A stretch of DNA of 64,000 nucleotides from Rhodospirillaceae bacterium BRH_c57 (GTDB lineage Bacteria > Pseudomonadota > Alphaproteobacteria > Rhodospirillales > Rhodospirillaceae): positions 39,507 through 103,506 of the forward strand of contig LAEA01000152.1 of NCBI GenBank assembly GCA_000961745.1, written 5' to 3'. Position 1 is the first letter of the stretch. Every line of letters starts with the position of its first letter. A program made the translations under genes and the position numbers. Shown here one piece after another: positions 1-64,000 of the stretch. The notes below the pieces were generated by a model. It was not told the origin of the DNA and made no database searches. It saw only the letters and a list, made by a program, of their open reading frames with translations.

Positions 1-1
1 G

Positions 2-526
2 CCGTCAAAGTGGCTTGTGGACATCATCGGCAAAAGCCGCGACGTGAGCACTGTGGCAGCTTACCAAGACATGAATCAGATGATCTATGTTTTCGGAGAC
101 CACACCAAGACCACCGTCGCTATGGCCAGGGTGTTGCTGGTGGGACTGAACTGCGCAGATACCCACGCAATGGATATCATTTCGTCCGTTAATGAAAGCA
201 TCTCTCCTGCGTGGTTTGGTGAAACTAGGGTGTTCTTTCGCGAGCCTGGAAGGGATGCTATCCAGGTCGGTGTCCAGCCTCCATGCTGGAACCTCAGAGA
301 GGATTGTGCCGATATCGGTACCCCGAATCCCTACCACTCGGCCAAGAGTTCATTCCTTCCAAGCCAGAGCGGCATAGTGAAGGGCTCGGGAGTCCGGTGG
401 ACCGATAAGATCGCCAAACAGATCAACAGGCTCATCGGCCAAGGACAAAGCGTCTCCGATGCCTGTCGCCGTGTTGGAGTCAGCAGGCAGACCTACTATC
501 GCCGTTCTGGCAATAGCGGGCCATAA
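2..526 (+). CDS. VirD4/TraG-like coupling protein, C-terminal part with HTH tail (5' truncated by window edge)
   Basis: The reading frame is open to the left edge, so only the C-terminus is present. The first 60 or so visible residues (KWLVDIIGKSRDVST, then AAYQDMNQM and LVGLN) fit the segment of type IV coupling ATPases downstream of Walker B, where rows of helices end in Q-D-xx-Q and an L-x-x-N turn. The last 45 residues are a separate helix-turn-helix ending GVSRQTYYRR, of the Hin/resolvase type. The next two genes look like fragments of the same family, and the third carries a near-identical HTH. Known family role: docking of DNA or protein substrates to a conjugation machine at the inner membrane. 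The HTH tail is unusual and suggests DNA binding. Family assignment is by eye and moderate. Confidence 0.5.
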   Translation, partial: PSKWLVDIIGKSRDVSTVAAYQDMNQMIYVFGDHTKTTVAMARVLLVGLNCADTHAMDIISSVNESISPAWFGETRVFFREPGRDAIQVGVQPPCWNLREDCADIGTPNPYHSAKSSFLPSQSGIVKGSGVRWTDKIAKQINRLIGQGQSVSDACRRVGVSRQTYYRRSGNSGP

Positions 527-610
527 ACTGTCCACATGAGGATGGTTGCCATGAGGATGGCCGCCGCTTAGCCTTTGAGAAGAGACTTCATCATCATACG
601 GGAGGTGCAC

Positions 611-1456
611 ATGGGAATCTTCGCACGCATCAAGGACTTCATCGAAAGGTTCGGCGAACCCGACCTGAGCTACGCCATCGACGATGGCGAAGACTCCTTT
701 CCCCCACCGCTGGTTCCCCAGGGCTTCGTACGACTGAACACCGCTTTCGGCAGCTTCGAAGCGGAGGACGCCCCGTCCTCAGGGGGGCTTGTCATCGATC
801 CTTACGGGGCCGTCGATGCCCTGGACGAGGGCTTGCTGATGCGGTTCAATCCGCTCGACCTCGTGCCAAGCGACGACGTGAAGGCGGCGGGCGACATGGC
901 CTATCGCATTGCGGAGTGCGTCATACCGAAACAGGAAACCTCGTTCATTACCGAGGGTCTGGGTCACGACAGGGTGATGTTGGCCGCCCTGATTCAGTGG
1001 ATGGCGATGACATGGGGGAAGGACGAGGGCTTCAGGAACCTCTCCGACCTCGGGCGGATCGTCCGCCACCAGTCTCTCGTGGATTCACTCGTCACCGGCG
1101 GCCCCCTGCCCCCGCCGCGCGGCAAGGACGGCGACAGCCTCATCGACGACCTCAAAGATAGGGACACAAACTGGCACGCCGGCAAGTGGACGGATGAGCC
1201 GACTTGGGTCTCTCAGGCCACCGACCTTCTGGCCGACGCGGGCGCTAGGACCCTCGCCTACGCCAGACTGGCGACCGCACTGGACTTCCTCAAGGACCGC
1301 TCGGCAGGAGATGTGATGGCTGACACCGACGTGGACATCGACGCGGTGAGGAATTCAGACGTCTTTATCTACATGCCCCGCGAAGTCGAACGGGAAGACG
1401 AAAGGTACAGACTGGCCCGCTTCTGGCTGGCCCTCGTCGGCATGATCCGCGACTGA
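611..1456 (+). CDS. VirD4/TraG-like protein lacking the P-loop
   Basis: The start ATG has a strong GGGAGGT ribosome site 8 bases upstream, preferred over an in-frame ATG at 575. About 281 residues. The stretch GGLVIDPYGAVDAL followed by LMRFNPLDLV matches the IDPKGE...RFNPLD segment that follows the P-loop in VirD4/TraG proteins, and DVFIYMPREVEREDERYRL matches the later strand-plus-arginine segment. No GxxGxGK[ST] Walker A and no acidic Walker B is visible, so it should not hydrolyse ATP by itself. It lies between a coupling-protein C-terminus and another P-loop-less copy (1613-2587), suggesting a tandem family of degenerate or accessory subunits. A terminator follows at 1480. Function is inferred only. 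Confidence 0.55.
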   Translation: MGIFARIKDFIERFGEPDLSYAIDDGEDSFPPPLVPQGFVRLNTAFGSFEAEDAPSSGGLVIDPYGAVDALDEGLLMRFNPLDLVPSDDVKAAGDMAYRIAECVIPKQETSFITEGLGHDRVMLAALIQWMAMTWGKDEGFRNLSDLGRIVRHQSLVDSLVTGGPLPPPRGKDGDSLIDDLKDRDTNWHAGKWTDEPTWVSQATDLLADAGARTLAYARLATALDFLKDRSAGDVMADTDVDIDAVRNSDVFIYMPREVEREDERYRLARFWLALVGMIRD

Positions 1457-1479
1457 TGTTGGATGACATTGAAACATTT

Positions 1480-1512
1480 AAGCCCCCGTCGTCACAGCGG
1501 GGGCTTTCTCTA
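1480..1512 (+). terminator. Rho-independent terminator
   Basis: Inverted repeat AAGCCCCC (1480-1487) with GGGGGCTT (1499-1506), followed by a T/C-rich tail. It separates the gene ending at 1456 from the promoter at 1538. Confidence 0.75.
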
Positions 1513-1537
1513 TAACTAAAGACACACAAAAGAAGTG

Positions 1538-1566
1538 TTGGCATATGGATTGACAACCAGATAAAT
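1538..1566 (+). promoter_or_regulatory. Shared-motif promoter for the HTH-VirD4-like gene
   Basis: GTGTTGGCATATGGA contains a TTGGCA -35 box (1538-1543), a 17-bp spacer and ATAAAT (1561-1566). It is a member of the plasmid-wide GTGTTGRCATRYGGA motif. It fixes the downstream start to the ATG at 1613 and not to one at 1565. Confidence 0.7.
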
Positions 1567-1612
1567 GGCTCGTAGCTTCAAGAGAGTTACACATCCACAG
1601 GGAGAGTTACAC

Positions 1613-2587
1613 ATGACACAGGACATCAAAGAAGCGAACATCGACCAAGCGACTGACAACACCTCCAAGGGTAAGCGTCTGACGCACGAGACCGACGCCC
1701 TCGTCTACGACCTCAGGAGCAAGGGCACCGACATCGCCAAGGTCTGCCGCACCTGCGGGATATCCAGGCCGACCTACTACCGACGCTACGATGCCGAAGG
1801 TAGGAGGCTGCCGGGCACCGAAAGCGGTGTCGCCGCCCTGATGATGGGGGCGGGGCCGATCTCCGAGGACGAGGGGTGGCTGAACCTGTCCAATGACGAC
1901 CTCGCGGCCTTGGTGGCATCGGAGACCGCCATCATCGACCCCTTCGGGATCTTGGACGGCAGAGGAGGAGCGACGCTCAACCCGCTCGACCTCGTCCCTG
2001 TGCCAGATGGCACTCCGGAGACGGACACGGTGTTCAGGAACACTGTGATCTTTTTGGGTGGTGCCATGTTCAGCGAGATGTACAGCAGAGAGGTATCGCG
2101 TGGACCGGCGTCCAAGTTCTTCTGCGGATCCGCCCTCCGGTTGATACAGGCCCTCATCGGGGTCGTCTGTGCTTCCTACCCCGTCGGAGACGACAGGCGG
2201 TCGCTTTTGACAGTGCGTGACTTCCTGAGGAACCTTGAGAAGCTGGAGAGCAGCCTGCGGGAGTGGGCGTCAGACCCCTCCTGGACCACGATCGGGGGCG
2301 GCATCGTCGCCGAGCACTGTTCGAAACTGGTTCAGGTGATCAGTGAAAAACAGGGGTTCGCTTCGGTCGCCGCCACCGCAGTCGTCGGCACCGCATGGTT
2401 ATCGCTGAAAGATATGATGAAGTCGGTCGAGGTCTCCTCGGTCGATCCCGAGCGTGTCAGCATCGACCTGCCGCTGGCGGTCGTGCTCCCGTCCAGCTTC
2501 GCGAAGCTGGAACCCGGACAGGGCTACATGCTTCTGTGGAGGGCGGTCAGGCACATAGCCGTCGTCCGCCGCCTGTGCTCGTGTTAG
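1613..2587 (+). CDS. HTH fused to P-loop-less VirD4/TraG-like domain
   Basis: The start ATG has GGGAG upstream and lies about 40 bases after the predicted transcription start; the bases GAGAGTTACACAT are duplicated just before it. About 324 residues. Residues near 20-55 hold a Hin-like HTH ending GISRPTYYRRY. Then AIIDPFGILDG and TLNPLDLVPV reproduce the IDPxG...NPLD coupling-protein signature, followed by a helical all-alpha-like region and a terminal LPLAVVLPSSFAKL strand segment. As in the 611-1456 gene, neither a Walker A nor a Walker B is seen. The architecture HTH plus dead coupling-ATPase core is odd; it might be a DNA-bound adaptor or regulator of conjugation. This is inference. Confidence 0.55.
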   Translation: MTQDIKEANIDQATDNTSKGKRLTHETDALVYDLRSKGTDIAKVCRTCGISRPTYYRRYDAEGRRLPGTESGVAALMMGAGPISEDEGWLNLSNDDLAALVASETAIIDPFGILDGRGGATLNPLDLVPVPDGTPETDTVFRNTVIFLGGAMFSEMYSREVSRGPASKFFCGSALRLIQALIGVVCASYPVGDDRRSLLTVRDFLRNLEKLESSLREWASDPSWTTIGGGIVAEHCSKLVQVISEKQGFASVAATAVVGTAWLSLKDMMKSVEVSSVDPERVSIDLPLAVVLPSSFAKLEPGQGYMLLWRAVRHIAVVRRLCSC

Positions 2588-2637
2588 AGCCGGGACAGAG
2601 AATGGTGAGCGAGGACAGCGATGGCTGCAAATAAGTG

Positions 2638-2666
2638 TTGGCATGAAGTCGGCCATGAGGGGGATG
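2638..2666 (+). promoter_or_regulatory. Shared-motif site, weak -10
   Basis: ATAAGTGTTGGCATGAAG matches the shared -35 motif (TTGGCA 2638-2643). The hexamer 17 bp downstream is GGGATG, a poor -10 box. It sits just upstream of the small ORF at 2669. Confidence 0.4.
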
Positions 2667-2668
2667 CG

Positions 2669-2941
2669 ATGATTGACAAGAGGAGGATTGTCGCGGAGTG
2701 GGTTGCCGGCATCCTCCCTCGCCGTTTGCCTTTCCTGGGCGGCGACTGGAAGCCGTACAGAGGCTTTCCTCCTTGGATGGGTATGGAGAGAGGCAATCGT
2801 GGAGATCAAGCGTCAGGAGGGCTAGAAAGCGTTCCTGCGGGCATCATCAGGGACGCTGCCCCCAACTCGTCCCAACCCAGGCCGAGGGACGGGAATCCCC
2901 ATTCATATTCGGCGGGGGAGATCTTCCATCCAGGATGGTAG
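2669..2941 (+). CDS. Possible small protein of unknown function
   Basis: 90-codon ORF whose ATG is preceded by GAGGGGG at good spacing and by a shared-motif promoter-like site. The N-terminus (MIDKRRIVAEWVAGILP) reads like protein, but the rest is rich in G, P and R and could be a chance frame. No family recognised. The stretch 2588-3048 otherwise holds nothing I can support. Confidence 0.3.
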   Translation: MIDKRRIVAEWVAGILPRRLPFLGGDWKPYRGFPPWMGMERGNRGDQASGGLESVPAGIIRDAAPNSSQPRPRDGNPHSYSAGEIFHPGW

Positions 2942-3048
2942 CCTCGCCGCTCCGCGTTTTGTGCAAGAAAAGCCCTATCCCGCTCGGCAACTGGCTTCGG
3001 ATCATCTCTCCTGATTGACCCTTGCTGACTCCTGAACACGTGGGTTAT

Positions 3049-3063
3049 GTTCCCCATATGTTC
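3049..3063 (+). promoter_or_regulatory. LexA/SOS box of umuDC
   Basis: GTTC, seven bases, GTTC: a perfect match to the alphaproteobacterial LexA operator. Just upstream TTGCTG (3022-3027), 17 bp, TTATGT (3045-3050) forms a plausible promoter, so the operator would cover the -10 box and start site. It predicts induction of umuDC by DNA damage. Confidence 0.85.
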
Positions 3064-3537
3064 CATGATGAGCGACATGATGCCGCCAGGACGGCGACGC
3101 TGCCTGCAGAGGCTTACGTGCCGGCTTCGGTCGGCAGCGAACCGCTGACTCTGGTTCTCTACAGCAGCCAGGTTCCGGCGGGTTTCCCGTCGCCGGCGGA
3201 CGATCACCTTGAGGGGCGTCTCGACGTCTACGAGTTGCTTGTGCGGCGTCCTGCGGCAACGTTCTTTTGCAAGGCGGTCGGTGAAAGCATGGTGGATGCG
3301 GGCATCAAAGACGGAGACCTGCTTGTCGTCGATCGTTCCATCCAGCCTCAGGCAGGCGACGTGGTGGTCGCTACGATGGACGGCGGTCTCACCGTCAAAC
3401 TGCTGCGGCAGAACGGCCTGCGGTGGGAGCTCGCCCCCGCCAACCCTGGCTTCCCTTCAATGCCGATCGACCCCGAGGAGGGCATTCAGGTGTGGGGTGT
3501 CGTGACCTATGCGATCACCCCCCTTTGTCCTCGGTGA
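3058..3537 (+). CDS. umuD: DNA polymerase V subunit UmuD (S24 self-cleaving peptidase)
   Basis: About 159 residues from the ATG at 3058. The cleavage site is Ala41-Gly42 in VPAGFPSPADD; the nucleophile is Ser77 in GESMVDAG and the general base Lys114 in TVKLL, the 37-residue Ser-Lys spacing of UmuD. In the SOS response RecA filaments trigger self-cleavage, and UmuD' then joins UmuC to form the translesion polymerase. The start is uncertain. The ATG at 3058 overlaps the LexA box and would make the mRNA almost leaderless; a TTG at 3022 in frame would place the operator inside the gene. umuC follows after 6 bases. Confidence 0.9.
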   Translation: MFHDERHDAARTATLPAEAYVPASVGSEPLTLVLYSSQVPAGFPSPADDHLEGRLDVYELLVRRPAATFFCKAVGESMVDAGIKDGDLLVVDRSIQPQAGDVVVATMDGGLTVKLLRQNGLRWELAPANPGFPSMPIDPEEGIQVWGVVTYAITPLCPR

Positions 3538-3543
3538 CGGGCT

Positions 3544-4815
3544 ATGGCCACATTCGCCATCGTCGACTGCAACAACTTCTATGTGTCCTGCGAGAGGCTG
3601 TTCCGTCCAGATCTTGAGGGCAGGCCGGTGGTCGTGCTGTCAAATAACGATGGTTGCGCCGTCGCCAGGAGCAACGAGGCCAAGGCACTTGGAATCGCCA
3701 TGGGCGAGCCTGCCTTCAAGATCCGTCACTTGGTCGACAGTCATGGGCTGGTCATGCTGTCGAGCAACTACGCCCTCTATGGCGACCTCAGCAGCCGGGT
3801 AATGGAGATCCTTGCCGACCACGCTCCCGCCTCCGAGGTTTACAGCATCGACGAGTGTTTCCTCGATCTCGACAGGTTGGCGGTGCCAGATCTCACCGCT
3901 TGGTGCCGCATCCTCCGGGACAAAGTCCGCCAGTGGACAGGAATCCCGGTGGCCATCGGCATCGGGCCGACCAAGACGCTGGCGAAGGTGGCCAACAGGC
4001 TTGCAAAGAAGTCGCCTAAGGCCGATGGGGTGCTGGATCTGGCGAATCATCCAGAGTGGGTCGAGGCTGCCTTGCGGCGTACCGAGATCGGCGATGTCTG
4101 GGGGATAGGCCGCCAGTGGGCAGGAAGCTGTCACCTCAAGGGGCTGCACACCGCTCTCGATCTCGCCCGAGCCGACGACGGTTGGGTGAAGAAGACCATG
4201 GGCAAAGTGGGTCTTCGTACCGTCCTTGAGTTGAGGGGGAGAGCGGTCCATACCCTTGAAACCGAGCCGCCAGCCCGGCAGAGCTGTTGCTGTTCGAGAA
4301 GCTTCGGGGAGGCGACCAGTGATCGGGGGCAGGTTCGCGATGCCTTGGTGAACTTCGCCGCGCGGGCTGCCCAGAAGGTCAGGAGAGACGGTCTCGCCGC
4401 CGGCACCGTGCAGGTATTCATCATGACCGACCGTTTTCGGCGGGACGAGCCGCAGCACACAGCCTCCACCTCGGTTCGTTTGTCGCCTGCCAGTTCAGAC
4501 AGCGGGGTGATCGTCTCCGCCGCCTGCAAGGCTCTGGATACCGTGTGGAAGGATGGCTTCGCCTTCAGGAAGGCGGGGGTGACGCTTGTGGACTTGGTGG
4601 ATCCAGCCACGCAACCCAGGGACCTCTTCACTTCAAAGCCGCCCCCTCAGTCAGCACAACTGATGGCCGCCCTGGACGGCATCGACCGGCGGTGGGGCCG
4701 AGGCACAATAGGTTTCGGTTTGGCGTCGAAGCAAGCCCCTTGGCGGATGCAGCAAGGGAGCAAGTCGCCCGGGTACACCACCCGATGGAATGACATTGTG
4801 GTGGTCACGTCGTGA
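3544..4815 (+). CDS. umuC: DNA polymerase V catalytic subunit UmuC (Y-family)
   Basis: 423 residues, normal length. The palm motifs [10 protein letters not shown] (catalytic Asp8) and SIDECFLDL are intact. The thumb/HhH region around [19 protein letters not shown] and the little-finger region with a C-terminal DUF4113-like end ([10 protein letters not shown]...[15 protein letters not shown]) are complete. It performs error-prone replication across lesions with UmuD'. It is cotranscribed with umuD from the SOS promoter. Plasmid-borne umuDC copies are common (for example mucAB and impCAB) and raise host mutability under stress. Confidence 0.95.
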
Positions 4816-5345
4816 CACATAGGGGACGAGCGTTCCCTCCGTGCACCTTCCACAGATTGGCACTGGTCGGGGTGATGGCGGGCTATGGAAGCCCCTCATT
4901 CAGGTTTCCCCTTTCCTCCGCGAACTCGCCCTCTCCGCCCCTCAGGATCCCACACCACCGTAAAGGAACAAAGATCCCCTTCCGCTGGCCAAGTTTCCAT
5001 TCCGTCGGACACATCCACTCCCCAAGGATCTGGCTCCCGCCAGAGGCCAGCAGAGAACCCTCCGACCACCACACTCCCCGGCACTGCCTCCAGACTCCCA
5101 CCCCATGACCAAACTCAGCCCGCCGAAGAACCCAGATCCCATATGCTGACCAGGCTCCTTTTGCCGCTCTCCAGATCCCATAACGGCCCTCCTCGACCGC
5201 CCTCCGACCCACGCTCCAAATACCGCCTCCGGCTCCTGTCCGAAGGCTCCTGAAATCCCGCTTTAGAAATCATTTAAAAGGTGGCGTCCGGACTAAGCAT
5301 TTTCACGTTTAAAATCAATAACTTATGCTGTCAACATTATTGAGA
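4816..5345. other. Gene-poor stretch before the iterons
   Basis: 530 bases without a convincing gene. The + strand is strongly C/T-rich between about 4890 and 5230, with many CTCCC runs, which leaves open frames by composition in both strands. From about 5260 it turns AT-rich, typical of the flank of a replication origin. Confidence 0.5.
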
Positions 5346-5427
5346 TGTGGGCGTAGAGCGACGACCATGTGGGCGTAGAGCGATACATTAGTGACAGCGA
5401 ATGTATCCTTTTTGTGGGCGTAGAGCG
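5346..5427 (+). repeat. Three iterons of replicon 1 (putative oriV)
   Basis: Three exact copies of TGTGGGCGTAGAGCG at 5346-5360, 5368-5382 and 5413-5427. Start-to-start distances are 22 and 45 bp, so the copies lie on one DNA face, with room for a lost middle copy. The flanks are AT-rich, and a replication initiator gene begins about 100 bp downstream. This is the expected layout of an iteron-controlled plasmid origin. Confidence 0.85.
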
Positions 5428-5460
5428 TTAGCCCTAACTCCCACATATGTGTAACACCTC

Positions 5461-5489
5461 TTGACTTTTGCACGTTAATGTATTTAATC
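5461..5489 (+). promoter_or_regulatory. Promoter of the replicon 1 initiator
   Basis: TTGACT (5461-5466), 17 bp, TTAATC (5484-5489). Immediately downstream GTTGTCATGCGGG (about 5491-5503) is a variant of the shared plasmid motif lying between promoter and gene, which could link replication control to the regulon. Confidence 0.6.
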
Positions 5490-5524
5490 TGTTGTCATGC
5501 GGGCACATTATTGGCAGGAGCATC

Positions 5525-6589
5525 ATGCGCTACAAAGAAGGGACTAGGAACCGGGAGGTTCATGAAGTGGCACCGCACGACGTGTCGATTTCGGAATGCA
5601 CGATATTCCACGTTCAGCCCCGCTCGTCTGCATCTCGCGGCATCGGGGCGGATTCCGGGGCAAGGCGGGTGTCGATGCTCGAAACGGACTGGAAGCCCCT
5701 CGCAAAGGACAAGGCGAAGGGTGAGATCGACCCCGTGGTGGAGGTTCAGTTTCTGTTCCCCCAATGGATGGGGGAGTTCCACGAAAGCGTTCTCCTTTCC
5801 ATCCTCGCCATTGCGGCGAGGAAGAGTCCTAATGCCAGAGAATTTGTGTCGGATTTCGACACCGACGAAGAAATGGACAAGCTGATCACACTCCTCGACA
5901 GCAAGGTGAAGGGCGACCGAAAGCGACTGGACAGAATCGCACTGACCACCCAGGCTTCGCCCTTGCTGAAGTCGGCAGGGAAGTCCACCAGTGCCAAGAA
6001 CTACGAGCGCCTCCACGGAGTGCTAAAGGATCTGTCCCGCGTCAACTGTGGCTACCGCTGGAAAGCGTCGGCGGAGTCAGAGGCCTGGAGCACGGCCAGC
6101 GAAAGTCTCTTCAACTACACCTTCGATGCCGACACAGGCGAAATAAGACTGAGCCTCAGTGGCAGGATAAGCCGAATCTTTGTGCCGACCCAAGACGGCA
6201 GCCTCCTTCGCTACGTTTCGATCTCCATGTCCGAGAGGTCGAAGCTCAACGGGGACGTGGCAATCCTCCTGCACTCGCACCTCTGCCGCCTCGTCTGGGA
6301 AGGGGACGGCTGCGGCAGGCCGTCGAAGAAGTTCCGGCCCGATACCATGATGAACTACGTCTACCGGGAGCCCCCCAAGGATTCACAGGAGGCCCGCGAC
6401 CGCCGCAAGGAAATCAGGAGGGCGCTCGACGCCATAGATGCCCTTCCCGGGTGGCGGGTCACCCGGTGGAACGAAGACGCTGAGAAGAAGGGGCCGAAGG
6501 ACATGATCTATTTCATCGGACGTCTGAAGACGGGCGTAGGCGATAACGCTGGCACCCTGCTCAAGTTCGGGCAGAAAAAGAAGGGCTGA
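5525..6589 (+). CDS. Plasmid replication initiator, IncQ RepC-like
   Basis: Start chosen at the ATG with GGAG 7 bases upstream, after the predicted transcript start; 354 residues. The C-terminal half shows the winged-helix pattern of IncQ-type RepC initiators: YVSISMSERSKLNGDVAILL, then HSHLCRLVWEGDG, then a DTMMNYVYR turn, then RRKEIRRALDAIDALPGW, corresponding to the DxARLIHQRLCGW...LCGYVW...RKAL..L..LGW series. It should bind the three iterons just upstream and melt the origin. The IncQ partners RepA helicase and RepB primase are not in the window. A second, unrelated initiator lies at 38580, so the molecule is a co-integrate or multireplicon plasmid. Confidence 0.7.
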   Translation: MRYKEGTRNREVHEVAPHDVSISECTIFHVQPRSSASRGIGADSGARRVSMLETDWKPLAKDKAKGEIDPVVEVQFLFPQWMGEFHESVLLSILAIAARKSPNAREFVSDFDTDEEMDKLITLLDSKVKGDRKRLDRIALTTQASPLLKSAGKSTSAKNYERLHGVLKDLSRVNCGYRWKASAESEAWSTASESLFNYTFDADTGEIRLSLSGRISRIFVPTQDGSLLRYVSISMSERSKLNGDVAILLHSHLCRLVWEGDGCGRPSKKFRPDTMMNYVYREPPKDSQEARDRRKEIRRALDAIDALPGWRVTRWNEDAEKKGPKDMIYFIGRLKTGVGDNAGTLLKFGQKKKG

Positions 6590-6697
6590 CCCATCTCAAC
6601 TGGAGGCATCCCTGCTTTGAGGCTCCGCTGGTACGGGGCCTCTGCGGTTTTCCGGTTCTACCCCGTGTCTCTGCGGCACGACCATCTGTAAGCTGGG

Positions 6698-6726
6698 TTG
6701 ACTTTTTAACACTAATGTGCCATTGT
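6698..6726 (+). promoter_or_regulatory. Putative promoter of the multi-HTH gene
   Basis: TTGACT (6698-6703), 17 bp, CATTGT (6721-6726). The -35 context GGGTTGACTTTTTAAC departs from the shared motif after TTGAC. Confidence 0.5.
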
Positions 6727-6768
6727 GACTTCATGTAGAGGGTGTCGGACCCTAGGGAGGATAGTGGA

Positions 6769-7752
6769 ATGGGCAAGGGGAGCAGCGTTATCGTATCCCG
6801 AGGGATCGAGCTCGGCGACGTCGAGATCGCGGCGGTCGTGTCCCGACTGCTGGACGAGGGGGTGACGATCAAGGACGCGGCCGAGATGATCGGCGTGAGC
6901 CGCCCGACGATCTACAATCGGTACAAGAAGGTCGCCGACGAGCGGAAGGCCGAGATCGCTTCCGTCCTCGCGTCGTCCGACTTTGAGACCATCCGTGAGG
7001 CCGTTCTGGACATCCCGAAGGTAAAAGCCCGTGCTAAGGAGCAGCAGGAGGCCGATCACCGCGAGATGCTCCGCTTGGCCAAGGATGGCATGCCCCGTGC
7101 GGCGATCGCTGCCAAGTACGGCATCACCAAGACCCGCCTGCTCCAGATCTTCAATGAGATGGGCTACCACGGTCGCATCACGGGCATCTCCCGCGAGGGT
7201 GCGGTCGAGGAGGCCCTCGCCCTGAACGCCAAGGGCATGACCCCCGCCGGCATCGCCGTGAAGTTCGGCATCCGCCTCGACCGCCTGTTCGACGTCATGG
7301 ACGAGAAGGGTCAGCGGTTTCCCCTCCCCGACCACGCGGTCGCGATGGCCGACGCAGGGTTCTCACCGAAGGAGATCGCCCGAGCCGTCGGGTGGGAAGA
7401 GCGTCGGCTGAAGAAGGCCCTCGACGACGAAGCCGGAATCCATCTCACCTCTTACGAGGGGCACCCGCACGAGATCGAGATGCTGACCATGATCCTGCAG
7501 GGCGTGCCGAAGCAACAAATTCTCGACCGCCTTGGGGTCGGCTTCCGTGCCCTCAACGCCGCAGAGCAGCGGGCGGGCTTCCCTCCGCTGGAAGAGCATG
7601 TCCATGCGATCCGCAAAGGGGTCGCCGAAGGTCGCGGCATCGACGAGATGGCCCTCGCCCTCGGTGTCCACCGCAACCAGGTGGCAACAGTGATGGGCTG
7701 CATTTCCAACATGGAAGAGGGCGACGAACTCGCTCCGAGGGGGATGGCATGA
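6769..7752 (+). CDS. Protein built from an array of helix-turn-helix repeats
   Basis: Start at the ATG following GGGAGGATAGTGGA; 327 residues. At least five, probably six, HTH units follow one another. They are around GVTIKDAAEMIGVSRPTIYNRY, GMPRAAIAAKYGITKTRLLQ, GMTPAGIAVKFGIRLDRLFD, GFSPKEIARAVGWEERRLKK, a looser unit at QGVPKQQILDRLGVG, and GRGIDEMALALGVHRNQVAT. No oligomerisation, ligand or catalytic domain is visible. The first unit resembles the Hin-like HTHs of the VirD4-like genes at the left edge. A good terminator follows, so it is transcribed alone. A second multi-HTH protein is at 22224. Such an array could read a long DNA site or bridge repeats; function unknown. Confidence 0.75.
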   Translation: MGKGSSVIVSRGIELGDVEIAAVVSRLLDEGVTIKDAAEMIGVSRPTIYNRYKKVADERKAEIASVLASSDFETIREAVLDIPKVKARAKEQQEADHREMLRLAKDGMPRAAIAAKYGITKTRLLQIFNEMGYHGRITGISREGAVEEALALNAKGMTPAGIAVKFGIRLDRLFDVMDEKGQRFPLPDHAVAMADAGFSPKEIARAVGWEERRLKKALDDEAGIHLTSYEGHPHEIEMLTMILQGVPKQQILDRLGVGFRALNAAEQRAGFPPLEEHVHAIRKGVAEGRGIDEMALALGVHRNQVATVMGCISNMEEGDELAPRGMA

Positions 7753-7786
7753 GATTGCCCCAGGAGGACGCACCCAAGTACGAGAG

Positions 7787-7807
7787 AGGGCTTCGGCCCT
7801 TTTTTTA
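7787..7807 (+). terminator. Rho-independent terminator
   Basis: Stem AGGGC/GCCCT with a TTCG tetraloop followed by seven T. It ends the multi-HTH gene. Confidence 0.9.
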
Positions 7808-7828
7808 GCTCCATAAACGTAAAAACGC

Positions 7829-7862
7829 TTGACTTATTTGCAAAATGGTGTCACTGTATAAA
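7829..7862 (+). promoter_or_regulatory. Putative promoter upstream of a 19-codon ORF
   Basis: TTGACT (7829-7834) with CACTGT 17 bp downstream, overlapping a TATAAA (7857-7862). It lies directly before the GGGAGGGG ribosome site of the short ORF at 7892. Confidence 0.4.
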
Positions 7863-7891
7863 CATGAAAAGGCCATTGTTGGGAGGGGACG

Positions 7892-7951
7892 ATGAAAGAT
7901 ACCGCATTTAACTGTTGGCATGTATACTTAAGCGCGCTAGAAATTATATAA
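7892..7951 (+). CDS. Possible 19-residue leader peptide
   Basis: ATG after GGGAGGGGACG, an excellent ribosome site, coding for MKDTAFNCWHVYLSALEII and a TAA. It overlaps the shared-motif promoter at 7915-7943 that drives the next genes, so its translation could affect expression from that promoter, or it may be decayed. Low confidence because of size. Confidence 0.3.
   Translation: MKDTAFNCWHVYLSALEII
7915..7943 (+). promoter_or_regulatory. Shared-motif promoter for the 7993-8615 gene pair
   Basis: CTGTTGGCATGTATA: -35 TTGGCA (7915-7920), 17 bp, TAGAAA (7938-7943). Confidence 0.6.
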
Positions 7952-7992
7952 GGTGCTCGCTGTGCGGGTGGGGCTAACTTCTGGGAGGGAAG

Positions 7993-8301
7993 ATGATGGC
8001 GAAACGAGCTAGCACGAGCTACTCGACGGAGGAATGGGAGGGCTTTTTCTGGAGGCTGAGGGTCAGGCAAAGGCTGACTGTCTCGGTGATAGCGAAGAGA
8101 ACGCAGGTGGCCCCGCAGACGGCCTCGGGCCGCTTCAAGAACATCGAGGCCAGACTAATCGAGGCCCAATCCAATAACGCGAACGCGATAACCGACGAGG
8201 CCAAGACATACGGCGTCTCCGCAGAGGCTGCCGAGGAACACTTTTCCAAAGTTGCAGGGTACGTCCATCACGCTGCCCCCATAATGAAGGAGGCCGCGTG
8301 A
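7993..8301 (+). CDS. Small HTH-like protein of unknown function
   Basis: 102 residues; GGGAGGG precedes tandem ATGs. The segment VSVIAKRTQVAPQTASGRFKNIEARL looks like a helix-turn-helix of the kind found elsewhere on this plasmid. The C-terminal half is helical without recognised family. It overlaps the next gene by four bases (ATGA), so the two are translationally coupled. Confidence 0.6.
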   Translation: MMAKRASTSYSTEEWEGFFWRLRVRQRLTVSVIAKRTQVAPQTASGRFKNIEARLIEAQSNNANAITDEAKTYGVSAEAAEEHFSKVAGYVHHAAPIMKEAA

Positions 8302-8615
8302 TGGACGGCGAGATGATATTCGACTCAGTGGCTGGCGGCCTGCCTGGTTACGTCGTCAAGAAGGGTGGCGGAACGCGGGAGATCCAGATCTCCGCCCTCC
8401 TCGGCCCGAGGCTTGTCCTGCTTCGCAGCGGGCAGGTTGAACTGCTTCTGTCGGAGGATGGCACCGCTTACGGTTCGATCACCGCCACGCCGAATGGCGG
8501 AGGGTGGGAAATCGCCGCTAACCCTGACGGGCTCGACATCCCTGAATCATGCATTTCATCGGTCGATGGCTTCATCGCCTACTCTCGGCGACTTCTCAGC
8601 GGATACTGCTCCTGA
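8298..8615 (+). CDS. Hypothetical protein
   Basis: 105 residues, coupled to the preceding HTH gene by an ATGA overlap. Alternating hydrophobic strands (RLVLLRSGQVELLLSEDG) suggest a small beta-rich fold. No family recognised. Its last 60 bases overlap the 3' end of the large convergent gene at 8556-10727. Confidence 0.55.
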   Translation: MMDGEMIFDSVAGGLPGYVVKKGGGTREIQISALLGPRLVLLRSGQVELLLSEDGTAYGSITATPNGGGWEIAANPDGLDIPESCISSVDGFIAYSRRLLSGYCS

Positions 8616-10727
8616 GCTATGTTTGACGTACCCTTCAAGTGCCTTGAGCACGGGGATGAGGTGCCGCGTCTCCGCCTCCTTGATCTCCTCGCCGGCAACG
8701 GCCCGCAGGCAGTTCGCCAGCCACCGTGCAGGAGATGACTTGCCCAGAAGCGGGCCTTCCCGCCGCTCCGGTGTCGCCGTCTCCAGAACCGTTCTCGCGC
8801 ACCCGTAGAGAAGCCAGACGTCCGGAGGTGGCACGGGTGAGGTGTGCAGCCCCGCCTTCGGTACCAGCTTACCCTGCGACACCAGGGTCACGAGGCTCTC
8901 CATCCCCGCCACGGGGTCGCCACCCAACAAGGATAGGGACACCGCGTTCCGTGCTGCCTCCCCTCCCCGTTCGAGAAGGGAGGTTGCCGTTTCTCGCTCA
9001 GCGGCGGCGGCAATCTCCCGAAGACCTTCCATGGAGGCTGCTTCCGCCACCGCGTCGACGGATGCCCAAAAGCTTTTGCCCGGCGATCGGCACCGCTCGG
9101 TCCAGTCCGGCAGGTTCCAGCGGGCGGCTTTGTCCTTTCCCTCTCCCATGGCCCGTCTCGCTGACTCGCAAGCTTTGGCAACGGCTTCCTCGCCCGCGGC
9201 CAGCAGGACGGCTTCCGCGGCGGATTCGACAAGCGTCCTTTTGAGCCGCTGTCCCGCCGCACGGGACAATCGTTTGCGTGCCTTCCCAGCTTCGTCCTTC
9301 TTCTGCCCCTTGATCTTCCGCCCGTTGATCACGTCCCAATCGGAGGCTTCTGATGGCTCTGAAAGGTCGATGAGGCCGCATGCCACCAGGGCGATAGCGG
9401 CATTGGCTCCTTTCGACGCCATCGCCTCGCTGTACTCAGGGCTTGGATCTGGCGACACCAAAGTCTTGGCAGACCTCGCGGCCCGCTCCACCCCAGGCAG
9501 GAGATGTTCGAGGTACCTGGTGCGGACTCCCCTCCCCCTCTGCCAGGCGAACGCAGGGACGTGCGACCACTCCCCTGACAAGGCTTCGGCGGACAGCCCA
9601 AAGAGGCGTTCCATGCACTGCCTTCTGCGGTCGCGGTTGCCAAGAACGAAGGCGGCCATCGCGAGGGCGGCGTCGGCCTGTGCCACGGCCCGCTCGAATA
9701 TCGCCTCCGCGACTTCCTCGCTCCCGCCCTCGGGATCCCGCCTCCCCTCAACGACGACGACGATGTCCTCACCGGTCTCCGGATCGAGGTCCGGAATGAG
9801 CAGGGTCTCGGTGTCCATCGCCGTCAGGGGTTGAAGGTCGTATCGGGCGAGGAGCAGGGACGCGGCACGACCACCCCACCGCAGGGCGAGAGCCTTTTCA
9901 GCAAGAGCGAGCACCCGCATCGGGTTCACCCTGTTGAACCTCGCGAGCCCCTTTCCGCCCCTGACCTTACCCTTGTTCGCCCACATGATGTCGGCCACGG
10001 CCACCCTGACGGCTCCCGTCTCAAGGAGTGCCCTCGCCTCCTCCCACTCCACGGAACCTGGGAGCGGAGGGTTGTCCTTCCAAAGGTGGCTCCTGCTTCC
10101 TATCTCGGCATTCGCGGCGGCAATGGCGTCAGCTAGATCGTGCCTTTCGGAGAGGCGCGACAGGAACCGCCTGACCCCCCACGGGAAGCCTGCGGTCTCG
10201 AATCCTTCGCTGGCGGGACTGGGGCCGACCATGGTCCACCCATCAAAGTCACCGTCCCACCACGACTCACCGCCTTCTGGCGAGAACCGCCCCTCTTCGT
10301 TTATCCAGTCGCCGAAACCGATGGCGACCGCTGATGCAGCAAGACTGGCTGCGTGTGCGGCTTCCACGACGGCGTTGACACGGGCCATGGAAACCCTCTC
10401 GCCATCGGATCCCCAGACTTCGCAGGTAGCCTCCCATACCTCAAGCACGGACGCCGCCCACCGCCGGACCTCAGAAGCACCCTCTGAACCCGCCTGATGC
10501 CCGAACTTCTCGGCGAGGCGGTCGATTCCGCTGTCAGTCGACACGAAGGGCCAAGTGTCCAACACGGCATGGCTCCCGCCCGACTCCCCGTGGGCGTCGC
10601 GGGACTTGCGGGACAGTGTCACCCTGCCGAAACCCTTGCCGTCGCCGCCTGCGACCGTCGACGGCAGAAGACGACGCCACGCCTCAGCCACCGTCCTACC
10701 CCAGTCCTCGTCGTCCCGCCTCGCCAT
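8556..10727 (-). CDS. Large hypothetical protein, alanine- and charge-rich
   Basis: About 723 residues, starting at the ATG reading MARRDDEDWG. No signal peptide, membrane segment or known motif was found. It has long helical stretches rich in A, E and R (EAHAASLAASAVA, AEAVLLAAGEEAVAKACES) and a centre with TETLLIPDLDPETGEDIVVV. The codon pattern is clean over the full length, so it is real. It is convergent with, and overlaps by 60 bases, the gene ending at 8615. It lies alone and opposite to the neighbouring pilus locus. Function unknown. Confidence 0.7.
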   Translation of the reverse strand: MARRDDEDWGRTVAEAWRRLLPSTVAGGDGKGFGRVTLSRKSRDAHGESGGSHAVLDTWPFVSTDSGIDRLAEKFGHQAGSEGASEVRRWAASVLEVWEATCEVWGSDGERVSMARVNAVVEAAHAASLAASAVAIGFGDWINEEGRFSPEGGESWWDGDFDGWTMVGPSPASEGFETAGFPWGVRRFLSRLSERHDLADAIAAANAEIGSRSHLWKDNPPLPGSVEWEEARALLETGAVRVAVADIMWANKGKVRGGKGLARFNRVNPMRVLALAEKALALRWGGRAASLLLARYDLQPLTAMDTETLLIPDLDPETGEDIVVVVEGRRDPEGGSEEVAEAIFERAVAQADAALAMAAFVLGNRDRRRQCMERLFGLSAEALSGEWSHVPAFAWQRGRGVRTRYLEHLLPGVERAARSAKTLVSPDPSPEYSEAMASKGANAAIALVACGLIDLSEPSEASDWDVINGRKIKGQKKDEAGKARKRLSRAAGQRLKRTLVESAAEAVLLAAGEEAVAKACESARRAMGEGKDKAARWNLPDWTERCRSPGKSFWASVDAVAEAASMEGLREIAAAAERETATSLLERGGEAARNAVSLSLLGGDPVAGMESLVTLVSQGKLVPKAGLHTSPVPPPDVWLLYGCARTVLETATPERREGPLLGKSSPARWLANCLRAVAGEEIKEAETRHLIPVLKALEGYVKHSSGAVSAEKSPRVGDEAIDR

Positions 10728-10901
10728 TCCCAAGCCCCATCATTTCTTGTCATGTAAACTTACTTTGGACGTACATATAGTTCCAGTTGAAGGGTGGACA
10801 CAAGAATATAGCTGACTAAGCGGCAACCAAACCTGTGCTCTTCAGCCTGTTATTTTGTCTAATGCTCCTGCCGAAATTACGTGACAGCAGTTGACTAGGT
10901 G

Positions 10902-10930
10902 TTGGAATGCGGATATAGTATCTGTTAATA
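10902..10930 (+). promoter_or_regulatory. Shared-motif promoter at the head of the pilus locus
   Basis: GTGTTGGAATGCGGATA: -35 TTGGAA (10902-10907), 17 bp, TTAATA (10925-10930). Confidence 0.7.
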
Positions 10931-10982
10931 TCCAATTCCGGCCTTAGCCGGGATTCGGAGGGATGGCGAGCGGGAGGGTGCA

Positions 10983-11435
10983 TTGGCCGGGATAGGGAAC
11001 GTGAAAGGGCGTTGTGCGATACTGGCGACATGTGTGGCCTTCGGGATCTCCTGCGGCTTTGTCGGCGGAGAAGCTCTCGCCGCCTCTCCCGCCGCTGATG
11101 TGGTCGTTCCGGAGACGACACCCGTACCTGCGGTCCGCAAGGTGGTCGATCCCTTCGCCCCAGGCGGGATTGCGGCACCGAAGAGGGAGGTGCCGGCGGT
11201 GGTGGAGACGCCTGCGGAGGATCAATCCATCCCCACTCAGGTCATTGTGGTGGAACGCCAAGAGGCTTCCGAACCAGACAAGGGTAGCCCCCGCAGGAAG
11301 CTGATCGAGGCCGCGACCCCAATGGGCTGCGTGAGCGGCAAGATCATGATGCAGGGGGCATCGGGGATGTTTCTAGTTACGCCTTCGGAGGCTTCGACGA
11401 ACCCGGCTGCGGGTCTGTTGCCTTGCGGCACATAA
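10983..11435 (+). CDS. Periplasmic pilus accessory protein, PilP-like by position
   Basis: The start is a TTG after GGGAGGGTGCA (a GTG at 11001 is an alternative). The N-terminus is a Sec signal peptide (hydrophobic core ATCVAFGISCGFVGG with AASPAAD as cleavage region). The mature part is proline/valine-rich (ETTPVPAVRKVVDPFAP) with two cysteines near the C-terminus (MGCVSG, LPCGT) that could form a disulfide. It precedes the secretin gene, where pilot or PilP-type alignment proteins lie in type IVb pilus loci. There is no clear sequence family, so the role is inferred from location. Confidence 0.6.
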   Translation: MAGIGNVKGRCAILATCVAFGISCGFVGGEALAASPAADVVVPETTPVPAVRKVVDPFAPGGIAAPKREVPAVVETPAEDQSIPTQVIVVERQEASEPDKGSPRRKLIEAATPMGCVSGKIMMQGASGMFLVTPSEASTNPAAGLLPCGT

Positions 11436-11438
11436 GTG

Positions 11439-11467
11439 TTGGCATGAAAACTTGCATAGAACTTAAG
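11439..11467 (+). promoter_or_regulatory. Shared-motif promoter of the secretin gene
   Basis: ATAAGTGTTGGCATGAAA: -35 TTGGCA (11439-11444). The hexamer at 17 bp is CTTAAG (11462-11467); a TAGAAC lies slightly closer. The match in the -35 region is strong, in the -10 moderate. Confidence 0.55.
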
Positions 11468-11478
11468 GGGGAACCATT

Positions 11479-13014
11479 ATGACGGAGAGGGGAACCATGA
11501 GGATCGCGAGAAGGTCTGCCGCTGCGGCCTGCGTTTTACTGGCGGCTTCGGCCTGTGCCCCGACTGCGGGGGAGTTTCGTGCCGATACCCTTGCCGGCAA
11601 GCACATTCCCAAGGAGGGCGAATACCGCTTGATGAGGGATGAATTGGCGGCATGGAACCGCATCCCGTCCGTGAGCGAAATCGAGATCCCGAGAGACGCT
11701 CTGGCACCGCACCCGGTGGTGCCGCCACTGTCGGGGGAGATATCGAATGCCCGCATCGATCTGACCCTGGTGCCGCAGGCGACTCTTGAACACCTGGCTT
11801 TCGCTTTGGACTCCTCGGGCATCCTCGTCTCCTTTGACGGCGAGGACGAGGGGCTTCGGGATATTCGGGTGCCCTTCCTCTCCCACAGCGGGGACCTCTT
11901 TTCCTTGGCCGAGAGGCTTGAGGCCAGTGCAAACGTGACGCTAGCCCATTCACCCGGCGGAGGCGTGATGCTGACCCGCTCGACGCAGTGGGCCTTCCGC
12001 ATCCCGATCCAGAACAAGGAACTGATGGAGGCCCTGTCCGGCGACATCCAGTCGCTGGGAGCGACGGACGTCCAGATCAGCCCCCGCGTCGGCGAGATCG
12101 TCTACAAGGTCAGTCCCCGCACCCAGCGGGACGTCATCGGGCCGTTCCTTACCAAGGCCAGGTCGAACTTGGCGGCGGTGACACTTCAGGTGGCGGTGAT
12201 GACCGTCACCTCGACGGCGAAGAAGGAACGCGGCATCGACTGGAGCAGCGTGGACGTCCAGGCGGTGTCGAAAGAGAGGGTTGCGGGGATGGATTCCTCC
12301 GCGTCGGACGCGATACCTGGTCTTGTCGGTCGGGCCGCGAAGGCCGGGCTCGCAGGAATAGCCGGAAGCGGCACTCTAGGGGTTGGTGGAGCAGTGATCG
12401 GCATCGCCGGCGCCGTGAAGTGGATGGATTCCATGGGGCTGGCGAAGTCCCGTCAGAGCGTGGAGCTCACGACCATCTCCGGCGTGCCCGTGCAGATGAG
12501 AAACGGCAACTCCATTCCTTACGTGTCGAGCGTCGGCATCTCGACGAACACCGGCACGAACAACACCCTCGGCGAGGCCCAGACGGCCACTGCGGAAGAC
12601 GGCCTGACGGTCGATCTGAACCCGCAGTACGATGACTTGAGCGGACTGGTGACCCTCGACGTCGACATCAAGGCGAACAAGGTCGAACTGGTCGAACTCA
12701 GTGCCGGACAGCAGCTCGGCACGATCACGCAGCCGAAAAGCCAGGATCACGAGATCACCTCCAACGTGCCGATGCGGGCGGGCGACGTGGCGGTCATCGA
12801 CGGCACCCGCGTGACCACGCTCCAAGACGGTGCAAGCGGACCTTTGTCGGGCCTCATCGCTCCCCACGAACTTACCAACGGCCAGAGCATGAGCTTGTTC
12901 ATTCTGGTGAGGCCGACGGTCGTCAGGTTTGTTCCCGCCGACGTCAAGGGGGCATCCTCTGTTCCCTACGGAGACGTGACGAGCCGCATAGGAGGCGTCG
13001 ATGATGAACGTTAA
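11479..13014 (+). CDS. Type IVb pilus secretin, outer-membrane lipoprotein (PilN/BfpB-like)
   Basis: 511 residues. The N-terminus is a lipoprotein signal with lipobox LAASAC (Cys26, or Cys20 if the ATG at 11497 is used). An N-domain region follows, with a ring-forming segment (LAFALDSSGILVSFDGE...RDIRVPFLSHSGDLFSLAERL). The secretin core includes LTTISGVPVQMRNGNSIPYVSSV, TVDLNPQYDDLSGLVTLDVDIK and the closing MRAGDVAVIDGTR and SLFILVRPTVV motifs. The glycine/alanine-rich insert near residues 275-315 could be the membrane-spanning gate. It forms the outer-membrane channel for the pilus. Its overlap with the PilO-like gene shows one operon. Confidence 0.85.
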   Translation: MTERGTMRIARRSAAAACVLLAASACAPTAGEFRADTLAGKHIPKEGEYRLMRDELAAWNRIPSVSEIEIPRDALAPHPVVPPLSGEISNARIDLTLVPQATLEHLAFALDSSGILVSFDGEDEGLRDIRVPFLSHSGDLFSLAERLEASANVTLAHSPGGGVMLTRSTQWAFRIPIQNKELMEALSGDIQSLGATDVQISPRVGEIVYKVSPRTQRDVIGPFLTKARSNLAAVTLQVAVMTVTSTAKKERGIDWSSVDVQAVSKERVAGMDSSASDAIPGLVGRAAKAGLAGIAGSGTLGVGGAVIGIAGAVKWMDSMGLAKSRQSVELTTISGVPVQMRNGNSIPYVSSVGISTNTGTNNTLGEAQTATAEDGLTVDLNPQYDDLSGLVTLDVDIKANKVELVELSAGQQLGTITQPKSQDHEITSNVPMRAGDVAVIDGTRVTTLQDGASGPLSGLIAPHELTNGQSMSLFILVRPTVVRFVPADVKGASSVPYGDVTSRIGGVDDER

Positions 13015-13750
13015 GAACAACGAGGCCGCCCTGCCCTCACTCGCCATCGGCGGTTTCATCGGGTTCCCCAAGAAGAAGCAGGCTCTCGCCTTCGCCCGCG
13101 ACAAGGCCGAGAAGTGGTTCGAGGGGCAGGAATACTGTTGGATAGCCGTTCATCGGCACGAGTACGACAGGGACGGAGGTGTGCAGGTCGGCTGGCTGTG
13201 GGAAGCCCATCAGGGCGGAGACGGCCTGTCGTTCATGCCTTCGGCGGTCGCAGCCCTTGAAGCCGGCGAGGATTCCGCCGTCATCCCGACCCTGACGCGT
13301 GACCTTGTCGTCGAACCGCGTTCGGGCGGGGCCGTCGAATGCCTGATCTTGCCGGAGGAGCCCAGCCGCCGCCCCCCGACGGAAGGCGTCGGCTTCATCG
13401 GGCCGAAGTGCCGGCCTCTGAGGCAAAGCGGCATCCACTACCTGTTCGTCGGCCTTCTCGCCCTCGTGCTCGGAGCATCCGCCCTGGGATACGGAGTGAC
13501 GGAGCGGGTGTCGAGGGTCGCGGCAACCTCCGTCAAACCGCTGACTTCCCAACAGATGTCCAACTTGCCGTCCTCCCGCGTCTCGGCTCTGAAGAACGTG
13601 CCCGACGATAAGCGTCTCGTACTCCTCAAACTGACGGGCGGCCTCGGTGCGGGAGGCAGGTGGACACAGGATTTCGAGGATCGCCCAGTGATAGAGGGAG
13701 GGTCTGAAGATGTCCTGCCGCCCCCGCCCGCCGAAGAAGGAGCCGAATAA
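13001..13750 (+). CDS. Bitopic inner-membrane pilus assembly protein (PilO-like)
   Basis: 249 residues; ATG after AGGAGGCGTCG, overlapping the secretin gene by 14 bases. A cytoplasmic N-terminal domain of about 145 residues is followed by one membrane helix (HYLFVGLLALVLGASALGYGV) and a periplasmic tail ending in a proline-rich stretch. This order (cytoplasmic ATPase-binding part, TM, periplasmic part) is that of PilO/BfpC-type proteins, which link the assembly ATPase to the envelope. Sequence resemblance is weak; position and topology carry the call. Confidence 0.6.
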   Translation: MMNVKNNEAALPSLAIGGFIGFPKKKQALAFARDKAEKWFEGQEYCWIAVHRHEYDRDGGVQVGWLWEAHQGGDGLSFMPSAVAALEAGEDSAVIPTLTRDLVVEPRSGGAVECLILPEEPSRRPPTEGVGFIGPKCRPLRQSGIHYLFVGLLALVLGASALGYGVTERVSRVAATSVKPLTSQQMSNLPSSRVSALKNVPDDKRLVLLKLTGGLGAGGRWTQDFEDRPVIEGGSEDVLPPPPAEEGAE

Positions 13751-14124
13751 TGATAGCGAAGGAAGCGGGAATCCTCGCAGGGGCCGTCGCAGGGGTCGTC
13801 GGCCTTGCAATGGGAGCGTCCGGGGCTTGGCTGTCCCTGTCTCCCGTCTCGGCGGAGAAATCAGAATCACAAGTGATCGCCGAGTGCATCATGCGGTTGC
13901 AAAGCTCCGTTCCCGGAATCGATGCCTCCCCCGACGGTCGGGGCGTCGCTGCCTCAAACACGAACCCGTCGACCCCAGGGTTCGCCTGGCTGTTCGAGGC
14001 GACCCAAGCCACCCTTTCTTGCCCGGGATGGGAACTTGAAGAGTTCTGTGCTGGAGAGAAGTGCGGGCATTCGGGGTGGAGCATAAAGATGTCACCCATC
14101 ATAAATAAGCCTGCCAAGAGTTGA
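13750..14124 (+). CDS. Small membrane-anchored, cysteine-containing pilus-locus protein
   Basis: 124 residues, start overlapping the previous stop (TAATG). The N-terminal hydrophobic segment (AGILAGAVAGVVGLAMGASGAWL) may be a signal anchor. Four cysteines follow in the mature part, among them the pair EEFCAGEKCGHSG, likely disulfide-bonded in the periplasm. No family recognised. It may be a pilotin or alignment factor for the secretin complex. Confidence 0.55.
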   Translation: MIAKEAGILAGAVAGVVGLAMGASGAWLSLSPVSAEKSESQVIAECIMRLQSSVPGIDASPDGRGVAASNTNPSTPGFAWLFEATQATLSCPGWELEEFCAGEKCGHSGWSIKMSPIINKPAKS

Positions 14125-14149
14125 CATGCGGATTTACTGGCAACACGAT
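14121..14149 (+). promoter_or_regulatory. Shared-motif promoter of the first pilin gene
   Basis: AGTTGACATGCGGATT: consensus -35 TTGACA (14121-14126), 17 bp, CACGAT (14144-14149), overlapping the stop of the previous gene. It gives the major-pilin candidate its own transcript, as is usual for an abundant subunit. Confidence 0.7.
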
Positions 14150-14204
14150 AAATCAACCGTAGAGCGGTACAGGATCGCCGAGTCAGGAAACAAGGAGATA
14201 GTTG

Positions 14205-14651
14205 ATGTTCCAGATAATCGCACTTATCGTCGTCATTGCCCTCGGCGCCATCGTTGCCTCCGGCGGCACATCAGCCATTGGTGACGTCTTCTTCAGCAAG
14301 AGCGCCGATGCCCTCGCTCAGCAGATGGCGAGTACAATGTCGCAGATCGAGACCGCCGACCGTGGCCGTCAGGCCGAGACTGGCAGCGTCTCGGCGACTA
14401 CCACTCCGACCACTGTCGACAGTTCGCACGCCCTCTTCACGGGTGAATACCTCGGCATCGTGCCGACAGTTCCAAACAGCATCGCTTTCGGCATCAACTA
14501 CAGCCTCGGCACCGCCTCGGATGCCACAACCATAACCGCCGTTATCACATCAGAAGACGTCTGCACGGAGATCGGCACGGCGGGGGCCCTGCATCCGAAG
14601 CTATCCTGCACATGGGGTGTCGGTATCGGAACGGTAACATACAACTACTGA
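14205..14651 (+). CDS. Leaderless type IV pilin-like protein 1 (major pilin candidate)
   Basis: 148 residues from the ATG with AAGGAG 7 bases upstream. The protein begins MFQIIALIVVIALGAIVASGG. It starts directly at the hydrophobic helix that in ordinary pilins begins with the mature F-T-L-I-E after a cleaved leader. Here the leader is reduced to Met and Glu5 is replaced by Ala. About 95 polar, T/S-rich residues follow, with a C-terminal cysteine pair (EDVCTEI, LSCTWG) like the pilin D-region disulfide. It has its own promoter, and paralogues lie at 15924 and 17852. It is proposed as the pilus subunit; processing by a prepilin peptidase looks impossible from this start. Confidence 0.7.
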   Translation: MFQIIALIVVIALGAIVASGGTSAIGDVFFSKSADALAQQMASTMSQIETADRGRQAETGSVSATTTPTTVDSSHALFTGEYLGIVPTVPNSIAFGINYSLGTASDATTITAVITSEDVCTEIGTAGALHPKLSCTWGVGIGTVTYNY

Positions 14652-14698
14652 TCGTAGGTAAGGGCTGACTCCCCTTTGTCTGCCAGAAGGAGGTAGGG

Positions 14699-15850
14699 AT
14701 GTATGTAGCTCAGATGGTGGGGGCGATTATCGCCCTTTCAGCGGTTGGTGTCGTAACGTGGAGCACCTGGGTTTCGGTCGCGGGCTCGTCTGCCTACTCG
14801 CAAAGCGTCCGCAACTCCACCGCACTTGAAGAGGCTGCGGCGGCGATCTCGGCATCGGCGATCTCCTACGGCGGCGTCGTGACCCTTCCCGCTCCAACCG
14901 CAGACGGCGGCGTTCCCGACTGGGTGTCCGCGCAGACCGTGACCCCTTGGGGGAAGGACTTCCGCTACTGCCCCTATGCGACGGGTTCGGGAGGTGCGGC
15001 CTCCACCGCCAACGGCTATCAGATCGGCACGCTTTCTCTGGCGGGGCGGGATTACGTCGTCTCCTCCGATGCCCCTACGGTGTCGGGAACCGCGTTCGCG
15101 ATCATCGCTGGCATGCCCGGCGAGGATGCTCCAGCCTGCTCCGACGTGTCCTATGCGGGCGGCGAATGGAGCGTTCCTGATGGGCGTGTGCGTGGATACG
15201 CCCTCTCCGCCATCAGAGGGTTTCGGACGGCTTCGGGTGTCATGCACGTTTCGTCCGCCGGAACGGGCACAGGGCTGTCGTCCGCCGATCCCGCCTCGCT
15301 TTCAGACGCTATCGGTTGGTGGGAAGCCTCTCGCCCGCAGTCGATGGAGTTCGTCCTCGCCGCTGGTTCCTACGCACTGCCGGCCTCCGTGTCCGGCGAT
15401 GTGGGTGGAGATGTCGTTTTCGACGCCGCTTCCGGAGTGAGCCTGACGGGCGACCTGTCCATGCCTTCCGACATCAGGCTCTCCGGGGTCTCCGTTTCGG
15501 GCACCGTGACCGTGAGGCAGGGTACCGACGCCTTCGTGAGCGGCGGCAGCTTCGGGGCGATCAACGTCTATGGCGAGGCTTCCATAGGCGGATCCGCGAC
15601 ACTGTCCTCCCTCGCGGCTGCGGCCGGCGGCAGGGTCTCCGTTTCCGCGGCATCGGTGGGCAGCCTCACCGCCACGACCGGCGGCACCGCGACGTTCGCA
15701 TCCGCTTCCGCAACGGCATCTGCGTCGGCGTCGGACTCCGGCGGCACGATAACCGCTTCCGGAGGAGCCGCGATAGGCACGGAGACGGTGGGGGTCGGCG
15801 GCCGAATATGCACGGAATCAGGCGGCACTTGGTCATGTATCAGCGGTTGA
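14699..15850 (+). CDS. Large PilV-like minor pilin / tip adhesin with beta-helix domain
   Basis: 383 residues; ATG after AAGGAGGTAGGG. It starts MYVAQMVGAIIALSAVGVVTWS, again a membrane helix with no leader. The next part (TPWGKDFRYCPY, TLSLAGRDYVVSSD) resembles the globular region of PilV-type tip pilins of IncI-like thin pili. From about residue 180 there are short repeated strands with G, S and V (SGTVTVRQGTDAFVSGGSFGAINVYG), suggesting a right-handed beta-helix. It ends in a two-cysteine loop (GRICTESGGTWSC). The likely role is the adhesive tip that recognises recipient cells. No shufflon-type inverted repeats are obvious at its 3' end. Confidence 0.65.
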   Translation: MYVAQMVGAIIALSAVGVVTWSTWVSVAGSSAYSQSVRNSTALEEAAAAISASAISYGGVVTLPAPTADGGVPDWVSAQTVTPWGKDFRYCPYATGSGGAASTANGYQIGTLSLAGRDYVVSSDAPTVSGTAFAIIAGMPGEDAPACSDVSYAGGEWSVPDGRVRGYALSAIRGFRTASGVMHVSSAGTGTGLSSADPASLSDAIGWWEASRPQSMEFVLAAGSYALPASVSGDVGGDVVFDAASGVSLTGDLSMPSDIRLSGVSVSGTVTVRQGTDAFVSGGSFGAINVYGEASIGGSATLSSLAAAAGGRVSVSAASVGSLTATTGGTATFASASATASASASDSGGTITASGGAAIGTETVGVGGRICTESGGTWSCISG

Positions 15851-15876
15851 AGGGTTGCTAATAAGCACTTGTAGTG

Positions 15877-15899
15877 TTAACATGAGGATCATTGGATAA
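15877..15899 (+). promoter_or_regulatory. Shared-motif promoter of pilin 2
   Basis: GTAGTGTTAACATGAGGATC: -35 TTAACA (15877-15882). The -10 box is unclear (GGATAA begins nearer than 17 bp). Confidence 0.5.
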
Positions 15900-15923
15900 G
15901 TCGAATGGTCCGGAGATGCCGAA

Positions 15924-16364
15924 GTGTTCCAAATCATAGCAGTCATAGTCGCCATCGCCTTGGGCGGCCTGATCTCGGTGGGATGGGCATCCGGCTTCGG
16001 CGACACCTTCTTTGAGAAGCGGGTTGAGGGGGACGTGTCGAAGTACAACAACCTGTCCGCGCAGATCAAAGGAGCTCTCAGCGCCCACAAGATGGACATG
16101 GGTTCCTATCCATCGGGGTGCCTCACCGAACTGAAGTCCGACGGGTATCTCCAGGACATCGCAATGGAGATCGAGGACGGCAACACGTGGTCATGCGAGG
16201 CCGACAAGCTGACTGTGAGCGGTGTCTCCGACGATGTCTGCATCGCCGTCCTCATGAACGACGGGTGGGAATCCACCGGGTGGACGGAGTCCGACGGCGT
16301 GCCGTCCTGTCCTGGCGACAACACCACGACACCCTACCCTTCCTGCTGCGACGACGGGAGCTAG
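15924..16364 (+). CDS. Leaderless type IV pilin-like protein 2
   Basis: 146 residues from a GTG with CGGAG 8 bases upstream. The N-terminus MFQIIAVIVAIALGGLISVGW is closely similar to pilin 1 and also lacks a leader and Glu5. A helical spine follows (SKYNNLSAQIKGALSAHKMDMGSYPSG), then a small cysteine-rich head with seven cysteines. The sequence GSYPSGCLTELKSDGYL has the look of the alpha/beta loop of type IV pilins. The ATPase gene starts four bases after its stop. It is probably a minor pilin. Confidence 0.65.
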   Translation: MFQIIAVIVAIALGGLISVGWASGFGDTFFEKRVEGDVSKYNNLSAQIKGALSAHKMDMGSYPSGCLTELKSDGYLQDIAMEIEDGNTWSCEADKLTVSGVSDDVCIAVLMNDGWESTGWTESDGVPSCPGDNTTTPYPSCCDDGS

Positions 16365-16368
16365 AGCA

Positions 16369-17841
16369 ATGATGTTGGGGGAAGCAATTGTCGCGAGGGG
16401 GCTGATCACACCGAAGGAGCTCGACTACGCCCTGTCCGTCCAGAAGGTGACGGGCAGCAAGCTCGGGCACGTCCTCGTCAGCAAGCGGTTCATCCGCCAT
16501 TCCGATCTCGTCAAGATCCTGGCGGAGATCAGTCCCGACAGCTTGACGAGCGAGTCCGTGCGGGACATCAGGCCGACGACGCGGGAACTGAGGCTCCACA
16601 AGGTCATCATAGCCGCCGAAACGCGGGACGAGGTGTTCGCGGCCACGCTCGGAAGCCAGAGGCAGGCCCACCTCATGCTCAAGGGCTACTATCCGGACAA
16701 GGCGATCAGATGGGTGCCTTTGGCTCCCGAGAAGATGGATTCCTTCATCGAGAGGGCGGACTTCCTCGCCGAGACGGCGAACGTCGGAGAGAACACCGGC
16801 GACCGCATGTTAAGCAAGCTCATCGACAAAGCTGTCCGCATGGGGGCATCGGACATACACATCTCCGCGGACGAGGACTGCTATCACGCACTGGCACGCG
16901 TCGATGGCTCCCGGCAGTTGATACACATGGGGACGCGGGAGGAGCACACCCAGCTCCTCGCACGCATCAAGGATATCGGCGGCATGGACACGGCGGAGAC
17001 CCGCAACGTCCAGGACGGCGGCTTCAACGAGGAGCGCGACGGCCACGACCTGTCCTACCGCATCAACTCCATCCCGACCGAAGCCGGCGCCACCGAGAAG
17101 GTGACGATCAGAATCCTTGATCCAGACCAGGCGAACCCGAGCTTGGAGGATCTGGGAATCACCCGCCTCGACCAGTGGAAGAAGGGCATCTCCCGGGACA
17201 GGGGCATCTGCATCATCGCCGGGCCAACGGGCTCGGGCAAGTCGACCACCCTCCAAGCCACCGTCAGGGGCTTCGACCGCGTGGAGAAGGCGGTCTACAC
17301 CATCGAGGACCCCGTCGAGTACAGGATACCCCTCGTCGATCAGGTCAACGTCAACCCGCTGGTCGGGCTGGACTTCGCAAAGGGCCTCAAGGGATTCATG
17401 CGTGCCGACCCCGATATCATCGTCGTCGGCGAAATTCGCGACGAGGAAACGGCCCGACTAGCGATGAAGGCCGCCGAGACCGGACACCTGGTGCTGGCTA
17501 CGGTCCATGCAGGGTCGCCGCGTGCCGTTCTGAACCGCCTCAAAAACCTGGGCATGGACATGCACTCCCTGCGTGAAGAACTGCGGGCGATCATGGTGCA
17601 GAGGCTTGTCCGCACGCTGTGCGCCGAGTGCAAGGGAGGTTGTGCCCACTGCGGCGGCACCGGGTACAGGGGAAGGACGCTGGTCTCAGAGTGCCAGAGC
17701 TTCACCGCCACCGAGGACTCCCGGCGGCTGTTCGAGACCGCCGATGTGTGGTGGCCGACGCTTGAGGACGACGCACGGCTGAAGATCACGCAGGGGATCA
17801 CCGACGAGAGCCAGGTCGAACGCCTGCTCTCCGACATCTGA
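16369..17841 (+). CDS. Pilus assembly ATPase, GspE/PilB/PilQ family
   Basis: 490 residues. The N-terminal MshEN-type domain (LGEAIVARGLITPKELDYAL...GSKLGHVLV) is followed by the N2 domain (ASDIHISADEDCYHALARVDG) and the C2 RecA-like core. The core has Walker A GPTGSGKST near residue 285, the Asp box/Walker B region (MRADPDIIVVGEIRDEETA) and the His box (GHLVLATVHAG). The tetracysteine zinc motif CAECKGGCAHCGGTGYRGR near residue 418 is complete. It powers pilus polymerisation at the cytoplasmic face. All key residues are present, so the machine should be active. Flanked by pilin genes 2 and 3. Confidence 0.95.
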   Translation: MMLGEAIVARGLITPKELDYALSVQKVTGSKLGHVLVSKRFIRHSDLVKILAEISPDSLTSESVRDIRPTTRELRLHKVIIAAETRDEVFAATLGSQRQAHLMLKGYYPDKAIRWVPLAPEKMDSFIERADFLAETANVGENTGDRMLSKLIDKAVRMGASDIHISADEDCYHALARVDGSRQLIHMGTREEHTQLLARIKDIGGMDTAETRNVQDGGFNEERDGHDLSYRINSIPTEAGATEKVTIRILDPDQANPSLEDLGITRLDQWKKGISRDRGICIIAGPTGSGKSTTLQATVRGFDRVEKAVYTIEDPVEYRIPLVDQVNVNPLVGLDFAKGLKGFMRADPDIIVVGEIRDEETARLAMKAAETGHLVLATVHAGSPRAVLNRLKNLGMDMHSLREELRAIMVQRLVRTLCAECKGGCAHCGGTGYRGRTLVSECQSFTATEDSRRLFETADVWWPTLEDDARLKITQGITDESQVERLLSDI

Positions 17842-17851
17842 GGGGGACCTT

Positions 17852-18277
17852 ATGTACCACGTCATAGCGATCATCTTGGTAATGGCCCTGATGGCGATCA
17901 TGAGCGGCGTCGGGGTCCTCTACATCAAACCTGACTCGCACCACCGTTCTCAGGTGGCGACGGGGGCCGCCGCCGGGTTCTCGGGTCTTTTGCAGGGGGC
18001 AAAGGCATTCCGTGCGAACGCTGGGCGTGCTCCGGCGACGCTTGCGGAGACAGGCGAGGGTATCGGCTTCCTGCCTCCGTCGTTCAAGGGGCTGTCCTGG
18101 TCTCTTTCCTCGGCCCGCCTGTGCCTGTCGGGCATGGTATCCGAAGCGGCGTGGGAAGGTCTCTCCGAGGCCTCGGACGGCCTCCCCTCAGGCTACGCGG
18201 TCGGAACCGCATGTGACGGAACCGGAAGTAAACCGGCGGCTTGGCCTGCCTTCGTCGCCGCTTCGGCACCGATCTGA
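17852..18277 (+). CDS. Leaderless pilin-like protein 3
   Basis: 141 residues; ATG after GAGGGGGACC. It starts MYHVIAIILVMALMAIMSGVGVL, the same leaderless hydrophobic start seen in the other pilin-like proteins. The following helix-like part contains an A-G-rich stretch and FRANAGRAPATLAETGEG, reminiscent of the pilin spine/loop. Two cysteines frame the head (ARLCLSG, GTACDG). Its position between the ATPase and platform genes fits a minor pilin. Confidence 0.6.
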   Translation: MYHVIAIILVMALMAIMSGVGVLYIKPDSHHRSQVATGAAAGFSGLLQGAKAFRANAGRAPATLAETGEGIGFLPPSFKGLSWSLSSARLCLSGMVSEAAWEGLSEASDGLPSGYAVGTACDGTGSKPAAWPAFVAASAPI

Positions 18278-18291
18278 ACAAAGGGGGAATA

Positions 18292-19491
18292 ATGATGTCA
18301 AGCGAAGCCCTATGGAGCGTGACGGTTCAAGGTTCGTCAGGAACGAAGACGGTGAAGGTGAAGGCGTCCGACAAGGCCACCGCGAGGTCGAGGGCCTCCA
18401 TGTACGGGAGCGTCGTCGAGGTCAGGAAGGACTCCGGCGGCGGCCTTTGGAGGGCGGGCATGAAGGTTCCCGAGAGGGCGACGTTCATGAACAAGCTGGC
18501 CCAGCTATCGCTTTCGAAGGTTCCACTGTCCGAAGGGCTTCGCTCGATGCGAGATTCCATGCCCGGACGGGCGGGGGCTGCTGCCGGCATGCTCCTCGAC
18601 GCGATGAACTCGGGGATGAACCTCTCCAAGGCGATGGAAGCGAACCCGAAGGATTTTCCGACTGCGGTGGTGGCCATCGTGAAAGCGGGGCTGAAGACAG
18701 GCTCGACGAGCGAGGCCCTGAAGGGGGCCGTCGAGTTCGAACGCACGTTCGCGAGCGCGAAAAAGGGAAGCGACATCGGCATCACGATATCTGCCGCCCA
18801 AATCGTGTTCGCCGCATTGATAGGGGCTTCTGCAGGGCCGATGATGGATATGATGATGGGCGACATCATGCAGTCCATGATCACCGGCCCCGTCAACCCT
18901 ACATATGACACGGCACTCATGCTGTCGGGACTGGGATCCTCAGTCGTCGCGTTTTTTGCCGCCGTCCTCATCTCGGCAATGGTGTTTTTCCTTTTCATCG
19001 GCGGCGTAGGCAAGAGGCTGTTCCCGATCTTCGCGGACTCAGTCATCCTCAAGATCCCCTACTACCGCGACCTCGTGCTGTCGCTTCAGAACTACATCTC
19101 GCTTTACCAGCTCTCGCTGCTGTTGCGGGCGGGGGTGCAACTTGAAAAGTCGCTGTCCCTGACGTCAGAGGCGACGCCCGTGGGGGCGATGAAGGCCGAC
19201 CTTCTCAAGGCATCGGTTGCTGTAAAGCAGGGCAGGCCGTGGACGGATCGCATCCGCATGCTGTCCCCGACCGACCGGCTGTCGGTGGCCTTCGCAAGCG
19301 ACCGGACGACGATGGCGGACGCCCTCCGCGAGGTCGCCGGCTTCTACAAGGACGAATACGCGAACAAGCTGGCGACCATCTCCCCCATGCTCAAATACGT
19401 CGCCTTCTTCATGTTCACTGCGGTGGCCGCCATCGTCGCGATCGAAACGATGGTTCCGACCTTCATGCTCATGGAAGGACTCAAGATATGA
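18292..19491 (+). CDS. Inner-membrane platform protein, GspF/PilC/PilR family
   Basis: About 399 residues from tandem ATGs after AAAGGGGGAAT. Two copies of the T2SSF fold are visible: FMNKLAQLSLSKVPLSEGLRSM...AMEANPKDFPTAVVAIVKAGLKTGS, then LSLLLRAGVQLEKSL...VAFASDRTTMADALREVAGFY. Hydrophobic segments lie around residues 165-180, 220-245 and at the end (YVAFFMFTAVAAIVAIETM). Its own short N-terminal domain (WSVTVQGSSGTKTVKVKASD) is as in PilC. It couples ATPase strokes to pilin extraction from the membrane. Its stop overlaps the start of the split hemerythrin gene. Confidence 0.9.
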   Translation: MMSSEALWSVTVQGSSGTKTVKVKASDKATARSRASMYGSVVEVRKDSGGGLWRAGMKVPERATFMNKLAQLSLSKVPLSEGLRSMRDSMPGRAGAAAGMLLDAMNSGMNLSKAMEANPKDFPTAVVAIVKAGLKTGSTSEALKGAVEFERTFASAKKGSDIGITISAAQIVFAALIGASAGPMMDMMMGDIMQSMITGPVNPTYDTALMLSGLGSSVVAFFAAVLISAMVFFLFIGGVGKRLFPIFADSVILKIPYYRDLVLSLQNYISLYQLSLLLRAGVQLEKSLSLTSEATPVGAMKADLLKASVAVKQGRPWTDRIRMLSPTDRLSVAFASDRTTMADALREVAGFYKDEYANKLATISPMLKYVAFFMFTAVAAIVAIETMVPTFMLMEGLKI

Positions 19492-19730
19492 TCGGACTGG
19501 AAACAGGCATCGCCTTCATCGACGGGGATCACGCAGGGCTTGCCCGCATCGTGTCGGAATATGTCCTCGTGGCGTCCGATGGGCTCCCACCAGACTCCCT
19601 TTAGGACATCCTCGGGGTGATGGCGAGAGAGACGGAACACCATTTTGCGGTCGAGGGGGACGCCTTCGAACGGGCGGGGATCCAAGATGCCTTCAGGCAC
19701 CAACATAAACGTATGAATAAAGACGGGTGA
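19488..19730 (+). pseudogene. Hemerythrin-like gene interrupted by an in-frame TAG
   Basis: ATG overlaps the stop of the platform gene (ATGA). The frame reads 38 codons (ETGIAFIDGDHAGLARIV), meets TAG at 19602-19604, then continues for 41 codons with ETEHHFAVEGDAFERAG and FRHQHKRM before TGA. The metal-ligand histidines and glutamate of bacterial hemerythrins are split over the stop (IDxxH, HFxxE, HxxH). It is shorter than the intact copy at 26570. It is either a recent pseudogene, a gene needing TAG readthrough, or two expressed halves. Confidence 0.7.
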
Positions 19731-19754
19731 CTTTTTCAAATTCTGCTTTTAGTG

Positions 19755-19783
19755 TTGACATGACATCCATTAGGGTAACACGG
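19755..19783 (+). promoter_or_regulatory. Shared-motif promoter
   Basis: TTTAGTGTTGACATGACATC: consensus TTGACA (19755-19760); the -10 is weak (ACACGG at 17 bp, GGGTAA nearer). It drives the 19825 gene. Confidence 0.6.
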
Positions 19784-19824
19784 TTCACAGAAAACTGGTG
19801 TGCCGTAGGCAACGGGAGGGTTCA

Positions 19825-20238
19825 ATGGAAGGCTTCATCAAGCACATAGAGGCGTTCGTCGGGGGCGTTGAGGAATCGGGACACATCTTTGTGCTCGATG
19901 CCCGCTCATGCTACGGCACGGAGGTGGCGGGATGGATCGCTCCTCTGTCGCGGCTTCCGCTGTTCTCACTCCTCATTGTGGGGGACGAGGACATCCACGT
20001 CAGGATGGCGGCTGCGATCTCGGTGCAGGGCGGGATGGCCTACGGCATCCTTCAGGCCGACGACGGTGATTCCACGGGGGCTTCCCTGGAAGCGGCGCTG
20101 GAATGTGCCCGCAGTGGCAAGCCGACGACTCTGGTCTCGGCGCCAAGCGAGACGTCTAGCTACAGGATCATCTCCGAGGCATGCGACGGGCTTCCCGTGC
20201 AGTGGCTCGACGCGGGCAGGATCGGGGGTGCAGCATGA
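19825..20238 (+). CDS. Hypothetical cytoplasmic protein
   Basis: 137 residues; start ATG after GGGAGGG, in preference to an upstream frame extension. Alternating strands and helices (HIFVLDARSCYGTEVAGWIAP...FSLLIVGDEDIHVRM...KPTTLVSAPSE) suggest an alpha/beta domain of about 130 residues. No recognised family or motif. It follows the pilus/hemerythrin genes under its own shared-motif promoter, so it may belong to the same programme. Confidence 0.6.
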   Translation: MEGFIKHIEAFVGGVEESGHIFVLDARSCYGTEVAGWIAPLSRLPLFSLLIVGDEDIHVRMAAAISVQGGMAYGILQADDGDSTGASLEAALECARSGKPTTLVSAPSETSSYRIISEACDGLPVQWLDAGRIGGAA

Positions 20239-20245
20239 CCCAGAC

Positions 20246-20431
20246 ATGGAAAGCGGCTTGAACAAGGAGAGGGTGGAACCATTCATACAGTCCGTAATCG
20301 TGACATTCGATCCCTTCGTCGAAGCGGCCCTTATGTTCGCCGGCTTAGCGGCAATACCCTTCGGCGGAAGTCGCATGATTGCCGGCGCCACCGAGTGGCT
20401 TCAGGGAAAGATCGGCCCGAAGGAAAGCTGA
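20246..20431 (+). CDS. Small membrane protein
   Basis: 61 codons starting 8 bases after the previous stop (a GTG at about 20271 after AAGGAGAG is the alternative start). It contains one hydrophobic stretch (FVEAALMFAGLAAIPFGG) and a charged C-terminus. It resembles the many small membrane proteins of conjugative plasmids but has no family signature. Confidence 0.45.
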   Translation: MESGLNKERVEPFIQSVIVTFDPFVEAALMFAGLAAIPFGGSRMIAGATEWLQGKIGPKES

Positions 20432-20555
20432 GCGGGAAGCACCTTCTTCGCGGGCGTCCACCCCCGATCCCTGTTGGCTCCCGCAGTGCGTCCATCGCGA
20501 TCCCTTTTAGCGCCCGCAGTGCGTCCATACGGCCCCCAACTTGTACATAGGCGGA

Positions 20556-20975
20556 CTAGGGATTATCGAGGCCGTCCACCGGCGGGATTCCACCGTCAGG
20601 GGTCGGCTGCTCGATGTCAGTCCCTTCCAGCCATGCAGCGAGCGTAACGGGGTCGGTCGCCACGGTCGGCCAACCCGTCGCCTCGTTACCCTCCGCCACC
20701 TCGATGAGATCTCCCTCGGGGCAGTGCAGGAAGGCGACCGTCGGAGCTCTGTCCCTCAGGCGGAACCAGGCCATGCGAACCTGCTCTTCCCAGGTCCGGC
20801 TTGGGCTCTTCGACTGACCAGCCAAATCTGGGAGGTTCTCCGCACCGTACAGGTTGCCCTCATAGTAGGCTAGTACCCGACCGTCGTCCGTCCTACGTCC
20901 CACGATCGCGGAGCCTTCTTTCACCTTTGAGTGGGCGAAGGTGCCCTCCTTCGGCACGAAAACTGAGAAAACCAT
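20556..20975 (-). CDS. Hypothetical protein
   Basis: 139 residues on the minus strand, facing the 19825-20431 genes. Parts read as folded protein (KEGSAIVGRRTDDGRVLAYYEGNLYG, RMAWFRLRDRAPTVAFLHCPEGDLIEV). The ribosome site GCGGGGAA is only moderate. No family recognised. Confidence 0.5.
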   Translation of the reverse strand: MVFSVFVPKEGTFAHSKVKEGSAIVGRRTDDGRVLAYYEGNLYGAENLPDLAGQSKSPSRTWEEQVRMAWFRLRDRAPTVAFLHCPEGDLIEVAEGNEATGWPTVATDPVTLAAWLEGTDIEQPTPDGGIPPVDGLDNP

Positions 20976-21048
20976 GGGTTCCCCGCAAAAATTCCGCCAG
21001 CCCCTATTGTGGCGTCCGGATGGTTCCTGGCCAAGACGTTATGAAGTG

Positions 21049-21096
21049 TTGACATGTGGTCTGATAGTTGACATGCAGACTTTAGAGGACGAGAAT
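21049..21096 (+). promoter_or_regulatory. Double shared-motif promoter
   Basis: Two copies of the motif 19 bp apart: TTGACATGTGG at 21049 and TTGACATGCAGA at 21068. The second has GAGAAT (21091-21096) exactly 17 bp downstream and is the likely promoter; the first may be a separate regulator site. Confidence 0.7.
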
Positions 21097-21134
21097 CCTT
21101 CCACTTACCTTTTGCAAACAAGGAGCGGCATGAA

Positions 21135-21557
21135 ATGGCGGATAACATCATCGTACTACCGACTAATATAGTTGAGGGTTTTAGGGTCGAGAGGGTCAAG
21201 CTGGTCTCGGGTGCGGCCACCGTGAACAGAAGTTTCGTCGGCGACTTCTTGATGCGGATATTCGACTTTTTCAGGGACATGTTCGGCGGCAACTCGGCCA
21301 GCCACAGCGAACTCATGAAGAAAGGTCTCCACGCCGCCATCTCGGACATGGTCGAGGATGCGTCCCAGCTTCAGGGGGTCAACGCCGTGGTCGACTTCTC
21401 GTTCAGGCCGCAGGAGACCGCCAACGGCAAGTTCACCAGCTTTATCTGCACCGGCACCGCCGCCCGCCTGACCCGCCTGCCGGATGGCGAGACGGAACGC
21501 GAACTCTTGAAGAAGCTCGTGGCGCAGCAGGAAGCGATCCTCAAGGGGACGAGGTAA
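21135..21557 (+). CDS. YbjQ/UPF0145-family protein
   Basis: 140 residues. The order LVSGAATVNRSFVGDFLMRIFDFFRDMFGG, then SELMKKGLHAAISDMVEDA, then LQGVNAVVDFSFR is the signature of the YbjQ family (heavy-metal-binding domain, PF01906), which forms homopentamers. The N-terminal strand ends GFRVERV as usual. The C-terminus extends past the domain with a charged helix (ETERELLKKLVAQQEAILKG). It is the first gene of a pair with 21562. The cellular role of the family is not settled. Confidence 0.75.
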   Translation: MADNIIVLPTNIVEGFRVERVKLVSGAATVNRSFVGDFLMRIFDFFRDMFGGNSASHSELMKKGLHAAISDMVEDASQLQGVNAVVDFSFRPQETANGKFTSFICTGTAARLTRLPDGETERELLKKLVAQQEAILKGTR

Positions 21558-21561
21558 GAGG

Positions 21562-22158
21562 ATGGCAAAGCGGAAAAAGCCGAAGACAATGTCTGCCGCT
21601 CAGGCGATGGCGGAAGGGCTTGCCGTCCTGGCGGTCGGGGCCAGCCTCATGGCGTGGACACTGACTCCTCCAAGCACAGGCGTCGGCATGTTCGACGACC
21701 ACAGCCCCCTCGCCCGTGCGGTCGTCCAGGCCGTCAGGGATTCGAAGTGGGGCATCGCCGCAACGACCCACGATTGGACGGCGGCCCGTGCGGACGGTGG
21801 GATTGTATTGGGAGCCGTGCGGGAGCACGAGGAAGGCTTAACGGGAGCCGGGCGGGATTCCGTGGCACCTGTTGGGAGCCTGCGACAGGGAACGGCCAGG
21901 CTGCATGTCACGGCTCCCCCTGCCCTCATCGCCGAAGGCATGATCCGCCCCGCACGCCGCTTGGTGGAAGCCGACGTCGTGCAGAAATGCACTTCCCTAG
22001 GATGCTCCCCTGCCCGTGTGGTGGCCGTCAGGTTCGAGGGCGAGACCATCAAGGAAAGGCTCGTTCCCGAGGGCTCCATCAGGCAGGAACTCCTGGAAAA
22101 GGGCCGAGAGAGGTACGGCGACAAGTTGAAGGCCCTGAAGGAGCGGTTCCTGAACTGA
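21562..22158 (+). CDS. Hypothetical membrane-anchored protein
   Basis: 198 residues, 4 bases after the YbjQ-like gene. The N-terminus is positively charged (MAKRKKPKTM) followed by one membrane helix (EGLAVLAVGASLMAWTL), so most of the chain is probably periplasmic. The remainder has no known motif; two cysteines lie close together (KCTSLGCSP). It is likely cotranscribed with 21135. Confidence 0.6.
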   Translation: MAKRKKPKTMSAAQAMAEGLAVLAVGASLMAWTLTPPSTGVGMFDDHSPLARAVVQAVRDSKWGIAATTHDWTAARADGGIVLGAVREHEEGLTGAGRDSVAPVGSLRQGTARLHVTAPPALIAEGMIRPARRLVEADVVQKCTSLGCSPARVVAVRFEGETIKERLVPEGSIRQELLEKGRERYGDKLKALKERFLN

Positions 22159-22223
22159 TCCGGACTGGTTGACCGTGTCTGGATACCGTATAAAAACATG
22201 GTGCGCGAACGGGTGGCAGGATA

Positions 22224-22817
22224 ATGGCTTTCGATCTTTCTGAGGCGGTGGCCCTCCGTGCTGAGGGGATGTCGATGACGGGCATAGGCTCGAAGCTCGG
22301 CTGCACGAAGCAGGCGGTCCAAAAGCGGCTGTCTGGATTCCGGAAGGACGCCGAAAGGATGGCCGATGGCGGCGTGCCGGTCTCCGACATCGCCCAGTCT
22401 CTGGCCGTCGACGCCGAGGCCGTGGAGGCCGCCCTGGACGGCAGGCTTTCCGCTCCCGCCTCCAAGGCCCGCAGGGTATCGCTCTCAGGCTGGCAAGACG
22501 CCGCCGTCGCCTTTGCGAGGAAGCGTATACCGGAGGGCGGCCCGGAGACCGACGCAGAGGCCGCCGCGATTGTCGAAGAGATAGCCGAGAAGCACGGCAA
22601 GACCGAACGCTGGGTCAGGGCGGTCCTGCGGGAGGCCGGCATATCGCTCTCACGTCGGACGACGGAAGAAGAACGGGCACACATCGTGTCCCTCGTCCGT
22701 GCCAAAATGACCTACAGGCAGGTCGCGGAAGCGACGGGATGGAGCGTCTCGATGGTCGAGAAGGCCGCACAGGCGGCAGGTGTCGCCTGCGGACGGCAAG
22801 GGCGGAGACCCGCCTAA
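22224..22817 (+). CDS. Second multi-HTH protein
   Basis: 197 residues with three or four helix-turn-helix units: GMSMTGIGSKLGCTKQAVQKRL, GVPVSDIAQSLAVDAEAVEA, EEIAEKHGKTERWVRAVLREAG and KMTYRQVAEATGWSVSMVEKAA. As with the 6769 gene there is no effector domain. Upstream TTGACC and TATAAA-like elements (about 22168-22195) could be a promoter without the shared motif. Candidate plasmid regulator or DNA-organising protein. Confidence 0.7.
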   Translation: MAFDLSEAVALRAEGMSMTGIGSKLGCTKQAVQKRLSGFRKDAERMADGGVPVSDIAQSLAVDAEAVEAALDGRLSAPASKARRVSLSGWQDAAVAFARKRIPEGGPETDAEAAAIVEEIAEKHGKTERWVRAVLREAGISLSRRTTEEERAHIVSLVRAKMTYRQVAEATGWSVSMVEKAAQAAGVACGRQGRRPA

Positions 22818-23094
22818 CCGAGCCTAGTTTTCTATGTCACCAGAAAGCCCCCTGCCCCAGACCATTTTGCGGTTAATCTTTGCAGTAGTTCGGGTGCATC
22901 ATCCTCTGATTGATGCGGATTCCCCCTGTTTGCCGACATCACCGCGGAAGACGCCTTTTCTGTTGCCGTGAAGGCCGCCTACATGGGACGGCCTTCAACA
23001 TTTTCGGGTGCCACGCCTAGCTTAGCGGGCCTGCTTTGGGTGTCTTTCTGGCTCCCGCGTGGCGTCCGCAGGGCATGTCTTGCGCTCCCACAAG

Positions 23095-23358
23095 GCATCC
23101 GCCTAGCGAGGCTTTTGCTCCCGCCCTGCGTCCGCAGGGCATGTCTCACGCTCCCATAAGGCATCCGCCTAGCGAGGCTTTTGCTCCCGCCCTGCGTCCG
23201 CAAGGCATGGCTCAGACTCCCACTAGGCATCCGCCTAGCGGGGCTTTTACTCCCGCCCTGCGTCCGCAAGGCATGGCTCACACTCCCACTAGGCATCCGC
23301 CTAGCGGGGCTTTTGCTCCCACCCTGCGGACGCAGGGCATGGCTCACGCTCCCAGTAA
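23095..23358 (+). repeat. Four tandem 66-bp repeats
   Basis: GCATCCGCCTAGCG recurs at 23095, 23161, 23227 and 23293, an exact 66-bp period, with a partial fifth unit upstream at about 23047. Each unit contains CCTGCGTCCGCARGGCATG and GGCTTTTGCTCCCGCCCTGC-type segments with short inverted repeats. As 66 is a multiple of three, chance ORFs run through the array on both strands. Confidence 0.85.
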
Positions 23359-23938
23359 GCGTCCAGTAGGCAGCCGTTTAATGCACCTTGCGGCTACCCA
23401 TTTGGCTCCCGCAAGGCGTCCAGTGCATCCCCGCCGGATTTCGCCCCCCAAGAACATGTTGACCTGGTGGTGTGACTGAAACCGCTCTTCTTGATCGAGA
23501 AGGTGGAAGCCGCAAGGGGCAGGGGAGGGGTCGCAGACGCTCTGGTCGAGGTCGCCGAATGGCTGTGTCCGCAGGCTGCCCATCAAGCCACCCTACGTCT
23601 ATAGGGCATGGTTCACGCTCGCACACGGAGTTGCCAAAACTCCTGCCTGACCGCCATCAAGTGGGTTAACCGCATCCCAAAAGGCTCCCGAATGCATCCC
23701 TTGTGGAGCCGGCCTGGAATCAGTCTGACTTCTTAGTGCCGTCCATTCAGTATCTCCAGGTGCTAAATGCGACACCCTCTGGGCTCCCACCGAGATCCCG
23801 CATGACAGCCACAAGGTGGACTGTCCTTGTCTCGCCGTAGGATCTCGTGACCGCAAGGGGCTACGTCACCAACCGCTTCATACGTCCACTCGGGAAGGGC
23901 TTCGATCCCCGCAAATGACGGTCTCCGATGGGAGATGA

Positions 23939-23975
23939 GAGGGGAGGGGAGGGGAGGGGAGGGGAGGGGAGGGGG
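23939..23975 (+). repeat. (GGGGA)n polypurine microsatellite
   Basis: About seven consecutive GGGGA units ending in GGGGG. The G-rich strand could fold as a G-quadruplex, and the tract is a likely slippage site. Confidence 0.9.
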
Positions 23976-24280
23976 CAACAGGAACTGGTACCTTGGCCAC
24001 ATTGACGAGGTTTATGGATACCGCATTGCCTGCCGGCAACCTCCCATATGCATCCCACAAAGCTCCCACAGGCATCCCCTCGGGTGCCCAAAGGCCCCCG
24101 CACATCTGAGTTCTATTCCAGGCGGAAAGCTGCGAGGCCTAGCAGAAATTCCATTCAGCGGCAGGCTGGCAGAAGCGTCTCACCAGCGAAACTTCTCCTT
24201 TTCAAGAGCCCCCGCCGACGCCGCTCGACACCGCCGTGAGAGCCTGCATCCATCGAAAACAGGCTCCACGGAGAGAGAAC

Positions 24281-24577
24281 ATGAACATCCCCACTTGCAC
24301 CGCCTACCTTTCCTGCATCGAGTACGCCCCGAACGGCGACGGCACCACCCAGGCCACCATTATGGGGGCGATGGTCGAGATCGATGCAGCCACTTGCCTC
24401 GAAGCCTACCAGGGCCTTCAGGAACTTCACGAAGATGGTCTCATCGAGTTCGTCTGGCAGCCAGCCGACGACCCCGTCACCATCTCCTACCATGTAGATG
24501 CAGGCCGCACCCACCCCTGCCTCGACGTCATCGACGGCCCGGACCGCACCATGGAGGTCGATGACTTCCTCTGCTGA
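24281..24577 (+). CDS. Hypothetical protein
   Basis: 98 residues; ATG after CACGGAGAGAGAAC. Strands such as TAYLSCIEYAPNGDGTTQATIMG followed by helix CLEAYQGLQELHEDGLIEFVW suggest a compact alpha/beta fold. No family recognised. It is preceded by the repeat region and followed by a 129-base gap before the WGR gene. Confidence 0.55.
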   Translation: MNIPTCTAYLSCIEYAPNGDGTTQATIMGAMVEIDAATCLEAYQGLQELHEDGLIEFVWQPADDPVTISYHVDAGRTHPCLDVIDGPDRTMEVDDFLC

Positions 24578-24706
24578 CGGGTTGACGCTTAAGGTGCCTG
24601 GGAGGATGCACGAACTGCTCGACCGCCAGTAAAGAGCAAACTTTACGATTCCTCCCAGGATTCCAGCATGCTACCTTGGTGCAACACACCATAGAGGCAT
24701 GTATCC

Positions 24707-25009
24707 ATGCTGGCTGAGCTCAGGCTGCGGCTAGAGGCCGTGGACGACACCCGCAACATCCGGCGGGGCTACTCGATTCATGCTGGCAGGGACCTGTTCG
24801 GCCAGTGGTGCGTCGAGGCCCGCTGGGGCAGACTTGGTTCGCCGAATGGCACCGTGATGCGGTTGCACGCCGGCGACGAGGTCGAGGCAAGGAAGGCGGT
24901 GAGGGCTGCCTTGCGGAAGCGGCAGACCTCGCCGCGGCGGATAGGCGTGCCCTACGAGGTCAAGGAGGCCATCTACCCCGAGGGGTCGGAAGCCTCCGAT
25001 TGGGGGTGA
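24707..25009 (+). CDS. WGR-domain protein
   Basis: 100 residues. After a short helix, IRRGYSIHAGRDLFGQWCVEARWGRLGSPNGTV carries the Trp-Gly-Arg motif with the preceding strands of the WGR fold, followed by the helix EVEARKAVRAALRKRQ. The family binds nucleic acid ends or structures, for example in PARP1-type proteins and MolR. Stand-alone plasmid WGR proteins are frequent in alphaproteobacteria but uncharacterised. Confidence 0.75.
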   Translation: MLAELRLRLEAVDDTRNIRRGYSIHAGRDLFGQWCVEARWGRLGSPNGTVMRLHAGDEVEARKAVRAALRKRQTSPRRIGVPYEVKEAIYPEGSEASDWG

Positions 25010-25027
25010 TAGTCACCACCGCTGAAG

Positions 25028-26419
25028 TCATTTCGCCACAACGACCTCTGCGGCGGCCCTGTCGGCCTCCATCCACAGCCTGCGGGCCACCTTGGCGATG
25101 TTGACCCCAGTGTCGAGCCCTGCGTCGTCCATCGCCCTTTGGAGGGCTGCGGAGTGCCTCCAGGCGACGCCCCACCCTCCCAAGGATGCATCTGCCGAAG
25201 CCTCGATCCTCGCCGCCTCGGCGCTGCCACCCCAGGCCGTTTCAGGCATCACGGCGTATATTGACAGTCCGACGAGAAGGGAAGCGGTGGCAGTCGGCAT
25301 CAAGAGCCTGCCCCTTCCTGTCTCAAGCACTCCCCACATCGCCCACAGAATGGCCAGCGACTTGGCGAGGTTGAGCAGGATGGAGACCTGCGACAGCCCC
25401 ATCGAGATCGGCGGAACGAAGATGGCGGAGGCGACATCCTTGGCATCCTTGGTTACAGCCCACGCCTCGGGATCCTTGCCTGCCTTAAGCCCCCACGGGC
25501 GGACCAGTCTCTCGGCGATCCAAGCGTCGAGGTCCTCCATGGTCATGGCTGGCGGCAGATCGCCGAGGGAGAGGACGGAGCCGTCGGCCATCTTGATGGA
25601 CTTCTTGAAGAACTCCTCGCGTAGCCTGCGTCCGTCCTCCGTCTGCGACTGCGGGGCGATTTCGTAGGTGAACCTCTCAAGGGTGGCGTCGACGTCCGGC
25701 TCCACTCCCCCCGTCCGCTTGAGGAACTCGCTCCGGAGCGAGTCTCCCGCTGCCCGTGCCCTCACGCTCCGCTCGGAGGGGGGGAGGGACATCTCGTAGC
25801 TCCAGTATACGAAGTCCTGGTGGGCATGCTTCAGCTTGTCCCACGTCTTGGGGTAGGCGGTGCGGATCCTCTCCGCACCGAAGTCGAGGTCGCGCAGCTT
25901 TTCCTCAATCATGCCGCCGGAAGACGAGGCCACCCGCAGGGCCGCCTCCGCGTCAGCCAAAGAGAAGGCTGCATTGGCCGCCGCGATGCGGTCGATCTTC
26001 CCGCCTGGTGCAATCCACGGGTCGCCAACCTTTCCCTCCAGCACGAGCCCCCTGTGCAGGGCGACGACGCGGCCAGATTCTTTGACGTCGGTCGGCAACC
26101 CGGCGATGACGTTGTCGTAGCCCCAGGCAACGCTCCCGAAGACGATGATCCAGGCCAACCCGAACAGGGCGGCTCCCTTCAGGGACTTGGCCATCCACCC
26201 GAACAGGAACCAGGCGAGGCCGAAGGAGGCCAGACCCTTACCGACCCACGACAGGGCTTCGATGTCCTCCCTCGGGAAGCTGGTATCGACCGCCACGGCG
26301 AAAAGGGTGCCGTTGTAGCTGAGCTCCAGCCACAGGTAGGCGAGGGTCACCGCCATCGTAAAAACGAGGCTGGCGATCTTCCTGCCCTTGGTGCTCCCAC
26401 GCTTCAACTTTCCTATCAT
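25028..26419 (-). CDS. Polytopic membrane protein of unknown function
   Basis: 463 residues. Hydrophobic segments: IASLVFTMAVTLAYLWL and two between residues 55 and 100 (GLASFGLAWFLFGWM, GAALFGLAWIIVFGSVAWGY). A long soluble helical part of about 220 residues follows, then ILLNLAKSLAILWAMWGVL and LLMPTATASLLVGLSIYAV. The topology suggests a large periplasmic or cytoplasmic loop between two membrane pairs. It has its own shared-motif promoter, divergent from the hemerythrin promoter. It could be part of the conjugation or pilus envelope apparatus; no family recognised. Confidence 0.65.
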   Translation of the reverse strand: MIGKLKRGSTKGRKIASLVFTMAVTLAYLWLELSYNGTLFAVAVDTSFPREDIEALSWVGKGLASFGLAWFLFGWMAKSLKGAALFGLAWIIVFGSVAWGYDNVIAGLPTDVKESGRVVALHRGLVLEGKVGDPWIAPGGKIDRIAAANAAFSLADAEAALRVASSSGGMIEEKLRDLDFGAERIRTAYPKTWDKLKHAHQDFVYWSYEMSLPPSERSVRARAAGDSLRSEFLKRTGGVEPDVDATLERFTYEIAPQSQTEDGRRLREEFFKKSIKMADGSVLSLGDLPPAMTMEDLDAWIAERLVRPWGLKAGKDPEAWAVTKDAKDVASAIFVPPISMGLSQVSILLNLAKSLAILWAMWGVLETGRGRLLMPTATASLLVGLSIYAVMPETAWGGSAEAARIEASADASLGGWGVAWRHSAALQRAMDDAGLDTGVNIAKVARRLWMEADRAAAEVVVAK

Positions 26420-26443
26420 CCCACTTCCTCCGCTGCCTCACTG

Positions 26444-26472
26444 ATTGTCAGTCTGTACAATCCACATGTCAA
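26444..26472 (-). promoter_or_regulatory. Shared-motif promoter of the membrane-protein gene (minus strand)
   Basis: On the minus strand ATGTTGACATGTGGATT: TTGACA (26472-26467), 17 bp, GACAAT (26449-26444). One of the best matches. Confidence 0.8.
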
Positions 26473-26505
26473 CATCAAGATCGCTAATTTCATTGATTCT
26501 ATCAG

Positions 26506-26534
26506 TTGACATGCGGAGAGGTACGACTTAGCGT
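26506..26534 (+). promoter_or_regulatory. Shared-motif promoter of the hemerythrin-cheY operon
   Basis: CAGTTGACATGCGGAG: TTGACA (26506-26511), 17 bp, TAGCGT (26529-26534). The two -35 boxes of this divergent pair lie about 33 bp apart, so one regulator could act on both. Confidence 0.75.
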
Positions 26535-26569
26535 CAAAACCTCAATGCGGCAGCGAAGAGAGAGATCTG

Positions 26570-27058
26570 ATGAGCTATGGAAAGAAGATTGAGTGGACAG
26601 AAGCCTTATCGATGGGGATAGGGGCGATCGACGATCAGCACCGCACGCTGATCGACCTGTGCAACCTCCTCATCGAGGTCGTCGACAACGGCGACCAAGA
26701 GGGTGTGTCTGAAAGCGTCCTCATGGTCGGCGAGGAGTACGCTCGCGGCCACCTACACTTTGAGGAGGAGATGCTACGCCGTGCGGGGTTCCCGGAGGAA
26801 GAATCGCACGCCGCCGGCCACAGGAGGTTCGAGGTGAAGTTCGAGGAGTTTGCCGCTCGCTACGAGGTCGAGCCCGAAGGCTTCGACATGAAGGAGGTTG
26901 CCGACTTCGTCCTCGACTGGCTTTACGGCCACATCCTCAAGGAAGACCGCAAATATGCAGACTGGTTTGCCGAACGGGGGGGCGATGTAGACCTACCGGA
27001 CATCGGAGAGAGCCTGCTTGGTTCCGACTTTGGCGCTGTCGGCGACAAGCAGCAGTAG
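26570..27058 (+). CDS. Bacteriohemerythrin
   Basis: 162 residues. The full di-iron signature is present: W..AL..GI.AIDDQHRTL, then HLHFEEEML, then HAAGHRRF and a C-terminal HILKEDRKY. It reversibly binds O2 (or senses O2 or redox state) in a four-helix bundle. It is followed after 12 bases by a CheY-like receiver gene, so the pair looks like an oxygen-linked signalling unit. The N-terminal KIEWTEALSMG is typical. It is the intact counterpart of the broken copy at 19488. Confidence 0.92.
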   Translation: MSYGKKIEWTEALSMGIGAIDDQHRTLIDLCNLLIEVVDNGDQEGVSESVLMVGEEYARGHLHFEEEMLRRAGFPEEESHAAGHRRFEVKFEEFAARYEVEPEGFDMKEVADFVLDWLYGHILKEDRKYADWFAERGGDVDLPDIGESLLGSDFGAVGDKQQ

Positions 27059-27070
27059 GAGGAAACTTGG

Positions 27071-27481
27071 ATGAGCGAAAAGATACAGGATCTCAGCCAC
27101 CTCAAGGTGCTGATCGTGGATGATGTCGCCAACATGCGGACGGTGATCAAGACCGCCCTTCAGACGATGGGGATAAGGAACGTCAGCACGGCCAACGACG
27201 GGGCTGACGCCCTCAAGGAGCTCCACCTAACATCCGACTATGACATCGTTTTGCTGGACATCAACATGAGCCCGCTCGACGGCCTCGACACCCTGCGACT
27301 GCTCCGCACGGGAAAGGACAGCCCGGCCCCAAAGGCAAGGGTGATCATGGTCACGGGGTACACGGACGCAGCCACCGTCATGGCCGCGAAGGAGATCGGC
27401 ATCCAGGGCTATATCGCAAAGCCGATCTCGATCAGGGCTCTGTACAGCTCCATCGTCAAGGCACTCAAAATGGATGTTTGA
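27071..27481 (+). CDS. Single-domain response regulator, CheY-like
   Basis: 136 residues; GGAGGAAAC before the ATG. Receiver landmarks: acidic pair in VLIVDDVANMR, phospho-acceptor Asp in DIVLLDINMSPLDG, switch Thr in VIMVTGYTDAA, Lys in GYIAKPISIRAL. No output domain. It is the second gene of the hemerythrin operon under the shared-motif promoter. It could relay a signal to a motor or pilus ATPase; the partner kinase is not in the window. Confidence 0.9.
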   Translation: MSEKIQDLSHLKVLIVDDVANMRTVIKTALQTMGIRNVSTANDGADALKELHLTSDYDIVLLDINMSPLDGLDTLRLLRTGKDSPAPKARVIMVTGYTDAATVMAAKEIGIQGYIAKPISIRALYSSIVKALKMDV

Positions 27482-27496
27482 TCATTGGTTTTAGTG

Positions 27497-27525
27497 TTTA
27501 CATACCATCTGTTCTAATAATAGTT
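27497..27525 (+). promoter_or_regulatory. Shared-motif promoter
   Basis: TTTAGTGTTTACATACCATC: TTTACA (27497-27502), 17 bp, ATAGTT (27520-27525); a TAATAA lies a few bases closer. Confidence 0.6.
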
Positions 27526-27549
27526 AACTAGAAATGGGAGTTTGAAAAC

Positions 27550-27849
27550 ATGGAGATGGGGAAGGGCATACGAGAGAGCACCATGGTGCTCTCGGCGGAG
27601 CAGGACGGGGTCGAGATCGCTTGGCGGCACGACACCCGCATCTGGACACACACGCCACTCGTCGAGCTTGAGGATGAGATAGATGCGGTGGTTGGTGGTC
27701 GGTGGCGGCTGCGGCCTGGGGCGACCCAGTTCGTTCCGGCTAAGGGTGGCTCCATCAAGAAGGGGTTGACGATTCAGTTTCCGTCGAGAAGCGACAGGGA
27801 CCGCCTCGTCACGTGGTGGCAGCAGAGGCTCGCCAGGGGGCAGAGATGA
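27550..27849 (+). CDS. Hypothetical protein, coupled to the NERD gene
   Basis: 99 residues. Pattern STMVLSAEQDGVEIAWRHDTRIWTHTPLVEL then KKGLTIQFPSRSDRDRLVTWWQQRL suggests a small beta-rich fold ending in a helix. It overlaps the NERD gene by ATGA. No family recognised. Confidence 0.6.
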   Translation: MEMGKGIRESTMVLSAEQDGVEIAWRHDTRIWTHTPLVELEDEIDAVVGGRWRLRPGATQFVPAKGGSIKKGLTIQFPSRSDRDRLVTWWQQRLARGQR

Positions 27850-28427
27850 AGGGGTTTCTCGCCAGGCTGGCAACATACCCGTTCCGTCTCGCATGGCGTG
27901 CCGTCTTCGGCACCGCTGCCGAGCGGAAGGGCAGACGGGCCGAACTCCGCGTGATACGGAAGCTGGAGGGGAGGGGGATACCCTGCCTCCACGATGTCTA
28001 CGTGAAGCACAAGAACGGGGTGTGGACCCAGGTGGACGTCATCTGCTTCCTCGGCGACCGGATAGGAGTGATCGAGGTCAAGGATTACTCAGGGGTGACC
28101 CGCGTCGTCCCCGCCGAGGCGGTGTGGAAGGTGTCCTACGGCCTGTTCCGGAGCCACGGAATGCGGAACCCGCTGTGGCAGAACGCCAAGCACATCAAGG
28201 CCCTCAAAGGCCGCTTTCCGGGAGCTTGGTACGAGAACGCCGTCGCCCTCATGGGACGTGCCCGCGGCTCCGCCGAAAACGTGTGGAACGGCGTGCCGGA
28301 CTGGATGCCGGCACCCGAGAAGAGAGCCGCAAGGGAGGCTTGGGATGCCATCGTCGAGCACGACCGCTCGATGGATAAGGGCTGGGCCGGCAAAGAGCAC
28401 ATGGCGTGGATAAGGAAGCGTATTTAG
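27846..28427 (+). CDS. NERD-domain (nuclease-related) protein
   Basis: 193 residues; start ATG overlaps the previous stop. The N-terminus is an amphipathic or membrane-associating segment (FLARLATYPFRLAWRAVFG). The NERD core is GRRAELRVIRKLEG...HDVYVKHKNGVWTQVDVICFLGDRIGVIEVKDYSG, with the E, D-V-I and E-V-K residues of the nuclease-like active site, followed by WQNAKHIKALKGRF. NERD proteins are predicted PD-(D/E)XK-type nucleases often found on plasmids; substrate unknown. Confidence 0.8.
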   Translation: MKGFLARLATYPFRLAWRAVFGTAAERKGRRAELRVIRKLEGRGIPCLHDVYVKHKNGVWTQVDVICFLGDRIGVIEVKDYSGVTRVVPAEAVWKVSYGLFRSHGMRNPLWQNAKHIKALKGRFPGAWYENAVALMGRARGSAENVWNGVPDWMPAPEKRAAREAWDAIVEHDRSMDKGWAGKEHMAWIRKRI

Positions 28428-28429
28428 TG

Positions 28430-28458
28430 TCCGCATACGGTATGTTTTTTAAATAAAG
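28430..28458 (+). promoter_or_regulatory. Shared-motif promoter variant
   Basis: TTTAGTGTCCGCATACGGTA: -35 TCCGCA (28430-28435), 17 bp, ATAAAG (28453-28458). The flanks match the motif although the -35 core differs, which suggests that the flanks are recognised by a regulator and not only by sigma factor. Confidence 0.55.
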
Positions 28459-28470
28459 GAGCGGGAAATC

Positions 28471-28713
28471 ATGGAATGGTCTGGAAGCGGTCCCACCGAA
28501 GGGGACCAGAGCACGTTGTCGGAAGTCGGCAGCCACCTACAGGGTGGCCTCGCCCTGTTCGGTCTCCTCATCTTCATCGGCGGCCTGCTCACCGTCATGC
28601 GGGCCGGCGACGGCAACAAGGATGGCAAGTCGGGGTGGGGCAAGGCCATCATCATGATGGCGGTCGGCACCTTCATGGTCGTCCTCGGCGGGGGTTCTAT
28701 GTTGGGCGGCTAG
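28471..28713 (+). CDS. Small two-TM protein, possible T4SS component
   Basis: 80 residues with two membrane helices (GGLALFGLLIFIGGLLTVM and AIIMMAVGTFMVVLGGGSMLGG) separated by a charged loop (RAGDGNKDGKSGWGK). Size and topology recall IcmD/DotP- or TraQ/TraR-type subunits of type IVB secretion systems, and the 31968 gene is of the same kind. The call rests on topology only. Confidence 0.55.
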   Translation: MEWSGSGPTEGDQSTLSEVGSHLQGGLALFGLLIFIGGLLTVMRAGDGNKDGKSGWGKAIIMMAVGTFMVVLGGGSMLGG

Positions 28714-28860
28714 ACTGATGCGGGGGAGAGGGGGAGCGTGGACGCCGCCGTCCTGGGGGGTAGCCTTCGCCCGCAAGATGGCTGAGCCTGGGCGGTGAAC
28801 GCTTGCCACCGAATCAAACGGCATCCAAACTTCCGTTCCGACCCAAAAAGCAAGGAGAGC

Positions 28861-29139
28861 ATGATGAACAAGAGCAATCTCATCGACGCCGTGTGCGACA
28901 GGACCGGGCTGACCAAGGTGGACGCCGGCAAAGCGGTCGATGCAGCTTTTGAAACCATCTCGGCGAGCCTAAAGAATGGCGACGAGGTCCGCCTCGTAGG
29001 CTTCGGAACTTTCAGCGTGAAGGAGCGTGCTGCCCGCGAGGGCAAGAACCCGAGGACGGGAGAGGCAATCTCCATCGCCGCCAGCAAGATGCCGTCGTTT
29101 AAGGCGGGCAAGGGACTGAAGGACGAGGTGAACGCTTAG
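28861..29139 (+). CDS. HU-family nucleoid protein
   Basis: 92 residues from tandem ATGs after AAGGAGAGC. The helical part ([28 protein letters not shown]) and the DNA-gripping arm ([22 protein letters not shown]) with its conserved N-P-R-T-G are intact, and the end is [14 protein letters not shown]. It compacts and bends plasmid DNA and may assist replication initiation or silence the plasmid. Its stop overlaps that of the convergent operon at 29136. Confidence 0.95.
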
Positions 29140-29369
29140 GGCATGGGGACGACGAGGGGGCCGGAGCAGCCCCTCACCTCATCCCCGCACACCACGCAGA
29201 TGGAACGTGAGTCCATCTCCGCAGACCTGGCGGCCATCACTGCGGCATGCCTCTCATCGAGCGTCCCCCGTGAAGGGTTAAACTCCAGCTCGACATGCAG
29301 CCGCCCTTCCATGTGGGAGAGGGACGCGACCGTGACGCAGCCGCCCGCAGCACTGAGTGCGGTCGCCAT
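29136..29369 (-). CDS. Small cysteine-containing protein, phage/plasmid type; start uncertain
   Basis: 77 codons from the first in-frame ATG, with a TTG at 29381 as alternative. Coding similarity seems to continue upstream ([19 protein letters not shown]), where no standard start is present, so the 5' end may be mis-set or damaged. The order W..L...M..L...G, a G-R-L strand, [21 protein letters not shown] resembles small phage and plasmid proteins that end in A-E-x-x-S-x-x-x-C-x-x-C-G. It is the last gene of the minus-strand metallophosphoesterase operon. Confidence 0.5.
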
Positions 29370-29437
29370 GTGGGTGGCCAACGGGAGCCAGCCGGGAGGC
29401 AGGTCGATGATCTTGCAGTCCCGAATCTTGCGGCATG

Positions 29438-29590
29438 TCAGAGGACACCGAATGCGTTGCACGCTAAGGCACCGGCCCTGAACCGCTTGGACATTGCATC
29501 GGAGAGGCCCATCTCGAAGGCTCGCCCCACGAGACGCTCGACGGTGGCGGGGGAGGGGTCGAAGGCGGCGAAGTTGTCGTTGGCAGCCAT
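29438..29590 (-). CDS. 50-residue protein in the metallophosphoesterase operon
   Basis: ATG two bases after the stop of the phosphoesterase gene, with GGAGGAAGC as ribosome site. Sequence begins MAANDNFAAFDPSPATVERL and ends FRAGALACNAFGVL. It is helical and without known family. Confidence 0.5.
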   Translation of the reverse strand: MAANDNFAAFDPSPATVERLVGRAFEMGLSDAMSKRFRAGALACNAFGVL

Positions 29591-29592
29591 GG

Positions 29593-30354
29593 TTATGCTT
29601 CCTCCGACCGCTTGACTTCCCCCAGGTCCTCCGAGCGGACCAACTTTCCGCCCGCGTTGAACTCGGCAAGCCACATTCCGCCAAGTGCGAGGCCGCGCAC
29701 CGTGATGCCGCAGGGGGTCGTAGCCTCGTAGTCCCTGTGATGATGACCATGGATTACGAGCGGAGTCCCGCATCCCCTCGCCAGCGTGGTTAGGGCTGGG
29801 AAGCCCAGTTCGTGCGTGTCGGGAGCTTCGTGCAGTACGAGGAAAGAGAGGCCGTGAGTCTTCGCCGAGGCCCGGAGCAGGTCTGCGAAATCCTCCGGGT
29901 AGATCGAGGTCACATCCTTGAAATGCAGGCCGCCCTTGTAGCGGATGTTCTTCTGCGTCGCTCGGAGCTTGTCCTCCCGCGTCGCGAACTTCGGCTCCTC
30001 GCCGGGCCACCAGATCCGCTGGCGGAACACGCCGCCAAGTCCGGCCCCGACCACGCCTGCATGCGTCCACGTCCGGCAGTGCAACGATTCCTCGGTGGGA
30101 AGGCTCATGAAGCCCTCCCAATTCTCCGAGCAGTCGCTCTCGTGGTTACCGTGGATATACCTGTAGGGGATGCCTGCGTCACGGAGAGCCTGAGTGTCCC
30201 CGGAAGCGGTCACACCCTTCGCTGGGCGCGACCGCTTGCAGTAGACGTCCCCAAGGCAGACGACCGCGTCGGGGCGGTATCCGACCGCCGCCTCCGACAT
30301 GGCCTTCAGCCGTCCATGCGGGTCTCCGAAAAAAATGATCCTCGTGTTCGGCAT
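29593..30354 (-). CDS. Calcineurin-like metallophosphoesterase
   Basis: 253 residues from the ATG reading MPNTRIIFFGDPHGR. All dinuclear-metal motifs are present in order: GDPHGR, VVCLGDVY, YIHGNHESD, FLVLHEAP and VIHGHHHRD. It hydrolyses phosphomonoesters or diesters; the substrate cannot be told (nucleotide, RNA 2',3'-cyclic phosphate and protein phosphatases share the motifs). It lies in a five-gene minus-strand operon (31616-29136) of small proteins. Confidence 0.85.
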   Translation of the reverse strand: MPNTRIIFFGDPHGRLKAMSEAAVGYRPDAVVCLGDVYCKRSRPAKGVTASGDTQALRDAGIPYRYIHGNHESDCSENWEGFMSLPTEESLHCRTWTHAGVVGAGLGGVFRQRIWWPGEEPKFATREDKLRATQKNIRYKGGLHFKDVTSIYPEDFADLLRASAKTHGLSFLVLHEAPDTHELGFPALTTLARGCGTPLVIHGHHHRDYEATTPCGITVRGLALGGMWLAEFNAGGKLVRSEDLGEVKRSEEA

Positions 30355-30505
30355 GCCTAGCCTTCTCTCGCTCAACGTCAGCAGGGACGGAGCAAGGTCA
30401 GCCTGGCTCCGCAGTCAGTCGGCTATTTCGCCTATGAGGGTCATCATCGTTGTCCTTGAGTGAATTCCGTGTACTTGTATAGCATCGCGGTCAGGTTGTG
30501 TCAGC

Positions 30506-30795
30506 TCATTTTTCTGATTTCGCCCGCTCTGAGTCCAAGTCGCCAAATAGTTCGTGAAGCTGCTCTTGCCCAACGAGATTCCACTCCAGAACGTCCAGTG
30601 CGGACTTCGCCTTTTCGACCTTCTCCACGGGGATGAGGTGGTAGGGTCCCGTGGCAGTTCCTCGGGTTCTGTCGGGAGCGGACTTGGCTTTCCGTCTGGC
30701 CCCATAGGCAGGTCGGTCCAGTAGTCGCACAGAAGGAGAACGTGCTCGACGAGCGCCTTCGCCTCCCTTTTGCGGTCATCTTCGATGGTGCCCAT
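30506..30795 (-). pseudogene. Hypothetical gene with a frameshift near 30655
   Basis: The ATG at 30795 follows AGGAGAAGAC and opens MGTIEDDRKREAKALVEHVL with clear coding character as far as TEPEELP. Coding character then switches to another frame (GPYHLIPVEKVEKAKSALDV, then LEWNLVGQEQLHELFGDLDS) ending at 30506. Loss of one base around 30650-30660, or a sequencing error, explains it; restored, the protein has about 96 residues. No family recognised. Confidence 0.6.
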
Positions 30796-30827
30796 GTCTT
30801 CTCCTGTCTGCGGTTGCCGCCCACCTT

Positions 30828-31616
30828 TCAGAGGGGCGGAATGGCGAGGGCGATTTTGAATTCGAGGTCGGCGAACGGCTTGCTGGTCCCGAGCATCTTC
30901 GTGGCCCTCGCAACGCCGATACGGAAGTCGGGCCACACCTCGCCGCGCATCACGTCGAAGGAGGAGAAAACGGCGGACAGCGACTTCCTGAAGGCGTCCC
31001 CGGAAGTGATCTTGCACACCCTGATCCGAACCCCGGAGAGGAACTCCTCCTCGCCGGGGCTGAGCTTCAGTTCGACGCCGTCCAAGGATGCCAGCACAAG
31101 CGGCAGGTAGCCGAGGTGCGACCAGATGATCCTTTGCGGAATCCGCACCCCTTCGTAGAAGCAGACCCTGTCGCCCCACTGCTTCGCCCACTCAGCCTCG
31201 CAGGCACTCCTTGCCAGCCTCAGGTGGTCCCTCCGTACTTCGCCCGCGAGGACACGGGAGAGGGCGGCAGACCATGGCCCAGCCTGCAGGATGACGATGC
31301 GTGACACCGACTGCAGGCCGGATGTCAAAACGAACCGCAGGACGATGGCTCCGAAGTGATCTCTTACTGTGAGAATCGGTCCACGCTTTCCGCCCTGGAC
31401 AGAAGCCCCCCCCGCGAAAGGGGTGTGGAGGGTCACGGTGACCTCGTCGTCCTCGTAACCCCAGACGGTCTCGGACGGCTGTCGCATCCAGTAACCCCTC
31501 TGGCGGAGCAGAGCCATCGCGTCCGCACGGTATACCTCGGCCTTGGCATCCATGAGTTCTGCGAGCATCAGTTGGGCCTCGTTGTCATGTTGAGAGCCTT
31601 TCGGACTGCCAGACAT
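30828..31616 (-). CDS. Hypothetical protein
   Basis: Up to 262 residues; later in-frame ATGs (LMLAELM) are possible starts. It contains strands GPILTVRDHFGAIVLRFVL and a helical middle with W and R. The C-terminal part has KLSPGEEEFLSGVRIRVCKI and FKIALAIPPL. No signal peptide, TM or catalytic motif seen. It heads the minus-strand operon that runs to 29136. Confidence 0.6.
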   Translation of the reverse strand: MSGSPKGSQHDNEAQLMLAELMDAKAEVYRADAMALLRQRGYWMRQPSETVWGYEDDEVTVTLHTPFAGGASVQGGKRGPILTVRDHFGAIVLRFVLTSGLQSVSRIVILQAGPWSAALSRVLAGEVRRDHLRLARSACEAEWAKQWGDRVCFYEGVRIPQRIIWSHLGYLPLVLASLDGVELKLSPGEEEFLSGVRIRVCKITSGDAFRKSLSAVFSSFDVMRGEVWPDFRIGVARATKMLGTSKPFADLEFKIALAIPPL

Positions 31617-31743
31617 CGTAGGCCTGGCGGAGCGAGCGGAGGTTCCCCAGAGCGGGAGAACACGTCGGAGCAGCTCTCCAGCAGGCCGAGGGCGGCATCC
31701 CGAATGGACCCTTCAGCGGGACTGTGGAAAACCTTGCCGGCAT
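31585..31743 (-). CDS. Doubtful 52-codon ORF
   Basis: ATG 12 bases after AAGGAGG; ends in LRSLRQAYDVWQSERLST and overlaps the start of the next gene. The first half reads poorly. The remaining part of the 31617-31967 gap holds GTTGTCATACGC at about 31790, a distant variant of the shared motif, and otherwise nothing I can support. Confidence 0.25.
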   Translation of the reverse strand: MPARFSTVPLKGPFGMPPSACWRAAPTCSPALGNLRSLRQAYDVWQSERLST

Positions 31744-31901
31744 ATTACACAAAGGCCTCCTTTTCGGCAACTTTAATGGTAGTAAAAGCTGTTGTCATAC
31801 GCGCTGACCGGGCACCCTCTGCCGCAGGAATTAACACAGGAATTCACAATCTGGCACCAAGCTCTGGAAAAAGCCCAATAGTATGTGACTACTTCCCATG
31901 T

Positions 31902-31930
31902 TGACATACGGACACAAAAGACGGATCATA
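31902..31930 (+). promoter_or_regulatory. Shared-motif promoter
   Basis: CATGTTGACATACGGACAC: TTGACA (31902-31907), 17 bp, GATCAT (31925-31930). Confidence 0.75.
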
Positions 31931-31967
31931 AAAGCATGGTTTAAATGCTGGAAGTGGAGGTCGGGGC

Positions 31968-32336
31968 ATGACGGGATACAGGATGATAGAGCAAGTGGAC
32001 CAGGCTGCCCCGAAGGCGGCTCCGGCACCCGTGAACGAAGGCTACCTTGGCTCGCCGACGCAAGGAACGGTCGGGTACATCGATCCCCAGACTCCTGACG
32101 AAGCGGGGGGCATGCACTTCGTGTTTCTTTACGGCGGCTACTTGTTGTGTGCCATAGGCATTGTTTATTTAGGTTGGAAAATATTAGGGTGGATCGGCAA
32201 GCAGTCCGACATCGGTGTCATAAAGGACATGGGAACATCGCAGGGGCAAGGGTCCTTCATCATGACACCGATCATCGCCGCCCTGTGGTTCCTCGCTGGA
32301 ATGTTTCTTGTGTGGGTTTCTGGATTCATGGTCTGA
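31968..32336 (+). CDS. Small two-TM membrane protein, possible IcmD/DotP-like T4SS subunit
   Basis: 122 residues. A soluble N-terminus rich in P and A is followed by two helices: FVFLYGGYLLCAIGIVYLGWKILGWI and FIMTPIIAALWFLAGMFLVWVSG, with a polar loop between. This resembles the 28471 product in design and the IcmD/TraQ-type subunits of IVB systems. Followed by a strong bidirectional terminator. Confidence 0.6.
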   Translation: MTGYRMIEQVDQAAPKAAPAPVNEGYLGSPTQGTVGYIDPQTPDEAGGMHFVFLYGGYLLCAIGIVYLGWKILGWIGKQSDIGVIKDMGTSQGQGSFIMTPIIAALWFLAGMFLVWVSGFMV

Positions 32337-32347
32337 CAGTCCTCTCG

Positions 32348-32390
32348 TAAAAGAAGCCCCCGGATTTTGCTGCTCCGGGGGCTTCTTTTA
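32348..32390. terminator. Bidirectional rho-independent terminator
   Basis: A 17-bp stem (TAAAAGAAGCCCCCGGA with its complement) and a 9-base loop, with A and T runs on both sides. It serves the 31968 gene and the convergent 32404-32961 gene. Confidence 0.95.
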
Positions 32391-32403
32391 TTGCGGCTCC
32401 GCA

Positions 32404-32961
32404 TCAGATCGTCAGACCCCGAGGTTCAGGGGACATGCAGGGCATCGTGGCGGTGCGGAGCTTGGAGAACATGTCATGCGTCCTGCGAACGGCCATTTCC
32501 ATGCATATGCGTGCTTTGGTCTCCTGCTCGGTCTTTCCCGCAAACAGTCCAGCCTCGCACTCGTCGCGGACCATTTCCGCGACCTCCTCCAAGGCGGCAT
32601 GCATAGCGTTGCGGGATTTCGAGGAAATGACGAGGCTCGCCCGCACGGTGTTCTCGTACTCGGACGCCACGGCCTCCAAGGCGTCGGGAAGGGTCTCGTC
32701 GTCGAGGCCCGCCTGGATCGCCCTCGCTCCTACGATGCCCGCCTGACAGCCGCCCGCGATCACACGATCTGCGAATTTATCAAGCCGTGCCCCGAACTCG
32801 CATAGTTCCCTTGCACGGGCGAGGCGGCCTTGGTGGGTCGCCTCGTCCTCGCAGGCCGCCACCAAGGCAGCCTTCAAAGTCTCCGGATGAAAGCCATCAC
32901 CGAGTTCTTTTGCTATTCTTTCCGATGACGATAAAACGCTCTGCTGCCAACTTTCCTGCAT
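32404..32961 (-). CDS. Hypothetical helical protein
   Basis: 185 residues, almost entirely helical with regular A/E/R heptad-like stretches (SERIAKELGDGFHPETLKAALVA, NAMHAALEEVAEMVRDECEAG). No membrane segment. No family recognised. It lies between the terminator and a divergent promoter region. Confidence 0.6.
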   Translation of the reverse strand: MQESWQQSVLSSSERIAKELGDGFHPETLKAALVAACEDEATHQGRLARARELCEFGARLDKFADRVIAGGCQAGIVGARAIQAGLDDETLPDALEAVASEYENTVRASLVISSKSRNAMHAALEEVAEMVRDECEAGLFAGKTEQETKARICMEMAVRRTHDMFSKLRTATMPCMSPEPRGLTI

Positions 32962-33080
32962 GGCTTCACTCCTTCTCGATGGATGCCGGCCATTTCCGGC
33001 GGTGAGTTCCTTGTCTCACACATCTATGCATGTTTCAATTTAAACAGCCCACGAAATGCTTTTATGCAGAGCTGTACGTA

Positions 33081-33109
33081 TTGACATGCGGAATCTTTGC
33101 CAAGACAAT
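33081..33109 (+). promoter_or_regulatory. Shared-motif promoter
   Basis: GTATTGACATGCGGAATC: TTGACA (33081-33086), 17 bp, GACAAT (33104-33109). Close to consensus. Confidence 0.8.
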
Positions 33110-33195
33110 TCGTATGCAGGCATAAGCTACGGGCATTGCCGTCGGCCCTGGCCCGACGGCGGAGAGTGATAACCTTGGAAAAAGTGAGAAGAGTG

Positions 33196-33681
33196 ATGAC
33201 AAAGAACACCAAGAAGAGCGGCACCCGCGACAAGAAGATACAGGTCTCGGTGGAGATTGTCCCTGCTGATTACCATCTGGTAAAGGAATGGGTCGAGGCA
33301 AACTCCACCGTGCAGACCTTCCTCAGCGAGCTCTATGCTGAAGCTGTAAAGATCCTGTCAGGCAAGGTGATCCCGGGGCTTCCCGAAGCCATGAACCGAG
33401 TGGGAACCCGCCCCCTGACCGCGAAGCCGAAGGAGGGCGGGCCTCGTTCTCGTCAAGGCAAGATCACGCTTTCGGGCCACCTCGATGCCACGCCGATCGT
33501 TGCGGCTCACGGGATCGCAAACGACCTACGCCTAAACAAGTGTGACCTGCCCGCCATCGGGCTGGCCCTCTGGTTCGCAAAGTGCGGTATGGGCTTTCCG
33601 GAGTCCTCAAAAGGTGCCGTTCAGCGCCTCGGACGCCACGTACCCGAGAAGGCTGCAAAGATTGAGGGCCTGTTCGCCTGA
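33196..33681 (+). CDS. Hypothetical plasmid protein
   Basis: 161 residues from the ATG after AGAAGAG (a TTG at 33175 is possible). The lysine-rich start MTKNTKKSGTRDKKIQVSVEIV is followed by helices (DYHLVKEWVEANSTVQTFLSEL) and a C-terminal part ESSKGAVQRLGRHVPEKAAKIEG. It may bind DNA by its basic tail; no recognised family. It is convergent with the RHH-like gene at 33714. Confidence 0.55.
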   Translation: MTKNTKKSGTRDKKIQVSVEIVPADYHLVKEWVEANSTVQTFLSELYAEAVKILSGKVIPGLPEAMNRVGTRPLTAKPKEGGPRSRQGKITLSGHLDATPIVAAHGIANDLRLNKCDLPAIGLALWFAKCGMGFPESSKGAVQRLGRHVPEKAAKIEGLFA

Positions 33682-33713
33682 AGCGGCCCAGGCCCTCTTG
33701 ACACCCACCGTGC

Positions 33714-34763
33714 TCAAGACTTCTTAGCACGAGCCTTGTTGCCCTTGGAGCTCTCCTCGGGCTCGCCCCCCAGTTCCTTGACCACGTCGTCCATGGTGCC
33801 CGTCTCCAGTACGCGGAGAGCCAGTTCTTCGTCCTCGTCGAGTTCCATTTGCTGGAGCACCTCCTTGTTCTGGAGGATAATGAGGCGGCTGCCCGCTTCA
33901 ACGACCGCTTGGGTGGAGGTTGGGGCTCCTCCGAGTTCACCCTTCACAAGCTTGAGGAGTTCCCATGCCTCGATGGCGGGAAACCAGGCACAGAATGGAC
34001 GCAGTCCCTGTCTGGACTTGGCAATATAGTTGACGCCCCGCTTGCCTTCTCGCTCCTTGACCAACCATTTTCCGATGACAACGGCAAGGTCGGGATACTC
34101 CGCTGCCATCTTCTCAAGCTCGGCGATGCGAACCTCACGGTCGAGGGAGTCGAGCCCCTTCTCCATGTAAATATCGTAGGCTTCAAGGCGGTGGGAGGCG
34201 TTCGCCTTGGCCTTCTCGAAGCCGATCGGTGCATAGGCCCGTGCCACCATGCCCATCCCGGTACCCTTGCGCGATTTCAGCACCTCAGGGTCTCGGAGAT
34301 CACGCTCGATCGGGAGGCGAAACGGCTCGCCTTCCCGCTCACGCTGGCGGGCGTGCAGATCCTCGATCGCTCCTTGCTTCACCCCCTCGATCTGCGCGGG
34401 GGTCGCATCGGGATTATCCTCAAGCAGCCATAGCTCAGCCTGACGGGCAACGGCGGCTTCCTGATGTTGGCTGGTTTCCGAGTACCGGGCGTCCAGGCGC
34501 TCAAGAATCTCGTTCACCGCCATCGCGAAAATATCCTGCTTCGTGATGCTGAAGTCCGCGGCGAGCCGGTCGAGGAGAACGTGGGCCACGGGAGGCAGAT
34601 GCCCCTGAATCTGCTTGCGTCCCTCCCGGCGAACCCCCTTCTTTTGGTCCCCCAACGTGGTCGCCCGGCGTGCACCGGCGAAGCCCAAGATTCGGAGAGA
34701 GACCTCATCCAGAGCGTAACCGCCCGCACGTGCCTGCTCAGACTGCTTCGCCATCTTGCTCAC
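33714..34763 (-). CDS. Putative DNA-binding plasmid protein with ribbon-helix-helix-like region
   Basis: 349 residues. The segment QIQGHLPPVAHVLLDRLAADFSITKQDIFAMAVNEILERL (about 50-90) has the strand-helix-helix pattern of RHH proteins. Long charged helices follow (ARQREREGEPFRLPIERDL, DREVRIAELEKMAAEYPDLA), and the C-terminus is basic (SSKGNKARAKKS). It is controlled by a near-consensus shared-motif promoter and could be a plasmid regulator or accessory replication/relaxation factor. Confidence 0.55.
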   Translation of the reverse strand: MSKMAKQSEQARAGGYALDEVSLRILGFAGARRATTLGDQKKGVRREGRKQIQGHLPPVAHVLLDRLAADFSITKQDIFAMAVNEILERLDARYSETSQHQEAAVARQAELWLLEDNPDATPAQIEGVKQGAIEDLHARQREREGEPFRLPIERDLRDPEVLKSRKGTGMGMVARAYAPIGFEKAKANASHRLEAYDIYMEKGLDSLDREVRIAELEKMAAEYPDLAVVIGKWLVKEREGKRGVNYIAKSRQGLRPFCAWFPAIEAWELLKLVKGELGGAPTSTQAVVEAGSRLIILQNKEVLQQMELDEDEELALRVLETGTMDDVVKELGGEPEESSKGNKARAKKS

Positions 34764-34810
34764 TCCCCAACGTGACTATATGTCAATGTTTCGAACACTC
34801 CGTAGCACCG

Positions 34811-34839
34811 ATATAATGCCATGCAGGTTGCCATGTCAA
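34811..34839 (-). promoter_or_regulatory. Shared-motif promoter (minus strand)
   Basis: On the minus strand CTGTTGACATGGCAAC: TTGACA (34839-34834), 17 bp, TTATAT (34816-34811), the best core promoter of the set. Confidence 0.8.
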
Positions 34840-34852
34840 CAGGTATGCGAAC

Positions 34853-36622
34853 TTATATGGTAATGCCCGCGAGTTTCTTGGTACGAACCTCGTCCTGGGG
34901 GGCTTTGGAATTGGCCTGTGACACCTTCATCAAATGGGCAGCGACGTTTCGCCGCACGGAAAAATCCCTCATCTCCAGTTCGAGGAAAGGTGCCAACACA
35001 GCCCTGATTTGGTCTCCTGTCATGGGGTTTCCAGGCATATCTTTGTAGCCCCCGAGGACCGCCGCAGTCCCCCGTTCCCTTGTGAGGACGCCGAAGGGAG
35101 TGGTGTCTGGCAACGGCGAATTCCGTCCTGGCCCGCGTCCCCGCACGGAGAGCCTGCCGCACTCGATGTAGGTCGCAGCCTGCCTTTCCCTGGTCGCCTC
35201 GACGGAGGCAGGCAGGGCAGCAAGGTCGTCGGTCGCGGCAATCTCCGACCGTTTCTTGGGGGATAGAGGCACGCCGGAGACGCACCATCCACGCGCCAGG
35301 GCAGGGAGCCTCGCCACGGCCATGGACATGAATTCTTTCGTGCCATCGGGTGAGAAGTCCCGACGCCCGCGCTTCCATGCAGAGTTCACAGTCTCCGAAA
35401 CGGGGTCGCAGGCCGAAGCCAATCCGATGGATGCGGTTCCGGACACGCCGTCGTTCCTCATGGTGGCGTTCAGCGAAGCCGAGGCGGCAACGGAGGGAAC
35501 CTCGACGAGGCACCTCACCCTACCGTCGCCGCATCTGGCAACCGCCTGGTCGGGCATGCCGTCCTTCTTCAGAGCCACCAGGGCACGGTTGATGGCCGCA
35601 ACGACGTGTCGCCCCGCCGAGCGTGCGAAGGAATCCCCACCGTCCGCAAATGCCATGTCGATGTCTGCGAGGGTCACCAGCCTGCCTTCGGAGCCGTCCC
35701 TTGGAAGGAGCCATGCACCGCCAGGCACCAAGTGGTCTCCGAGCGCGGGCACGCTCCCGATGGAGACTCCGGGGGACACCGCCAGTAGAGGGCAGACGTC
35801 GTAATCGATGTTCAGAACCTCGTCTGCGGGCAGTATCTCTCGCCGCATGGCGGCGACTGCCAGCGATTGTGCCAGTTCGACGGCACGATTCCTGTAGTCC
35901 CGCCTGTCGGGGAAGTCCTGCTCATGACTGCCCGTCCGCTCCGCCCATGCCTTCGAGGCATCCCGGACGTCACGCCACTGGGGGAGGGAGGGATCCATGT
36001 CGCTCAGGGCGACGGTCGGGCAGCAGGCGATGGCGTTATCCATCAATCCGACGGGGCGGGAGTCGCCGTCGGCTCCGCGATCTGGAACGACCCACAAGAC
36101 GCGGAAGCGGGCCAGCATCTCGGTTCGGCTGCGCTTTACTGGCGTGGGGGTTCTACCTGCTTCTGAAAAGTCCCATCCCACCAGGTCGCATACCCTGGCA
36201 AGCCGCTTCTTCGCTTCATGCTTCGAGCACCCGAGGGCAGAGGCCGCCTCCGACATAGTGAAGGGGGCGATCCCGGCGAACTCCATGCCGTCGCCCTTCT
36301 GCCAATTCCTGTAGATGTTCAGCGTGCGGGCAAGGGTGGCCGCCGTGGTTTGCTCAGCGATCTGGACTTCAATGCCCCATTCGGAAAAATTTACCGGTTC
36401 GCCGACGTTCTGCTCGACACCTCCCTGTCGCATGTTCGCGTCGGTGATCGTGCTCCGGTCAGCCTTGCCGTCCTCGATCTTTCCATCCCACCCGTTGATG
36501 TTTGCGGAGAACGCAAAGGCATGCTGGAGCAGCCTATGCTCCAGCGATTTGTTGTCGGGGCGGCCTGCCGCTAACCATGCCGACTCTACCTCCGACAGCC
36601 TCCTGTTCATCTCCGCGTCCAT
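34853..36622 (-). CDS. Large hypothetical protein beside the replication region
   Basis: About 589 residues from the ATG with AGGAGG just upstream. An HTH-like piece is visible around FTMSEAASALGCSKHEAKKRLARVC (about residue 130). The rest has mixed alpha/beta character (DYDVCPLLAVSPGVSIGSVPAL, GRHVVAAINRALVALKKDGM). A pattern like TPFGVLTRERGTAAVLGGYKDMPGNPMTGDQIR near the end looks conserved. No catalytic motif recognised. It could be a plasmid primase- or replication-associated protein; function unknown. Confidence 0.6.
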   Translation of the reverse strand: MDAEMNRRLSEVESAWLAAGRPDNKSLEHRLLQHAFAFSANINGWDGKIEDGKADRSTITDANMRQGGVEQNVGEPVNFSEWGIEVQIAEQTTAATLARTLNIYRNWQKGDGMEFAGIAPFTMSEAASALGCSKHEAKKRLARVCDLVGWDFSEAGRTPTPVKRSRTEMLARFRVLWVVPDRGADGDSRPVGLMDNAIACCPTVALSDMDPSLPQWRDVRDASKAWAERTGSHEQDFPDRRDYRNRAVELAQSLAVAAMRREILPADEVLNIDYDVCPLLAVSPGVSIGSVPALGDHLVPGGAWLLPRDGSEGRLVTLADIDMAFADGGDSFARSAGRHVVAAINRALVALKKDGMPDQAVARCGDGRVRCLVEVPSVAASASLNATMRNDGVSGTASIGLASACDPVSETVNSAWKRGRRDFSPDGTKEFMSMAVARLPALARGWCVSGVPLSPKKRSEIAATDDLAALPASVEATRERQAATYIECGRLSVRGRGPGRNSPLPDTTPFGVLTRERGTAAVLGGYKDMPGNPMTGDQIRAVLAPFLELEMRDFSVRRNVAAHLMKVSQANSKAPQDEVRTKKLAGITI

Positions 36623-36712
36623 CATTCCTCCTGTCCCCGCATGGCAACAGTTTATTATCATGTGTTGAATCTATACTCGCGCGCCAAAGGTAGGTTGTCA
36701 AAAGCTAGTATG

Positions 36713-36795
36713 GCTCCCACATGACACCCGGCATTCAGCGCTTACACTCCCACATGACTCCCGTCACGCAGGGCGTCCGCTCCCACATGACACCC
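36713..36795 (+). repeat. Three direct repeats with 33-bp spacing, candidate parS centromere
   Basis: CTCCCACATGACACCC-type 16-17-mers start at about 36713, 36746 and 36779, exactly 33 bp apart, which is three helical turns. The array lies 150-230 bp upstream of parA in a non-coding gap (36623-36941). Regular direct repeats next to a ParA plus RHH-protein operon are the usual form of type Ib centromeres, bound by the RHH protein. Confidence 0.6.
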
Positions 36796-36873
36796 AACAT
36801 GCAGGGTTCCAACTCCCGCCCCGCTCCCGCTGGGGACAAAATGGGGGGCTTCCGGGAACCTCTCTTGCGGTGG

Positions 36874-36916
36874 TATACTGCCACCATCGCACATATGGGG
36901 AGCCTGCGAGGCTCCC
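36874..36916 (+). promoter_or_regulatory. parA promoter -10 and operator palindrome
   Basis: TATACT (36874-36879) sits within GGTGG-N7-CCACC. Downstream GGGAGCCT-GCG-AGGCTCCC (36898-36916) is a perfect 8-bp-arm palindrome between promoter and start codon. It suits autorepression by the partition proteins. Confidence 0.5.
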
Positions 36917-36941
36917 GTTGGGAACCACGAGGGAGCGGGAC

Positions 36942-37622
36942 ATGATCCTCACGGTAGGTGGAATCAAGGGCGGGTCGGGCAAGACCTCCGTGGCGACTGG
37001 CGTTGCGGTGATGCTTGCCCGGCTCGGACGCCAGGTGCTGCTCGTGGATGCGGACGAGCAGCAGACGAGCATGGATTTCTCGATGATGCGAGAGGCGGCG
37101 GGCGTGGAGCCAATGATCACCACGGTGGCGTTGCACGACACTGCGGTACGCACGGAAGTCCGCAAGATGCTGGACCGCTACGACGACATCGTGATTGACA
37201 CGGGCGGCCGAGACACAACGAGCCAGCGTGCGGCGTTGACGATCTCGGATTTCCTCCTGGTCCCGTTCGTGCCTGGCAGTTTCGACGTTTGGACCTGCGA
37301 GAAGGTCGACAAGTTGGTCGGCGAGTGTGCGGCCATCAATGAGGGCTTGCATGCCTTCAGTTTCCTGAACCGTGCCGACCATCAGGGTGCCGATAACTCC
37401 GAGTCCGCAGAAATCCTCTCGGAAATGGAGCATGTGACCTTCTGGGATGACGTTCGTTTGGGCGTGCGGAAGGCGTTTCGCTCTGCCGGCGGCAAGGGGC
37501 TGGCGGTCTGCGAGTGGAAGGGCGAGAACCGCAAGGGCGATTCGAAGGCCGAGGAGGAGTTCCAGGTGCTGTTCGATCGCATCTGCGGCATCGCCATCAT
37601 TGATCGGAAGGAGGTCGCGTGA
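36942..37622 (+). CDS. parA: ParA-family partition ATPase
   Basis: 226 residues; ATG after GGGAGCGGGAC. The deviant Walker A is KGGSGKTS with the signature lysine; the A' box is VLLVDADEQQTSMDF and the Walker B DIVIDTGGRD. There is no N-terminal HTH, so it is a small type Ib ParA whose partner does the DNA binding. Its stop overlaps the start of the RHH-like partner. It moves plasmid copies along the nucleoid. The KVRKAF-type R/K-rich helix (DDVRLGVRKAFRSAGGKGL) could bind non-specific DNA. Confidence 0.9.
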   Translation: MILTVGGIKGGSGKTSVATGVAVMLARLGRQVLLVDADEQQTSMDFSMMREAAGVEPMITTVALHDTAVRTEVRKMLDRYDDIVIDTGGRDTTSQRAALTISDFLLVPFVPGSFDVWTCEKVDKLVGECAAINEGLHAFSFLNRADHQGADNSESAEILSEMEHVTFWDDVRLGVRKAFRSAGGKGLAVCEWKGENRKGDSKAEEEFQVLFDRICGIAIIDRKEVA

Positions 37623-37960
37623 TGGCCGTCCAACGGAAGCCGAAGCCTGCCGCAGTCGTCGACGATAAAGTCGCGGAGGCCTTCATCAAAGGTGGCGGGG
37701 CACCGACCGCGAACGCGGAGGCGATGTCCGAGCAGGGGGAAGCGCCAGAAAAGGGCAAGCGGCAGGATGCCCGCACGACACCCCGCTTTTCGATCCGATT
37801 GGACCGAGACACCCTGGATGAACTGGAGGAAATTCTGCCTGCCGCCAAGCGTTTCATTAAGCTGCCGGGCCACATCCGGCTGACGAAATCCGACTTTGTT
37901 GAGTGGTGCATCAGGGAAGGCATCGACCGCATCAAGAAGGCGGAAGACCGTAAGGTGTGA
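37619..37960 (+). CDS. Small ribbon-helix-helix partition partner (ParB/ParG-type)
   Basis: About 112 residues, starting at the GTG-ATG overlapping the parA stop. A disordered, charged N-terminus (QRKPKPAAVVDDKVAEAFIK, an arginine-finger-like stretch known from ParG/ParR-type tails) precedes the RHH fold: RFSIRLDRDTLDELEEIL as strand and first helix, LTKSDFVEWCIREGIDRIKK as second helix. It probably binds the 33-bp repeats upstream and stimulates ParA. Confidence 0.7.
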   Translation: MMAVQRKPKPAAVVDDKVAEAFIKGGGAPTANAEAMSEQGEAPEKGKRQDARTTPRFSIRLDRDTLDELEEILPAAKRFIKLPGHIRLTKSDFVEWCIREGIDRIKKAEDRKV

Positions 37961-38089
37961 CCTGCCCCTTGCCGAGCAAAAAAGCTGTGGGCTGTGGGCT
38001 GTGGGCTGTGGACAGGGGGCGGTTTCCGGCACGCTGGGGCCGCCCAATTGCTAATTGAAGGGTAGTTGAATCTGAATTAGTTGGTTCAG

Positions 38090-38497
38090 CCACAAGAAGG
38101 CAGTGGATAACCCGTGTTTCGCCAGTAGAAGGCAGGAGTCCGCCAGAAGAAGGCAGTGGACAAGTGGTTCTACCGCCAGAAGAAGGCTGTGGGCAGTTTT
38201 GCCCGCCAGAAAAAGGCAGGGGATAAGTCGGAGGGCCAGTAAAAGGCAAGAGGGGTCCGACCTCCCTTTTTAACGGCGGGGAGGAGGCGAAATCGCCAGG
38301 ACACCGCCAGAAAAAGGCAGTCCCTCAGATGAGGGCAACCGCACCGTCAGAAGAGGGCAACCGCAAGCGTGCGATTCGCAGAACCTTGCCGCCGCCATGG
38401 GTTCATGGGGCAGACCGCCAGTAAAGGGCAGGCCGTTGCGGGAATCGGCGGAAGCCTGCGGGATGGCGGCATGTCACCCGCCGCCAGTAAAAGGCAA
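38090..38497 (+). repeat. About eleven iterons of replicon 2 (origin)
   Basis: The 16-mer CGCCAGWARAAGGCAG recurs, exact or nearly so, at about 38090, 38120, 38141, 38174, 38204, 38234, 38305, 38322, 38344, 38416 and 38481. AGTGGATAA at 38102 is the complement of an 8/9 DnaA box, and GGGATAAG at 38220 is similar. A GGGCTGT tandem run precedes at 37984-38010. Spacings are irregular (21-33 bp, then larger), unlike a CRISPR. The initiator gene follows directly. Confidence 0.9.
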
Positions 38498-38579
38498 GTT
38501 GCAAGCCCATGCTTTTGGCCGCAGATTTTGTGCTTATGCCGACGTCAGAGAACGGCACGATGCGTGGATGGGAGTCGCC

Positions 38580-39620
38580 ATGAGCGGCAAGGGCGTGACA
38601 GTGCGGGAGCAGCGGCGCGAGACGATGCGTCGTGCCAACGATGGGCTTGAGCGCGTGGGCGAGATCCACAGGATGGTCAAGGCCCTTGGCCGCGATCAGG
38701 CCCGAGAGATCGTTGCCGCCGAGGAAAAGGGCATCGTCGACCGCGTCCACGACTTTCTGTCCGATGAACGCCACTCCATCGGCATCACCTATTCCGGATT
38801 CTGCGTCGTGAGTTTCCCCCATCGCCAGTTGAAGTCGAAAGACGATATCTGGATGCGGTCTCAGGGCCCGTTCTCGCTCCTCATCGAACCTGGTGCGGTC
38901 TCAAAAGGGAAAAAGATCGAACGTCTCGGCGTGCCTTTCGGTTCGCGGGCACGCCTCATCATGCTGTACCTGCAGACGCAGGCTTTGAAGACGGGGTCGC
39001 CCGAAGTCGAAATCGGGTCCAGCATGCATTCGTGGCTGGATAGGATGGGTCTTCCTATCGGCGGCACGGCCTACAAGGATGTCAGGGAGCAGGCTGCCCG
39101 CATCTCCCGCTGCAAGCTGTCGTTCAACTGGAACGGTGAGTCCGAGGGTGTCGCTTGGGATGGCTTCCAGAATGATTCCATCGTGCAGAAGGGCATGAAT
39201 TTCCATGTCCCATCCGCACATGACACGCTGCAGACGAGACTCTGGGAGGACACCGTCCGCCTCTCGGACACATTCTACAAGGCACTGGAGGCACACCCTG
39301 TGCCGATTTGGGAGCCCGCCGTGCGGCAGATCAGCAACCAGTCGCTGGCCATCGATGTCTACATCTGGCTGGCGTACCGGCTGCGGGTAATCGGGGAGAA
39401 GCCCAAGCTGGTGCCGTGGGCCGATCTCCGTGATCAGTTCGGGCCGACCTATACGCGGCTGAGGGCATTCCGCGAGAACTTCGTCAAGACCCTGAAAGAC
39501 GTGTTGGCGGTGTACCCTGAGGCGAAGGTCGAGGCATCCGAGCAGGGCCTGCTCCTGCACCGCTCGCCCCCCGCCGTCCCGGAACGCAAGCTGATGGTGC
39601 TGGAAGGCCGAAAGCGGTGA
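38580..39620 (+). CDS. repA: RepA-family plasmid replication initiator (replicon 2)
   Basis: 346 residues from MSGKGVTVREQRRE; the upstream frame runs through iterons and is not used. Typical RepA (PF04796-type) features are present: HSIGITYSGFCVVSFPHRQL, FSLLIEPG, the helix-turn region RLGVPFGSRARLIMLYLQTQA, SMHSWLDRMGLPIGGTAYKDVREQAARI and the LAIDVYIWLAYRL segment. It binds the iterons immediately upstream to open the origin and control copy number. Together with parA/RHH it forms a complete, standard alphaproteobacterial replicon, probably the dominant one of this molecule. Confidence 0.88.
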   Translation: MSGKGVTVREQRRETMRRANDGLERVGEIHRMVKALGRDQAREIVAAEEKGIVDRVHDFLSDERHSIGITYSGFCVVSFPHRQLKSKDDIWMRSQGPFSLLIEPGAVSKGKKIERLGVPFGSRARLIMLYLQTQALKTGSPEVEIGSSMHSWLDRMGLPIGGTAYKDVREQAARISRCKLSFNWNGESEGVAWDGFQNDSIVQKGMNFHVPSAHDTLQTRLWEDTVRLSDTFYKALEAHPVPIWEPAVRQISNQSLAIDVYIWLAYRLRVIGEKPKLVPWADLRDQFGPTYTRLRAFRENFVKTLKDVLAVYPEAKVEASEQGLLLHRSPPAVPERKLMVLEGRKR

Positions 39621-39633
39621 CGTCGTCGAGATC

Positions 39634-40065
39634 ATGACCACCCCCTTCGCCGCAACCGACAAGAGCCTCGAAACGGTCGTGGGCAGGTACGTCCCATCTG
39701 AAGCAGTGGCCGACGTGTGCCAGCAAGCGAGGACCTTCGCCTACGGCGAGTGCGGAATCCTCGCGGGTAGGCTCCACAGCATCACGGGATGGGGGAACGT
39801 ATTTCTTTACGATGGTGCGGGGGGTCGCCCCTTGCCGCTGCATTACTGCGTCCGTTCGCCGCGGGGCCTCGTCGATTCCTTCGGCCTCTGCCCACATCGT
39901 CTCGAATACATGGTCTCCTCCCGACAAGGAGTGTCATCGCCCGTGTGGAATAACAGCACCGGCGACGCGGGCTTCACCGACCAGGACCCAGGGGATGTCG
40001 CGAGAGCCGATGTCTTCCTTGACACCCCGTGGATGCAGGCCGTCCTATCCGCCAGCGGTCGCTGA
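39634..40065 (+). CDS. Hypothetical protein downstream of repA
   Basis: 143 residues starting 13 bases after repA. Mixed fold with strands GNVFLYDGAGGRPLPLHYCV and helices SEAVADVCQQARTFAYG. No motif recognised. The tight spacing suggests cotranscription with repA. Confidence 0.5.
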   Translation: MTTPFAATDKSLETVVGRYVPSEAVADVCQQARTFAYGECGILAGRLHSITGWGNVFLYDGAGGRPLPLHYCVRSPRGLVDSFGLCPHRLEYMVSSRQGVSSPVWNNSTGDAGFTDQDPGDVARADVFLDTPWMQAVLSASGR

Positions 40066-40124
40066 CCACTGCTACCTACCCCTTGACTCCTCAAACCATC
40101 TCTCAATATAAAATGTAAATGTGC

Positions 40125-40153
40125 TTGACATTCTTATAAATGTATGTCAATGT
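40125..40153 (+). promoter_or_regulatory. Promoter with palindromic TTGACAT/ATGTCAA element
   Basis: TTGACA (40125-40130), 17 bp, CAATGT (40148-40153). TTGACAT and ATGTCAA (40124-40150) form an inverted repeat, the only place where the shared -35 half-site is seen mirrored. It drives the metallopeptidase gene. Confidence 0.5.
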
Positions 40154-40196
40154 GATGTCATGGATCGAGGGGTCCTGCGAAACGGGGAGGGGCATC

Positions 40197-41177
40197 ATGG
40201 ACATCGGGGACGCAATCACCAAGGGTATCAAAGGGATCGCCGCAGTGGGTGGAGCCTTCGTCGTTTGTTCTCTGGCCATTGCTGTCTACTCTGCCCACAC
40301 GGGGACGCCCATCAGCGAGATCATGCCGATTTCCGTTTCCCAGGCGAAGACCTCCGATGAGGTCAGGGCCGAGTCCAATGACCGTGTCGTCGGGAAGTCG
40401 GTCGCGATGTTCGAGAAGGCGACGGGTGTCGACGTTCGGGTCGGGCACACGGGCGCCGAGGTGCTCTTGGGCGGCCAGATGGGCGACAAATTCAGTGCTC
40501 GGGCCACCTACGTCATGGGCAACGGGACGGGTTACGCTGCCCTGAAGAAGGGAAAGGCGAAAGGCTACTGCAACGTGGACACGGGCAGCGCCAAGGCAGC
40601 CATCGACCGCATGTATCCCGAGGGGAATATCAGGACCATGGTCGGCGGCCTGCCGACGCCGGCGGTCCTCGACTTCATGTTGACCTGGCACGAGCTTGCG
40701 CACTGCCATGATTTCGCCACCGACGCCAAGCGCACGCAGGCTTGGGTGATCGATACCGAGATGGTGGCCGACGTCTACATGGCGGTGATGGTGTTCCAGT
40801 CGAAGGGCATCGCCGATCCCGTCGGCGAAATCCGCCGCTGGTCGAGCCGCAGGGCCGTTGGAGCCTACTGGGGACACTACGACGCAGACGGCGTCGCCCG
40901 CATCGATGCCGGACACTTCACCTCGCCTGCCATCGAGGTCGTGCTGAGGGACCACGCCGCCGGCCGCCTCGGGGTCATGCACCCGAACGCCATCCTGTCA
41001 TATGCGAGGGCTGTTTCGGCCTCGATCGTCTCGGGCTACGACAGGGACGTCGAGGAAGGAGAGCCCGTCATGTGGGAGGGCAAGTCCCAGCAGGTCTACG
41101 CCCCCTTCTCCGAGCAGCCCATCGCCTACAGGGGGGCCGCCGAAGCCTACGCCAAGTACGTCAGCCGCCAACTGTAA
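40197..41177 (+). CDS. Membrane-anchored zinc metallopeptidase-like protein
   Basis: 326 residues from the ATG after GGGAGGGGCATC. An N-terminal membrane helix (IAAVGGAFVVCSLAIAVYSA) is followed by an exported domain with HELAH in FMLTWHELAHCHDFATDAK. A downstream DTEMVADVYMAVMVF offers the third metal ligand, giving a gluzincin-like HExxH...E/D arrangement. The size suggests a cell-wall or envelope peptidase, such as enzymes that open the wall for conjugation machinery. A good hairpin terminator follows. Last gene of the backbone carrying the shared motif. Confidence 0.65.
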   Translation: MDIGDAITKGIKGIAAVGGAFVVCSLAIAVYSAHTGTPISEIMPISVSQAKTSDEVRAESNDRVVGKSVAMFEKATGVDVRVGHTGAEVLLGGQMGDKFSARATYVMGNGTGYAALKKGKAKGYCNVDTGSAKAAIDRMYPEGNIRTMVGGLPTPAVLDFMLTWHELAHCHDFATDAKRTQAWVIDTEMVADVYMAVMVFQSKGIADPVGEIRRWSSRRAVGAYWGHYDADGVARIDAGHFTSPAIEVVLRDHAAGRLGVMHPNAILSYARAVSASIVSGYDRDVEEGEPVMWEGKSQQVYAPFSEQPIAYRGAAEAYAKYVSRQL

Positions 41178-41202
41178 GGGCGATGTGCAGGAAGATTTCT
41201 CT

Positions 41203-41230
41203 GGGTGCGGACATGGATCCGCACCCTTTA
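41203..41230 (+). terminator. Rho-independent terminator
   Basis: Perfect stem GGGTGCGGA / TCCGCACCC around CATGGA, followed by TTTA. Ends the metallopeptidase transcript. Confidence 0.75.
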
Positions 41231-41239
41231 CCGTGATGG

Positions 41240-41473
41240 CTAGCCGAGGCGGTAAAGCGGGGACTGGATGTCTCTGGCTCCGCCGATCACGCACGGGGCG
41301 ACGGGGACGACCTTCCCGAAGGGGAGATGCCGCAGGTGCCCTCGCCGCAGGTGCGGGCTGGCGTGCGTCCCTCCGAGGGTTTCCCCCTTGTGGACGGTCC
41401 GCTTCATGACCCGCACGACGGTGTGGGACAGGAGCGGCGGGCGGCCCTTCTTCGCCCTATGGTTCCATACCAC
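41240..41473 (-). CDS. Small basic phage-like protein, possibly a truncated remnant
   Basis: 77 codons from a GTG that overlaps the 3' end of the nucleotidyltransferase gene. The C-terminus GGTHASPHLRRGHLRHLPFGK then VPVAPCVIGG...SPLYRLG is the R-R-G-H-x-R-x-L-x-x-G pattern of a family of basic phage and plasmid proteins, whose members are usually longer. It may be the tail of a gene cut by arrival of the NTase-integrase block. Confidence 0.4.
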   Translation of the reverse strand: MVWNHRAKKGRPPLLSHTVVRVMKRTVHKGETLGGTHASPHLRRGHLRHLPFGKVVPVAPCVIGGARDIQSPLYRLG

Positions 41474-42590
41474 CAGCGTCTGACGGATCATCCAGCGCAG
41501 TGTCCTTCTTGTTCGCCGGTGACGGCGCTTCATCATGCGCGCCAACGGTTGAGAGGAAGCGCTCACGAATCTCTGGGGTTCCAGTTGCCCAATCCAGTAA
41601 CCCCACAGCCTCTTCGGCCATGCGGCGCCATTTTGGTCCTCGTTCGCGCATTTCGGTCCAGAGATCTTGAAGTTCGTAAGGGCGCTGCTCAACCAGGACG
41701 CCAAGCAACTCGCCCGCCTGCCGCAGGTCTTTCAGCGCCTTCGCTTGGCTTTGCTCTGTCTTAATCCGCATGCGGCTGACGATGAGCTTGTGCAAGGCGT
41801 ACCGCTCCGGTGCCGGAACATTGATGGCGATTCCGCCGCCATAAAGTACAACAGCTTTAACCTCCTGGTAGATTAGGAAATCAAGGAAGCGAAGCGGCTG
41901 AGCCTCGACCTGAAGGGCAGGAAGCGCTACCGGGGTTTCGTCATCCGGTCCACGATTAGGCGCCAGAATATCGACGCGGAATTCGTTGCCGATGGCGTAA
42001 TGGGTGGCGTGGCGTCCGTCTATAGGATGCGGGACAGCTTCGAACCGCGGATCGACTTCCTTGAGAATATCGCCGAAAGGAAGATGAACCTGGTCGCCAA
42101 CGGCGATTGAGATGCTCGGGAATTGTGCGAGATCAAGATCATCGGTCATAGCGTTGCGATTGGCGAGTAGGACGCCGAGTAGGCCGGAATAGGTTTGATA
42201 GGCGGCTGTGCCAACCACGACTGCACGCAAGCGGAATACCCCAGCGTCAGCAAGCGCCTCCAGGATACGTCCCGTTCGTGCGTCGGGGCCGCGCAGTCCG
42301 GTCCGCTGGAGCGACGTCAGCATCATGCGCCGCTCACGGAAACTTGCCTTGGCTTGGCGGTGTTTGAGGATCTGTTGTTGAAGCTCTGGAGTGTCAGGCC
42401 CCACATAACGATCTCTGCGCTTGCCATGCTCGTCCGTACCAGACCGAAAATACCAATAGTTCCGGCCGTTGGCTGTCTTTGTAAAAAAGCTGCCGGAAAC
42501 CGGGAAGTCCGCAATGAGGCGGTCCATCGAGCAGCGCTCGACCAGTTCCGCGTACATCGTCTGGATTGGTAGGGGGAGGTTCTGAGCCAT
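41457..42590 (-). CDS. GSU2403-type nucleotidyltransferase-fold protein
   Basis: 377 residues from the ATG reading MAQNLPLPIQ (SD AAGGAT). The first part includes FFTKTANGRNYWYFRSGTDEHGKRRDRYVG and a helical region (LQQQILKHRQAKASFRERRMML). The core has VVVGTAAYQTYSGLLGV and NAMTDDLDLAQF, a G-[ST]...DDLD nucleotidyltransferase signature, then ILAPNRG and YALHKLIVSRMR. This architecture is known from GSU2403-family proteins on mobile elements. Related AbiEii-type NTases act as toxins in phage defence; that role here is inference. It is controlled by twin palindromic operators at 42601. Confidence 0.75.
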   Translation of the reverse strand: MAQNLPLPIQTMYAELVERCSMDRLIADFPVSGSFFTKTANGRNYWYFRSGTDEHGKRRDRYVGPDTPELQQQILKHRQAKASFRERRMMLTSLQRTGLRGPDARTGRILEALADAGVFRLRAVVVGTAAYQTYSGLLGVLLANRNAMTDDLDLAQFPSISIAVGDQVHLPFGDILKEVDPRFEAVPHPIDGRHATHYAIGNEFRVDILAPNRGPDDETPVALPALQVEAQPLRFLDFLIYQEVKAVVLYGGGIAINVPAPERYALHKLIVSRMRIKTEQSQAKALKDLRQAGELLGVLVEQRPYELQDLWTEMRERGPKWRRMAEEAVGLLDWATGTPEIRERFLSTVGAHDEAPSPANKKDTALDDPSDAGGMEP

Positions 42591-42600
42591 CGCATCTATC

Positions 42601-42668
42601 CTTGGAGACAATTCTCATGCTGTCTCCAAGTTACGTGCTTTGGAGACAGTGTTCAATACGTCTCCAAT
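42601..42668 (-). promoter_or_regulatory. Twin palindromic operators overlapping a promoter
   Basis: Two inverted repeats with identical geometry, TTGGAGAC-N12-GTCTCCAA, at 42602-42629 and 42640-42668; the first is perfect for 10 bp per arm. On the minus strand TTGAAC, 17 bp, TAACTT form a promoter that both operators overlap. Tight repression of the nucleotidyltransferase is expected. The regulator is not in the window or not recognised. Confidence 0.8.
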
Positions 42669-42968
42669 AGTTTCTCCGGAGGCAAGCCGTTTCAACGATG
42701 GTGGATCGCCCTGACCGGCCGACGGTACAGCAGAACGCCCTCGCTGGCCGTCGTGGAGCTGCGAAGGTTCGACCAGGTACAGTCGGACTTATGGATTTTC
42801 ATCTGCCCCAATTTCGCCGAGTCTGAAAACATACCTTTTCAAACTCGGCAACCCAGGTGTACAATCGTCTACGAACCGACGGAGACTGCCTCATGCGCCT
42901 GAGCCTAGCCTCAACTAGCAGGAACGCCCCAACTCCGCACTGCTCTGCGCTGCCTGGGGCCGAATTCC

Positions 42969-44003
42969 ATGGATGAGGAAAAGGTGGCCACAAGGGGCGA
43001 GGTCACGGTCTTCGCCAGACGGAGTGAAATTGACCCACTGCTCCTCGGGGCGGCGGAGTCTGCCAAACGATACGCCTCGTTGGCCTTCTCCGAGGGCACG
43101 CGGCGTGTCTACGCATCCGCATGGAAAGCGTTCGACGACTTCTGCACCGAGCAGGGCCTGCAAAGCCTGCCTGCCAGCGGGACAACGCTCTCTCTCTGGC
43201 TCGCCCTGTTGGCCGATATGGGAATGTCGCCAAGAACCCTCCACGTCAGGGGGGCCGCCGTGCGGGCGATGCACGTCAGCACGCGGAACCCTGATGGAAA
43301 GCCCTACGATAGTCCGACCGACACGGCTGAAGTAAAACTCGTCCTCAAGGGAATTCGCAGGGAGTCCGCGAGAATGGGGCAGACCCCCGAGCAGGCCGAC
43401 CCCGTGACCGCCGACCTCTTGCGAACGGTGGCTGGCGGCATCGGTCGGGGCTCGACGATGGGAATCAGGGACGCGGCCATCGTACTCCTCGGTTTTGCCT
43501 CGGCCATGCGGAGGGGGGAGATCGCCGCCATGCGGGTCGAGCACGTCATCCCCACCGACAAGGGTCTCCTGATCCGCATCCCACTGTCAAAGGGCGACCA
43601 GGAGGGCGAAGGCCAGGCTGTCGCCGTCCCTATGGCGAGGGATCCAGGTCTGTGCCCCGTCCGTGCCCTACGGGAGTGGCTCCAAATCTTGAGGAAGGAG
43701 AACATGCTGGAGGGAAGGGTCTTCCGTGAGATCACGACGGCAGACCGTATCCTGCCCGACAGCGAGGGGCTGACGCCGGAGAGCATCGGTCGCATCGTGA
43801 GGAAACGGGCGGACGCGGTCGGTCTCGAAGGCAGGATTACCGCCCATAGCCTCAGGGCAGGCTTCGCCACGTCCGCGTTGCTGAAAGGAGCACCCATTCC
43901 CAAGGTGCGAGATCACCTAAGGCACACCGACGTCGCCACCACCATGCGATACTTTCGCGACCTGGAACGGTTCCTCGATCATCCAGGGGAGGGCCTTCTT
44001 TGA
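42969..44003 (+). CDS. Tyrosine recombinase / phage-type integrase
   Basis: 344 residues. The N-terminal SAM-like core-binding domain (EGTRRVYASAWKAFDDFCTEQ) precedes a catalytic domain with Arg I in SAMRRGEIAAM, the H-x-x-R box in HSLRAGFATSA, the second His in DHLRHTDVATTM and the Tyr nucleophile in MRYF. All catalytic residues are present. It lies at the junction between the motif-regulated backbone and the accessory island, and is the likely agent of island integration. The gap 42669-42968 upstream holds no other gene I can support. Confidence 0.93.
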   Translation: MDEEKVATRGEVTVFARRSEIDPLLLGAAESAKRYASLAFSEGTRRVYASAWKAFDDFCTEQGLQSLPASGTTLSLWLALLADMGMSPRTLHVRGAAVRAMHVSTRNPDGKPYDSPTDTAEVKLVLKGIRRESARMGQTPEQADPVTADLLRTVAGGIGRGSTMGIRDAAIVLLGFASAMRRGEIAAMRVEHVIPTDKGLLIRIPLSKGDQEGEGQAVAVPMARDPGLCPVRALREWLQILRKENMLEGRVFREITTADRILPDSEGLTPESIGRIVRKRADAVGLEGRITAHSLRAGFATSALLKGAPIPKVRDHLRHTDVATTMRYFRDLERFLDHPGEGLL

Positions 44004-44219
44004 CTTGGACGCACAGCAGGCAAAAAACAGCCCGTAAAGTAGTGGCTCGGATGGACTGCCCCCGCGTTCACGACCTCAATGTTTCCTATCGTGTCGTCGT
44101 ATCTGGTGAGCGCGTTCGACGGATCACGGCGATTCCCCGGGTGGCCGACTTAAAAATCGTCGCCGTTGGTCAAGTCAGAATGCAAATGGCAGTTGATTTC
44201 GGTTATATAGAGGGTCGAA

Positions 44220-45080
44220 CTATTTTTTATTGTTGCCTGTCTTTGCCCATTGGAGAATGTCGTTGAAATTCAAGCTTGATTTTCCATGCAAGAACTTGTT
44301 TGCATAAGCATCGAACGTCTCTCTGCGCGGCGGAGCCACTTTCTTTGCGAAGCTTCGAACGGCTTTGACATTCGGGGTTTTCCCTGATCTGCGGACCTCA
44401 TCGAGCACCGTCGCAACAAGACGGTCTTGTCGCGTCCTTAATCCCTTGCCGACGCCGTGTTTCTTCAAAAGGCGGCCCCACATAACGGCGAAAAATTTCT
44501 CCGCGAGAAATTGCTTAAACTGTTCGTCGAGCTGGGCCATCGCGAGCTCCAACTGCCCAGTTCGATACAGGATTTTATAGAACTCTATCATCTGGCTGCC
44601 AAAGACCCCAGCCGGCACGATCTCCTGCGACCCTATCAAGAAGCAAAACGGACACGGCTGATTGATGGTGAGCGGCATTAGCGCATAGAAACCTTGGCAG
44701 GTCGCCATGACCACGCCGGTATTGTTCTTGGTGATGATATTGATCCTCGACAGGAGATCGAATAACTCAGCCCATGACACCCGCTCTTGGTCGTCGCCAA
44801 CCCCCAATCCCATCACTTTGTCGCCATGGCACTCAAGATGAATGATCGGCCGTAAGCCAGTTTCACAGGCCGGGACCAGGCAAGCCAGAAACGCAATCAG
44901 TTCCTGCCTATTGCTCACTTTCTCAAGGTGAACAAGCGTTTCCTGACCTTCAGAGGCCATTTGGAAGTCCAGTAGGTCTTCATGCAGCCGCCGCGCTGTC
45001 TGCAAATCGGTCGATTTTAGGCCATCGACGATGATGATCGCATTATTGGCGAACTGGGTTTCGAACTTAAGATGAGACAT
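44220..45080 (-). CDS. CHAT/caspase-like putative protease
   Basis: 286 residues; AAGGAGGGG ribosome site. The central region has IIHLECHGD with His85 in a C-H-G setting, and 40 residues later VVMATCQGF with Cys128. A strand-H-G and strand-C pair at this spacing is the His-Cys dyad of CHAT/caspase-like peptidases. The N-terminus is an alpha/beta lead-in (AIIIVDGLKSTDL), and the C-terminal 100 residues are helical and basic. Such proteases act as effectors in bacterial defence systems. No adjacent sensor gene on the same strand is evident. Codon and base use are AT-richer than in the backbone, pointing to acquisition. Confidence 0.6.
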   Translation of the reverse strand: MSHLKFETQFANNAIIIVDGLKSTDLQTARRLHEDLLDFQMASEGQETLVHLEKVSNRQELIAFLACLVPACETGLRPIIHLECHGDKVMGLGVGDDQERVSWAELFDLLSRINIITKNNTGVVMATCQGFYALMPLTINQPCPFCFLIGSQEIVPAGVFGSQMIEFYKILYRTGQLELAMAQLDEQFKQFLAEKFFAVMWGRLLKKHGVGKGLRTRQDRLVATVLDEVRRSGKTPNVKAVRSFAKKVAPPRRETFDAYANKFLHGKSSLNFNDILQWAKTGNNKK

Positions 45081-45508
45081 GGGGCCCCTCCTTTATGGGC
45101 GGTCGGCTTGCGTGGCTATTCTAAGTGCTGCTTCTTCCTACCTGCGTTAGAACAAGCTGTCGAACGCAGTGATCGGGCGATCAGAACAGGTATTTGCACC
45201 ATAACCTTCGGTTGCAGGAACGATTGATCGACCTTGGGTTGGCGTTCCGGCAAGGTACGTTTTCGGGAATCGGCGTGGACCTAGGGGTATGAGTCGCAAC
45301 GGAATGAAATGGCAACTCGCACAACCGTTCCAGTACAACCGCGCTGGGTCGAATAGGAAGGGAGGCTATCGGTTTTAGCCGCCGACGTTGATTGTAATTC
45401 TTGACCGCATCCCATGGAGGGGGCTTCCTCGCCTCCCTAAAATCTGCGATCATCTGCAGAAAATAGGGTTATTTTCTCGGTCTACGTCAGTGCAAAGGGG
45501 GGCCACGG
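45081..45508. other. Intergenic region between divergent genes
   Basis: 428 bases with no convincing coding frame; it should hold the promoters of the divergent 44220-45080 and 45509-47080 genes. I see no repeats. Confidence 0.4.
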
Positions 45509-47080
45509 ATGGGTGCTCGATTCGAACTCCGTCATGCAAACTTGATGGCCTACGTTACCTCAAGATCGTACGGCGCTCCTAGAAGTCAGCACCATGACTT
45601 ACGCGATTTTCTGCTCGCCCTTCGGTATCAAGCAACAGAATTTCTTATTCCAGAACCTGGTTTCGAACCCTGGCCCGAGTATGTGTCGGATATTGCAGGG
45701 AGAGCACTGAAAGAACTGGAAGAGGGACAACGCCTGGAAAAAAACGCAATCATCTCCGGGGGTGCCGTTGAGCGTTTGTTGGAGGAACTTCGAACAGAGC
45801 TATCGAAGTATTCTCTGTTTGCGCTTGCCATCGGTAAATCAGCCCAAATTAGGCGAGTAGCAGAGGAGATCGCACGTGAGCCACTCTATGGCCAATTACT
45901 AGTTCTCATTCCAGACTACCGTGAAAAAAACTCAAATTTCGAAGTCTTGGACCCAATTCCAGCATTCTCTGTGGCTCTACATGCAGCTTCTGATTGGCCT
46001 GGAATGGCGTTTTGGACGCCTAACGGGACGAGTGCTTTCGTGCCAATGGGGGCGCTCGAAGGATTGGGGCCTGAGTTGCGTCAAGCGTCCGAAGAGAGGA
46101 TCGATCACTCTCGCCGACGTTCCTGGTTTCCGGAATTTGGTTGGGTTGGAACATTTGACCCCTTAATCAAATCGTGGTCTGAAAGATACAAAACAAAGAC
46201 ACGAAGGCTTCTTCACCTAAGCGATCTTCATTTCGGCACGACGCATGCTACAGAAAATCAGCCACTGCTAGACGCGGAATTAAGTGAGGTAGTAAGGTCT
46301 GTTCAGCGGGTTGTTATCACAGGGGATCTCCTGGACTCACCAAAGCCGGATTATTTTCAAAGATTTATAGCATTCAAAGGTGCACTAACTCGCCTGTCGG
46401 GCGGGAAAGAACCAATATCAATTACCGGAAATCATGATCAAAGATGGAGGGGGATACTTGGAGAAAAATATCGACAGGTAGTGAATTTAAAATCTAGCGG
46501 CGTCGAATTGGATGAAGACACCGAAATGGTGTTCATTATGCTGAACTCATCAGTCAAAGGGTCATTCGCTCGCGGGTGTATAACGTCTTCCCAATTCAAG
46601 CGCGTGGCGTCGGATTTCAGGTCGCTTACAGCAGCGCGCTCAGACGTAAAGCGCTTTCTGCCAGTCGTTCTCGTTCATCACCACCCCTTCTCGTTCGACC
46701 TTCCCCCTGATACTTTCCTGCAAAGGGTGCTTTCCTGGCTTGGCCTGCGTGAGGAGACGCTACTGGAATTGAAGGACGCAGATGATTTGCATCGATGGTG
46801 CCTTGATTGGGGCTTCCCGACCATCCTGCACGGACACAAACACAAGAGACGTTACATCTCGAAACCCATAACACACGATGGCCGGACGATGGAATTGACA
46901 GCAATTGGATGCGGCAGTTCACTTGGAGCAGAGGGGTCGCCTGTCTCCTATAATTTGCTCGAATGGAATTCTGATCGCGAGCTATGGGTTGCTTCGTTCT
47001 TTGAAAGCATCAATGGAGGAGCTTTCCGTGAAGTTGGCCTATCGGTGTCACCTGAAAGATCTGGCATCTCAGGGCAATGA
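45509..47080 (+). CDS. Calcineurin-like metallophosphoesterase with N-terminal extension
   Basis: 523 residues; AGGGGGG before the ATG. The first 235 residues are a separate domain without recognised family, in part alpha/beta (LYGQLLVLIPDYREKNSNF). The C-terminal phosphoesterase shows LLHLSDLHFG, VVITGDLLDS, ISITGNHDQRW, VVLVHHHPFSF and ILHGHKHKRR, all metal ligands present. It resembles 3',5'-cNMP phosphodiesterases (CpdA-like) in motif spacing. It is AT-rich compared with the backbone. In a defence island it might degrade a nucleotide signal or DNA; this is inference. Confidence 0.8.
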   Translation: MGARFELRHANLMAYVTSRSYGAPRSQHHDLRDFLLALRYQATEFLIPEPGFEPWPEYVSDIAGRALKELEEGQRLEKNAIISGGAVERLLEELRTELSKYSLFALAIGKSAQIRRVAEEIAREPLYGQLLVLIPDYREKNSNFEVLDPIPAFSVALHAASDWPGMAFWTPNGTSAFVPMGALEGLGPELRQASEERIDHSRRRSWFPEFGWVGTFDPLIKSWSERYKTKTRRLLHLSDLHFGTTHATENQPLLDAELSEVVRSVQRVVITGDLLDSPKPDYFQRFIAFKGALTRLSGGKEPISITGNHDQRWRGILGEKYRQVVNLKSSGVELDEDTEMVFIMLNSSVKGSFARGCITSSQFKRVASDFRSLTAARSDVKRFLPVVLVHHHPFSFDLPPDTFLQRVLSWLGLREETLLELKDADDLHRWCLDWGFPTILHGHKHKRRYISKPITHDGRTMELTAIGCGSSLGAEGSPVSYNLLEWNSDRELWVASFFESINGGAFREVGLSVSPERSGISGQ

Positions 47081-47699
47081 AGGTGTTGCCGACATTCATT
47101 GTTGACGCACAGAACAAAGTTAATAACGCCGTACCAATCCCGAGAAGCCGCCTCGTCCGGGATTGAGTCGTCCAAAATGGATGGCCTATTGTCGTCTCGT
47201 CCGAACCCAATCTCCTGCGACACCGAGACCGAGGCCAGTGGCGCAGACCTCAATCAGTTGTTGACCTGGGCTCCAATGCATAAGCATCAATTGCCTTTTG
47301 CGGTCGTTGAGAAAGATTTTAAGTCTCATAACGCGTGTTGTCGGGTCTCTCTTCTCGATGTGGTCGAAGCTGATCAACAGCAGTTTCCACACATCCAGAA
47401 TAGTAAGTTCCTGGCCTTTAACGGGAATAAAAAATTCATGTCTCATAAGGACGCCCGCGCGAAAAAGTTCAAATCAGCATCGAACCGAGATAATAGGTTT
47501 CTCTGTTTCAGTTGCCCTGGTCTGAGTTTATGCCAAAATGTCGAAGTCTTAGGAAAACAACTTCAGTTCACTCTGGCTGTGCGTTGCTGCGAACCTAACC
47601 GTATTGGCAAGCTGCCCCTCCTTCTCACAGGCCTGAATGGCATCTGCACAGTAACAAGGCAGAACCGGCTGGAAATAACAGTAGTGGGATAACCCATAT
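47081..47699. other. Gene-poor, likely decayed mobile-element region
   Basis: 619 bases with only short open frames on both strands and no match I can defend. It is adjacent to the IS630 remnant and probably contains decayed insertion-sequence DNA. Confidence 0.4.
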
Positions 47700-48083
47700 T
47701 CAATGCGAGAGTTCGTTACTTTTGTAGCCGATAAATTTCCAGCTTATTTTTTGTCTCATACCAGCGGCATTAAACATTGACCTCTGCCCATTTTCTAGCT
47801 GCGATTGATCGGATGCGGTGAAGGGCGGGGAATTTTTTTTAAAAGCCTCTTGGGCGTCTTCATCCTTCTTCGGATGATAGGAACGCGACGACAAGCGGCT
47901 GAAGCCGAGTTGCCGCAGAATGGTGCCTACGGTGCGTTCGGCCAGTTCCACGGCAAAGCGCTCCCGGATGACGGCCTGCAAATCGACCCGACGCCAGCGG
48001 ACCACCCCATGGACGGCCAGATCAGGGCCCTTGCGGACGATCTCGGCCAGTTCCGCCTTCTGCTCCACCGTCAGCCGGGGCTT
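47700..48083 (-). pseudogene. IS630-family transposase remnant
   Basis: The frame reads KPRLTVEQKAELAEIVRKGPD, then RRVDLQAVIRERFAVELAERTVGTILRQLGFSRLSSRSYHPKKDEDAQEAFKKN, the winged-HTH N-terminal domain of IS630 transposases (each part quoted in order). It then loses similarity, and the DDE catalytic domain is absent. No standard start remains (the first GTG is at 48068). It is a truncated leftover. Confidence 0.75.
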
Positions 48084-48120
48084 ATTTCTACATGCGTCAC
48101 CCCACTCTGTGCCGAATATC

Positions 48121-49101
48121 CTACACGCTCGCCCGCTTCCTCCGCGCCGTCAGCTTCTGTGCCACATCCGCGTCATGCAGGGCGACCGGGCCGTCGAAAC
48201 GCAGATGGTAGGCGACCGGCGGCCCGACCTCGACGTCTGGATTTCCCCATTGCAAAACGCGTTGGGTCGCCCAGTTAGCCGGGATGTCGAGTACGCCGCC
48301 ATCAACCTTCTCCTTCGGCCTGACCGGGCAGAACAGCGGCAGTCCGGTTTCGCGCAGCGCCGTGATGTCATACGGCAGCGGCTTTCCTGCCTTCAGGGCA
48401 CACATCGGATAGTTCGTGGAAAAAAGTTGGTCAGGCGACAGCAGGATCGCGGGGGGGCGACCATCGGCGTTACCGGCAAGCCAGACTTGCTCCGTGGCAG
48501 CCGTCGAAGCGTTCCCTGTGGCAGCCGACGTGATCCGCCAGTAGCGGCTGGCACCGTCGCGAATTAGGTCTTTGAGCCAAACCAGCCCATAACCGATCAC
48601 GGATTCCGGACGGACATCGATCACCAGAACGTCCATACCCGCCACCCGAAGGCGGTCCATGCGTTCGCTGCCAAGCAGTCCGGCGGCCGTAATTTCGACG
48701 ACGAACGAGATGTCCGTCCCTTTGTCAGGTCGGACCACCAGGCGGTCAACGATGAGCCCATCGGCAAGCTTCTCGCCCAAAGCACGCTCGACAATTTTTG
48801 CTGCCCTGGCGGACGGAAGGTCTATGCGATCCAGGTGTTCCAGAGCGGAGCGGATGACACGCACGGCCAACCGATGGTGGGTCGCTTGCACCGCTTCCGA
48901 CCAACTGCCGCCGAGGTTAGACAGCGAGCACTGTGCCGCACCGTCATAGTGGGCAAAGTGATGGGTCTTTTTAGGTCCCTTGTGGGCCTCCAGAACCCTG
49001 CCACATTCGGGGCAGGTGCATTCAGCGGCAAGACCCGTGGGAACGGCGTCAACTGATACAAGGCTGCCTTGGTGCATGGCCCACGCGATCTTGACGTCCA
49101 T
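48121..49101 (-). CDS. CoiA-like protein (competence-type putative nuclease)
   Basis: 326 residues from the ATG after GGAGGGGCAG. The N-terminal zinc-binding region (CTCPECGRVLEAHKGPKKTHHFAHYDG, quoted in two parts: CTCPECGRVLEAHKG and KKTHHFAHYDG) is characteristic of CoiA-like and related plasmid proteins. It is followed by HRLAVRVIRSALE and a possible restriction-like core (LIVDRLVVRPDKGTDISFVVEITAAG) with D and E residues in the D...E-x-T setting. CoiA helps process incoming DNA in competence; plasmid versions are uncharacterised. Probably DNA-acting. Confidence 0.65.
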   Translation of the reverse strand: MDVKIAWAMHQGSLVSVDAVPTGLAAECTCPECGRVLEAHKGPKKTHHFAHYDGAAQCSLSNLGGSWSEAVQATHHRLAVRVIRSALEHLDRIDLPSARAAKIVERALGEKLADGLIVDRLVVRPDKGTDISFVVEITAAGLLGSERMDRLRVAGMDVLVIDVRPESVIGYGLVWLKDLIRDGASRYWRITSAATGNASTAATEQVWLAGNADGRPPAILLSPDQLFSTNYPMCALKAGKPLPYDITALRETGLPLFCPVRPKEKVDGGVLDIPANWATQRVLQWGNPDVEVGPPVAYHLRFDGPVALHDADVAQKLTARRKRASV

Positions 49102-49614
49102 CTGCCCCTCCTGTTCTCTGCCAAGGGTGCCACCCTGCCCCACGGCTAGCGGCTGTGAGTCTCGACCCAAGCACCCGAATCCAGGCTGGTGTATCATCCA
49201 ACACAACTAACAGAAGATCTAGGAAGTTCTGGATCGATGAGCCACATCCTCGCTGCATCGGAGGCCTTCAAGTTTGCCGCGCCTTCCACAACTGCGATCG
49301 CGTACCACCTTGTGAACCTCCCTGATCTGGAAAAGCCAAGCAGGGAAAGACGGGTGCGATCCTGCAACGGGGGGGCCTATATTCGTCGCCGCTAGTCAAA
49401 TGGCAAAGGCATCGTGTGCAGGGTCATTGTGGCAGAAGGAGCCTGTCCAGCCGGGGTCTCGCCAGCCGTTGTAAAGGCTGCCGCCGTGGCGGAGATGGAG
49501 CGGCCTCGGTCTGAGGACACGCGACTGGAGCGTCAACTCTTCAAGGCCAGCAGAGCTGGTTGCATCCTCGAAGCGATGGCATCATCACAAATTTAATGTT
49601 CCGGGGGATGAAAG
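49102..49614. other. Intergenic region, no supported gene
   Basis: 513 bases between the CoiA-like and ParB-like genes. Short open frames (for example 49414-49596) lack ribosome sites and protein character. Confidence 0.4.
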
Positions 49615-50178
49615 GTGGACGATAAGGAATTGCAACGCCTGCTGACGATGGGAATGATCCCGTCAGAAATCAAACAGGTCCAAAAAGGCCATCGTACCGA
49701 GGACGACATTTTGGTGGACCGCCAGGTAAGGAATGATTCCTATCAATGGATTGGCGTGGCGCTTCAAGACTGGCCGCCATTTGAAGTGCGGTGGAACATC
49801 GACAAGGCTTCCCATCACCGCTCACTCGACGGGAAGAGCAGGGACGCCTTTGCCGCTGAATATCCCGATGTTATCGTCATGAAGGCCTGTCCTTACGAGA
49901 TCGTCGCAGCGCTGCCTGAGTCCAAGCGGCGTACCAAGGAGCCTTGGGAAGGGGATTTCCAAAACAAGACGGCGAAGGTGATCGCCGCATGGGTGAAAGA
50001 AATCGCCATTACTCCGCCGGTCCTGGTCTTGTTCAAGGACGGGGTGATGCTCGCCGGAGGTTGGCATCGGTTCCACGTCGCCATGAAGAGAAGCGTCCCC
50101 ACGGTCAAAGTTCTGGTCAGGAAATCGGAGATTTCCAACATCAGGCTCGCGGTACCCTCCCTTGCCCCCGCAGGATGA
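49615..50178 (+). CDS. ParB/sulfiredoxin-fold-like protein
   Basis: 187 residues from a GTG after GGGGGATGAAA. The C-terminal part ITPPVLVLFKDGVMLAGGWHRFHVAMKRSVPTVKVLV resembles the ParB N-terminal fold, where xxVLxDGxHRxxAA leads to the I-P-V-x-V strand. The N-terminal 90 residues (SYQWIGVALQDWPPFEVRW) are of unknown type. Stand-alone ParB-like domains act as nucleases, CTPases or DNA-binding proteins in mobile elements. No HTH is present, so a partition role is unlikely. Confidence 0.55.
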   Translation: MDDKELQRLLTMGMIPSEIKQVQKGHRTEDDILVDRQVRNDSYQWIGVALQDWPPFEVRWNIDKASHHRSLDGKSRDAFAAEYPDVIVMKACPYEIVAALPESKRRTKEPWEGDFQNKTAKVIAAWVKEIAITPPVLVLFKDGVMLAGGWHRFHVAMKRSVPTVKVLVRKSEISNIRLAVPSLAPAG

Positions 50179-50307
50179 TTAAGTCACATGAATTGTCCGT
50201 TTCAAGAATTCCATTAGTCTCCATCCCTTTAACCCGCAGGAAATGCGGGTTGCCTCTCCCCGCCTGATGTTCCTGATTTGTCCGGTTAACGTGGTTTTCT
50301 GCCCGTT

Positions 50308-50457
50308 CTATGTCGTAACCCGACCAAGGCGGCGTTCCACTTGACGCAGGACCAGGAGGCTGCTGTCCGAAGATAGATCTCCGTCATCAAAGCGAGCGAC
50401 CAGGGCCTTGTTCTTGATGGGTGACAAGCCCTCCAGGGACAGAGTAGATTCGCCCAT
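50308..50457 (-). pseudogene. IS1380-type transposase N-terminal remnant
   Basis: ALVARFDDGDLSSDSSLLVLRQVERRLG matches the start of IS1380 transposases (ARFDGG..SSDGG.LLLREVERRLG pattern) and then stops at a TGA-ended frame (GRVTT). Only about 50 codons remain. The rest of the 50179-50606 gap shows nothing further. Confidence 0.7.
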
Positions 50458-50606
50458 GGAGGGTGGGCGGCTCCTGTTTCTGGTCTCGACAACCGAAATA
50501 TAGGAAATATCAGGATCTGACGTTACACCCGCCATCCCTTGTGAATAATGCGAATTAAGAAACATTGTTCGGGGCAGCATTCTGTAGAGAATAAGGGGGG
50601 GGCTCC

Positions 50607-51215
50607 GTGACGAAAATCCAGAAAGATAAAACCGGAGGCAAGACTGACGGCCTAAAGGCGCCCACGCCGTGGCCGGGTGCTAACGCTCGCCTTTTAGGTC
50701 TAGGCCTGGGACTTCCGGTTGCTCCGCTTGATCGTCTGGCGAACTTCAGCGCAGCGGATTTTGAACGCTTCACCCTCGAATGGGCCTCGGGCTATCTCGC
50801 GGTCAAAGTGGAAGACATCGTTGAGGTTCAGCAGCGTGGAGGGGCAGGAGATAAGGGGCGTGATGTCATCGCCTGGCTCGACCCCAACACAGCGCCCAAT
50901 CGCAGGTGGAGACTTTATCAGTGTAAACACTATGGCACCGCATTGGGTGCGGGACCTGCGGCCGCGGAGATCGGCAAGGTTCTCTTTTACAGCCACCGCG
51001 GCGACTACAGCTTTCCGCAGGAATACCATTTTGTCACCCACAAGGGTGTGACGTCCCCCTTTCAAGACCTATTAGACCAACCGGAGAATCTCCGGGAATT
51101 TGTCATTGAGAACTGGAACAAATACATTAGGGCTGTTCATTACGAGTGGTTTGCCGGGGATGAGGCTGGCCCAGGAGACAGAGTCGGTTTCATACCGGAT
51201 TTGGCAGCGGGGTAG
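50607..51215 (+). CDS. Mrr-like restriction-endonuclease-fold protein
   Basis: 202 residues. After FSAADFERFTLEWASGYLA, the core VQQRGGAGDKGRDVIAWLD and RRWRLYQCKHYGTALG follows the PD-(D/E)xK pattern of Mrr-like nucleases: G-x-G-D-x-G-R-D, then Q-C-K-H as the D..QxK site. The helix PAAAEIGKVLFYSHRGDY follows. It lacks an obvious separate DNA-binding domain. The stop is 3 bases before the HEMGH peptidase gene, giving a tight operon with 51219 and 51865. Similar nuclease domains occur in ABC-three-component and other defence systems. Confidence 0.75.
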   Translation: MTKIQKDKTGGKTDGLKAPTPWPGANARLLGLGLGLPVAPLDRLANFSAADFERFTLEWASGYLAVKVEDIVEVQQRGGAGDKGRDVIAWLDPNTAPNRRWRLYQCKHYGTALGAGPAAAEIGKVLFYSHRGDYSFPQEYHFVTHKGVTSPFQDLLDQPENLREFVIENWNKYIRAVHYEWFAGDEAGPGDRVGFIPDLAAG

Positions 51216-51218
51216 GAA

Positions 51219-51833
51219 ATGAACGCTCATATGCTACAACATCTCCGTCAAAACGCCCGTCCAGTCGCTCAGCACGAAATGGGCCACTATGTCGCGGCCC
51301 GTGTCCTCGGGTTCCGCACTGGGGAAGTTTCCGTCACTGTTCAATGGCCCGATGGCCACCACGGTGCTGCCACGGTGACCCTCCCACAGTCCTTATCCAC
51401 CCTGGATGACGTTCGGTATTATCTGCGGAACCGAGTGCAGATTCTCTACGCGGGTGCTGCCGCCGAGACATTGCCGTGCAATTGTACGGAAAAAAAAGTG
51501 GACAGTGAAAAAGCGATAAAAATAATCAACAACCCAGGTAACGGTGCAGAGACCGATCACGCTAAAGCAAGAGAACTAATTCATTTGTTAAGAGATATGG
51601 AGCATAGCGATTGCGATGTTGGAGATGAGGTGCTTGTGCAATGTCAGTTGGATAATCTGAGCCAGGAACTATGGAATCAGGCCGTCGCGTTAGTCGAACT
51701 GCATGCGGACACTATCGTCGGATTAGCCGGCAATCTCTCGTCAAGGGTCCAAGCCCCAAATGAGAAGATTGAGATTACAGCGCAAGAATTGGAAAACATA
51801 CCCTCTGTCAAAGCGCTCACTGCAGTCCAATAG
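51219..51833 (+). CDS. M41/FtsH-like zinc peptidase domain protein
   Basis: 204 residues; no ATPase part. The zinc motif HEMGHYVAARVLGF (HExxH) starts about residue 19 and is preceded by ARPVAQ, as in the peptidase M41 fold. The strand VQILYAGAAAETL corresponds to the GG.AAE segment of M41, and TDHAKARELI to the later D-H-x-x-A region with the third ligand. So it is a free-standing protease. Paired with the Mrr-like nuclease upstream and an unknown gene downstream; possibly an effector or activator in a defence cassette. Confidence 0.7.
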   Translation: MNAHMLQHLRQNARPVAQHEMGHYVAARVLGFRTGEVSVTVQWPDGHHGAATVTLPQSLSTLDDVRYYLRNRVQILYAGAAAETLPCNCTEKKVDSEKAIKIINNPGNGAETDHAKARELIHLLRDMEHSDCDVGDEVLVQCQLDNLSQELWNQAVALVELHADTIVGLAGNLSSRVQAPNEKIEITAQELENIPSVKALTAVQ

Positions 51834-51864
51834 AATTCTACCTGTTTCGGGGGCATTTTTCATA

Positions 51865-52944
51865 ATGGATACCGGCCAGCGCCATATACTATTAAATGTT
51901 GAGGCTTTTCCTGCGACCTTCCGTGATGTGGATTTAGGAGTTTATTTCATCGAGTGCAAGGTCCCCGACTATTCCATGGATGTGGCAAAGACACAGGTCC
52001 TCCTGGACAACAACTTGCTCGGCATCACGACCAGAAATCCCGACGCGGTTATACAAAAAATCAGCTGGTATTTTGGCCAGCACCCGCAAGCCGACATCTC
52101 CCTGAATCCAGCGGTCGCCGCGACCGAGCAATACCTGTCGAACGACTGGGATAACGCGAAAACCCATCTGGAGGCTTTCGAGAAGGCAGTTGCCAAATTC
52201 AGGATATTTGAGGCCGGGCATATGCTCAATCTGCTGCGGACAGTGGCCGGCAAAGAGGCGGATACCATGCAACAGGTCGGCATCCTTTTTTGCTACCTGA
52301 CAGTCCTCAAGCATCTCTACGCCGAGAAGCCGGAAAAGGGTGGAGACCTATTGAATACTTGGGTCGAACTGTTCCGCCAGGACATCCCGCGTATTCAGAC
52401 CATTTACATGTTCGGCTCACTTTTCCTGCTGTCGCGAATGCAGCGCCAGTTAAGGTTTGCTCGACAAGAATCGTTAATAGCCGAATATGCCGACAAGTTT
52501 ATGGCACTGCGGAAAAAGGAAAAGGGCGACTTCACAAGGTGGCTGCGGAACCGGGCCTGCGACATACTGCCTTTCATCCTAGCGCCGACGCTAAGCATCG
52601 AAAAGTACGGCGGCTACTCCTCCCGCGTCGTCATCGCTACAAATGACGAAGTGGTCGGCGAATGCATTGGGCGGCTATTCGCCTGGGGTGGAGAGCAACA
52701 GAAAAATGACCGCTGGACGTTGGTCCCGATGTTTCATGTTCTGGATCAACGCGATGAACGTGTTTGCCAGGGAATTGAGCAAATCTATCAAGGCATAGCG
52801 TCCGAGAGAGCGTCCAACGACGAAGAAAAGAAGCTGCGGCTGCGGAACCTGATCCAGATATCCATGGAGATGGTAGGAGTCGATCTCCGTGCTCACCTGC
52901 ACCAAGCCCTGTCTGCGTACAGGATCTACGACATGCTTGTATAA
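51865..52944 (+). CDS. Hypothetical third member of the nuclease-peptidase operon
   Basis: 359 residues; start at MDTGQRHILLNVE after a GGGGGCATTTTTCATA stretch (weak SD), 31 bases after the peptidase stop. The first 100 residues are alpha/beta (VEAFPATFRDVDLGVYFIECKV). The rest is a long helical repeat-like body (GHMLNLLRTVAGKEADTMQQV, FGSLFLLSRMQRQLRFARQESL). No motif recognised. It could be the sensor or scaffold of the cassette. Confidence 0.65.
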   Translation: MDTGQRHILLNVEAFPATFRDVDLGVYFIECKVPDYSMDVAKTQVLLDNNLLGITTRNPDAVIQKISWYFGQHPQADISLNPAVAATEQYLSNDWDNAKTHLEAFEKAVAKFRIFEAGHMLNLLRTVAGKEADTMQQVGILFCYLTVLKHLYAEKPEKGGDLLNTWVELFRQDIPRIQTIYMFGSLFLLSRMQRQLRFARQESLIAEYADKFMALRKKEKGDFTRWLRNRACDILPFILAPTLSIEKYGGYSSRVVIATNDEVVGECIGRLFAWGGEQQKNDRWTLVPMFHVLDQRDERVCQGIEQIYQGIASERASNDEEKKLRLRNLIQISMEMVGVDLRAHLHQALSAYRIYDMLV

Positions 52945-53027
52945 TAATAGAACCCCAATTTATTCGCAAGGCAGCCGCTATACCTATGTATTCCTTATTA
53001 AATATGTTGTGCTGATTACATTTAATA

Positions 53028-53225
53028 TTATTGACTAACTGGATCAGCATCGACAAAGGTATGTTTTAGGACTTTCTTGATCACTTCGGCGTCATAGATC
53101 CGGAATTTTCCAGCTGTGTTTCCGTGAGTGATCATGCCCGCAAATCCCAGATGCATTTGGTTGGTCGGGTCTTGCCAGATGAAGAGTAAGCGTCTCCTGA
53201 GGGCTGCCTTGCCCGACCCTTCCAT
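53028..53225 (-). CDS. Small protein downstream of the exonuclease gene
   Basis: 65 codons, start 4 bases after the exonuclease stop. LLFIWQDPTNQMHLGFAGMI followed by a K-F-R-I-Y strand resembles the W-Q-D-P...V-G-x-L motif of short HipA-N-like domains of alphaproteobacterial proteins, here possibly truncated. It belongs to the minus-strand SIR2-HerA-exonuclease operon. Confidence 0.45.
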   Translation of the reverse strand: MEGSGKAALRRRLLFIWQDPTNQMHLGFAGMITHGNTAGKFRIYDAEVIKKVLKHTFVDADPVSQ

Positions 53226-53229
53226 TTCG

Positions 53230-54123
53230 TCAGCACCTGTCCGAAAAGCGGTCATAGGCGCCCACCCGCTGTATGAACGGCTCCACTTCGCGGCGGTAGA
53301 TCTCGCCCTTGAGGAAGGCGATCTCTTCGGCGAGGCCTTCCTCGGGGACGTCCACATGCCAAGCCTTGGGCCTGCCGTTACTTTCGGCGTTCCACCTGTA
53401 GCCGCGGGCCTTCAGGATATCCTTCACGTCGAACGGCGAATTCTCGGCCCAAATGCGGCAGGTCGCCTTTCTCGCCTCCTCAAGGAGCCGAGCCAGTGCC
53501 GTGACCCCGGATTTTGGAAGAGGGCGAGCGAGGATCTCGATGCCTGCGATGCAGTCATCGATGGCTCGGTGAGCATCGTGGAACAGGCCGCACCCTGCGA
53601 GAAGGTAACCGAGTTTCGCCCCCTCGAAGCCTTCCTCGGCCCACGGCACCTGAGACATCGAGCACGCCCATGGCTTCGTGGTGAAGACGTCGCAAAACCG
53701 CTCTGCGAAGCGGCGGTCGAACGCGGCGTTATGGGCCACCATGAGATCGACGGGGGCGGCGACGGCGGCCACTTCGGCGGGATCGACCGTCTTGCCGGCG
53801 ACCATCTCGTCCGTGATGCCGGTGATGGCCGTAATTTCCTGCGGGATTGGGGTCGAAGGCTGGCGGAGCCAGCCGAACGCCTCGCCGATCTCGAAGATGC
53901 GTCCGTCCAGCCCGTATGTGAACGGAACCATCCCGAACTCGATGATTTCATCCTTGGCGGGGTCGAGGCCGGTGGTCTCAAGGTCGAGGAAAAGGCCGGT
54001 CCTCGTCTTCGACCCGTCCGAACCATTGATCGTCCGACGGGGCTTCAGCCTTCGCAGGATGCGGTAGTCACCAGTCGCCTCCAGGGCGGCGGCCATTTTT
54101 TCGGGGTCTGAATCGATCTGCAT
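53230..54123 (-). CDS. DnaQ-family 3'-5' exonuclease (DEDDh)
   Basis: 297 residues. Exo I LFLDLETTGLDP, Exo II in LMVAHNAAFDRRF and Exo III HDAHRAIDD place all four acidic residues and the catalytic His of the DEDDh type, in a domain spanning about residues 40-205. The C-terminal 90 residues (DVKDILKARGYRWNAESNGRPKAWH) are a separate small domain, also seen in plasmid-borne exonucleases. The stop of the herA-like gene lies 6 bases upstream, so it is cotranscribed with SIR2-HerA and might process DNA ends in defence. Confidence 0.9.
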   Translation of the reverse strand: MQIDSDPEKMAAALEATGDYRILRRLKPRRTINGSDGSKTRTGLFLDLETTGLDPAKDEIIEFGMVPFTYGLDGRIFEIGEAFGWLRQPSTPIPQEITAITGITDEMVAGKTVDPAEVAAVAAPVDLMVAHNAAFDRRFAERFCDVFTTKPWACSMSQVPWAEEGFEGAKLGYLLAGCGLFHDAHRAIDDCIAGIEILARPLPKSGVTALARLLEEARKATCRIWAENSPFDVKDILKARGYRWNAESNGRPKAWHVDVPEEGLAEEIAFLKGEIYRREVEPFIQRVGAYDRFSDRC

Positions 54124-54129
54124 TTCACA

Positions 54130-56184
54130 TCAAACTTCGTCGGGAGTGTGTTCGGGTGGTTCCGCATATCCATCATCAGTCGCGATCCTGATCTGGACTG
54201 GCTTCCCTTCGTGGTGGAACCAAAGTTTGCAGATCTCAGCATCGTCGCTCTTGGGCCGTGGCACGGCATCGCGGACTTTGAAGGTCGTGGGCATGTTGAC
54301 GGAATTGCCGAAAATGAGGGCGTGCTGCTTGGGAAGGGATGGGAGTCGCTTCAGGACGGTGTCCGAGATGAATGGTGTCATCTGCCGGATGTGGCTGAGG
54401 TCGTCAGGATTCTGAATTCGGTGAATGACGTAGTTCGAACACTGTGACAGGACCGTTTTCGAAAGCTCGCTCGGTCGCTGGGATGCCACGGTGAGGAACA
54501 GCCCATATTTTCGGCCTTCCTTCGCGATTCGCTCGAATACCCGAGCGGCGTCGATGACATGGCCAGAGGGCCGCTCGGCTACGTATCGATGCGCTTCCTC
54601 AAGCAACAGGTTGACCGGAAGCCGGTTACGAGGATCAGCCTTTCGAAGCATGTCGAAGACGAGCCGCGACATTACAGCGGACACCACGGCCACGACCTCG
54701 TCCTCGGCATCGTTCATGTCGACGACGATGACTTGAACAGCCTTCACCAACACGTCGCCGATACGTTGGAGGCCTAGAAATTTCTCGACGAACTTGTCCA
54801 TACGACGGTCTTCGGGAGGATAGGAACTGGGGTCGCCGCGGAGGAAAGCGAACTCTTCACGCTCTCGGACCCATTTGAATCGGGTCAGCATTTGCGAGCA
54901 GTAGTCGCGGATCTGGCGGTTGCCATGGGCCTCCTCGTAAAGGAGAGCGAGGTCAAGGGCCTTCCCGAGATCGTCGAATCTGAATTCCGCCTGCTTGTAG
55001 TCTGGAAGAACGACGTTGTCTATCAGAAGGCCATTAAGCAGGTTTGCAAGCCCTTCTAATTTTTTCATTTCGCCAAAGCTTAGATCGATTATGTTCCTCA
55101 CAGCATTTAGCGAAAGCTCGTCGGTACTGAACGTCGAAAGGATGCCCGTGATACGGTCCTTCTTCGACGGTGTGCTCGCATCGCTCTGAAGAATGTGAAG
55201 CAGGCAGGACGCCAGGATGTGGTTTCGGATTCCGTTAAGGACTTCGGGACTGTTACCGGAAAACAAGGTGGCCAGACCCAACGCGGTTCTCAGGACCGGA
55301 CGCTGCGTCTTCTCGCTCGCCCTCAGGAGCAGTTCCCACTCATCGACGGTCATGAACCAGTGCGGGAGCCTGAACCTCGCAGTCGCTTCCTTATCGTCGA
55401 GGGCTGGCGGAGCTTCGGTTGCCTCGCCGCCGACCTTCAGGTAAAGGCGAGCTATCGAGGCAGGAAGCTCCGAGAAGGCTGTCCTGTATTCGCCGTTCAC
55501 GTCGAGCACGACGAATGTGGCCCCACGGGCGGGATATTCTGAACCCTTTGCGAAAACGGACTGGACTATCGACGCAACCGTACAGGACTTTCCACTACCA
55601 GTGTTGCCAAGCACGGCCACGTGACCGCCAAAAAAGGAATCAACGCGGACCTTGACATCATATCCGGAGAACACCACCGAGCGTCCGATGTCGATGGCAC
55701 GCATTCTTGTGGGGCGGGGCATCGGGAGCGGCTGCCCGCATTCCCTCGCAAGGTCTTCATCGGGAATCTTCTCTTCAGCACCATCGACGTCGAAGATGCG
55801 GTCTAGATCGTCATCGGTCGCGTAGAGGGCGTCCGAATAGAGAGTGGGAAACACGGATACGCCGAACCTGAAGCCCTCCTCGGCGGACAAAGTCCCGACA
55901 GGAACGACTTCGAGGAATCTAGCCGACAGCGTTTTGTCGAGTTCGCGTCCGTCCTTCGGCTCTCTTCTGCCGGGTTCCTTTTCGGACAGCCCTACGACCT
56001 CAGCCACCACATGGTCGGCGAGCACGGGGATCATGACGAACGAGCCGAGGCGGGCCACGTAATGAACGTCGTCGTAGCCGACCACGCGGAAGCTTTCCGT
56101 GCTGGCAAGCAATTCCACGGTGAACCGATCTGCGGCCACGGCGACGACCTTCCCGATTACCCTTTGCCGGTCATCGACGATCAT
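54130..56184 (-). CDS. herA: HerA-type hexameric ATPase/helicase of a SIR2-HerA system
   Basis: 684 residues. The HAS-barrel-like N-terminus is followed by Walker A GNTGSGKS (193-200), the strand FVVLDVNGEYRTAF, Walker B LLLEEAHRYVAE, a sensor region FLTVASQRPSELSKTVLSQC and the C-terminal R-finger segment MTPFISDTVLKRLPSLPKQHALIFG. This is the FtsK-HerA order. Its ATG overlaps the SIR2 stop (ATGA). In known SIR2-HerA defence, HerA hexamers assemble with SIR2 and the complex depletes NAD+ on phage infection. Confidence 0.95.
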   Translation of the reverse strand: MIVDDRQRVIGKVVAVAADRFTVELLASTESFRVVGYDDVHYVARLGSFVMIPVLADHVVAEVVGLSEKEPGRREPKDGRELDKTLSARFLEVVPVGTLSAEEGFRFGVSVFPTLYSDALYATDDDLDRIFDVDGAEEKIPDEDLARECGQPLPMPRPTRMRAIDIGRSVVFSGYDVKVRVDSFFGGHVAVLGNTGSGKSCTVASIVQSVFAKGSEYPARGATFVVLDVNGEYRTAFSELPASIARLYLKVGGEATEAPPALDDKEATARFRLPHWFMTVDEWELLLRASEKTQRPVLRTALGLATLFSGNSPEVLNGIRNHILASCLLHILQSDASTPSKKDRITGILSTFSTDELSLNAVRNIIDLSFGEMKKLEGLANLLNGLLIDNVVLPDYKQAEFRFDDLGKALDLALLYEEAHGNRQIRDYCSQMLTRFKWVREREEFAFLRGDPSSYPPEDRRMDKFVEKFLGLQRIGDVLVKAVQVIVVDMNDAEDEVVAVVSAVMSRLVFDMLRKADPRNRLPVNLLLEEAHRYVAERPSGHVIDAARVFERIAKEGRKYGLFLTVASQRPSELSKTVLSQCSNYVIHRIQNPDDLSHIRQMTPFISDTVLKRLPSLPKQHALIFGNSVNMPTTFKVRDAVPRPKSDDAEICKLWFHHEGKPVQIRIATDDGYAEPPEHTPDEV

Positions 56185-57560
56185 CGCTCACCCCCCGACG
56201 GTGCCGTCCCAAGCCCTTTTCGAATGAGATCGACGACGAGGCGGACGCTCTCGTCGATGCGTTCTCCGGGGAGATCGGGCAGGAATCGATCGACGACATG
56301 TTCGAAGTAATGGACACGTCGGCCTGCTGGTCCCTCTCCAGCGATCACCCAGATCCGAGGATCGTTCAATTCGATGAGTTTGCGGATGCCGGGCTGGTTG
56401 GGGTCTCCGAAAACGACGAGCCTGAAAGTCGGCACAGTCAGGGCCTGGTGAATGATCGCGTCTATGTGCGAATCACCAAAACTGTAGCCAAGCGTCACGA
56501 GCACCGTCTGTTCCCGCACGATCCTGGCCTGGAACTCCCGGAACAGGTCGGTGTAGGGCGAGGCTATGGTCGCATGGTGTTTCAACGGTGTGGGGAAGAT
56601 CATGACACCGCCGGCCAAATCAGGCGAAGGGGTCTGCACCTCGCGGATGCCGTGGATGCCCGAACCCGCATCCTCAATCCAATTGATGGAGCCATGCAGT
56701 TTGCAGAGGTAGACGTGGTTATCGACGGCCGTCCATTTCCGGCTTGAGACATCGAGTTGCTCGGCAAGCGCATATTTGAAGCTCGCAGGATTAAACATGC
56801 GTTCGATCACGCCAGAGAAGCCGTTGCAGAACGATATGCCCAATCCGTCTAAGGCCCTTTCGGAGAAGAGGTCGTAGTTGGTTGTGAATACCCACGGGCG
56901 GGGAAGGTTGCGGTCACGGTAAACCAGCTTCCTGTAGAACGCCCTGTAGACGTCCAGGACGGTTCGGTTCCCTTCGGCAAAACGTCCCTCCAAACAACGT
57001 CGTATGATGTACCGCTGTATCTTGGAAATTATCCCGTTCACGGTCTTCAGGGGATCTTCTTTGCCCGTCCGTGTTAGGATGAAACTTTGGGCATGCAAGA
57101 CGTCCATGAGCCGTTCGAGATTCGTGCGGTATTCTATTGCTGAGACGTCGATCCCGATGTCTTGGAGATAGAGTGCCTCTTCCTCCGAAAGTGCCTCGGC
57201 GGGAGCCTCGGCACCGCTATTCGGGAGGTATGCCGCTGCGAGCGCAGCCATTGTGGGGATGCCCAGCTCGACCCACTTATCCTCACCTTCGGCATCTTTT
57301 TCAGGCACCATGAACGACGAACAGCCAGCCCCAAGGAGGAAGGAGATGTTCGGCGCGTTCAGGACTTCGCCGATGCTCGCACGCACCTTCGCGACGGCGG
57401 CTTTATGGCTTTCGGCACGCTCGCGGAGTAGCCAGTCCTCATTTCCCCTGAAAAAGGCGAACCGGATCGGCTCCTTCGCATCGTCAATGGCGGAAGGCCC
57501 TGCGGCATTGTCAGCGCCACCGGCGTGGCCGTCCCCTGGCTGAGTGACCGTGTGGTTCAT
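56181..57560 (-). CDS. SIR2-domain NADase of a SIR2-HerA antiphage system
   Basis: 459 residues. SIR2 motifs: FLLGAGCSS (GAGCS 77-81), VFTTNYDLF (TTNYD 226-230) and catalytic His289 in CKLHGSINW; then VMIFPTPLKHH and TLGYSFGDSHID as in defence SIR2 proteins. The N-terminal 40 residues are Gly/Ala-rich and probably disordered. It should hydrolyse NAD+ when triggered, giving abortive infection. The operon order SIR2-HerA-exonuclease-small ORF is read from the 57560 end. Confidence 0.93.
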   Translation of the reverse strand: MNHTVTQPGDGHAGGADNAAGPSAIDDAKEPIRFAFFRGNEDWLLRERAESHKAAVAKVRASIGEVLNAPNISFLLGAGCSSFMVPEKDAEGEDKWVELGIPTMAALAAAYLPNSGAEAPAEALSEEEALYLQDIGIDVSAIEYRTNLERLMDVLHAQSFILTRTGKEDPLKTVNGIISKIQRYIIRRCLEGRFAEGNRTVLDVYRAFYRKLVYRDRNLPRPWVFTTNYDLFSERALDGLGISFCNGFSGVIERMFNPASFKYALAEQLDVSSRKWTAVDNHVYLCKLHGSINWIEDAGSGIHGIREVQTPSPDLAGGVMIFPTPLKHHATIASPYTDLFREFQARIVREQTVLVTLGYSFGDSHIDAIIHQALTVPTFRLVVFGDPNQPGIRKLIELNDPRIWVIAGEGPAGRRVHYFEHVVDRFLPDLPGERIDESVRLVVDLIRKGLGTAPSGGER

Positions 57561-57736
57561 GCTTTTCTCGATCCCCTGACCAAAAGGTCGGATGTGAACG
57601 CGTCTTCAGGTAGCAATATCGGACGGCAGGATAACCCGAAAGAAGAGGACAGACCACAGGCTGACTGACCCCAATGGTGATTCGACGGACTGATTGTGCG
57701 AAGGATGGCCCTGCGTACTGACTAGCAAATAGATGA

Positions 57737-58486
57737 GTGGACTCCCGCGTGACCCTTTTGCCGCTTTTAAGATCGGCCCACCGTGTTCGCGTCGTCGGAG
57801 CCTTTCTTGCGTTACTCGCTACCACTATTCTCGGCGCCCCGGCTGTAGCGGCGGATCAAACGAGTGGCCGTGTCAGCGGCGTGACTTCCGTCATCGACGC
57901 CGACACCATCGAAATCCATGGTGTGCGCATCCGCCTCCACGGCATCGATGCGCCGGAAAGCCGTCAGGAGTGCCGCCGCCCGACCGGTGAGACTTGGCGC
58001 TGCGGGCAGCAGGCATCGCTGGCCCTGCAGGACCATGTCGAGCGGCGACCGCTGTCGTGCCTACACCGGGACACCGATCACTACGGGCGCATGATCGGGC
58101 AGTGTTTCCTCGGCGACCAAGATGTCAATGCCTGGCTGGTCGAGCAGGGATGGGCGGTGGCCTACCGCCGATATTCCAGGGACTACGTAGCCCAGGAAAA
58201 TGCCGCCAAGACTGTGCTTCGTGGTATCTGGTCGGGCGATTTCATCATGCCGTGGGACTGGCGTCGTGGTCAGCGCCTGCAGAGCGCGGCTCACGATGCC
58301 CAACGGCAACCCGCTGATCCGACCTGCGTCATCAAAGGCAACATTAACGCCAAGGGCGAACGCATCTACCATGTCCCCGGCGGGCGCTGGTACGATCAGA
58401 CCCGGATCAACGAGAGTAAGGGGCAGCGCTGGTTCTGCTCGGAGGATGACGCCCAAACGGAGGGATGGCGGAGGTCTCGACAATGA
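57737..58486 (+). CDS. Secreted thermonuclease (SNase) with C-terminal Excalibur-like domain
   Basis: 249 residues from a GTG (a second GTG at 57749). The signal peptide has the core VVGAFLALLATTILGAPAVAA. The SNase fold contains VIDADTIEIHGVRIRLHGIDAPES (D, R, D motif) and the catalytic E/R region around QEDHVERRPLS-type and YGRMIGQCFL. The C-terminal 60 residues (CVIKGNINAKGERIYHVPGG...RWFCSEDDAQTEGWRRS) form a Cys-bridged domain common on alphaproteobacterial secreted nucleases. It would cut DNA in the periplasm. It is divergent from the SIR2 gene and overlaps the next small ORF by ATGA. Confidence 0.9.
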   Translation: MDSRVTLLPLLRSAHRVRVVGAFLALLATTILGAPAVAADQTSGRVSGVTSVIDADTIEIHGVRIRLHGIDAPESRQECRRPTGETWRCGQQASLALQDHVERRPLSCLHRDTDHYGRMIGQCFLGDQDVNAWLVEQGWAVAYRRYSRDYVAQENAAKTVLRGIWSGDFIMPWDWRRGQRLQSAAHDAQRQPADPTCVIKGNINAKGERIYHVPGGRWYDQTRINESKGQRWFCSEDDAQTEGWRRSRQ

Positions 58487-58614
58487 CAGGGGAGCATGAG
58501 CTTCGCGAGAAGCTGTGCAAGTGCGAAGCACTAATTGCCAGCGCTACAAGGGAACGTCAGAAAGTATTGAAAATTGCATCATCAGTGCGTCTACGCTCCC
58601 AGCGGTCGCGGTGA
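58483..58614 (+). CDS. 43-residue helical protein between nuclease and Nudix genes
   Basis: ATG overlaps the nuclease stop (ATGA) with AGGGATGGCGGAGG-type SD sequence upstream. The product MTGEHELREKLCKCEALIAS continues as a charged amphipathic helix ending LRSQRSR. The Nudix gene starts 9 bases after it. Coupling on both sides argues for a real gene; function unknown. Confidence 0.5.
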   Translation: MTGEHELREKLCKCEALIASATRERQKVLKIASSVRLRSQRSR

Positions 58615-58623
58615 GGTAGCGGT

Positions 58624-59106
58624 ATGATCAACGTCATCTGGCGATTGGCTTATAGGGCGGCATTCCTGGGCTACCTCTTTCTTAATGCCGTACGCCGACC
58701 AAGCACTCAGGGCGTTCTTGTGGCCATCTGGCACGAAGGCCATCTCCTGTGCGTTCGCAACAGCTACCGGTGGGGGTGGAACTTGCCTGGCGGCATGGTC
58801 CGTTCCGGAGAGGACACGGCGGGAGCTGCAGTGCGTGAACTGCGGGAGGAAATCGGGCTTCGGGTCGATACGGTTCGCTTGGTCCATGCACTCGACACCC
58901 GGTGTTTCTATGAGAACCGGCACGACAGCACCCGATTCTATAGCCTGAACCTCACCGAACGGGTCGGTATTGTGGTCGATGGACGGGAGGTCACTGCCGC
59001 TGAATGGCTGCTGCCCGCCGATGCCTTGACTCAAGGTGTCATTCCGCCGGTACGGCAGTATCTTGAGTCGCTGGTGCATGGGAACGCGTGCAGTGCACCG
59101 AGGTAG
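58624..59106 (+). CDS. Nudix hydrolase
   Basis: 160 residues. The Nudix box is exact: GMVRSGEDTAGAAVRELREEIGL fits G-x5-E-x7-R-E-U-x-E-E-x-G-U (listed 5' to 3' from the second glycine of PGG). The N-terminus carries a hydrophobic stretch (LAYRAAFLGYLFLNAV) that may anchor it to the membrane. It hydrolyses a nucleoside diphosphate linked to another group; the substrate is not predictable. Third gene of the nuclease operon. Confidence 0.9.
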   Translation: MINVIWRLAYRAAFLGYLFLNAVRRPSTQGVLVAIWHEGHLLCVRNSYRWGWNLPGGMVRSGEDTAGAAVRELREEIGLRVDTVRLVHALDTRCFYENRHDSTRFYSLNLTERVGIVVDGREVTAAEWLLPADALTQGVIPPVRQYLESLVHGNACSAPR

Positions 59107-59229
59107 AAGACAAAATTGATGGTCGCCTATGGGCTGAGCCTGAGGCGTCTCCGTTGACCTTACTTCGCGCATCACTACGGCAGATCGAAATTAGGACTTC
59201 GCAATGACGATTGCGCCCCCCACCATCCC

Positions 59230-59263
59230 ATAACGGGGTAAAATCACCTCACTTACCCGTTAT
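59230..59263 (+). promoter_or_regulatory. Inverted repeat upstream of the XRE-dynamin operon
   Basis: ATAACGGGGTAA and TTACCCGTTAT form an imperfect palindrome with a 10-11-base centre, about 15 bases before the -35 box. A related CTCACCCGTATACG lies within the promoter. Candidate operator for the XRE domain encoded at 59497. Confidence 0.55.
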
Positions 59264-59277
59264 ATGCATAAAAGGCC

Positions 59278-59306
59278 TTGCCTCACCCGTATACGCCTCA
59301 TATTAT
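59278..59306 (+). promoter_or_regulatory. Promoter of the XRE-dynamin operon
   Basis: TTGCCT (59278-59283), 17 bp, TATTAT (59301-59306). The start site would be about 56 bases before the first small gene. Confidence 0.65.
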
Positions 59307-59368
59307 GCCTCTCCAGAAGCGTGGATGAGGCGATCAAGCCTCCCGGGCGGTAAAAATGGAGGCACAGC

Positions 59369-59470
59369 ATGTACAAGATCATCGGATGCGCCGTCGTGTG
59401 GGGCTTTGCCCTGTTCGGCTTCAAGGAGTGGTGCGAAAAAACATACAAGTGCGACGGCGAGCACTCCTGA
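59369..59470 (+). CDS. 33-residue small membrane protein
   Basis: ATG after GGAGGCACAGC. The product begins MYKIIGCAVVWGFALFGFKE, one hydrophobic helix, and ends in a two-cysteine polar tail. It is the first gene of the XRE-dynamin operon, 26 bases before its start. Small membrane peptides are often toxins or regulators of larger membrane systems; this is inference. Confidence 0.5.
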   Translation: MYKIIGCAVVWGFALFGFKEWCEKTYKCDGEHS

Positions 59471-59496
59471 GTAGAACGATCAACGGAGTGGCCGTC

Positions 59497-61650
59497 ATGA
59501 CCGCCTTTCAATCCTTCGACCTCGCCAAGATGCGCGCCGATGCCAAGATCTCTCAGGAGGACATGGCTGCGCATCTTGGAGTTTCGCAAAGCCAAGTCTC
59601 CCGCTACGAGCAAGACCAGAACAGTGCGCCATTCGGCGTGGTCATGGCCTGGGCGCAGTTCTGCGGCGAAATCTCCACAAAACGGGGCCTGGAATACGGC
59701 ACCCCCTACAGAGATATCGGTACGCAGATCAAGCTGATGAGCGATTACGCCGAAACAGCACCCGATCCATTGGACCCTTCCCTATTCAACGATTCGCCGA
59801 CCGCCGCCAATTTTCTGCGACAGGTCCGAATTCTCGGCCGCAAGCCGCGGATTGCCATCTGCGGCCGGTTCGACCAGGGCAAGAGCCGACTGGCCAACAC
59901 CTTGATGGGCAGCGACGCCCTGCCAACGGCTTACCAGCCAGCCACAGCTATCATCAGCCTCGTGCGGCACGTCAGCACACGTCCGTCATGGCTCAAGGAA
60001 GACGTCTGGGTCATGGCCAAGGGCTTCGACCTGAACCGGGCTGATGAAGAGGCACACTGCAACGACTTCAAGATCGTGGCGGGTTCGTTCGACACCTTGA
60101 AGCAATTCGGCACCCACAACGAAGCCCAGACGGTTCGCACTGAGAAATGTTTCGCCGCCCTGGTGTTCGTTGACTCTCCTTTCCTGCTTGGCTGCGACCT
60201 TCTGGACCTGCCCGGCTACAACGGCCCAGCGGACGACCACGACAAGGCCGAATTGGCTCACAGCCTCGCGGATGTCCTGATTTATGCCTCCTCGGCTCAA
60301 GGGTTCATGGACCAGCAGGACCTGCAGTTCGTCAATGCCTTGCTGAAGCAGTTGCCGATCATCGAGGCGGAGGACGCCTCCCTTCCACTTATGCGGAACG
60401 TCTTCTTTGTGGCGACGATGGCTCGTCAAGATCCGAATGACCTCGAGGACATCATCACCAAGGCGTCTTCCCGTGCCTACAGGCACCTGCTGGAAGGTCT
60501 AGAGGGACGGAGCGGACAAATCACCCTGTCTGACTTCCAAGCCAGGTTCTTCACCTACCTCGTCGACGATCCCAGCCGTCGGCAGGCCTTCGAAGATGAT
60601 CTTAGTGACATCCTGAGCATGGTTTTCCCCGTGCAGGTGCGTCGCCGCCTCGACAACACAGTTGTCGAGCTCAAGAACTCCGCCAAGGCGTACTGCGATG
60701 GCTGGTCCGTCCGACTCGTCGATGCCTTGGAAAATCGGGATCGTGCTCAAGGTTCGCTGGAGTTGCTGGAGCGGGCGGAACCTCTTCGTCAACGTCGGCT
60801 CGGCGAGAAGACCGAGCGTGTCAACACTGCCATCGCAGAACACAAGGCTGCATCCTCCGACTTCATCAAGGTCGCCTTAAGCAAGCTGGTCGCCCCTGAC
60901 TACGTCGAGAAGCTCATCCGCGAGCGCTACGAAGACAAGAAGGAGGCACAGCAACTCGCGGCTTCCTACCTCGTCGATCACGTTCAGAATAAGCTGAATG
61001 CGTTTTTGGTCGAACGCACGCAGCAACTGATGCCCGAAATCGACGATATCCTTGCCGAATATCAGGCGGCAGGAACGTCTGCGGACGGAATGCAGGTCGG
61101 GCAGACCACCGTTCCCTTTGATGCACAAGGAGCCTTCTTCGGTGGTCTGGCTGCTGCCGGGACGGTCGGAGCCATGGCGGCTTGGGCTGCCGGTACGGCT
61201 GCAAGTGCTGGAGCAGGTGCAGCCATCTCGTTCGCTTCGATGGCTGGATTTACCGCGTCCTCAGTGGGGGCGATGGGCACGACTGGTGTGCTCGCCGCTC
61301 TTGGTGGCCCCATTACCATCGCCGTCGGGCTGGCCGTCATGTTTGGTTTGGCTGGCTACGCTTTGTTCGGTGCCTCCTGGCAGAGTCGGCTGGCCAAGAA
61401 AATCTGCGAGGCCATGAAGGAACGGCAGTTCCTCGACGTGCTGACGCAGCATTCCACGAAATATTGGGCTGATACAGCCACGGGGTTTACCCAAGGAATC
61501 GCCGCGACCGAGAAATCCTTCCAGGAGAACCTTGGCAATCTCCGGAAGCTCGTAAACGCAACCAGCCGGGACGACATGACCGCCCTGATCGCTCAGGTGG
61601 GTGCCACCAGGGATTTTTTCGGCGGCATTCCGTGGAGGCAGGGGAATTAG
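59497..61650 (+). CDS. XRE-HTH fused to a dynamin-like large GTPase
   Basis: 717 residues; start at MTAFQSFDLAKM with CGGAG upstream (frame upstream is not used). Residues 8-55 are an XRE-type HTH (ISQEDMAAHLGVSQSQVSRYEQ). Then comes a dynamin-type GTPase: G1 GRFDQGKS (123-130), G2 Thr in PATAIISLVRH, G3 DLPG (237-240) and a G4 region VFFVATMARQDPNDL that lacks a clear [NT]KxD. Long helices follow, and near residues 545-630 there is a Gly/Ala-rich hydrophobic segment able to insert in a membrane. A cytoplasmic DNA-binding domain on a membrane-remodelling GTPase is very unusual. Followed by two partner genes. Confidence 0.8.
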   Translation: MTAFQSFDLAKMRADAKISQEDMAAHLGVSQSQVSRYEQDQNSAPFGVVMAWAQFCGEISTKRGLEYGTPYRDIGTQIKLMSDYAETAPDPLDPSLFNDSPTAANFLRQVRILGRKPRIAICGRFDQGKSRLANTLMGSDALPTAYQPATAIISLVRHVSTRPSWLKEDVWVMAKGFDLNRADEEAHCNDFKIVAGSFDTLKQFGTHNEAQTVRTEKCFAALVFVDSPFLLGCDLLDLPGYNGPADDHDKAELAHSLADVLIYASSAQGFMDQQDLQFVNALLKQLPIIEAEDASLPLMRNVFFVATMARQDPNDLEDIITKASSRAYRHLLEGLEGRSGQITLSDFQARFFTYLVDDPSRRQAFEDDLSDILSMVFPVQVRRRLDNTVVELKNSAKAYCDGWSVRLVDALENRDRAQGSLELLERAEPLRQRRLGEKTERVNTAIAEHKAASSDFIKVALSKLVAPDYVEKLIRERYEDKKEAQQLAASYLVDHVQNKLNAFLVERTQQLMPEIDDILAEYQAAGTSADGMQVGQTTVPFDAQGAFFGGLAAAGTVGAMAAWAAGTAASAGAGAAISFASMAGFTASSVGAMGTTGVLAALGGPITIAVGLAVMFGLAGYALFGASWQSRLAKKICEAMKERQFLDVLTQHSTKYWADTATGFTQGIAATEKSFQENLGNLRKLVNATSRDDMTALIAQVGATRDFFGGIPWRQGN

Positions 61651-61771
61651 TTTACGCCGTCTGGCGTGATGCCTCTGCTCTCACAAACCTCACAATCCGA
61701 GAAACTGCATCCGGTCAGGTGTGCCTGCATAAGGCGGGAACCGTGTGCCTATGCGAAGGGACGGGAAAAAC

Positions 61772-62623
61772 ATGCTCAACGGTGACATGAAGAAAGAGGC
61801 CATCTCGGCCCTGAAGGATGCTCAGAAGAAGCACGAAGCCGAAGCAATTTATGTGGGCAGCGCTTCCACGAAGCTGTTCAACCTACGCAAGTCCAGCAGC
61901 GAGCAGGTCATCGGGCAGGTGGAGGAGTACGTAAACGGCCTCGCCAACTCGCCCAAGGAGTTCGACAAAACCTTCGCTGAGTACCGAGCTGAATTTTCGG
62001 TGTTCGACGAGATCGTGACGGTGATCGAGGAGGAGGCCGCAAAGACCAACACCCAGGCGGGTGCCGGTGCGGCTGCGGGTGTCGCGGCTGGAGTGGGTGT
62101 CGCTGCCTTCGCCCCGACTGCGGCCATGGCCATTGCAACGACGTTCGGTACGGCCAGTACTGGTACTGCGATTTCGGCCCTGACAGGGGCGGCCGCCACC
62201 AAGGCAGCGTTGGCATGGCTCGGTGGCGGTGCGTTGGCAGCGGGTGGCGGTGGCATGGTGGCAGGGCAAGCCTTCCTGGCTCTTGCGGGTCCAGTCGGTT
62301 GGGCGATTGGCGGCACAACTCTTCTGACAGCTGGCTTGTTTGCCCGCAGTCGGAATCGGACCATCGCCGAGAACGCGACGACCGAGATGAAGATAATTCA
62401 GACGCACATCGCAGCACTCACGGCAGCCAAGGTCGAGATCAACCGCCTCGTCAGCCTTACGGAACGTCATGTGGACGGCGTGACCGTCCTGTTGGCTCAA
62501 TTACAGGAGCGGGCACCCGGCAACTACCAGGAATTCAATACCGTCCAGAAGGAATGGCTGGCCTCGCTGATTAACCACATCCACTCCTTGTCTGAACTCC
62601 TGAACAAGAAGGTGCAGGAATGA
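61772..62623 (+). CDS. Membrane-active partner of the dynamin-like GTPase
   Basis: 283 residues. An N-terminal helical part (KKEAISALKDAQKKHEAEAI) precedes a 120-residue Ala/Gly-rich hydrophobic hairpin region (GVAAGVGVAAFAPTAAMAIA, VAGQAFLALAGPVGWAIGG). Coiled-coil-like helices follow (TTEMKIIQTHIAALTAAKVEI). The layout resembles the hydrophobic paddle proteins that pair with bacterial dynamins. It overlaps the next gene by ATGA. No close family recognised. Confidence 0.65.
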   Translation: MLNGDMKKEAISALKDAQKKHEAEAIYVGSASTKLFNLRKSSSEQVIGQVEEYVNGLANSPKEFDKTFAEYRAEFSVFDEIVTVIEEEAAKTNTQAGAGAAAGVAAGVGVAAFAPTAAMAIATTFGTASTGTAISALTGAAATKAALAWLGGGALAAGGGGMVAGQAFLALAGPVGWAIGGTTLLTAGLFARSRNRTIAENATTEMKIIQTHIAALTAAKVEINRLVSLTERHVDGVTVLLAQLQERAPGNYQEFNTVQKEWLASLINHIHSLSELLNKKVQE

Positions 62624-63465
62624 CCGACGCTAAAATCCGCGGTCATCGACTGGTGCAGGACCAGGCAGCAGGTGTCGTCGTTCAGGCCATGAACGAGGCC
62701 CGACTGCACGCCGAAGCCATCAAGTTGGCTGTGCAGGATGCCGCATTCAAGACGGCGGTGGAGCAGATCGACAAAGTTCGCGACTTCCTTACCCGCCCCC
62801 AGAACATCCTGGGAAGCGTGTTGACGAAGCACGGAGAAATTGCCGAGCAGGTCGATGTGGGCATCCGCAACGCCCGTCAAGCTCTGGAGCAGGAAGCAAT
62901 GACGGCTTCCATGGACGGCGTCGGACGGTTGGATGCCATCGACTACTTCATTGACGGGGTGGCGGTTCAGTCCAAGTTCATCAATGGTATCCCCAAAAAC
63001 CTCCAGCATGTCCTGTACCACCTGGACAAGTATCCGAATTTCACCGCCGACGGCTCATACTACATCATTCCTAAAGACACCCATGAAGCTCTTCAGACCC
63101 TGATGAACGGTGGCCATATTGATGGTCTGAAAGCCTCGAAAGAGGTGGCTATCAAGGAACTGATCAAGAGGATCGAGGAGCAGACGGGGAGGCCGTTCAT
63201 CGACGTGGTCCAGCCGTCCGTCGTCGATTACCCCGATGTCCAAATCCGCACCGTCTCCACCACACTGGACAACGAACAGCAGGACCTCGCCAGCAAGAAC
63301 GAGGAACTCCAAGACAAAATCATCGATGACCACAAGCCGTCCCTCCAGGGGGCTGCTCAGGCGGCTCTCCTCGGTGGAGCCGTAGGTGGTTCGCTGTCCC
63401 TGGCGACGGGGCTGTATTCCAAGTACAAGGGGTCATCGCAGAATCTTCCCGAAATCGTACGCTAA
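62620..63465 (+). CDS. Third protein of the XRE-dynamin operon
   Basis: 281 residues, coupled to the preceding gene by ATGA. It is helical throughout, with coiled-coil propensity (AVEQIDKVRDFLTRPQNI, TLDNEQQDLASKNEELQDKI). The C-terminus has a short Gly/Ala-rich hydrophobic stretch (AAQAALLGGAVGGSLSLATGL) that could be a membrane anchor. No known family. Likely structural partner or effector of the GTPase. Confidence 0.65.
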   Translation: MTDAKIRGHRLVQDQAAGVVVQAMNEARLHAEAIKLAVQDAAFKTAVEQIDKVRDFLTRPQNILGSVLTKHGEIAEQVDVGIRNARQALEQEAMTASMDGVGRLDAIDYFIDGVAVQSKFINGIPKNLQHVLYHLDKYPNFTADGSYYIIPKDTHEALQTLMNGGHIDGLKASKEVAIKELIKRIEEQTGRPFIDVVQPSVVDYPDVQIRTVSTTLDNEQQDLASKNEELQDKIIDDHKPSLQGAAQAALLGGAVGGSLSLATGLYSKYKGSSQNLPEIVR

Positions 63466-63497
63466 GCCTGATACCCTCGCCAGAGACCAGAGAATGG

Positions 63498-64000
63498 TCA
63501 GGCGGCATCCAGAATCGATGCATTCGGATTGCGCAAGGGACGGAAGCCGTCCTTGATGGGCTCGGTCGGCCAGATGTAGTCGCCATTGAAGTTGATGTGT
63601 TCCCAGCCGAGTGGCGCAATATGGGCCAGCAATTCGTCGGGGAGATCAACCCCGGCCGACCGTAGTTCGGCGGCGGCGCGGCTCAGGTAGGTGGTGTTCC
63701 AGAGGATGATCGCAGCGACAGCGAGGTTGAGGCCGGACGCCCGATAGCGCTGGTTCTCGAACGTCCTGTCCCGGATCTCGCCGTGGCGATGAAAGAACAG
63801 GGTCCGGGCCAGGGCATTCCGGGCCTCCCCTTTGTTCAGGCCGGCGTTCGACCGGCGGCGCAGCGCCGGGTCGGTAATCCAGTCGAGGGTAAACAATGTC
63901 CGCTCCACGCGGCCTATCTCGCGTAGCGCCTTTGCCAAGGCATTCTGTCGAGGGTAGGCGGCGAGCCGACGCAGGATCGCCGATGGCGCCACGGTACCGG
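63498..64000 (-). CDS. tnpA: Tn3-family transposase, C-terminal part (continues beyond the window)
   Basis: The frame is open to the right edge. Diagnostic Tn3 TnpA C-terminus: [61 protein letters not shown] and [18 protein letters not shown]. The final DDE glutamate region (NKGEARN) is present. It marks a Tn3-type transposon lying mainly outside the window. I could not identify a terminal inverted repeat within the visible DNA. Confidence 0.93.

Follow-up and report, generated by a model that had tools for sequence, protein, structure and literature searches.

What does a protein that appears to consist of nothing but helix-turn-helix (HTH) units do beside a plasmid replication gene? HTHs mostly act in dimers to which each subunit contributes a single unit. 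The question is raised by a 327-residue protein encoded in a window of 64,000 nucleotides, the whole stretch of DNA analyzed here, which belongs to a contig of Rhodospirillaceae bacterium BRH_c57. The contig (103,506 bp, not closed) was taken as a plasmid because it carries repC, a second initiator of the RepA_C type, parA and iterons. We refer to the gene of interest as the string gene; its position and those of the other features are given in Table 1.

Six HTH units in one protein

The string gene has a high coding score and is preceded by GGGAGG, a good ribosome-binding site. Its product comprises six diverged tri-helical HTH units with short linkers. In Pfam, three stretches matched HTH_23 (E 5e-22) and two matched HTH_7 (E 2e-16), while an HTH_38 match at residues 278-303 covers unit 6. 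Searches of Pfam, NCBIfam and PHROGs returned only HTHs and, where larger families were hit, their HTH portion. The AlphaFold2 model, predicted from the single sequence without an alignment (pLDDT 70.5), contains six H-turn-H-turn-H units, with the lowest confidence in unit 5 (pLDDT about 46-57). Outside the units, the model shows only short linkers, tails and one long helix, predicted at residues 71-105, which joins units 1 and 2.

We also performed a jackknife test, in which a profile made from the other five units was scored on the left-out unit and on 3000 shuffles. Units 1 to 5 beat the shuffles (4, 0, 0, 2 and 14 per 3000, respectively); unit 6, which has the weakest sequence signal, was marginal (100 of 3000). 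A profile built from three other string proteins only gave the protein 42.6 bits, compared with a shuffle maximum of 9.1 (n=1000). Any two units share 3-13 of 32 residues. The first-pass annotation had described five to six consecutive, diverged HTH units and nothing else in the 327 residues, and had named a structure without separate HTHs as the outcome that would speak against it. Pfam, the jackknife test, the outside-trained profile and the structure model agree with this description and bring the count to six. With at least four consecutive HTH units and no other recognizable domain, the protein is an all-HTH string in the sense used here.

Of the four units in the second HTH string of the window, three are clear and one is degenerate, in agreement with the structure model of that protein. 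BLAST likeness between the two proteins is limited to the HTH units (best 25 bits); this makes them proteins of one kind but does not support paralogy, or descent of the two complete strings from one ancestor. The earlier description of this gene as a shorter relative is borne out in part.

Table 1. Positions of the features discussed in the text (window numbering unless a contig prefix is given)
Feature	Position	Strand	Details
IHF consensus, exact match AATCAATAACTTA	5313..5325	+	AT-rich part of origin
ACATTATTG, candidate operator	5334..5342	+	3 bp before iteron 1
Three iterons ATGTGGGCGTAGAGCGA	5345..5428	+	at 5345, 5367, 5412
ACATTAGTG, candidate operator	5385..5393	+	just after iteron 2
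repC promoter-like element	5461..5489	+	TTGACT-N17-TTAATC
ACATTAACG, degenerate copy	5473..5481	-	inside repC promoter
ACATTATTG, candidate operator	5505..5513	+	between repC promoter and start codon
repC, IncQ-type replication initiator	5525..6589	+	354 aa; PF06504, E 6e-9
String gene promoter-like element	6698..6726	+	TTGACT-N17-CATTGT
ACATTAGTG, candidate operator	6710..6718	-	inside string gene's promoter
String gene, six HTH units	6769..7752	+	327 aa; 984 nt from ATG 6769
Units of string protein			aa 17-58, 95-130 (about), 142-179, 188-222, 233-268, 274-313+ (AlphaFold2 model)
Intrinsic terminator after string gene	7782..7806	+	GAGAGAGGGC-TTCG-GCCCTTTTTTT; z -3.35
Second, shorter HTH string	22224..22817	+	197 aa; units about aa 5-39, 40-71, 107-137 (degenerate), 148-184
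Phased TCC arrays	36713-36845, 23051-23380, 20466-20540, 19561-19604, 24040-24083		intergenic
Phased TCC arrays outside window	C75:25820-26000, C75:14213-14303		intergenic

Strings in other mobile elements

Close homologues of the string protein were found neither in PLSDB, INPHARED, IMG/VR and the GTDB representatives (about 85,000 genomes) nor among 98 relatives, and no relative was found that keeps both the string gene and the ACATTANTG sites described below. Proteins of the same architecture were recovered by other routes. A class-level search gave L010, a protein of 295 aa from another genome with six HTH units, which were read by eye from translations; its 58-kb contig also carries parB-like and parA-like genes. 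An order-level profile search gave L020, from a third genome, with four regular units. With L020 as a probe, we obtained a six-unit protein of a Euzebya megaplasmid (WP_216826637.1) and ORF18 of Bacillus phage PM1, with seven units. A fold search against viral models recovered the PM1 protein independently; its other matches included proteins from Mycobacterium phage DS6A, proteins from Caulobacter phage CcrSC and, weakly, a D5 protein. PM1 ORF18 (L028:2192-3286) is annotated as an RNA polymerase sigma factor and is probably misannotated.

Like the 327-aa protein, the Euzebya, PM1, L010 and L020 strings consist of nothing but HTH_23-like units, spaced about 48-53 aa apart; their identity to it is about 24-25% at best. 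They differ from it in that their units are mostly more alike, in being more basic and in having other neighbours. A unit order inherited in common with the L010 string is not supported, since permuted units score as well as the true order, which ranks 28th of 720. All-HTH strings thus recur in mobile elements, but the comparison gives no support for inheritance of the string as a whole. Identity as a transposase, invertase or sigma factor was rejected, as the matches are limited to the HTH and a catalytic domain is absent, as was identity as a defence gene, for which there is only a 24-residue HTH match to mad1. No whole-protein structural match was found in the PDB, where the best hits were sigma factors with a TM of about 0.15.

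The repC replicon and a word shared by two promoters

The string gene is a single-gene unit with its own upstream region and intrinsic terminator. It follows immediately on repC, an IncQ-type gene with iterons; half of the repC product aligns with RepC proteins of plasmids at about 30% identity. Among the matches listed, no iteron cluster comparable to the one at this origin occurs elsewhere in the genome. DnaA boxes were absent from 4801-5530 with up to one mismatch allowed, and Rfam gave no RNA element at 4800-8700. The first 21 bases of the promoter-like element of the string gene are identical to the repC promoter at 17 positions, and TTGACTTTTnnACnnTAATGT is common to the two upstream regions. 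Both elements have poor -10 boxes, and a consensus promoter scan recovered neither.

The two upstream regions also share the word ACATTANTG. Of its four copies in the window, three lie in the iteron/repC promoter region and the other in the promoter of the string gene, compared with about 14 copies in the 3.9-Mb genome; a fifth match on the contig is likewise intergenic. To allow for the choice of this word by inspection, the control accepted every 9-mer with one gap that was present at least three times in the first region and once in the second, and an equal word arose in 2 of 1500 dinucleotide shuffles. The copy after iteron 2 is flanked by an inverted repeat, GATACATT-N10-AATGTATC. The word itself is near-palindromic (ACATTAATGT), a form that would suit a dimer as well as a string; RepC, a small HTH-like protein encoded at 7993-8301 or a host factor are other candidate binders.

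Because the string gene adjoins repC and a word is common to both promoters, we consider the most likely reading to be that the string protein binds DNA and regulates the replicon of the plasmid that encodes it, a tentative assignment to which we give a probability of roughly 0.35. The locus has the layout of a plasmid replicon repressor: the initiator gene and iterons are adjacent, and an operator-like word, present as candidate operators, lies in the promoters of both the putative repressor and the initiator. In the mechanism that we infer, the DNA-competent units, most likely 1, 2, 5 and 6, would bind ACATTANTG-type operators at several places: between the iterons, across the repC promoter and in the promoter of the string gene itself. 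By occupying at least two of these sites simultaneously, the string would bridge them, would repress repC and itself, and would limit or organize initiation at the iterons. The two roles first proposed for the protein, regulator of a regulon with a shared motif and organizer of plasmid DNA, are still inferred ones. The presence of the common word in its own promoter and in the repC/iteron region favours a local replicon regulator, and the wider set of phased TCC motifs described below could also be its target.

The surroundings of the replicon contain several other features. Genes for an umuD-like protein and a umuC-like error-prone polymerase (3022-4815) lie directly 5' of the repC origin. 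Just 5' of the repC promoter, ACTCCCACAT at 5437-5446 is an inverted partial iteron (TGTGGGNGT) and also matches array words upstream of parA. On the minus strand, 8556-10733 encodes a 725-aa protein that neither Pfam nor PADLOC assigns to a family. Genes for an MshL-like secretin and for a GspE/PilB-like ATPase bearing a c-di-GMP-binding N-terminal domain belong to a cluster at 11479-19491, possibly a plasmid-borne type IV pilus or secretion system. A second replication module (38120-38350 and 38397-39620) encodes the RepA_C-type initiator, which is preceded by CGCCAGAAGAAGGCAG repeats in steps of about 33 bp, so that the contig has two initiators.

Charge of the protein and of its recognition helices

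The first-pass annotation had also suggested that the string might read a long site or bridge several of them. The string protein is acidic overall (pI 6.2, net charge -3.6), whereas the pI of other string proteins is 9-12. This overall acidity also counts against the replicon-regulator reading. Its six recognition helices are mutually different, being acidic in units 3 and 4 and mildly basic in units 5 and 6. Given the acidic helices of units 3 and 4 and the pI, DNA reading by all six units is probably not to be expected, and the idea of one long site read by every unit is weakened.

The same features speak for a protein that is mostly a protein-binding scaffold, with units 1 and 2 on DNA and units 3 to 6 in contact with RepC, the polymerase or each other. 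The long helix between units 1 and 2 agrees with such a division, as does the precedent of archaeal Cbp1, whose third HTH recruits Cren7 (PMC10883916). However, the mildly basic helices of units 5 and 6 fit it poorly and no partner is known, and we regard a scaffold as rather unlikely.

Phased TCC arrays on the same contig

We also considered whether the string protein binds repeats elsewhere on the plasmid. In intergenic regions of the contig, TCC(C/G) is repeated at exact 11-bp steps, a pattern nearly exclusive to this contig within the genome. Five-fold runs of YCC at exact 11-bp spacing number 15 in the genome, and 13 of them lie on the 103-kb contig, all intergenic there; lag 11 stands out among lags 7-15. 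By analogy, the arrays resemble stbDR or a centromere. The array at 36713-36845 precedes parA, that at 23051-23380 follows the four-HTH gene, and that at C75:14213-14303 precedes an operon that encodes a ParA-like ATPase along with a putative coupling protein of large size.

These positions, together with the concentration of runs on the contig, would be expected of a string that binds the arrays with one HTH per helical turn and serves, like StbA, as a segregation, architecture or regulon protein. Nevertheless, the locus of the string gene itself is without an array, and comparable arrays are absent from the other string-bearing contigs searched (5.5 kb only in the case of the Euzebya plasmid). 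A repeated site would also favour alike recognition helices rather than six unlike ones, and StbA, a single small protein, reaches this phasing on its own. We regard array binding as rather unlikely. The array at 23051-23354 has a 66-bp period, equal to 6 x 11 bp, and six units would span 66 bp; this match is for now a numerical coincidence. It seems very improbable that the string reads the phased repeats, one unit per DNA turn, in a regulon or centromere system with a string length matching the 66-bp period; if it did, it would be a modular, TALE-like DNA reader made of HTHs.

It is also quite improbable that the string protein coats or bridges plasmid DNA with low or no specificity in the manner of T5 D5: PHROG 323, 'D5-like transcriptional regulator', aligned to residues 22-170 (E 1e-10), spanning units 1-3, and the viral fold matches include a D5 protein, but the acidic protein contrasts with the strongly basic L010, L020 and PM1 strings, and an HU-family gene on the plasmid (28795-29139) already offers such a function.

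Comparison with known systems

The architecture of the string protein is real, unusual and recurrent yet unnamed, and a role in the replicon is plausible. That such strings also exist in phages and in a plasmid from a different phylum suggests that a class of DNA-binding proteins of mobile elements has been overlooked. Among families with partial likeness, the T5 D5-like regulators of PHROG 323 are phage regulators that match only part of the string. KorA/TrfB (PF16509) scored 25.2 bits on unit 1, just below the cut-off of 26.7, and the string protein is not a member by this measure; KorA/TrfB is a plasmid repressor with an HTH and has a role like that proposed here, but it is a small dimeric protein with one HTH in each subunit. 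StbA of plasmid R388 acts on the 9-bp stbDR repeats, whose 2-bp spacing gives an 11-bp phase, in several promoters (PMC3098194). This phase resembles that of the arrays on our contig, whereas StbA contains no HTH string, and a link between the string protein and the arrays is hypothetical.

To our knowledge, the sole characterized analogue is archaeal Cbp1, which has three HTHs. The two proteins are alike in having HTH domains in series, with short linkers, derived by duplication and accompanied by little else. They differ in that Cbp1 has three units rather than six, is archaeal and binds a CRISPR repeat; a tandem-repeat scan found no CRISPR-like array in the window. The Cbp1 model NF040595 did not match the six-unit protein and gave 17 bits for the shorter string, far from the cut-off of 140. 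The 327-aa protein is not a Cbp1 member, yet by analogy it may work in a similar mode. The three HTHs of Cbp1 line up 5' to 3' on one CRISPR repeat (PMC10883916). The string protein has short candidate targets on its own plasmid. With six HTHs in a row, a bacterial protein would form a natural modular reader of DNA, of a kind with Cbp1 but twice its length.

What the first reader, a model, noticed from the sequence alone, without database searches (positions are those of the whole stretch)
59369..63465. XRE-HTH/dynamin fusion with two membrane or coiled-coil partners
A 717-residue protein joins an XRE DNA-binding domain to a dynamin-like GTPase with a Gly/Ala-rich membrane segment. It is followed by two coupled genes for hydrophobic/coiled-coil proteins and preceded by a 33-residue membrane peptide. 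A palindrome lies just upstream of the promoter and could be the XRE site. A membrane-remodelling GTPase that can sit on its own promoter suggests release on infection or membrane damage. It lies in a defence-rich island beside SIR2-HerA and a Tn3 transposon.
Basis: partly seen in the sequence, partly recalled or inferred. Interest (0 to 1): 0.8.

Follow-up and report, generated by a model that had tools for sequence, protein, structure and literature searches.

The report
Dynamin-linked membrane-nuclease defence operon, transposon-cut
A bacterial gene set, probably an anti-virus defence, couples a DNA-binding membrane-remodelling GTPase to a predicted membrane-anchored DNA-cutting enzyme and its partner; in this genome a jumping gene has cut off the anchor half of the cutting enzyme, so this copy is probably damaged.

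Summary
A 717-aa XRE-HTH/dynamin fusion (59497-61647) is followed by two overlapping genes, but the second is truncated: a Tn3 inverted repeat begins at 63429 and supplies its last codons and stop. Intact relatives are about 475-505 aa; this copy has 281. The partners are PADLOC's untested candidate pair PDC-M09A/PDC-M09B (E 1e-113, 2e-100). The fusion is no sequencing error: it recurs in Acinetobacter, Carboxydocella, Lactiplantibacillus, Lactococcus, P2-like Vibrio phages and three alphaproteobacterial loci. The A-B pair is nearly universal (about 70 loci, many phyla); the dynamin is an optional third gene, joined to A-B at three separate tree positions. New inferences: M09A is a GTPase-less relative of the dynamin stalk/membrane region; M09B is a predicted PD-(D/E)XK-type nuclease with a C-terminal membrane module, and relatives carry an HNH-like or BnzB (Bunzi) N-terminus instead. 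Best reading: an anti-phage system in which GTPase and M09A organise a membrane-tethered nuclease and the HTH regulates the operon. No activity is shown; this copy is probably defective.

The parts
59255..59290 (+). Candidate operator: direct repeat ACCCG at 59255 and 59285 (30 bp apart); the second copy lies in the spacer of the predicted promoter (-35 TTGCCT at 59278, -10 TATTAT ending 59306)
   Evidence: Same 30-bp spacing in L025 and L027 although the surrounding DNA has diverged; promoter scan (1 found, 1.3 expected, so the promoter rests on position and conservation)
59230..59263 (.).
   Evidence: Present but left arm absent in L025 and L027
59369..59470 (+). 33-aa hydrophobic peptide MYKIIGCAVVWGFALFGFKEW...
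   Evidence: Orthologues upstream of the dynamin in L025 and L027, not found in L026
59497..61650 (+). XRE-HTH/dynamin-like GTPase, 717 aa; P-loop GRFDQGKS, DLPG; Gly/Ala membrane segment about 546-628
   Evidence: Pfam HTH_3 and Dynamin_N; partial match to LeoBC/LeoA models; dN/dS about 0.15 against three relatives
61772..62623 (+). PDC-M09A homologue, about 283 aa: helical bundle flanking a Gly/Ala membrane hairpin; GTPase-less relative of the dynamin stalk/membrane region
   Evidence: PADLOC PDC-M09A E 1e-113; hhalign with HTH-dynamin res 424-722 E 1e-8 against 1e-3 to 5e-2 in controls; structure model
62620..63426 (+). PDC-M09B, residues 1-269: predicted PD-(D/E)XK-type nuclease domain (E76, D108, Q117-x-K119)
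   Evidence: PADLOC PDC-M09B E 2e-100; invariant E, D, QxK in 54 relatives; alpha-beta-beta-beta-alpha-beta order in the model of L027 B
63427..63465 (+). Artificial end of M09B read from the Tn3 inverted repeat; native C-terminal membrane module missing
   Evidence: Junction alignment with L025-L027
63429..63466 (+). 38-bp Tn3-family terminal inverted repeat (outer end GGGG)
   Evidence: 100% identical 573-bp copy on contig C144 with another flank, plus further IR copies
63498..63998 (-). C-terminal part of the Tn3 transposase (contig ends here)
   Evidence: Pfam DDE_Tnp_Tn3 E 6e-56; contig ends at window end

Best explanation
The locus is a dynamin-containing variant of the candidate anti-phage pair PDC-M09A/B, carried in a defence island and cut by a Tn3 transposon. 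Shown by sequence: a GTPase fused to an HTH; a GTPase-less stalk/membrane protein (M09A); a predicted nuclease whose relatives end in a hydrophobic module (M09B, module lost here); purifying selection on all three. Inferred mechanism: in resting cells the HTH keeps the operon low by binding the ACCCG direct repeat across the promoter; on phage entry or membrane disturbance the dynamin and M09A assemble at the inner membrane through their Gly/Ala hairpins and recruit or activate membrane-tethered M09B, which cuts DNA at the site of injection (or the cell's own DNA, giving abortive infection). In this genome M09B keeps its nuclease core but has lost the membrane module, so the system is probably inactive or mis-regulated.
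For: PDC-M09A/B matches. A-B adjacency in about 70 of 84 loci, A upstream of B and usually overlapping or close. HTH-dynamin beside A-B at three separate positions on the M09A tree (contexts). A stand-alone HTH-dynamin lies between replication gene A and the portal gene of Vibrio P2-like phages, which is the old/tin anti-phage hotspot (PMC9122126), and another follows hsdS on L. lactis pIL7. A-B lies near type I R-M, GajB-, PtuA- and AriA-type genes and integrases in some loci and in phage contigs. Nuclease: E, D, QxK invariant in 54 sequences, matching order of fold elements, HNH-like motif in the same place in Paenibacillus. C-terminus shared with BnzB-type proteins. M09A/dynamin homology. 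Purifying selection.
Against: No phage-protection data for PDC-M09 or for HTH-dynamins were found. Fold searches gave no significant match for M09A or M09B, so the nuclease call rests on motif and secondary-structure order. Most A-B loci lack a dynamin and several HTH-dynamins lack A-B, so functional coupling is inferred. In Lactococcus the dynamin and A-B are convergent, not one operon. Poribacteria L051 shows only the dynamin C-terminus. The neighbour tally has no matched background and covers only 92 chosen genes.
Confidence: 0.5

Rival explanations
1. Independent neighbours: M09A/B is one defence module and the HTH-dynamin another (as in Vibrio P2-like phages and Acinetobacter plasmids); they travel together because both are defence cargo, without physical coupling.
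For: Stand-alone HTH-dynamins; A-B without dynamin in most loci; convergent arrangement in Lactococcus.
Against: Same strand, about 95-160 bp spacing and same order in window, L025, L026, L027 and L051; association at three tree positions; M09A is itself related to the dynamin stalk.
Confidence: 0.3
2. Pore or depolarisation effector: M09A and M09B form a membrane-permeabilising complex that kills infected cells; the E-D-QxK residues are structural rather than nucleolytic.
For: Gly/Ala hairpins in all components; the weak top Foldseek rows of M09A are ClyA-type pore formers (E 0.46, not significant); the BnzB-type N-terminus is not an evident nuclease.
Against: Strict invariance of E, D, Q, K and swapping with an HNH-like motif point to nuclease chemistry.
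Confidence: 0.12
3. Membrane maintenance rather than defence (DynA-like support of damaged membrane), regulated by the HTH.
For: B. subtilis DynA acts in membrane surveillance and delays lysis (PMC8844932); ter-cluster neighbours in Klebsiella.
Against: Patchy distribution (2 of 98 relatives at E<=0.001, one being the window itself; no further clear case in 398 Pseudomonadota), mobile and phage contexts, nuclease-like partner.
Confidence: 0.08

Closest known systems
PDC-M09 (PADLOC phage-defence candidate, M09A + M09B)
   Same: Both partner genes match its models, M09A full length and M09B up to the transposon
   Different: An HTH-dynamin is added upstream; M09B is truncated here; no published function for the candidate was found
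LeoABC-type bacterial dynamin defence (called Eleos in DefenseFinder, from memory)
   Same: Dynamin-superfamily GTPase with partial similarity to LeoBC/LeoA models (E 2e-11, 7e-9)
   Different: N-terminal XRE-HTH, no second GTPase, partners are M09A/B rather than LeoB/LeoC
Bunzi (BnzA/BnzB)
   Same: In clostridia M09A sits beside proteins that match BnzB (E 2e-130) and whose C-terminus matches M09B; TerB-like genes occur beside several M09A-B loci
   Different: The window's M09B has another N-terminal domain; no TerB gene or BnzB match in this operon
Bacillus subtilis DynA
   Same: Bacterial dynamin that protects against phage at population level (PMC8844932)
   Different: No HTH or nuclease partner known (from memory); acts late, delaying lysis

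Membership tests
PDC-M09 | M09A homologue | tested here: met
   E 1e-113, residues 10-291 on profile 1-281 of 282
PDC-M09 | Full-length M09B homologue adjacent and downstream | tested here: not met
   Adjacent, E 2e-100, but only profile 5-268 of 480; C-terminus removed by Tn3. Met in L025-L027
PDC-M09 | Phage protection | not testable with these tools
   No experiment possible; no paper found
Bacterial dynamin-like protein | Dynamin_N GTPase domain with P-loop and DxPG | tested here: met
   Pfam E 3e-11, above cut-off; GRFDQGKS and DLPG in the sequence
Bacterial dynamin-like protein | Hydrophobic membrane segment in the stalk region | tested here: met
   Hydropathy segments within 546-628
LeoABC | LeoA plus LeoB/LeoC (LeoBC) partner genes | tested here: not met
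   Only partial matches within P0001; the neighbours are M09A/B
PD-(D/E)XK nuclease | E...D...(D/E/Q)xK residues conserved | tested here: met
   E78, D110, Q119, K121 invariant in 54 sequences
PD-(D/E)XK nuclease | Core fold shown by structural match | tested here: inconclusive
   Model has the expected order of elements but no significant PDB match
Bunzi | BnzA and BnzB genes | tested here: not met
   No Bnz match for P0001-P0003; BnzB-type partners only in relatives

The most novel reading that the evidence does not exclude
A one-polypeptide switch: a dynamin GTPase that is also its operon's repressor leaves DNA for the membrane on infection, derepressing and at the same time assembling a membrane-tethered nuclease whose partner (M09A) is a GTPase-less relative of the dynamin stalk.
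Probability: 0.2. Interest if true: 0.78.

Novelty: new variant of a known kind. Interest (0 to 1): 0.52.

Why it matters
It gives testable roles to an untested candidate defence pair, links three separately named things (dynamin defence, PDC-M09, Bunzi) through shared membrane modules and swapped N-terminal domains, and offers a case where membrane remodelling and DNA cutting may be coupled in bacterial immunity.

Tried and rejected
Palindrome 59230-59263 as operator: left arm not conserved. Sequencing-error fusion: rejected, the HTH is fused in all eight relatives examined. Remaining part of M09B elsewhere in the genome: no hit, but the assembly is 82% complete, so inconclusive. Fold searches of M09A and M09B: no significant match; ClyA-type and Can2 rows are too weak to use. 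PHROGs: only HTH hits for the fusion. Literature searches for PDC-M09 and HTH-dynamins: nothing. A broader genome search for HTH-dynamins in Pseudomonadota found no further clear case.

Full report
WHAT IS THERE. The window holds a 717-residue protein at 59497-61647 with an N-terminal Cro/CI-type HTH (HTH_3, E 9e-9) and a Dynamin_N GTPase domain (E 3e-11). Next come a gene ending at 62623 (start most likely ATG 61772, by alignment with relatives) and a gene at 62620-63465 that overlaps it by ATGA. PADLOC names these PDC-M09A (E 1e-113) and PDC-M09B (E 2e-100), and confirms SIR2 and HerA at 56181-57560 and 54130-56184.

THE THIRD GENE IS CUT. Only residues 5-271 of the third protein match, against M09B models of 385-486 positions. 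Aligned with three close relatives, homology stops at the codon 63427-63429; from 63429 the DNA is a 38-bp Tn3-family inverted repeat that supplies the last residues and the TAA stop. The stretch from that point to the contig end (573 bp) is present at 100% identity on another contig with a different outer flank, and further copies of the repeat occur in the genome. The transposase C-terminus follows at 63498-63998. Relatives continue for about 210 more residues with Gly/Ala-rich hydrophobic helices.

THE FUSION IS REAL. The HTH is fused to the GTPase in plasmid-borne relatives of Acinetobacter (cut or frameshifted near its end), Carboxydocella, Lactiplantibacillus and Lactococcus, in a P2-like phage contig, and in three alphaproteobacterial-type loci L025-L027. 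dN/dS against these three is about 0.15-0.16 for the dynamin, 0.11 for M09A and 0.15-0.17 for the native part of M09B (ratios of the values). The 33-aa peptide is conserved in L025 and L027 but not found in L026.

CONSERVATION OF THE NEIGHBOURS. A scan of about 85,000 species genomes with M09A gave 75 loci. M09B follows M09A in nearly all. The HTH-dynamin lies directly upstream in L025, L026 and L027, its C-terminus directly upstream in Poribacteria L051 (contig edge), and convergent to B-A in Lactococcus plasmids. On the M09A tree this needs three changes. HTH-dynamins are rare, so repeated adjacency is unlikely by chance, although clustering of defence genes would raise it. Other M09A-B loci have a WYL regulator upstream or a TerB-like gene downstream.

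WHAT THE PARTNERS ARE. M09A: a profile comparison aligns it with residues 424-722 of the HTH-dynamin family (probability 95.6, E 1e-8); reversed or block-shuffled controls give E 1e-3 to 5e-2. It therefore looks like a dynamin stalk and membrane region without the GTPase. Its model is a long helical bundle with an unresolved Gly/Ala hairpin. M09B: in 54 sequences the invariant residues are G67, G74, E78, D110, Q119, K121 and Y206 (L027 numbering). The model puts E78 in a helix followed by strands holding D110 and Q119-x-K121, a helix and a strand, the order expected of PD-(D/E)XK nucleases (general knowledge). No significant structural match was found, so this is a prediction. In Paenibacillus the same position and C-terminus carry an HNH-like motif (DYTGK...HxDHIVSA...N...NxSK; weak GmrSD_C match, E 0.03). 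In clostridia they carry a BnzB-type domain (E 2e-130) with an M09B-type C-terminus. M09B is thus modular: different N-terminal domains joined to one C-terminal membrane module, the module lost in the window.

DEFENCE CONTEXT. In Vibrio cyclitrophicus P2-like phages the dynamin sits between replication gene A and the portal gene, the locus that in P2 holds old and tin and that is described as a hotspot of anti-phage systems (PMC9122126). On L. lactis pIL7 a relative follows hsdS. Among 92 neighbours of M09A-B, PADLOC families include type I R-M, GajB, PtuA and AriA, each in one or two members; there is no matched background for this tally. M09A-B also lies in phage contigs, in L101 among genes that look like antiterminator, NinG and repressor genes by eye.

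REGULATION. A plausible sigma-70 promoter (TTGCCT-17-TATTAT, 59278-59306) precedes the peptide. ACCCG occurs at 59255 and 59285, and with the same 30-bp spacing in L025 and L027, the second copy inside the promoter spacer. This is a better operator candidate than the palindrome. The three sequences are close relatives, so the conservation is suggestive only.

CONCLUSION. A dynamin-linked variant of a candidate defence pair, probably acting as a membrane-organised nuclease, damaged here by Tn3. Anatomy, truncation and conservation are shown; the mechanism is inferred.

Noticed in passing
L056, L057, L060, L064 (Paenibacillus), downstream of M09A: M09B-like proteins with an HNH-like N-terminal motif; L056 matches PADLOC PDC-M40B (E 2e-75) plus the M09B C-terminus, linking two PADLOC candidates
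   Followed up: partly
L076, L085, L090, L104, L095, L092: M09A beside BnzB-type proteins (tested in L076, L104, L095) whose C-terminus matches M09B: a link between Bunzi and PDC-M09
   Followed up: partly
L018 (Klebsiella plasmid) 6001-8297: M09A-B pair a few kb from a tellurite-resistance (ter) cluster on a Klebsiella plasmid; 46 Klebsiella plasmid records hold M09A. A related pair is in 6 of 5426 E. coli genomes
   Followed up: no
L024:8932-9471 and L021:7014-7610: Short uncharacterised genes directly downstream of stand-alone HTH-dynamins in a P2-like phage contig and a Carboxydocella plasmid; no PADLOC match for either
   Followed up: no
window 38397-39620: RepA_C plasmid replication protein, with a phage-type integrase at 42969-44003: the contig is probably a plasmid or a plasmid-like integrated element
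   Followed up: no
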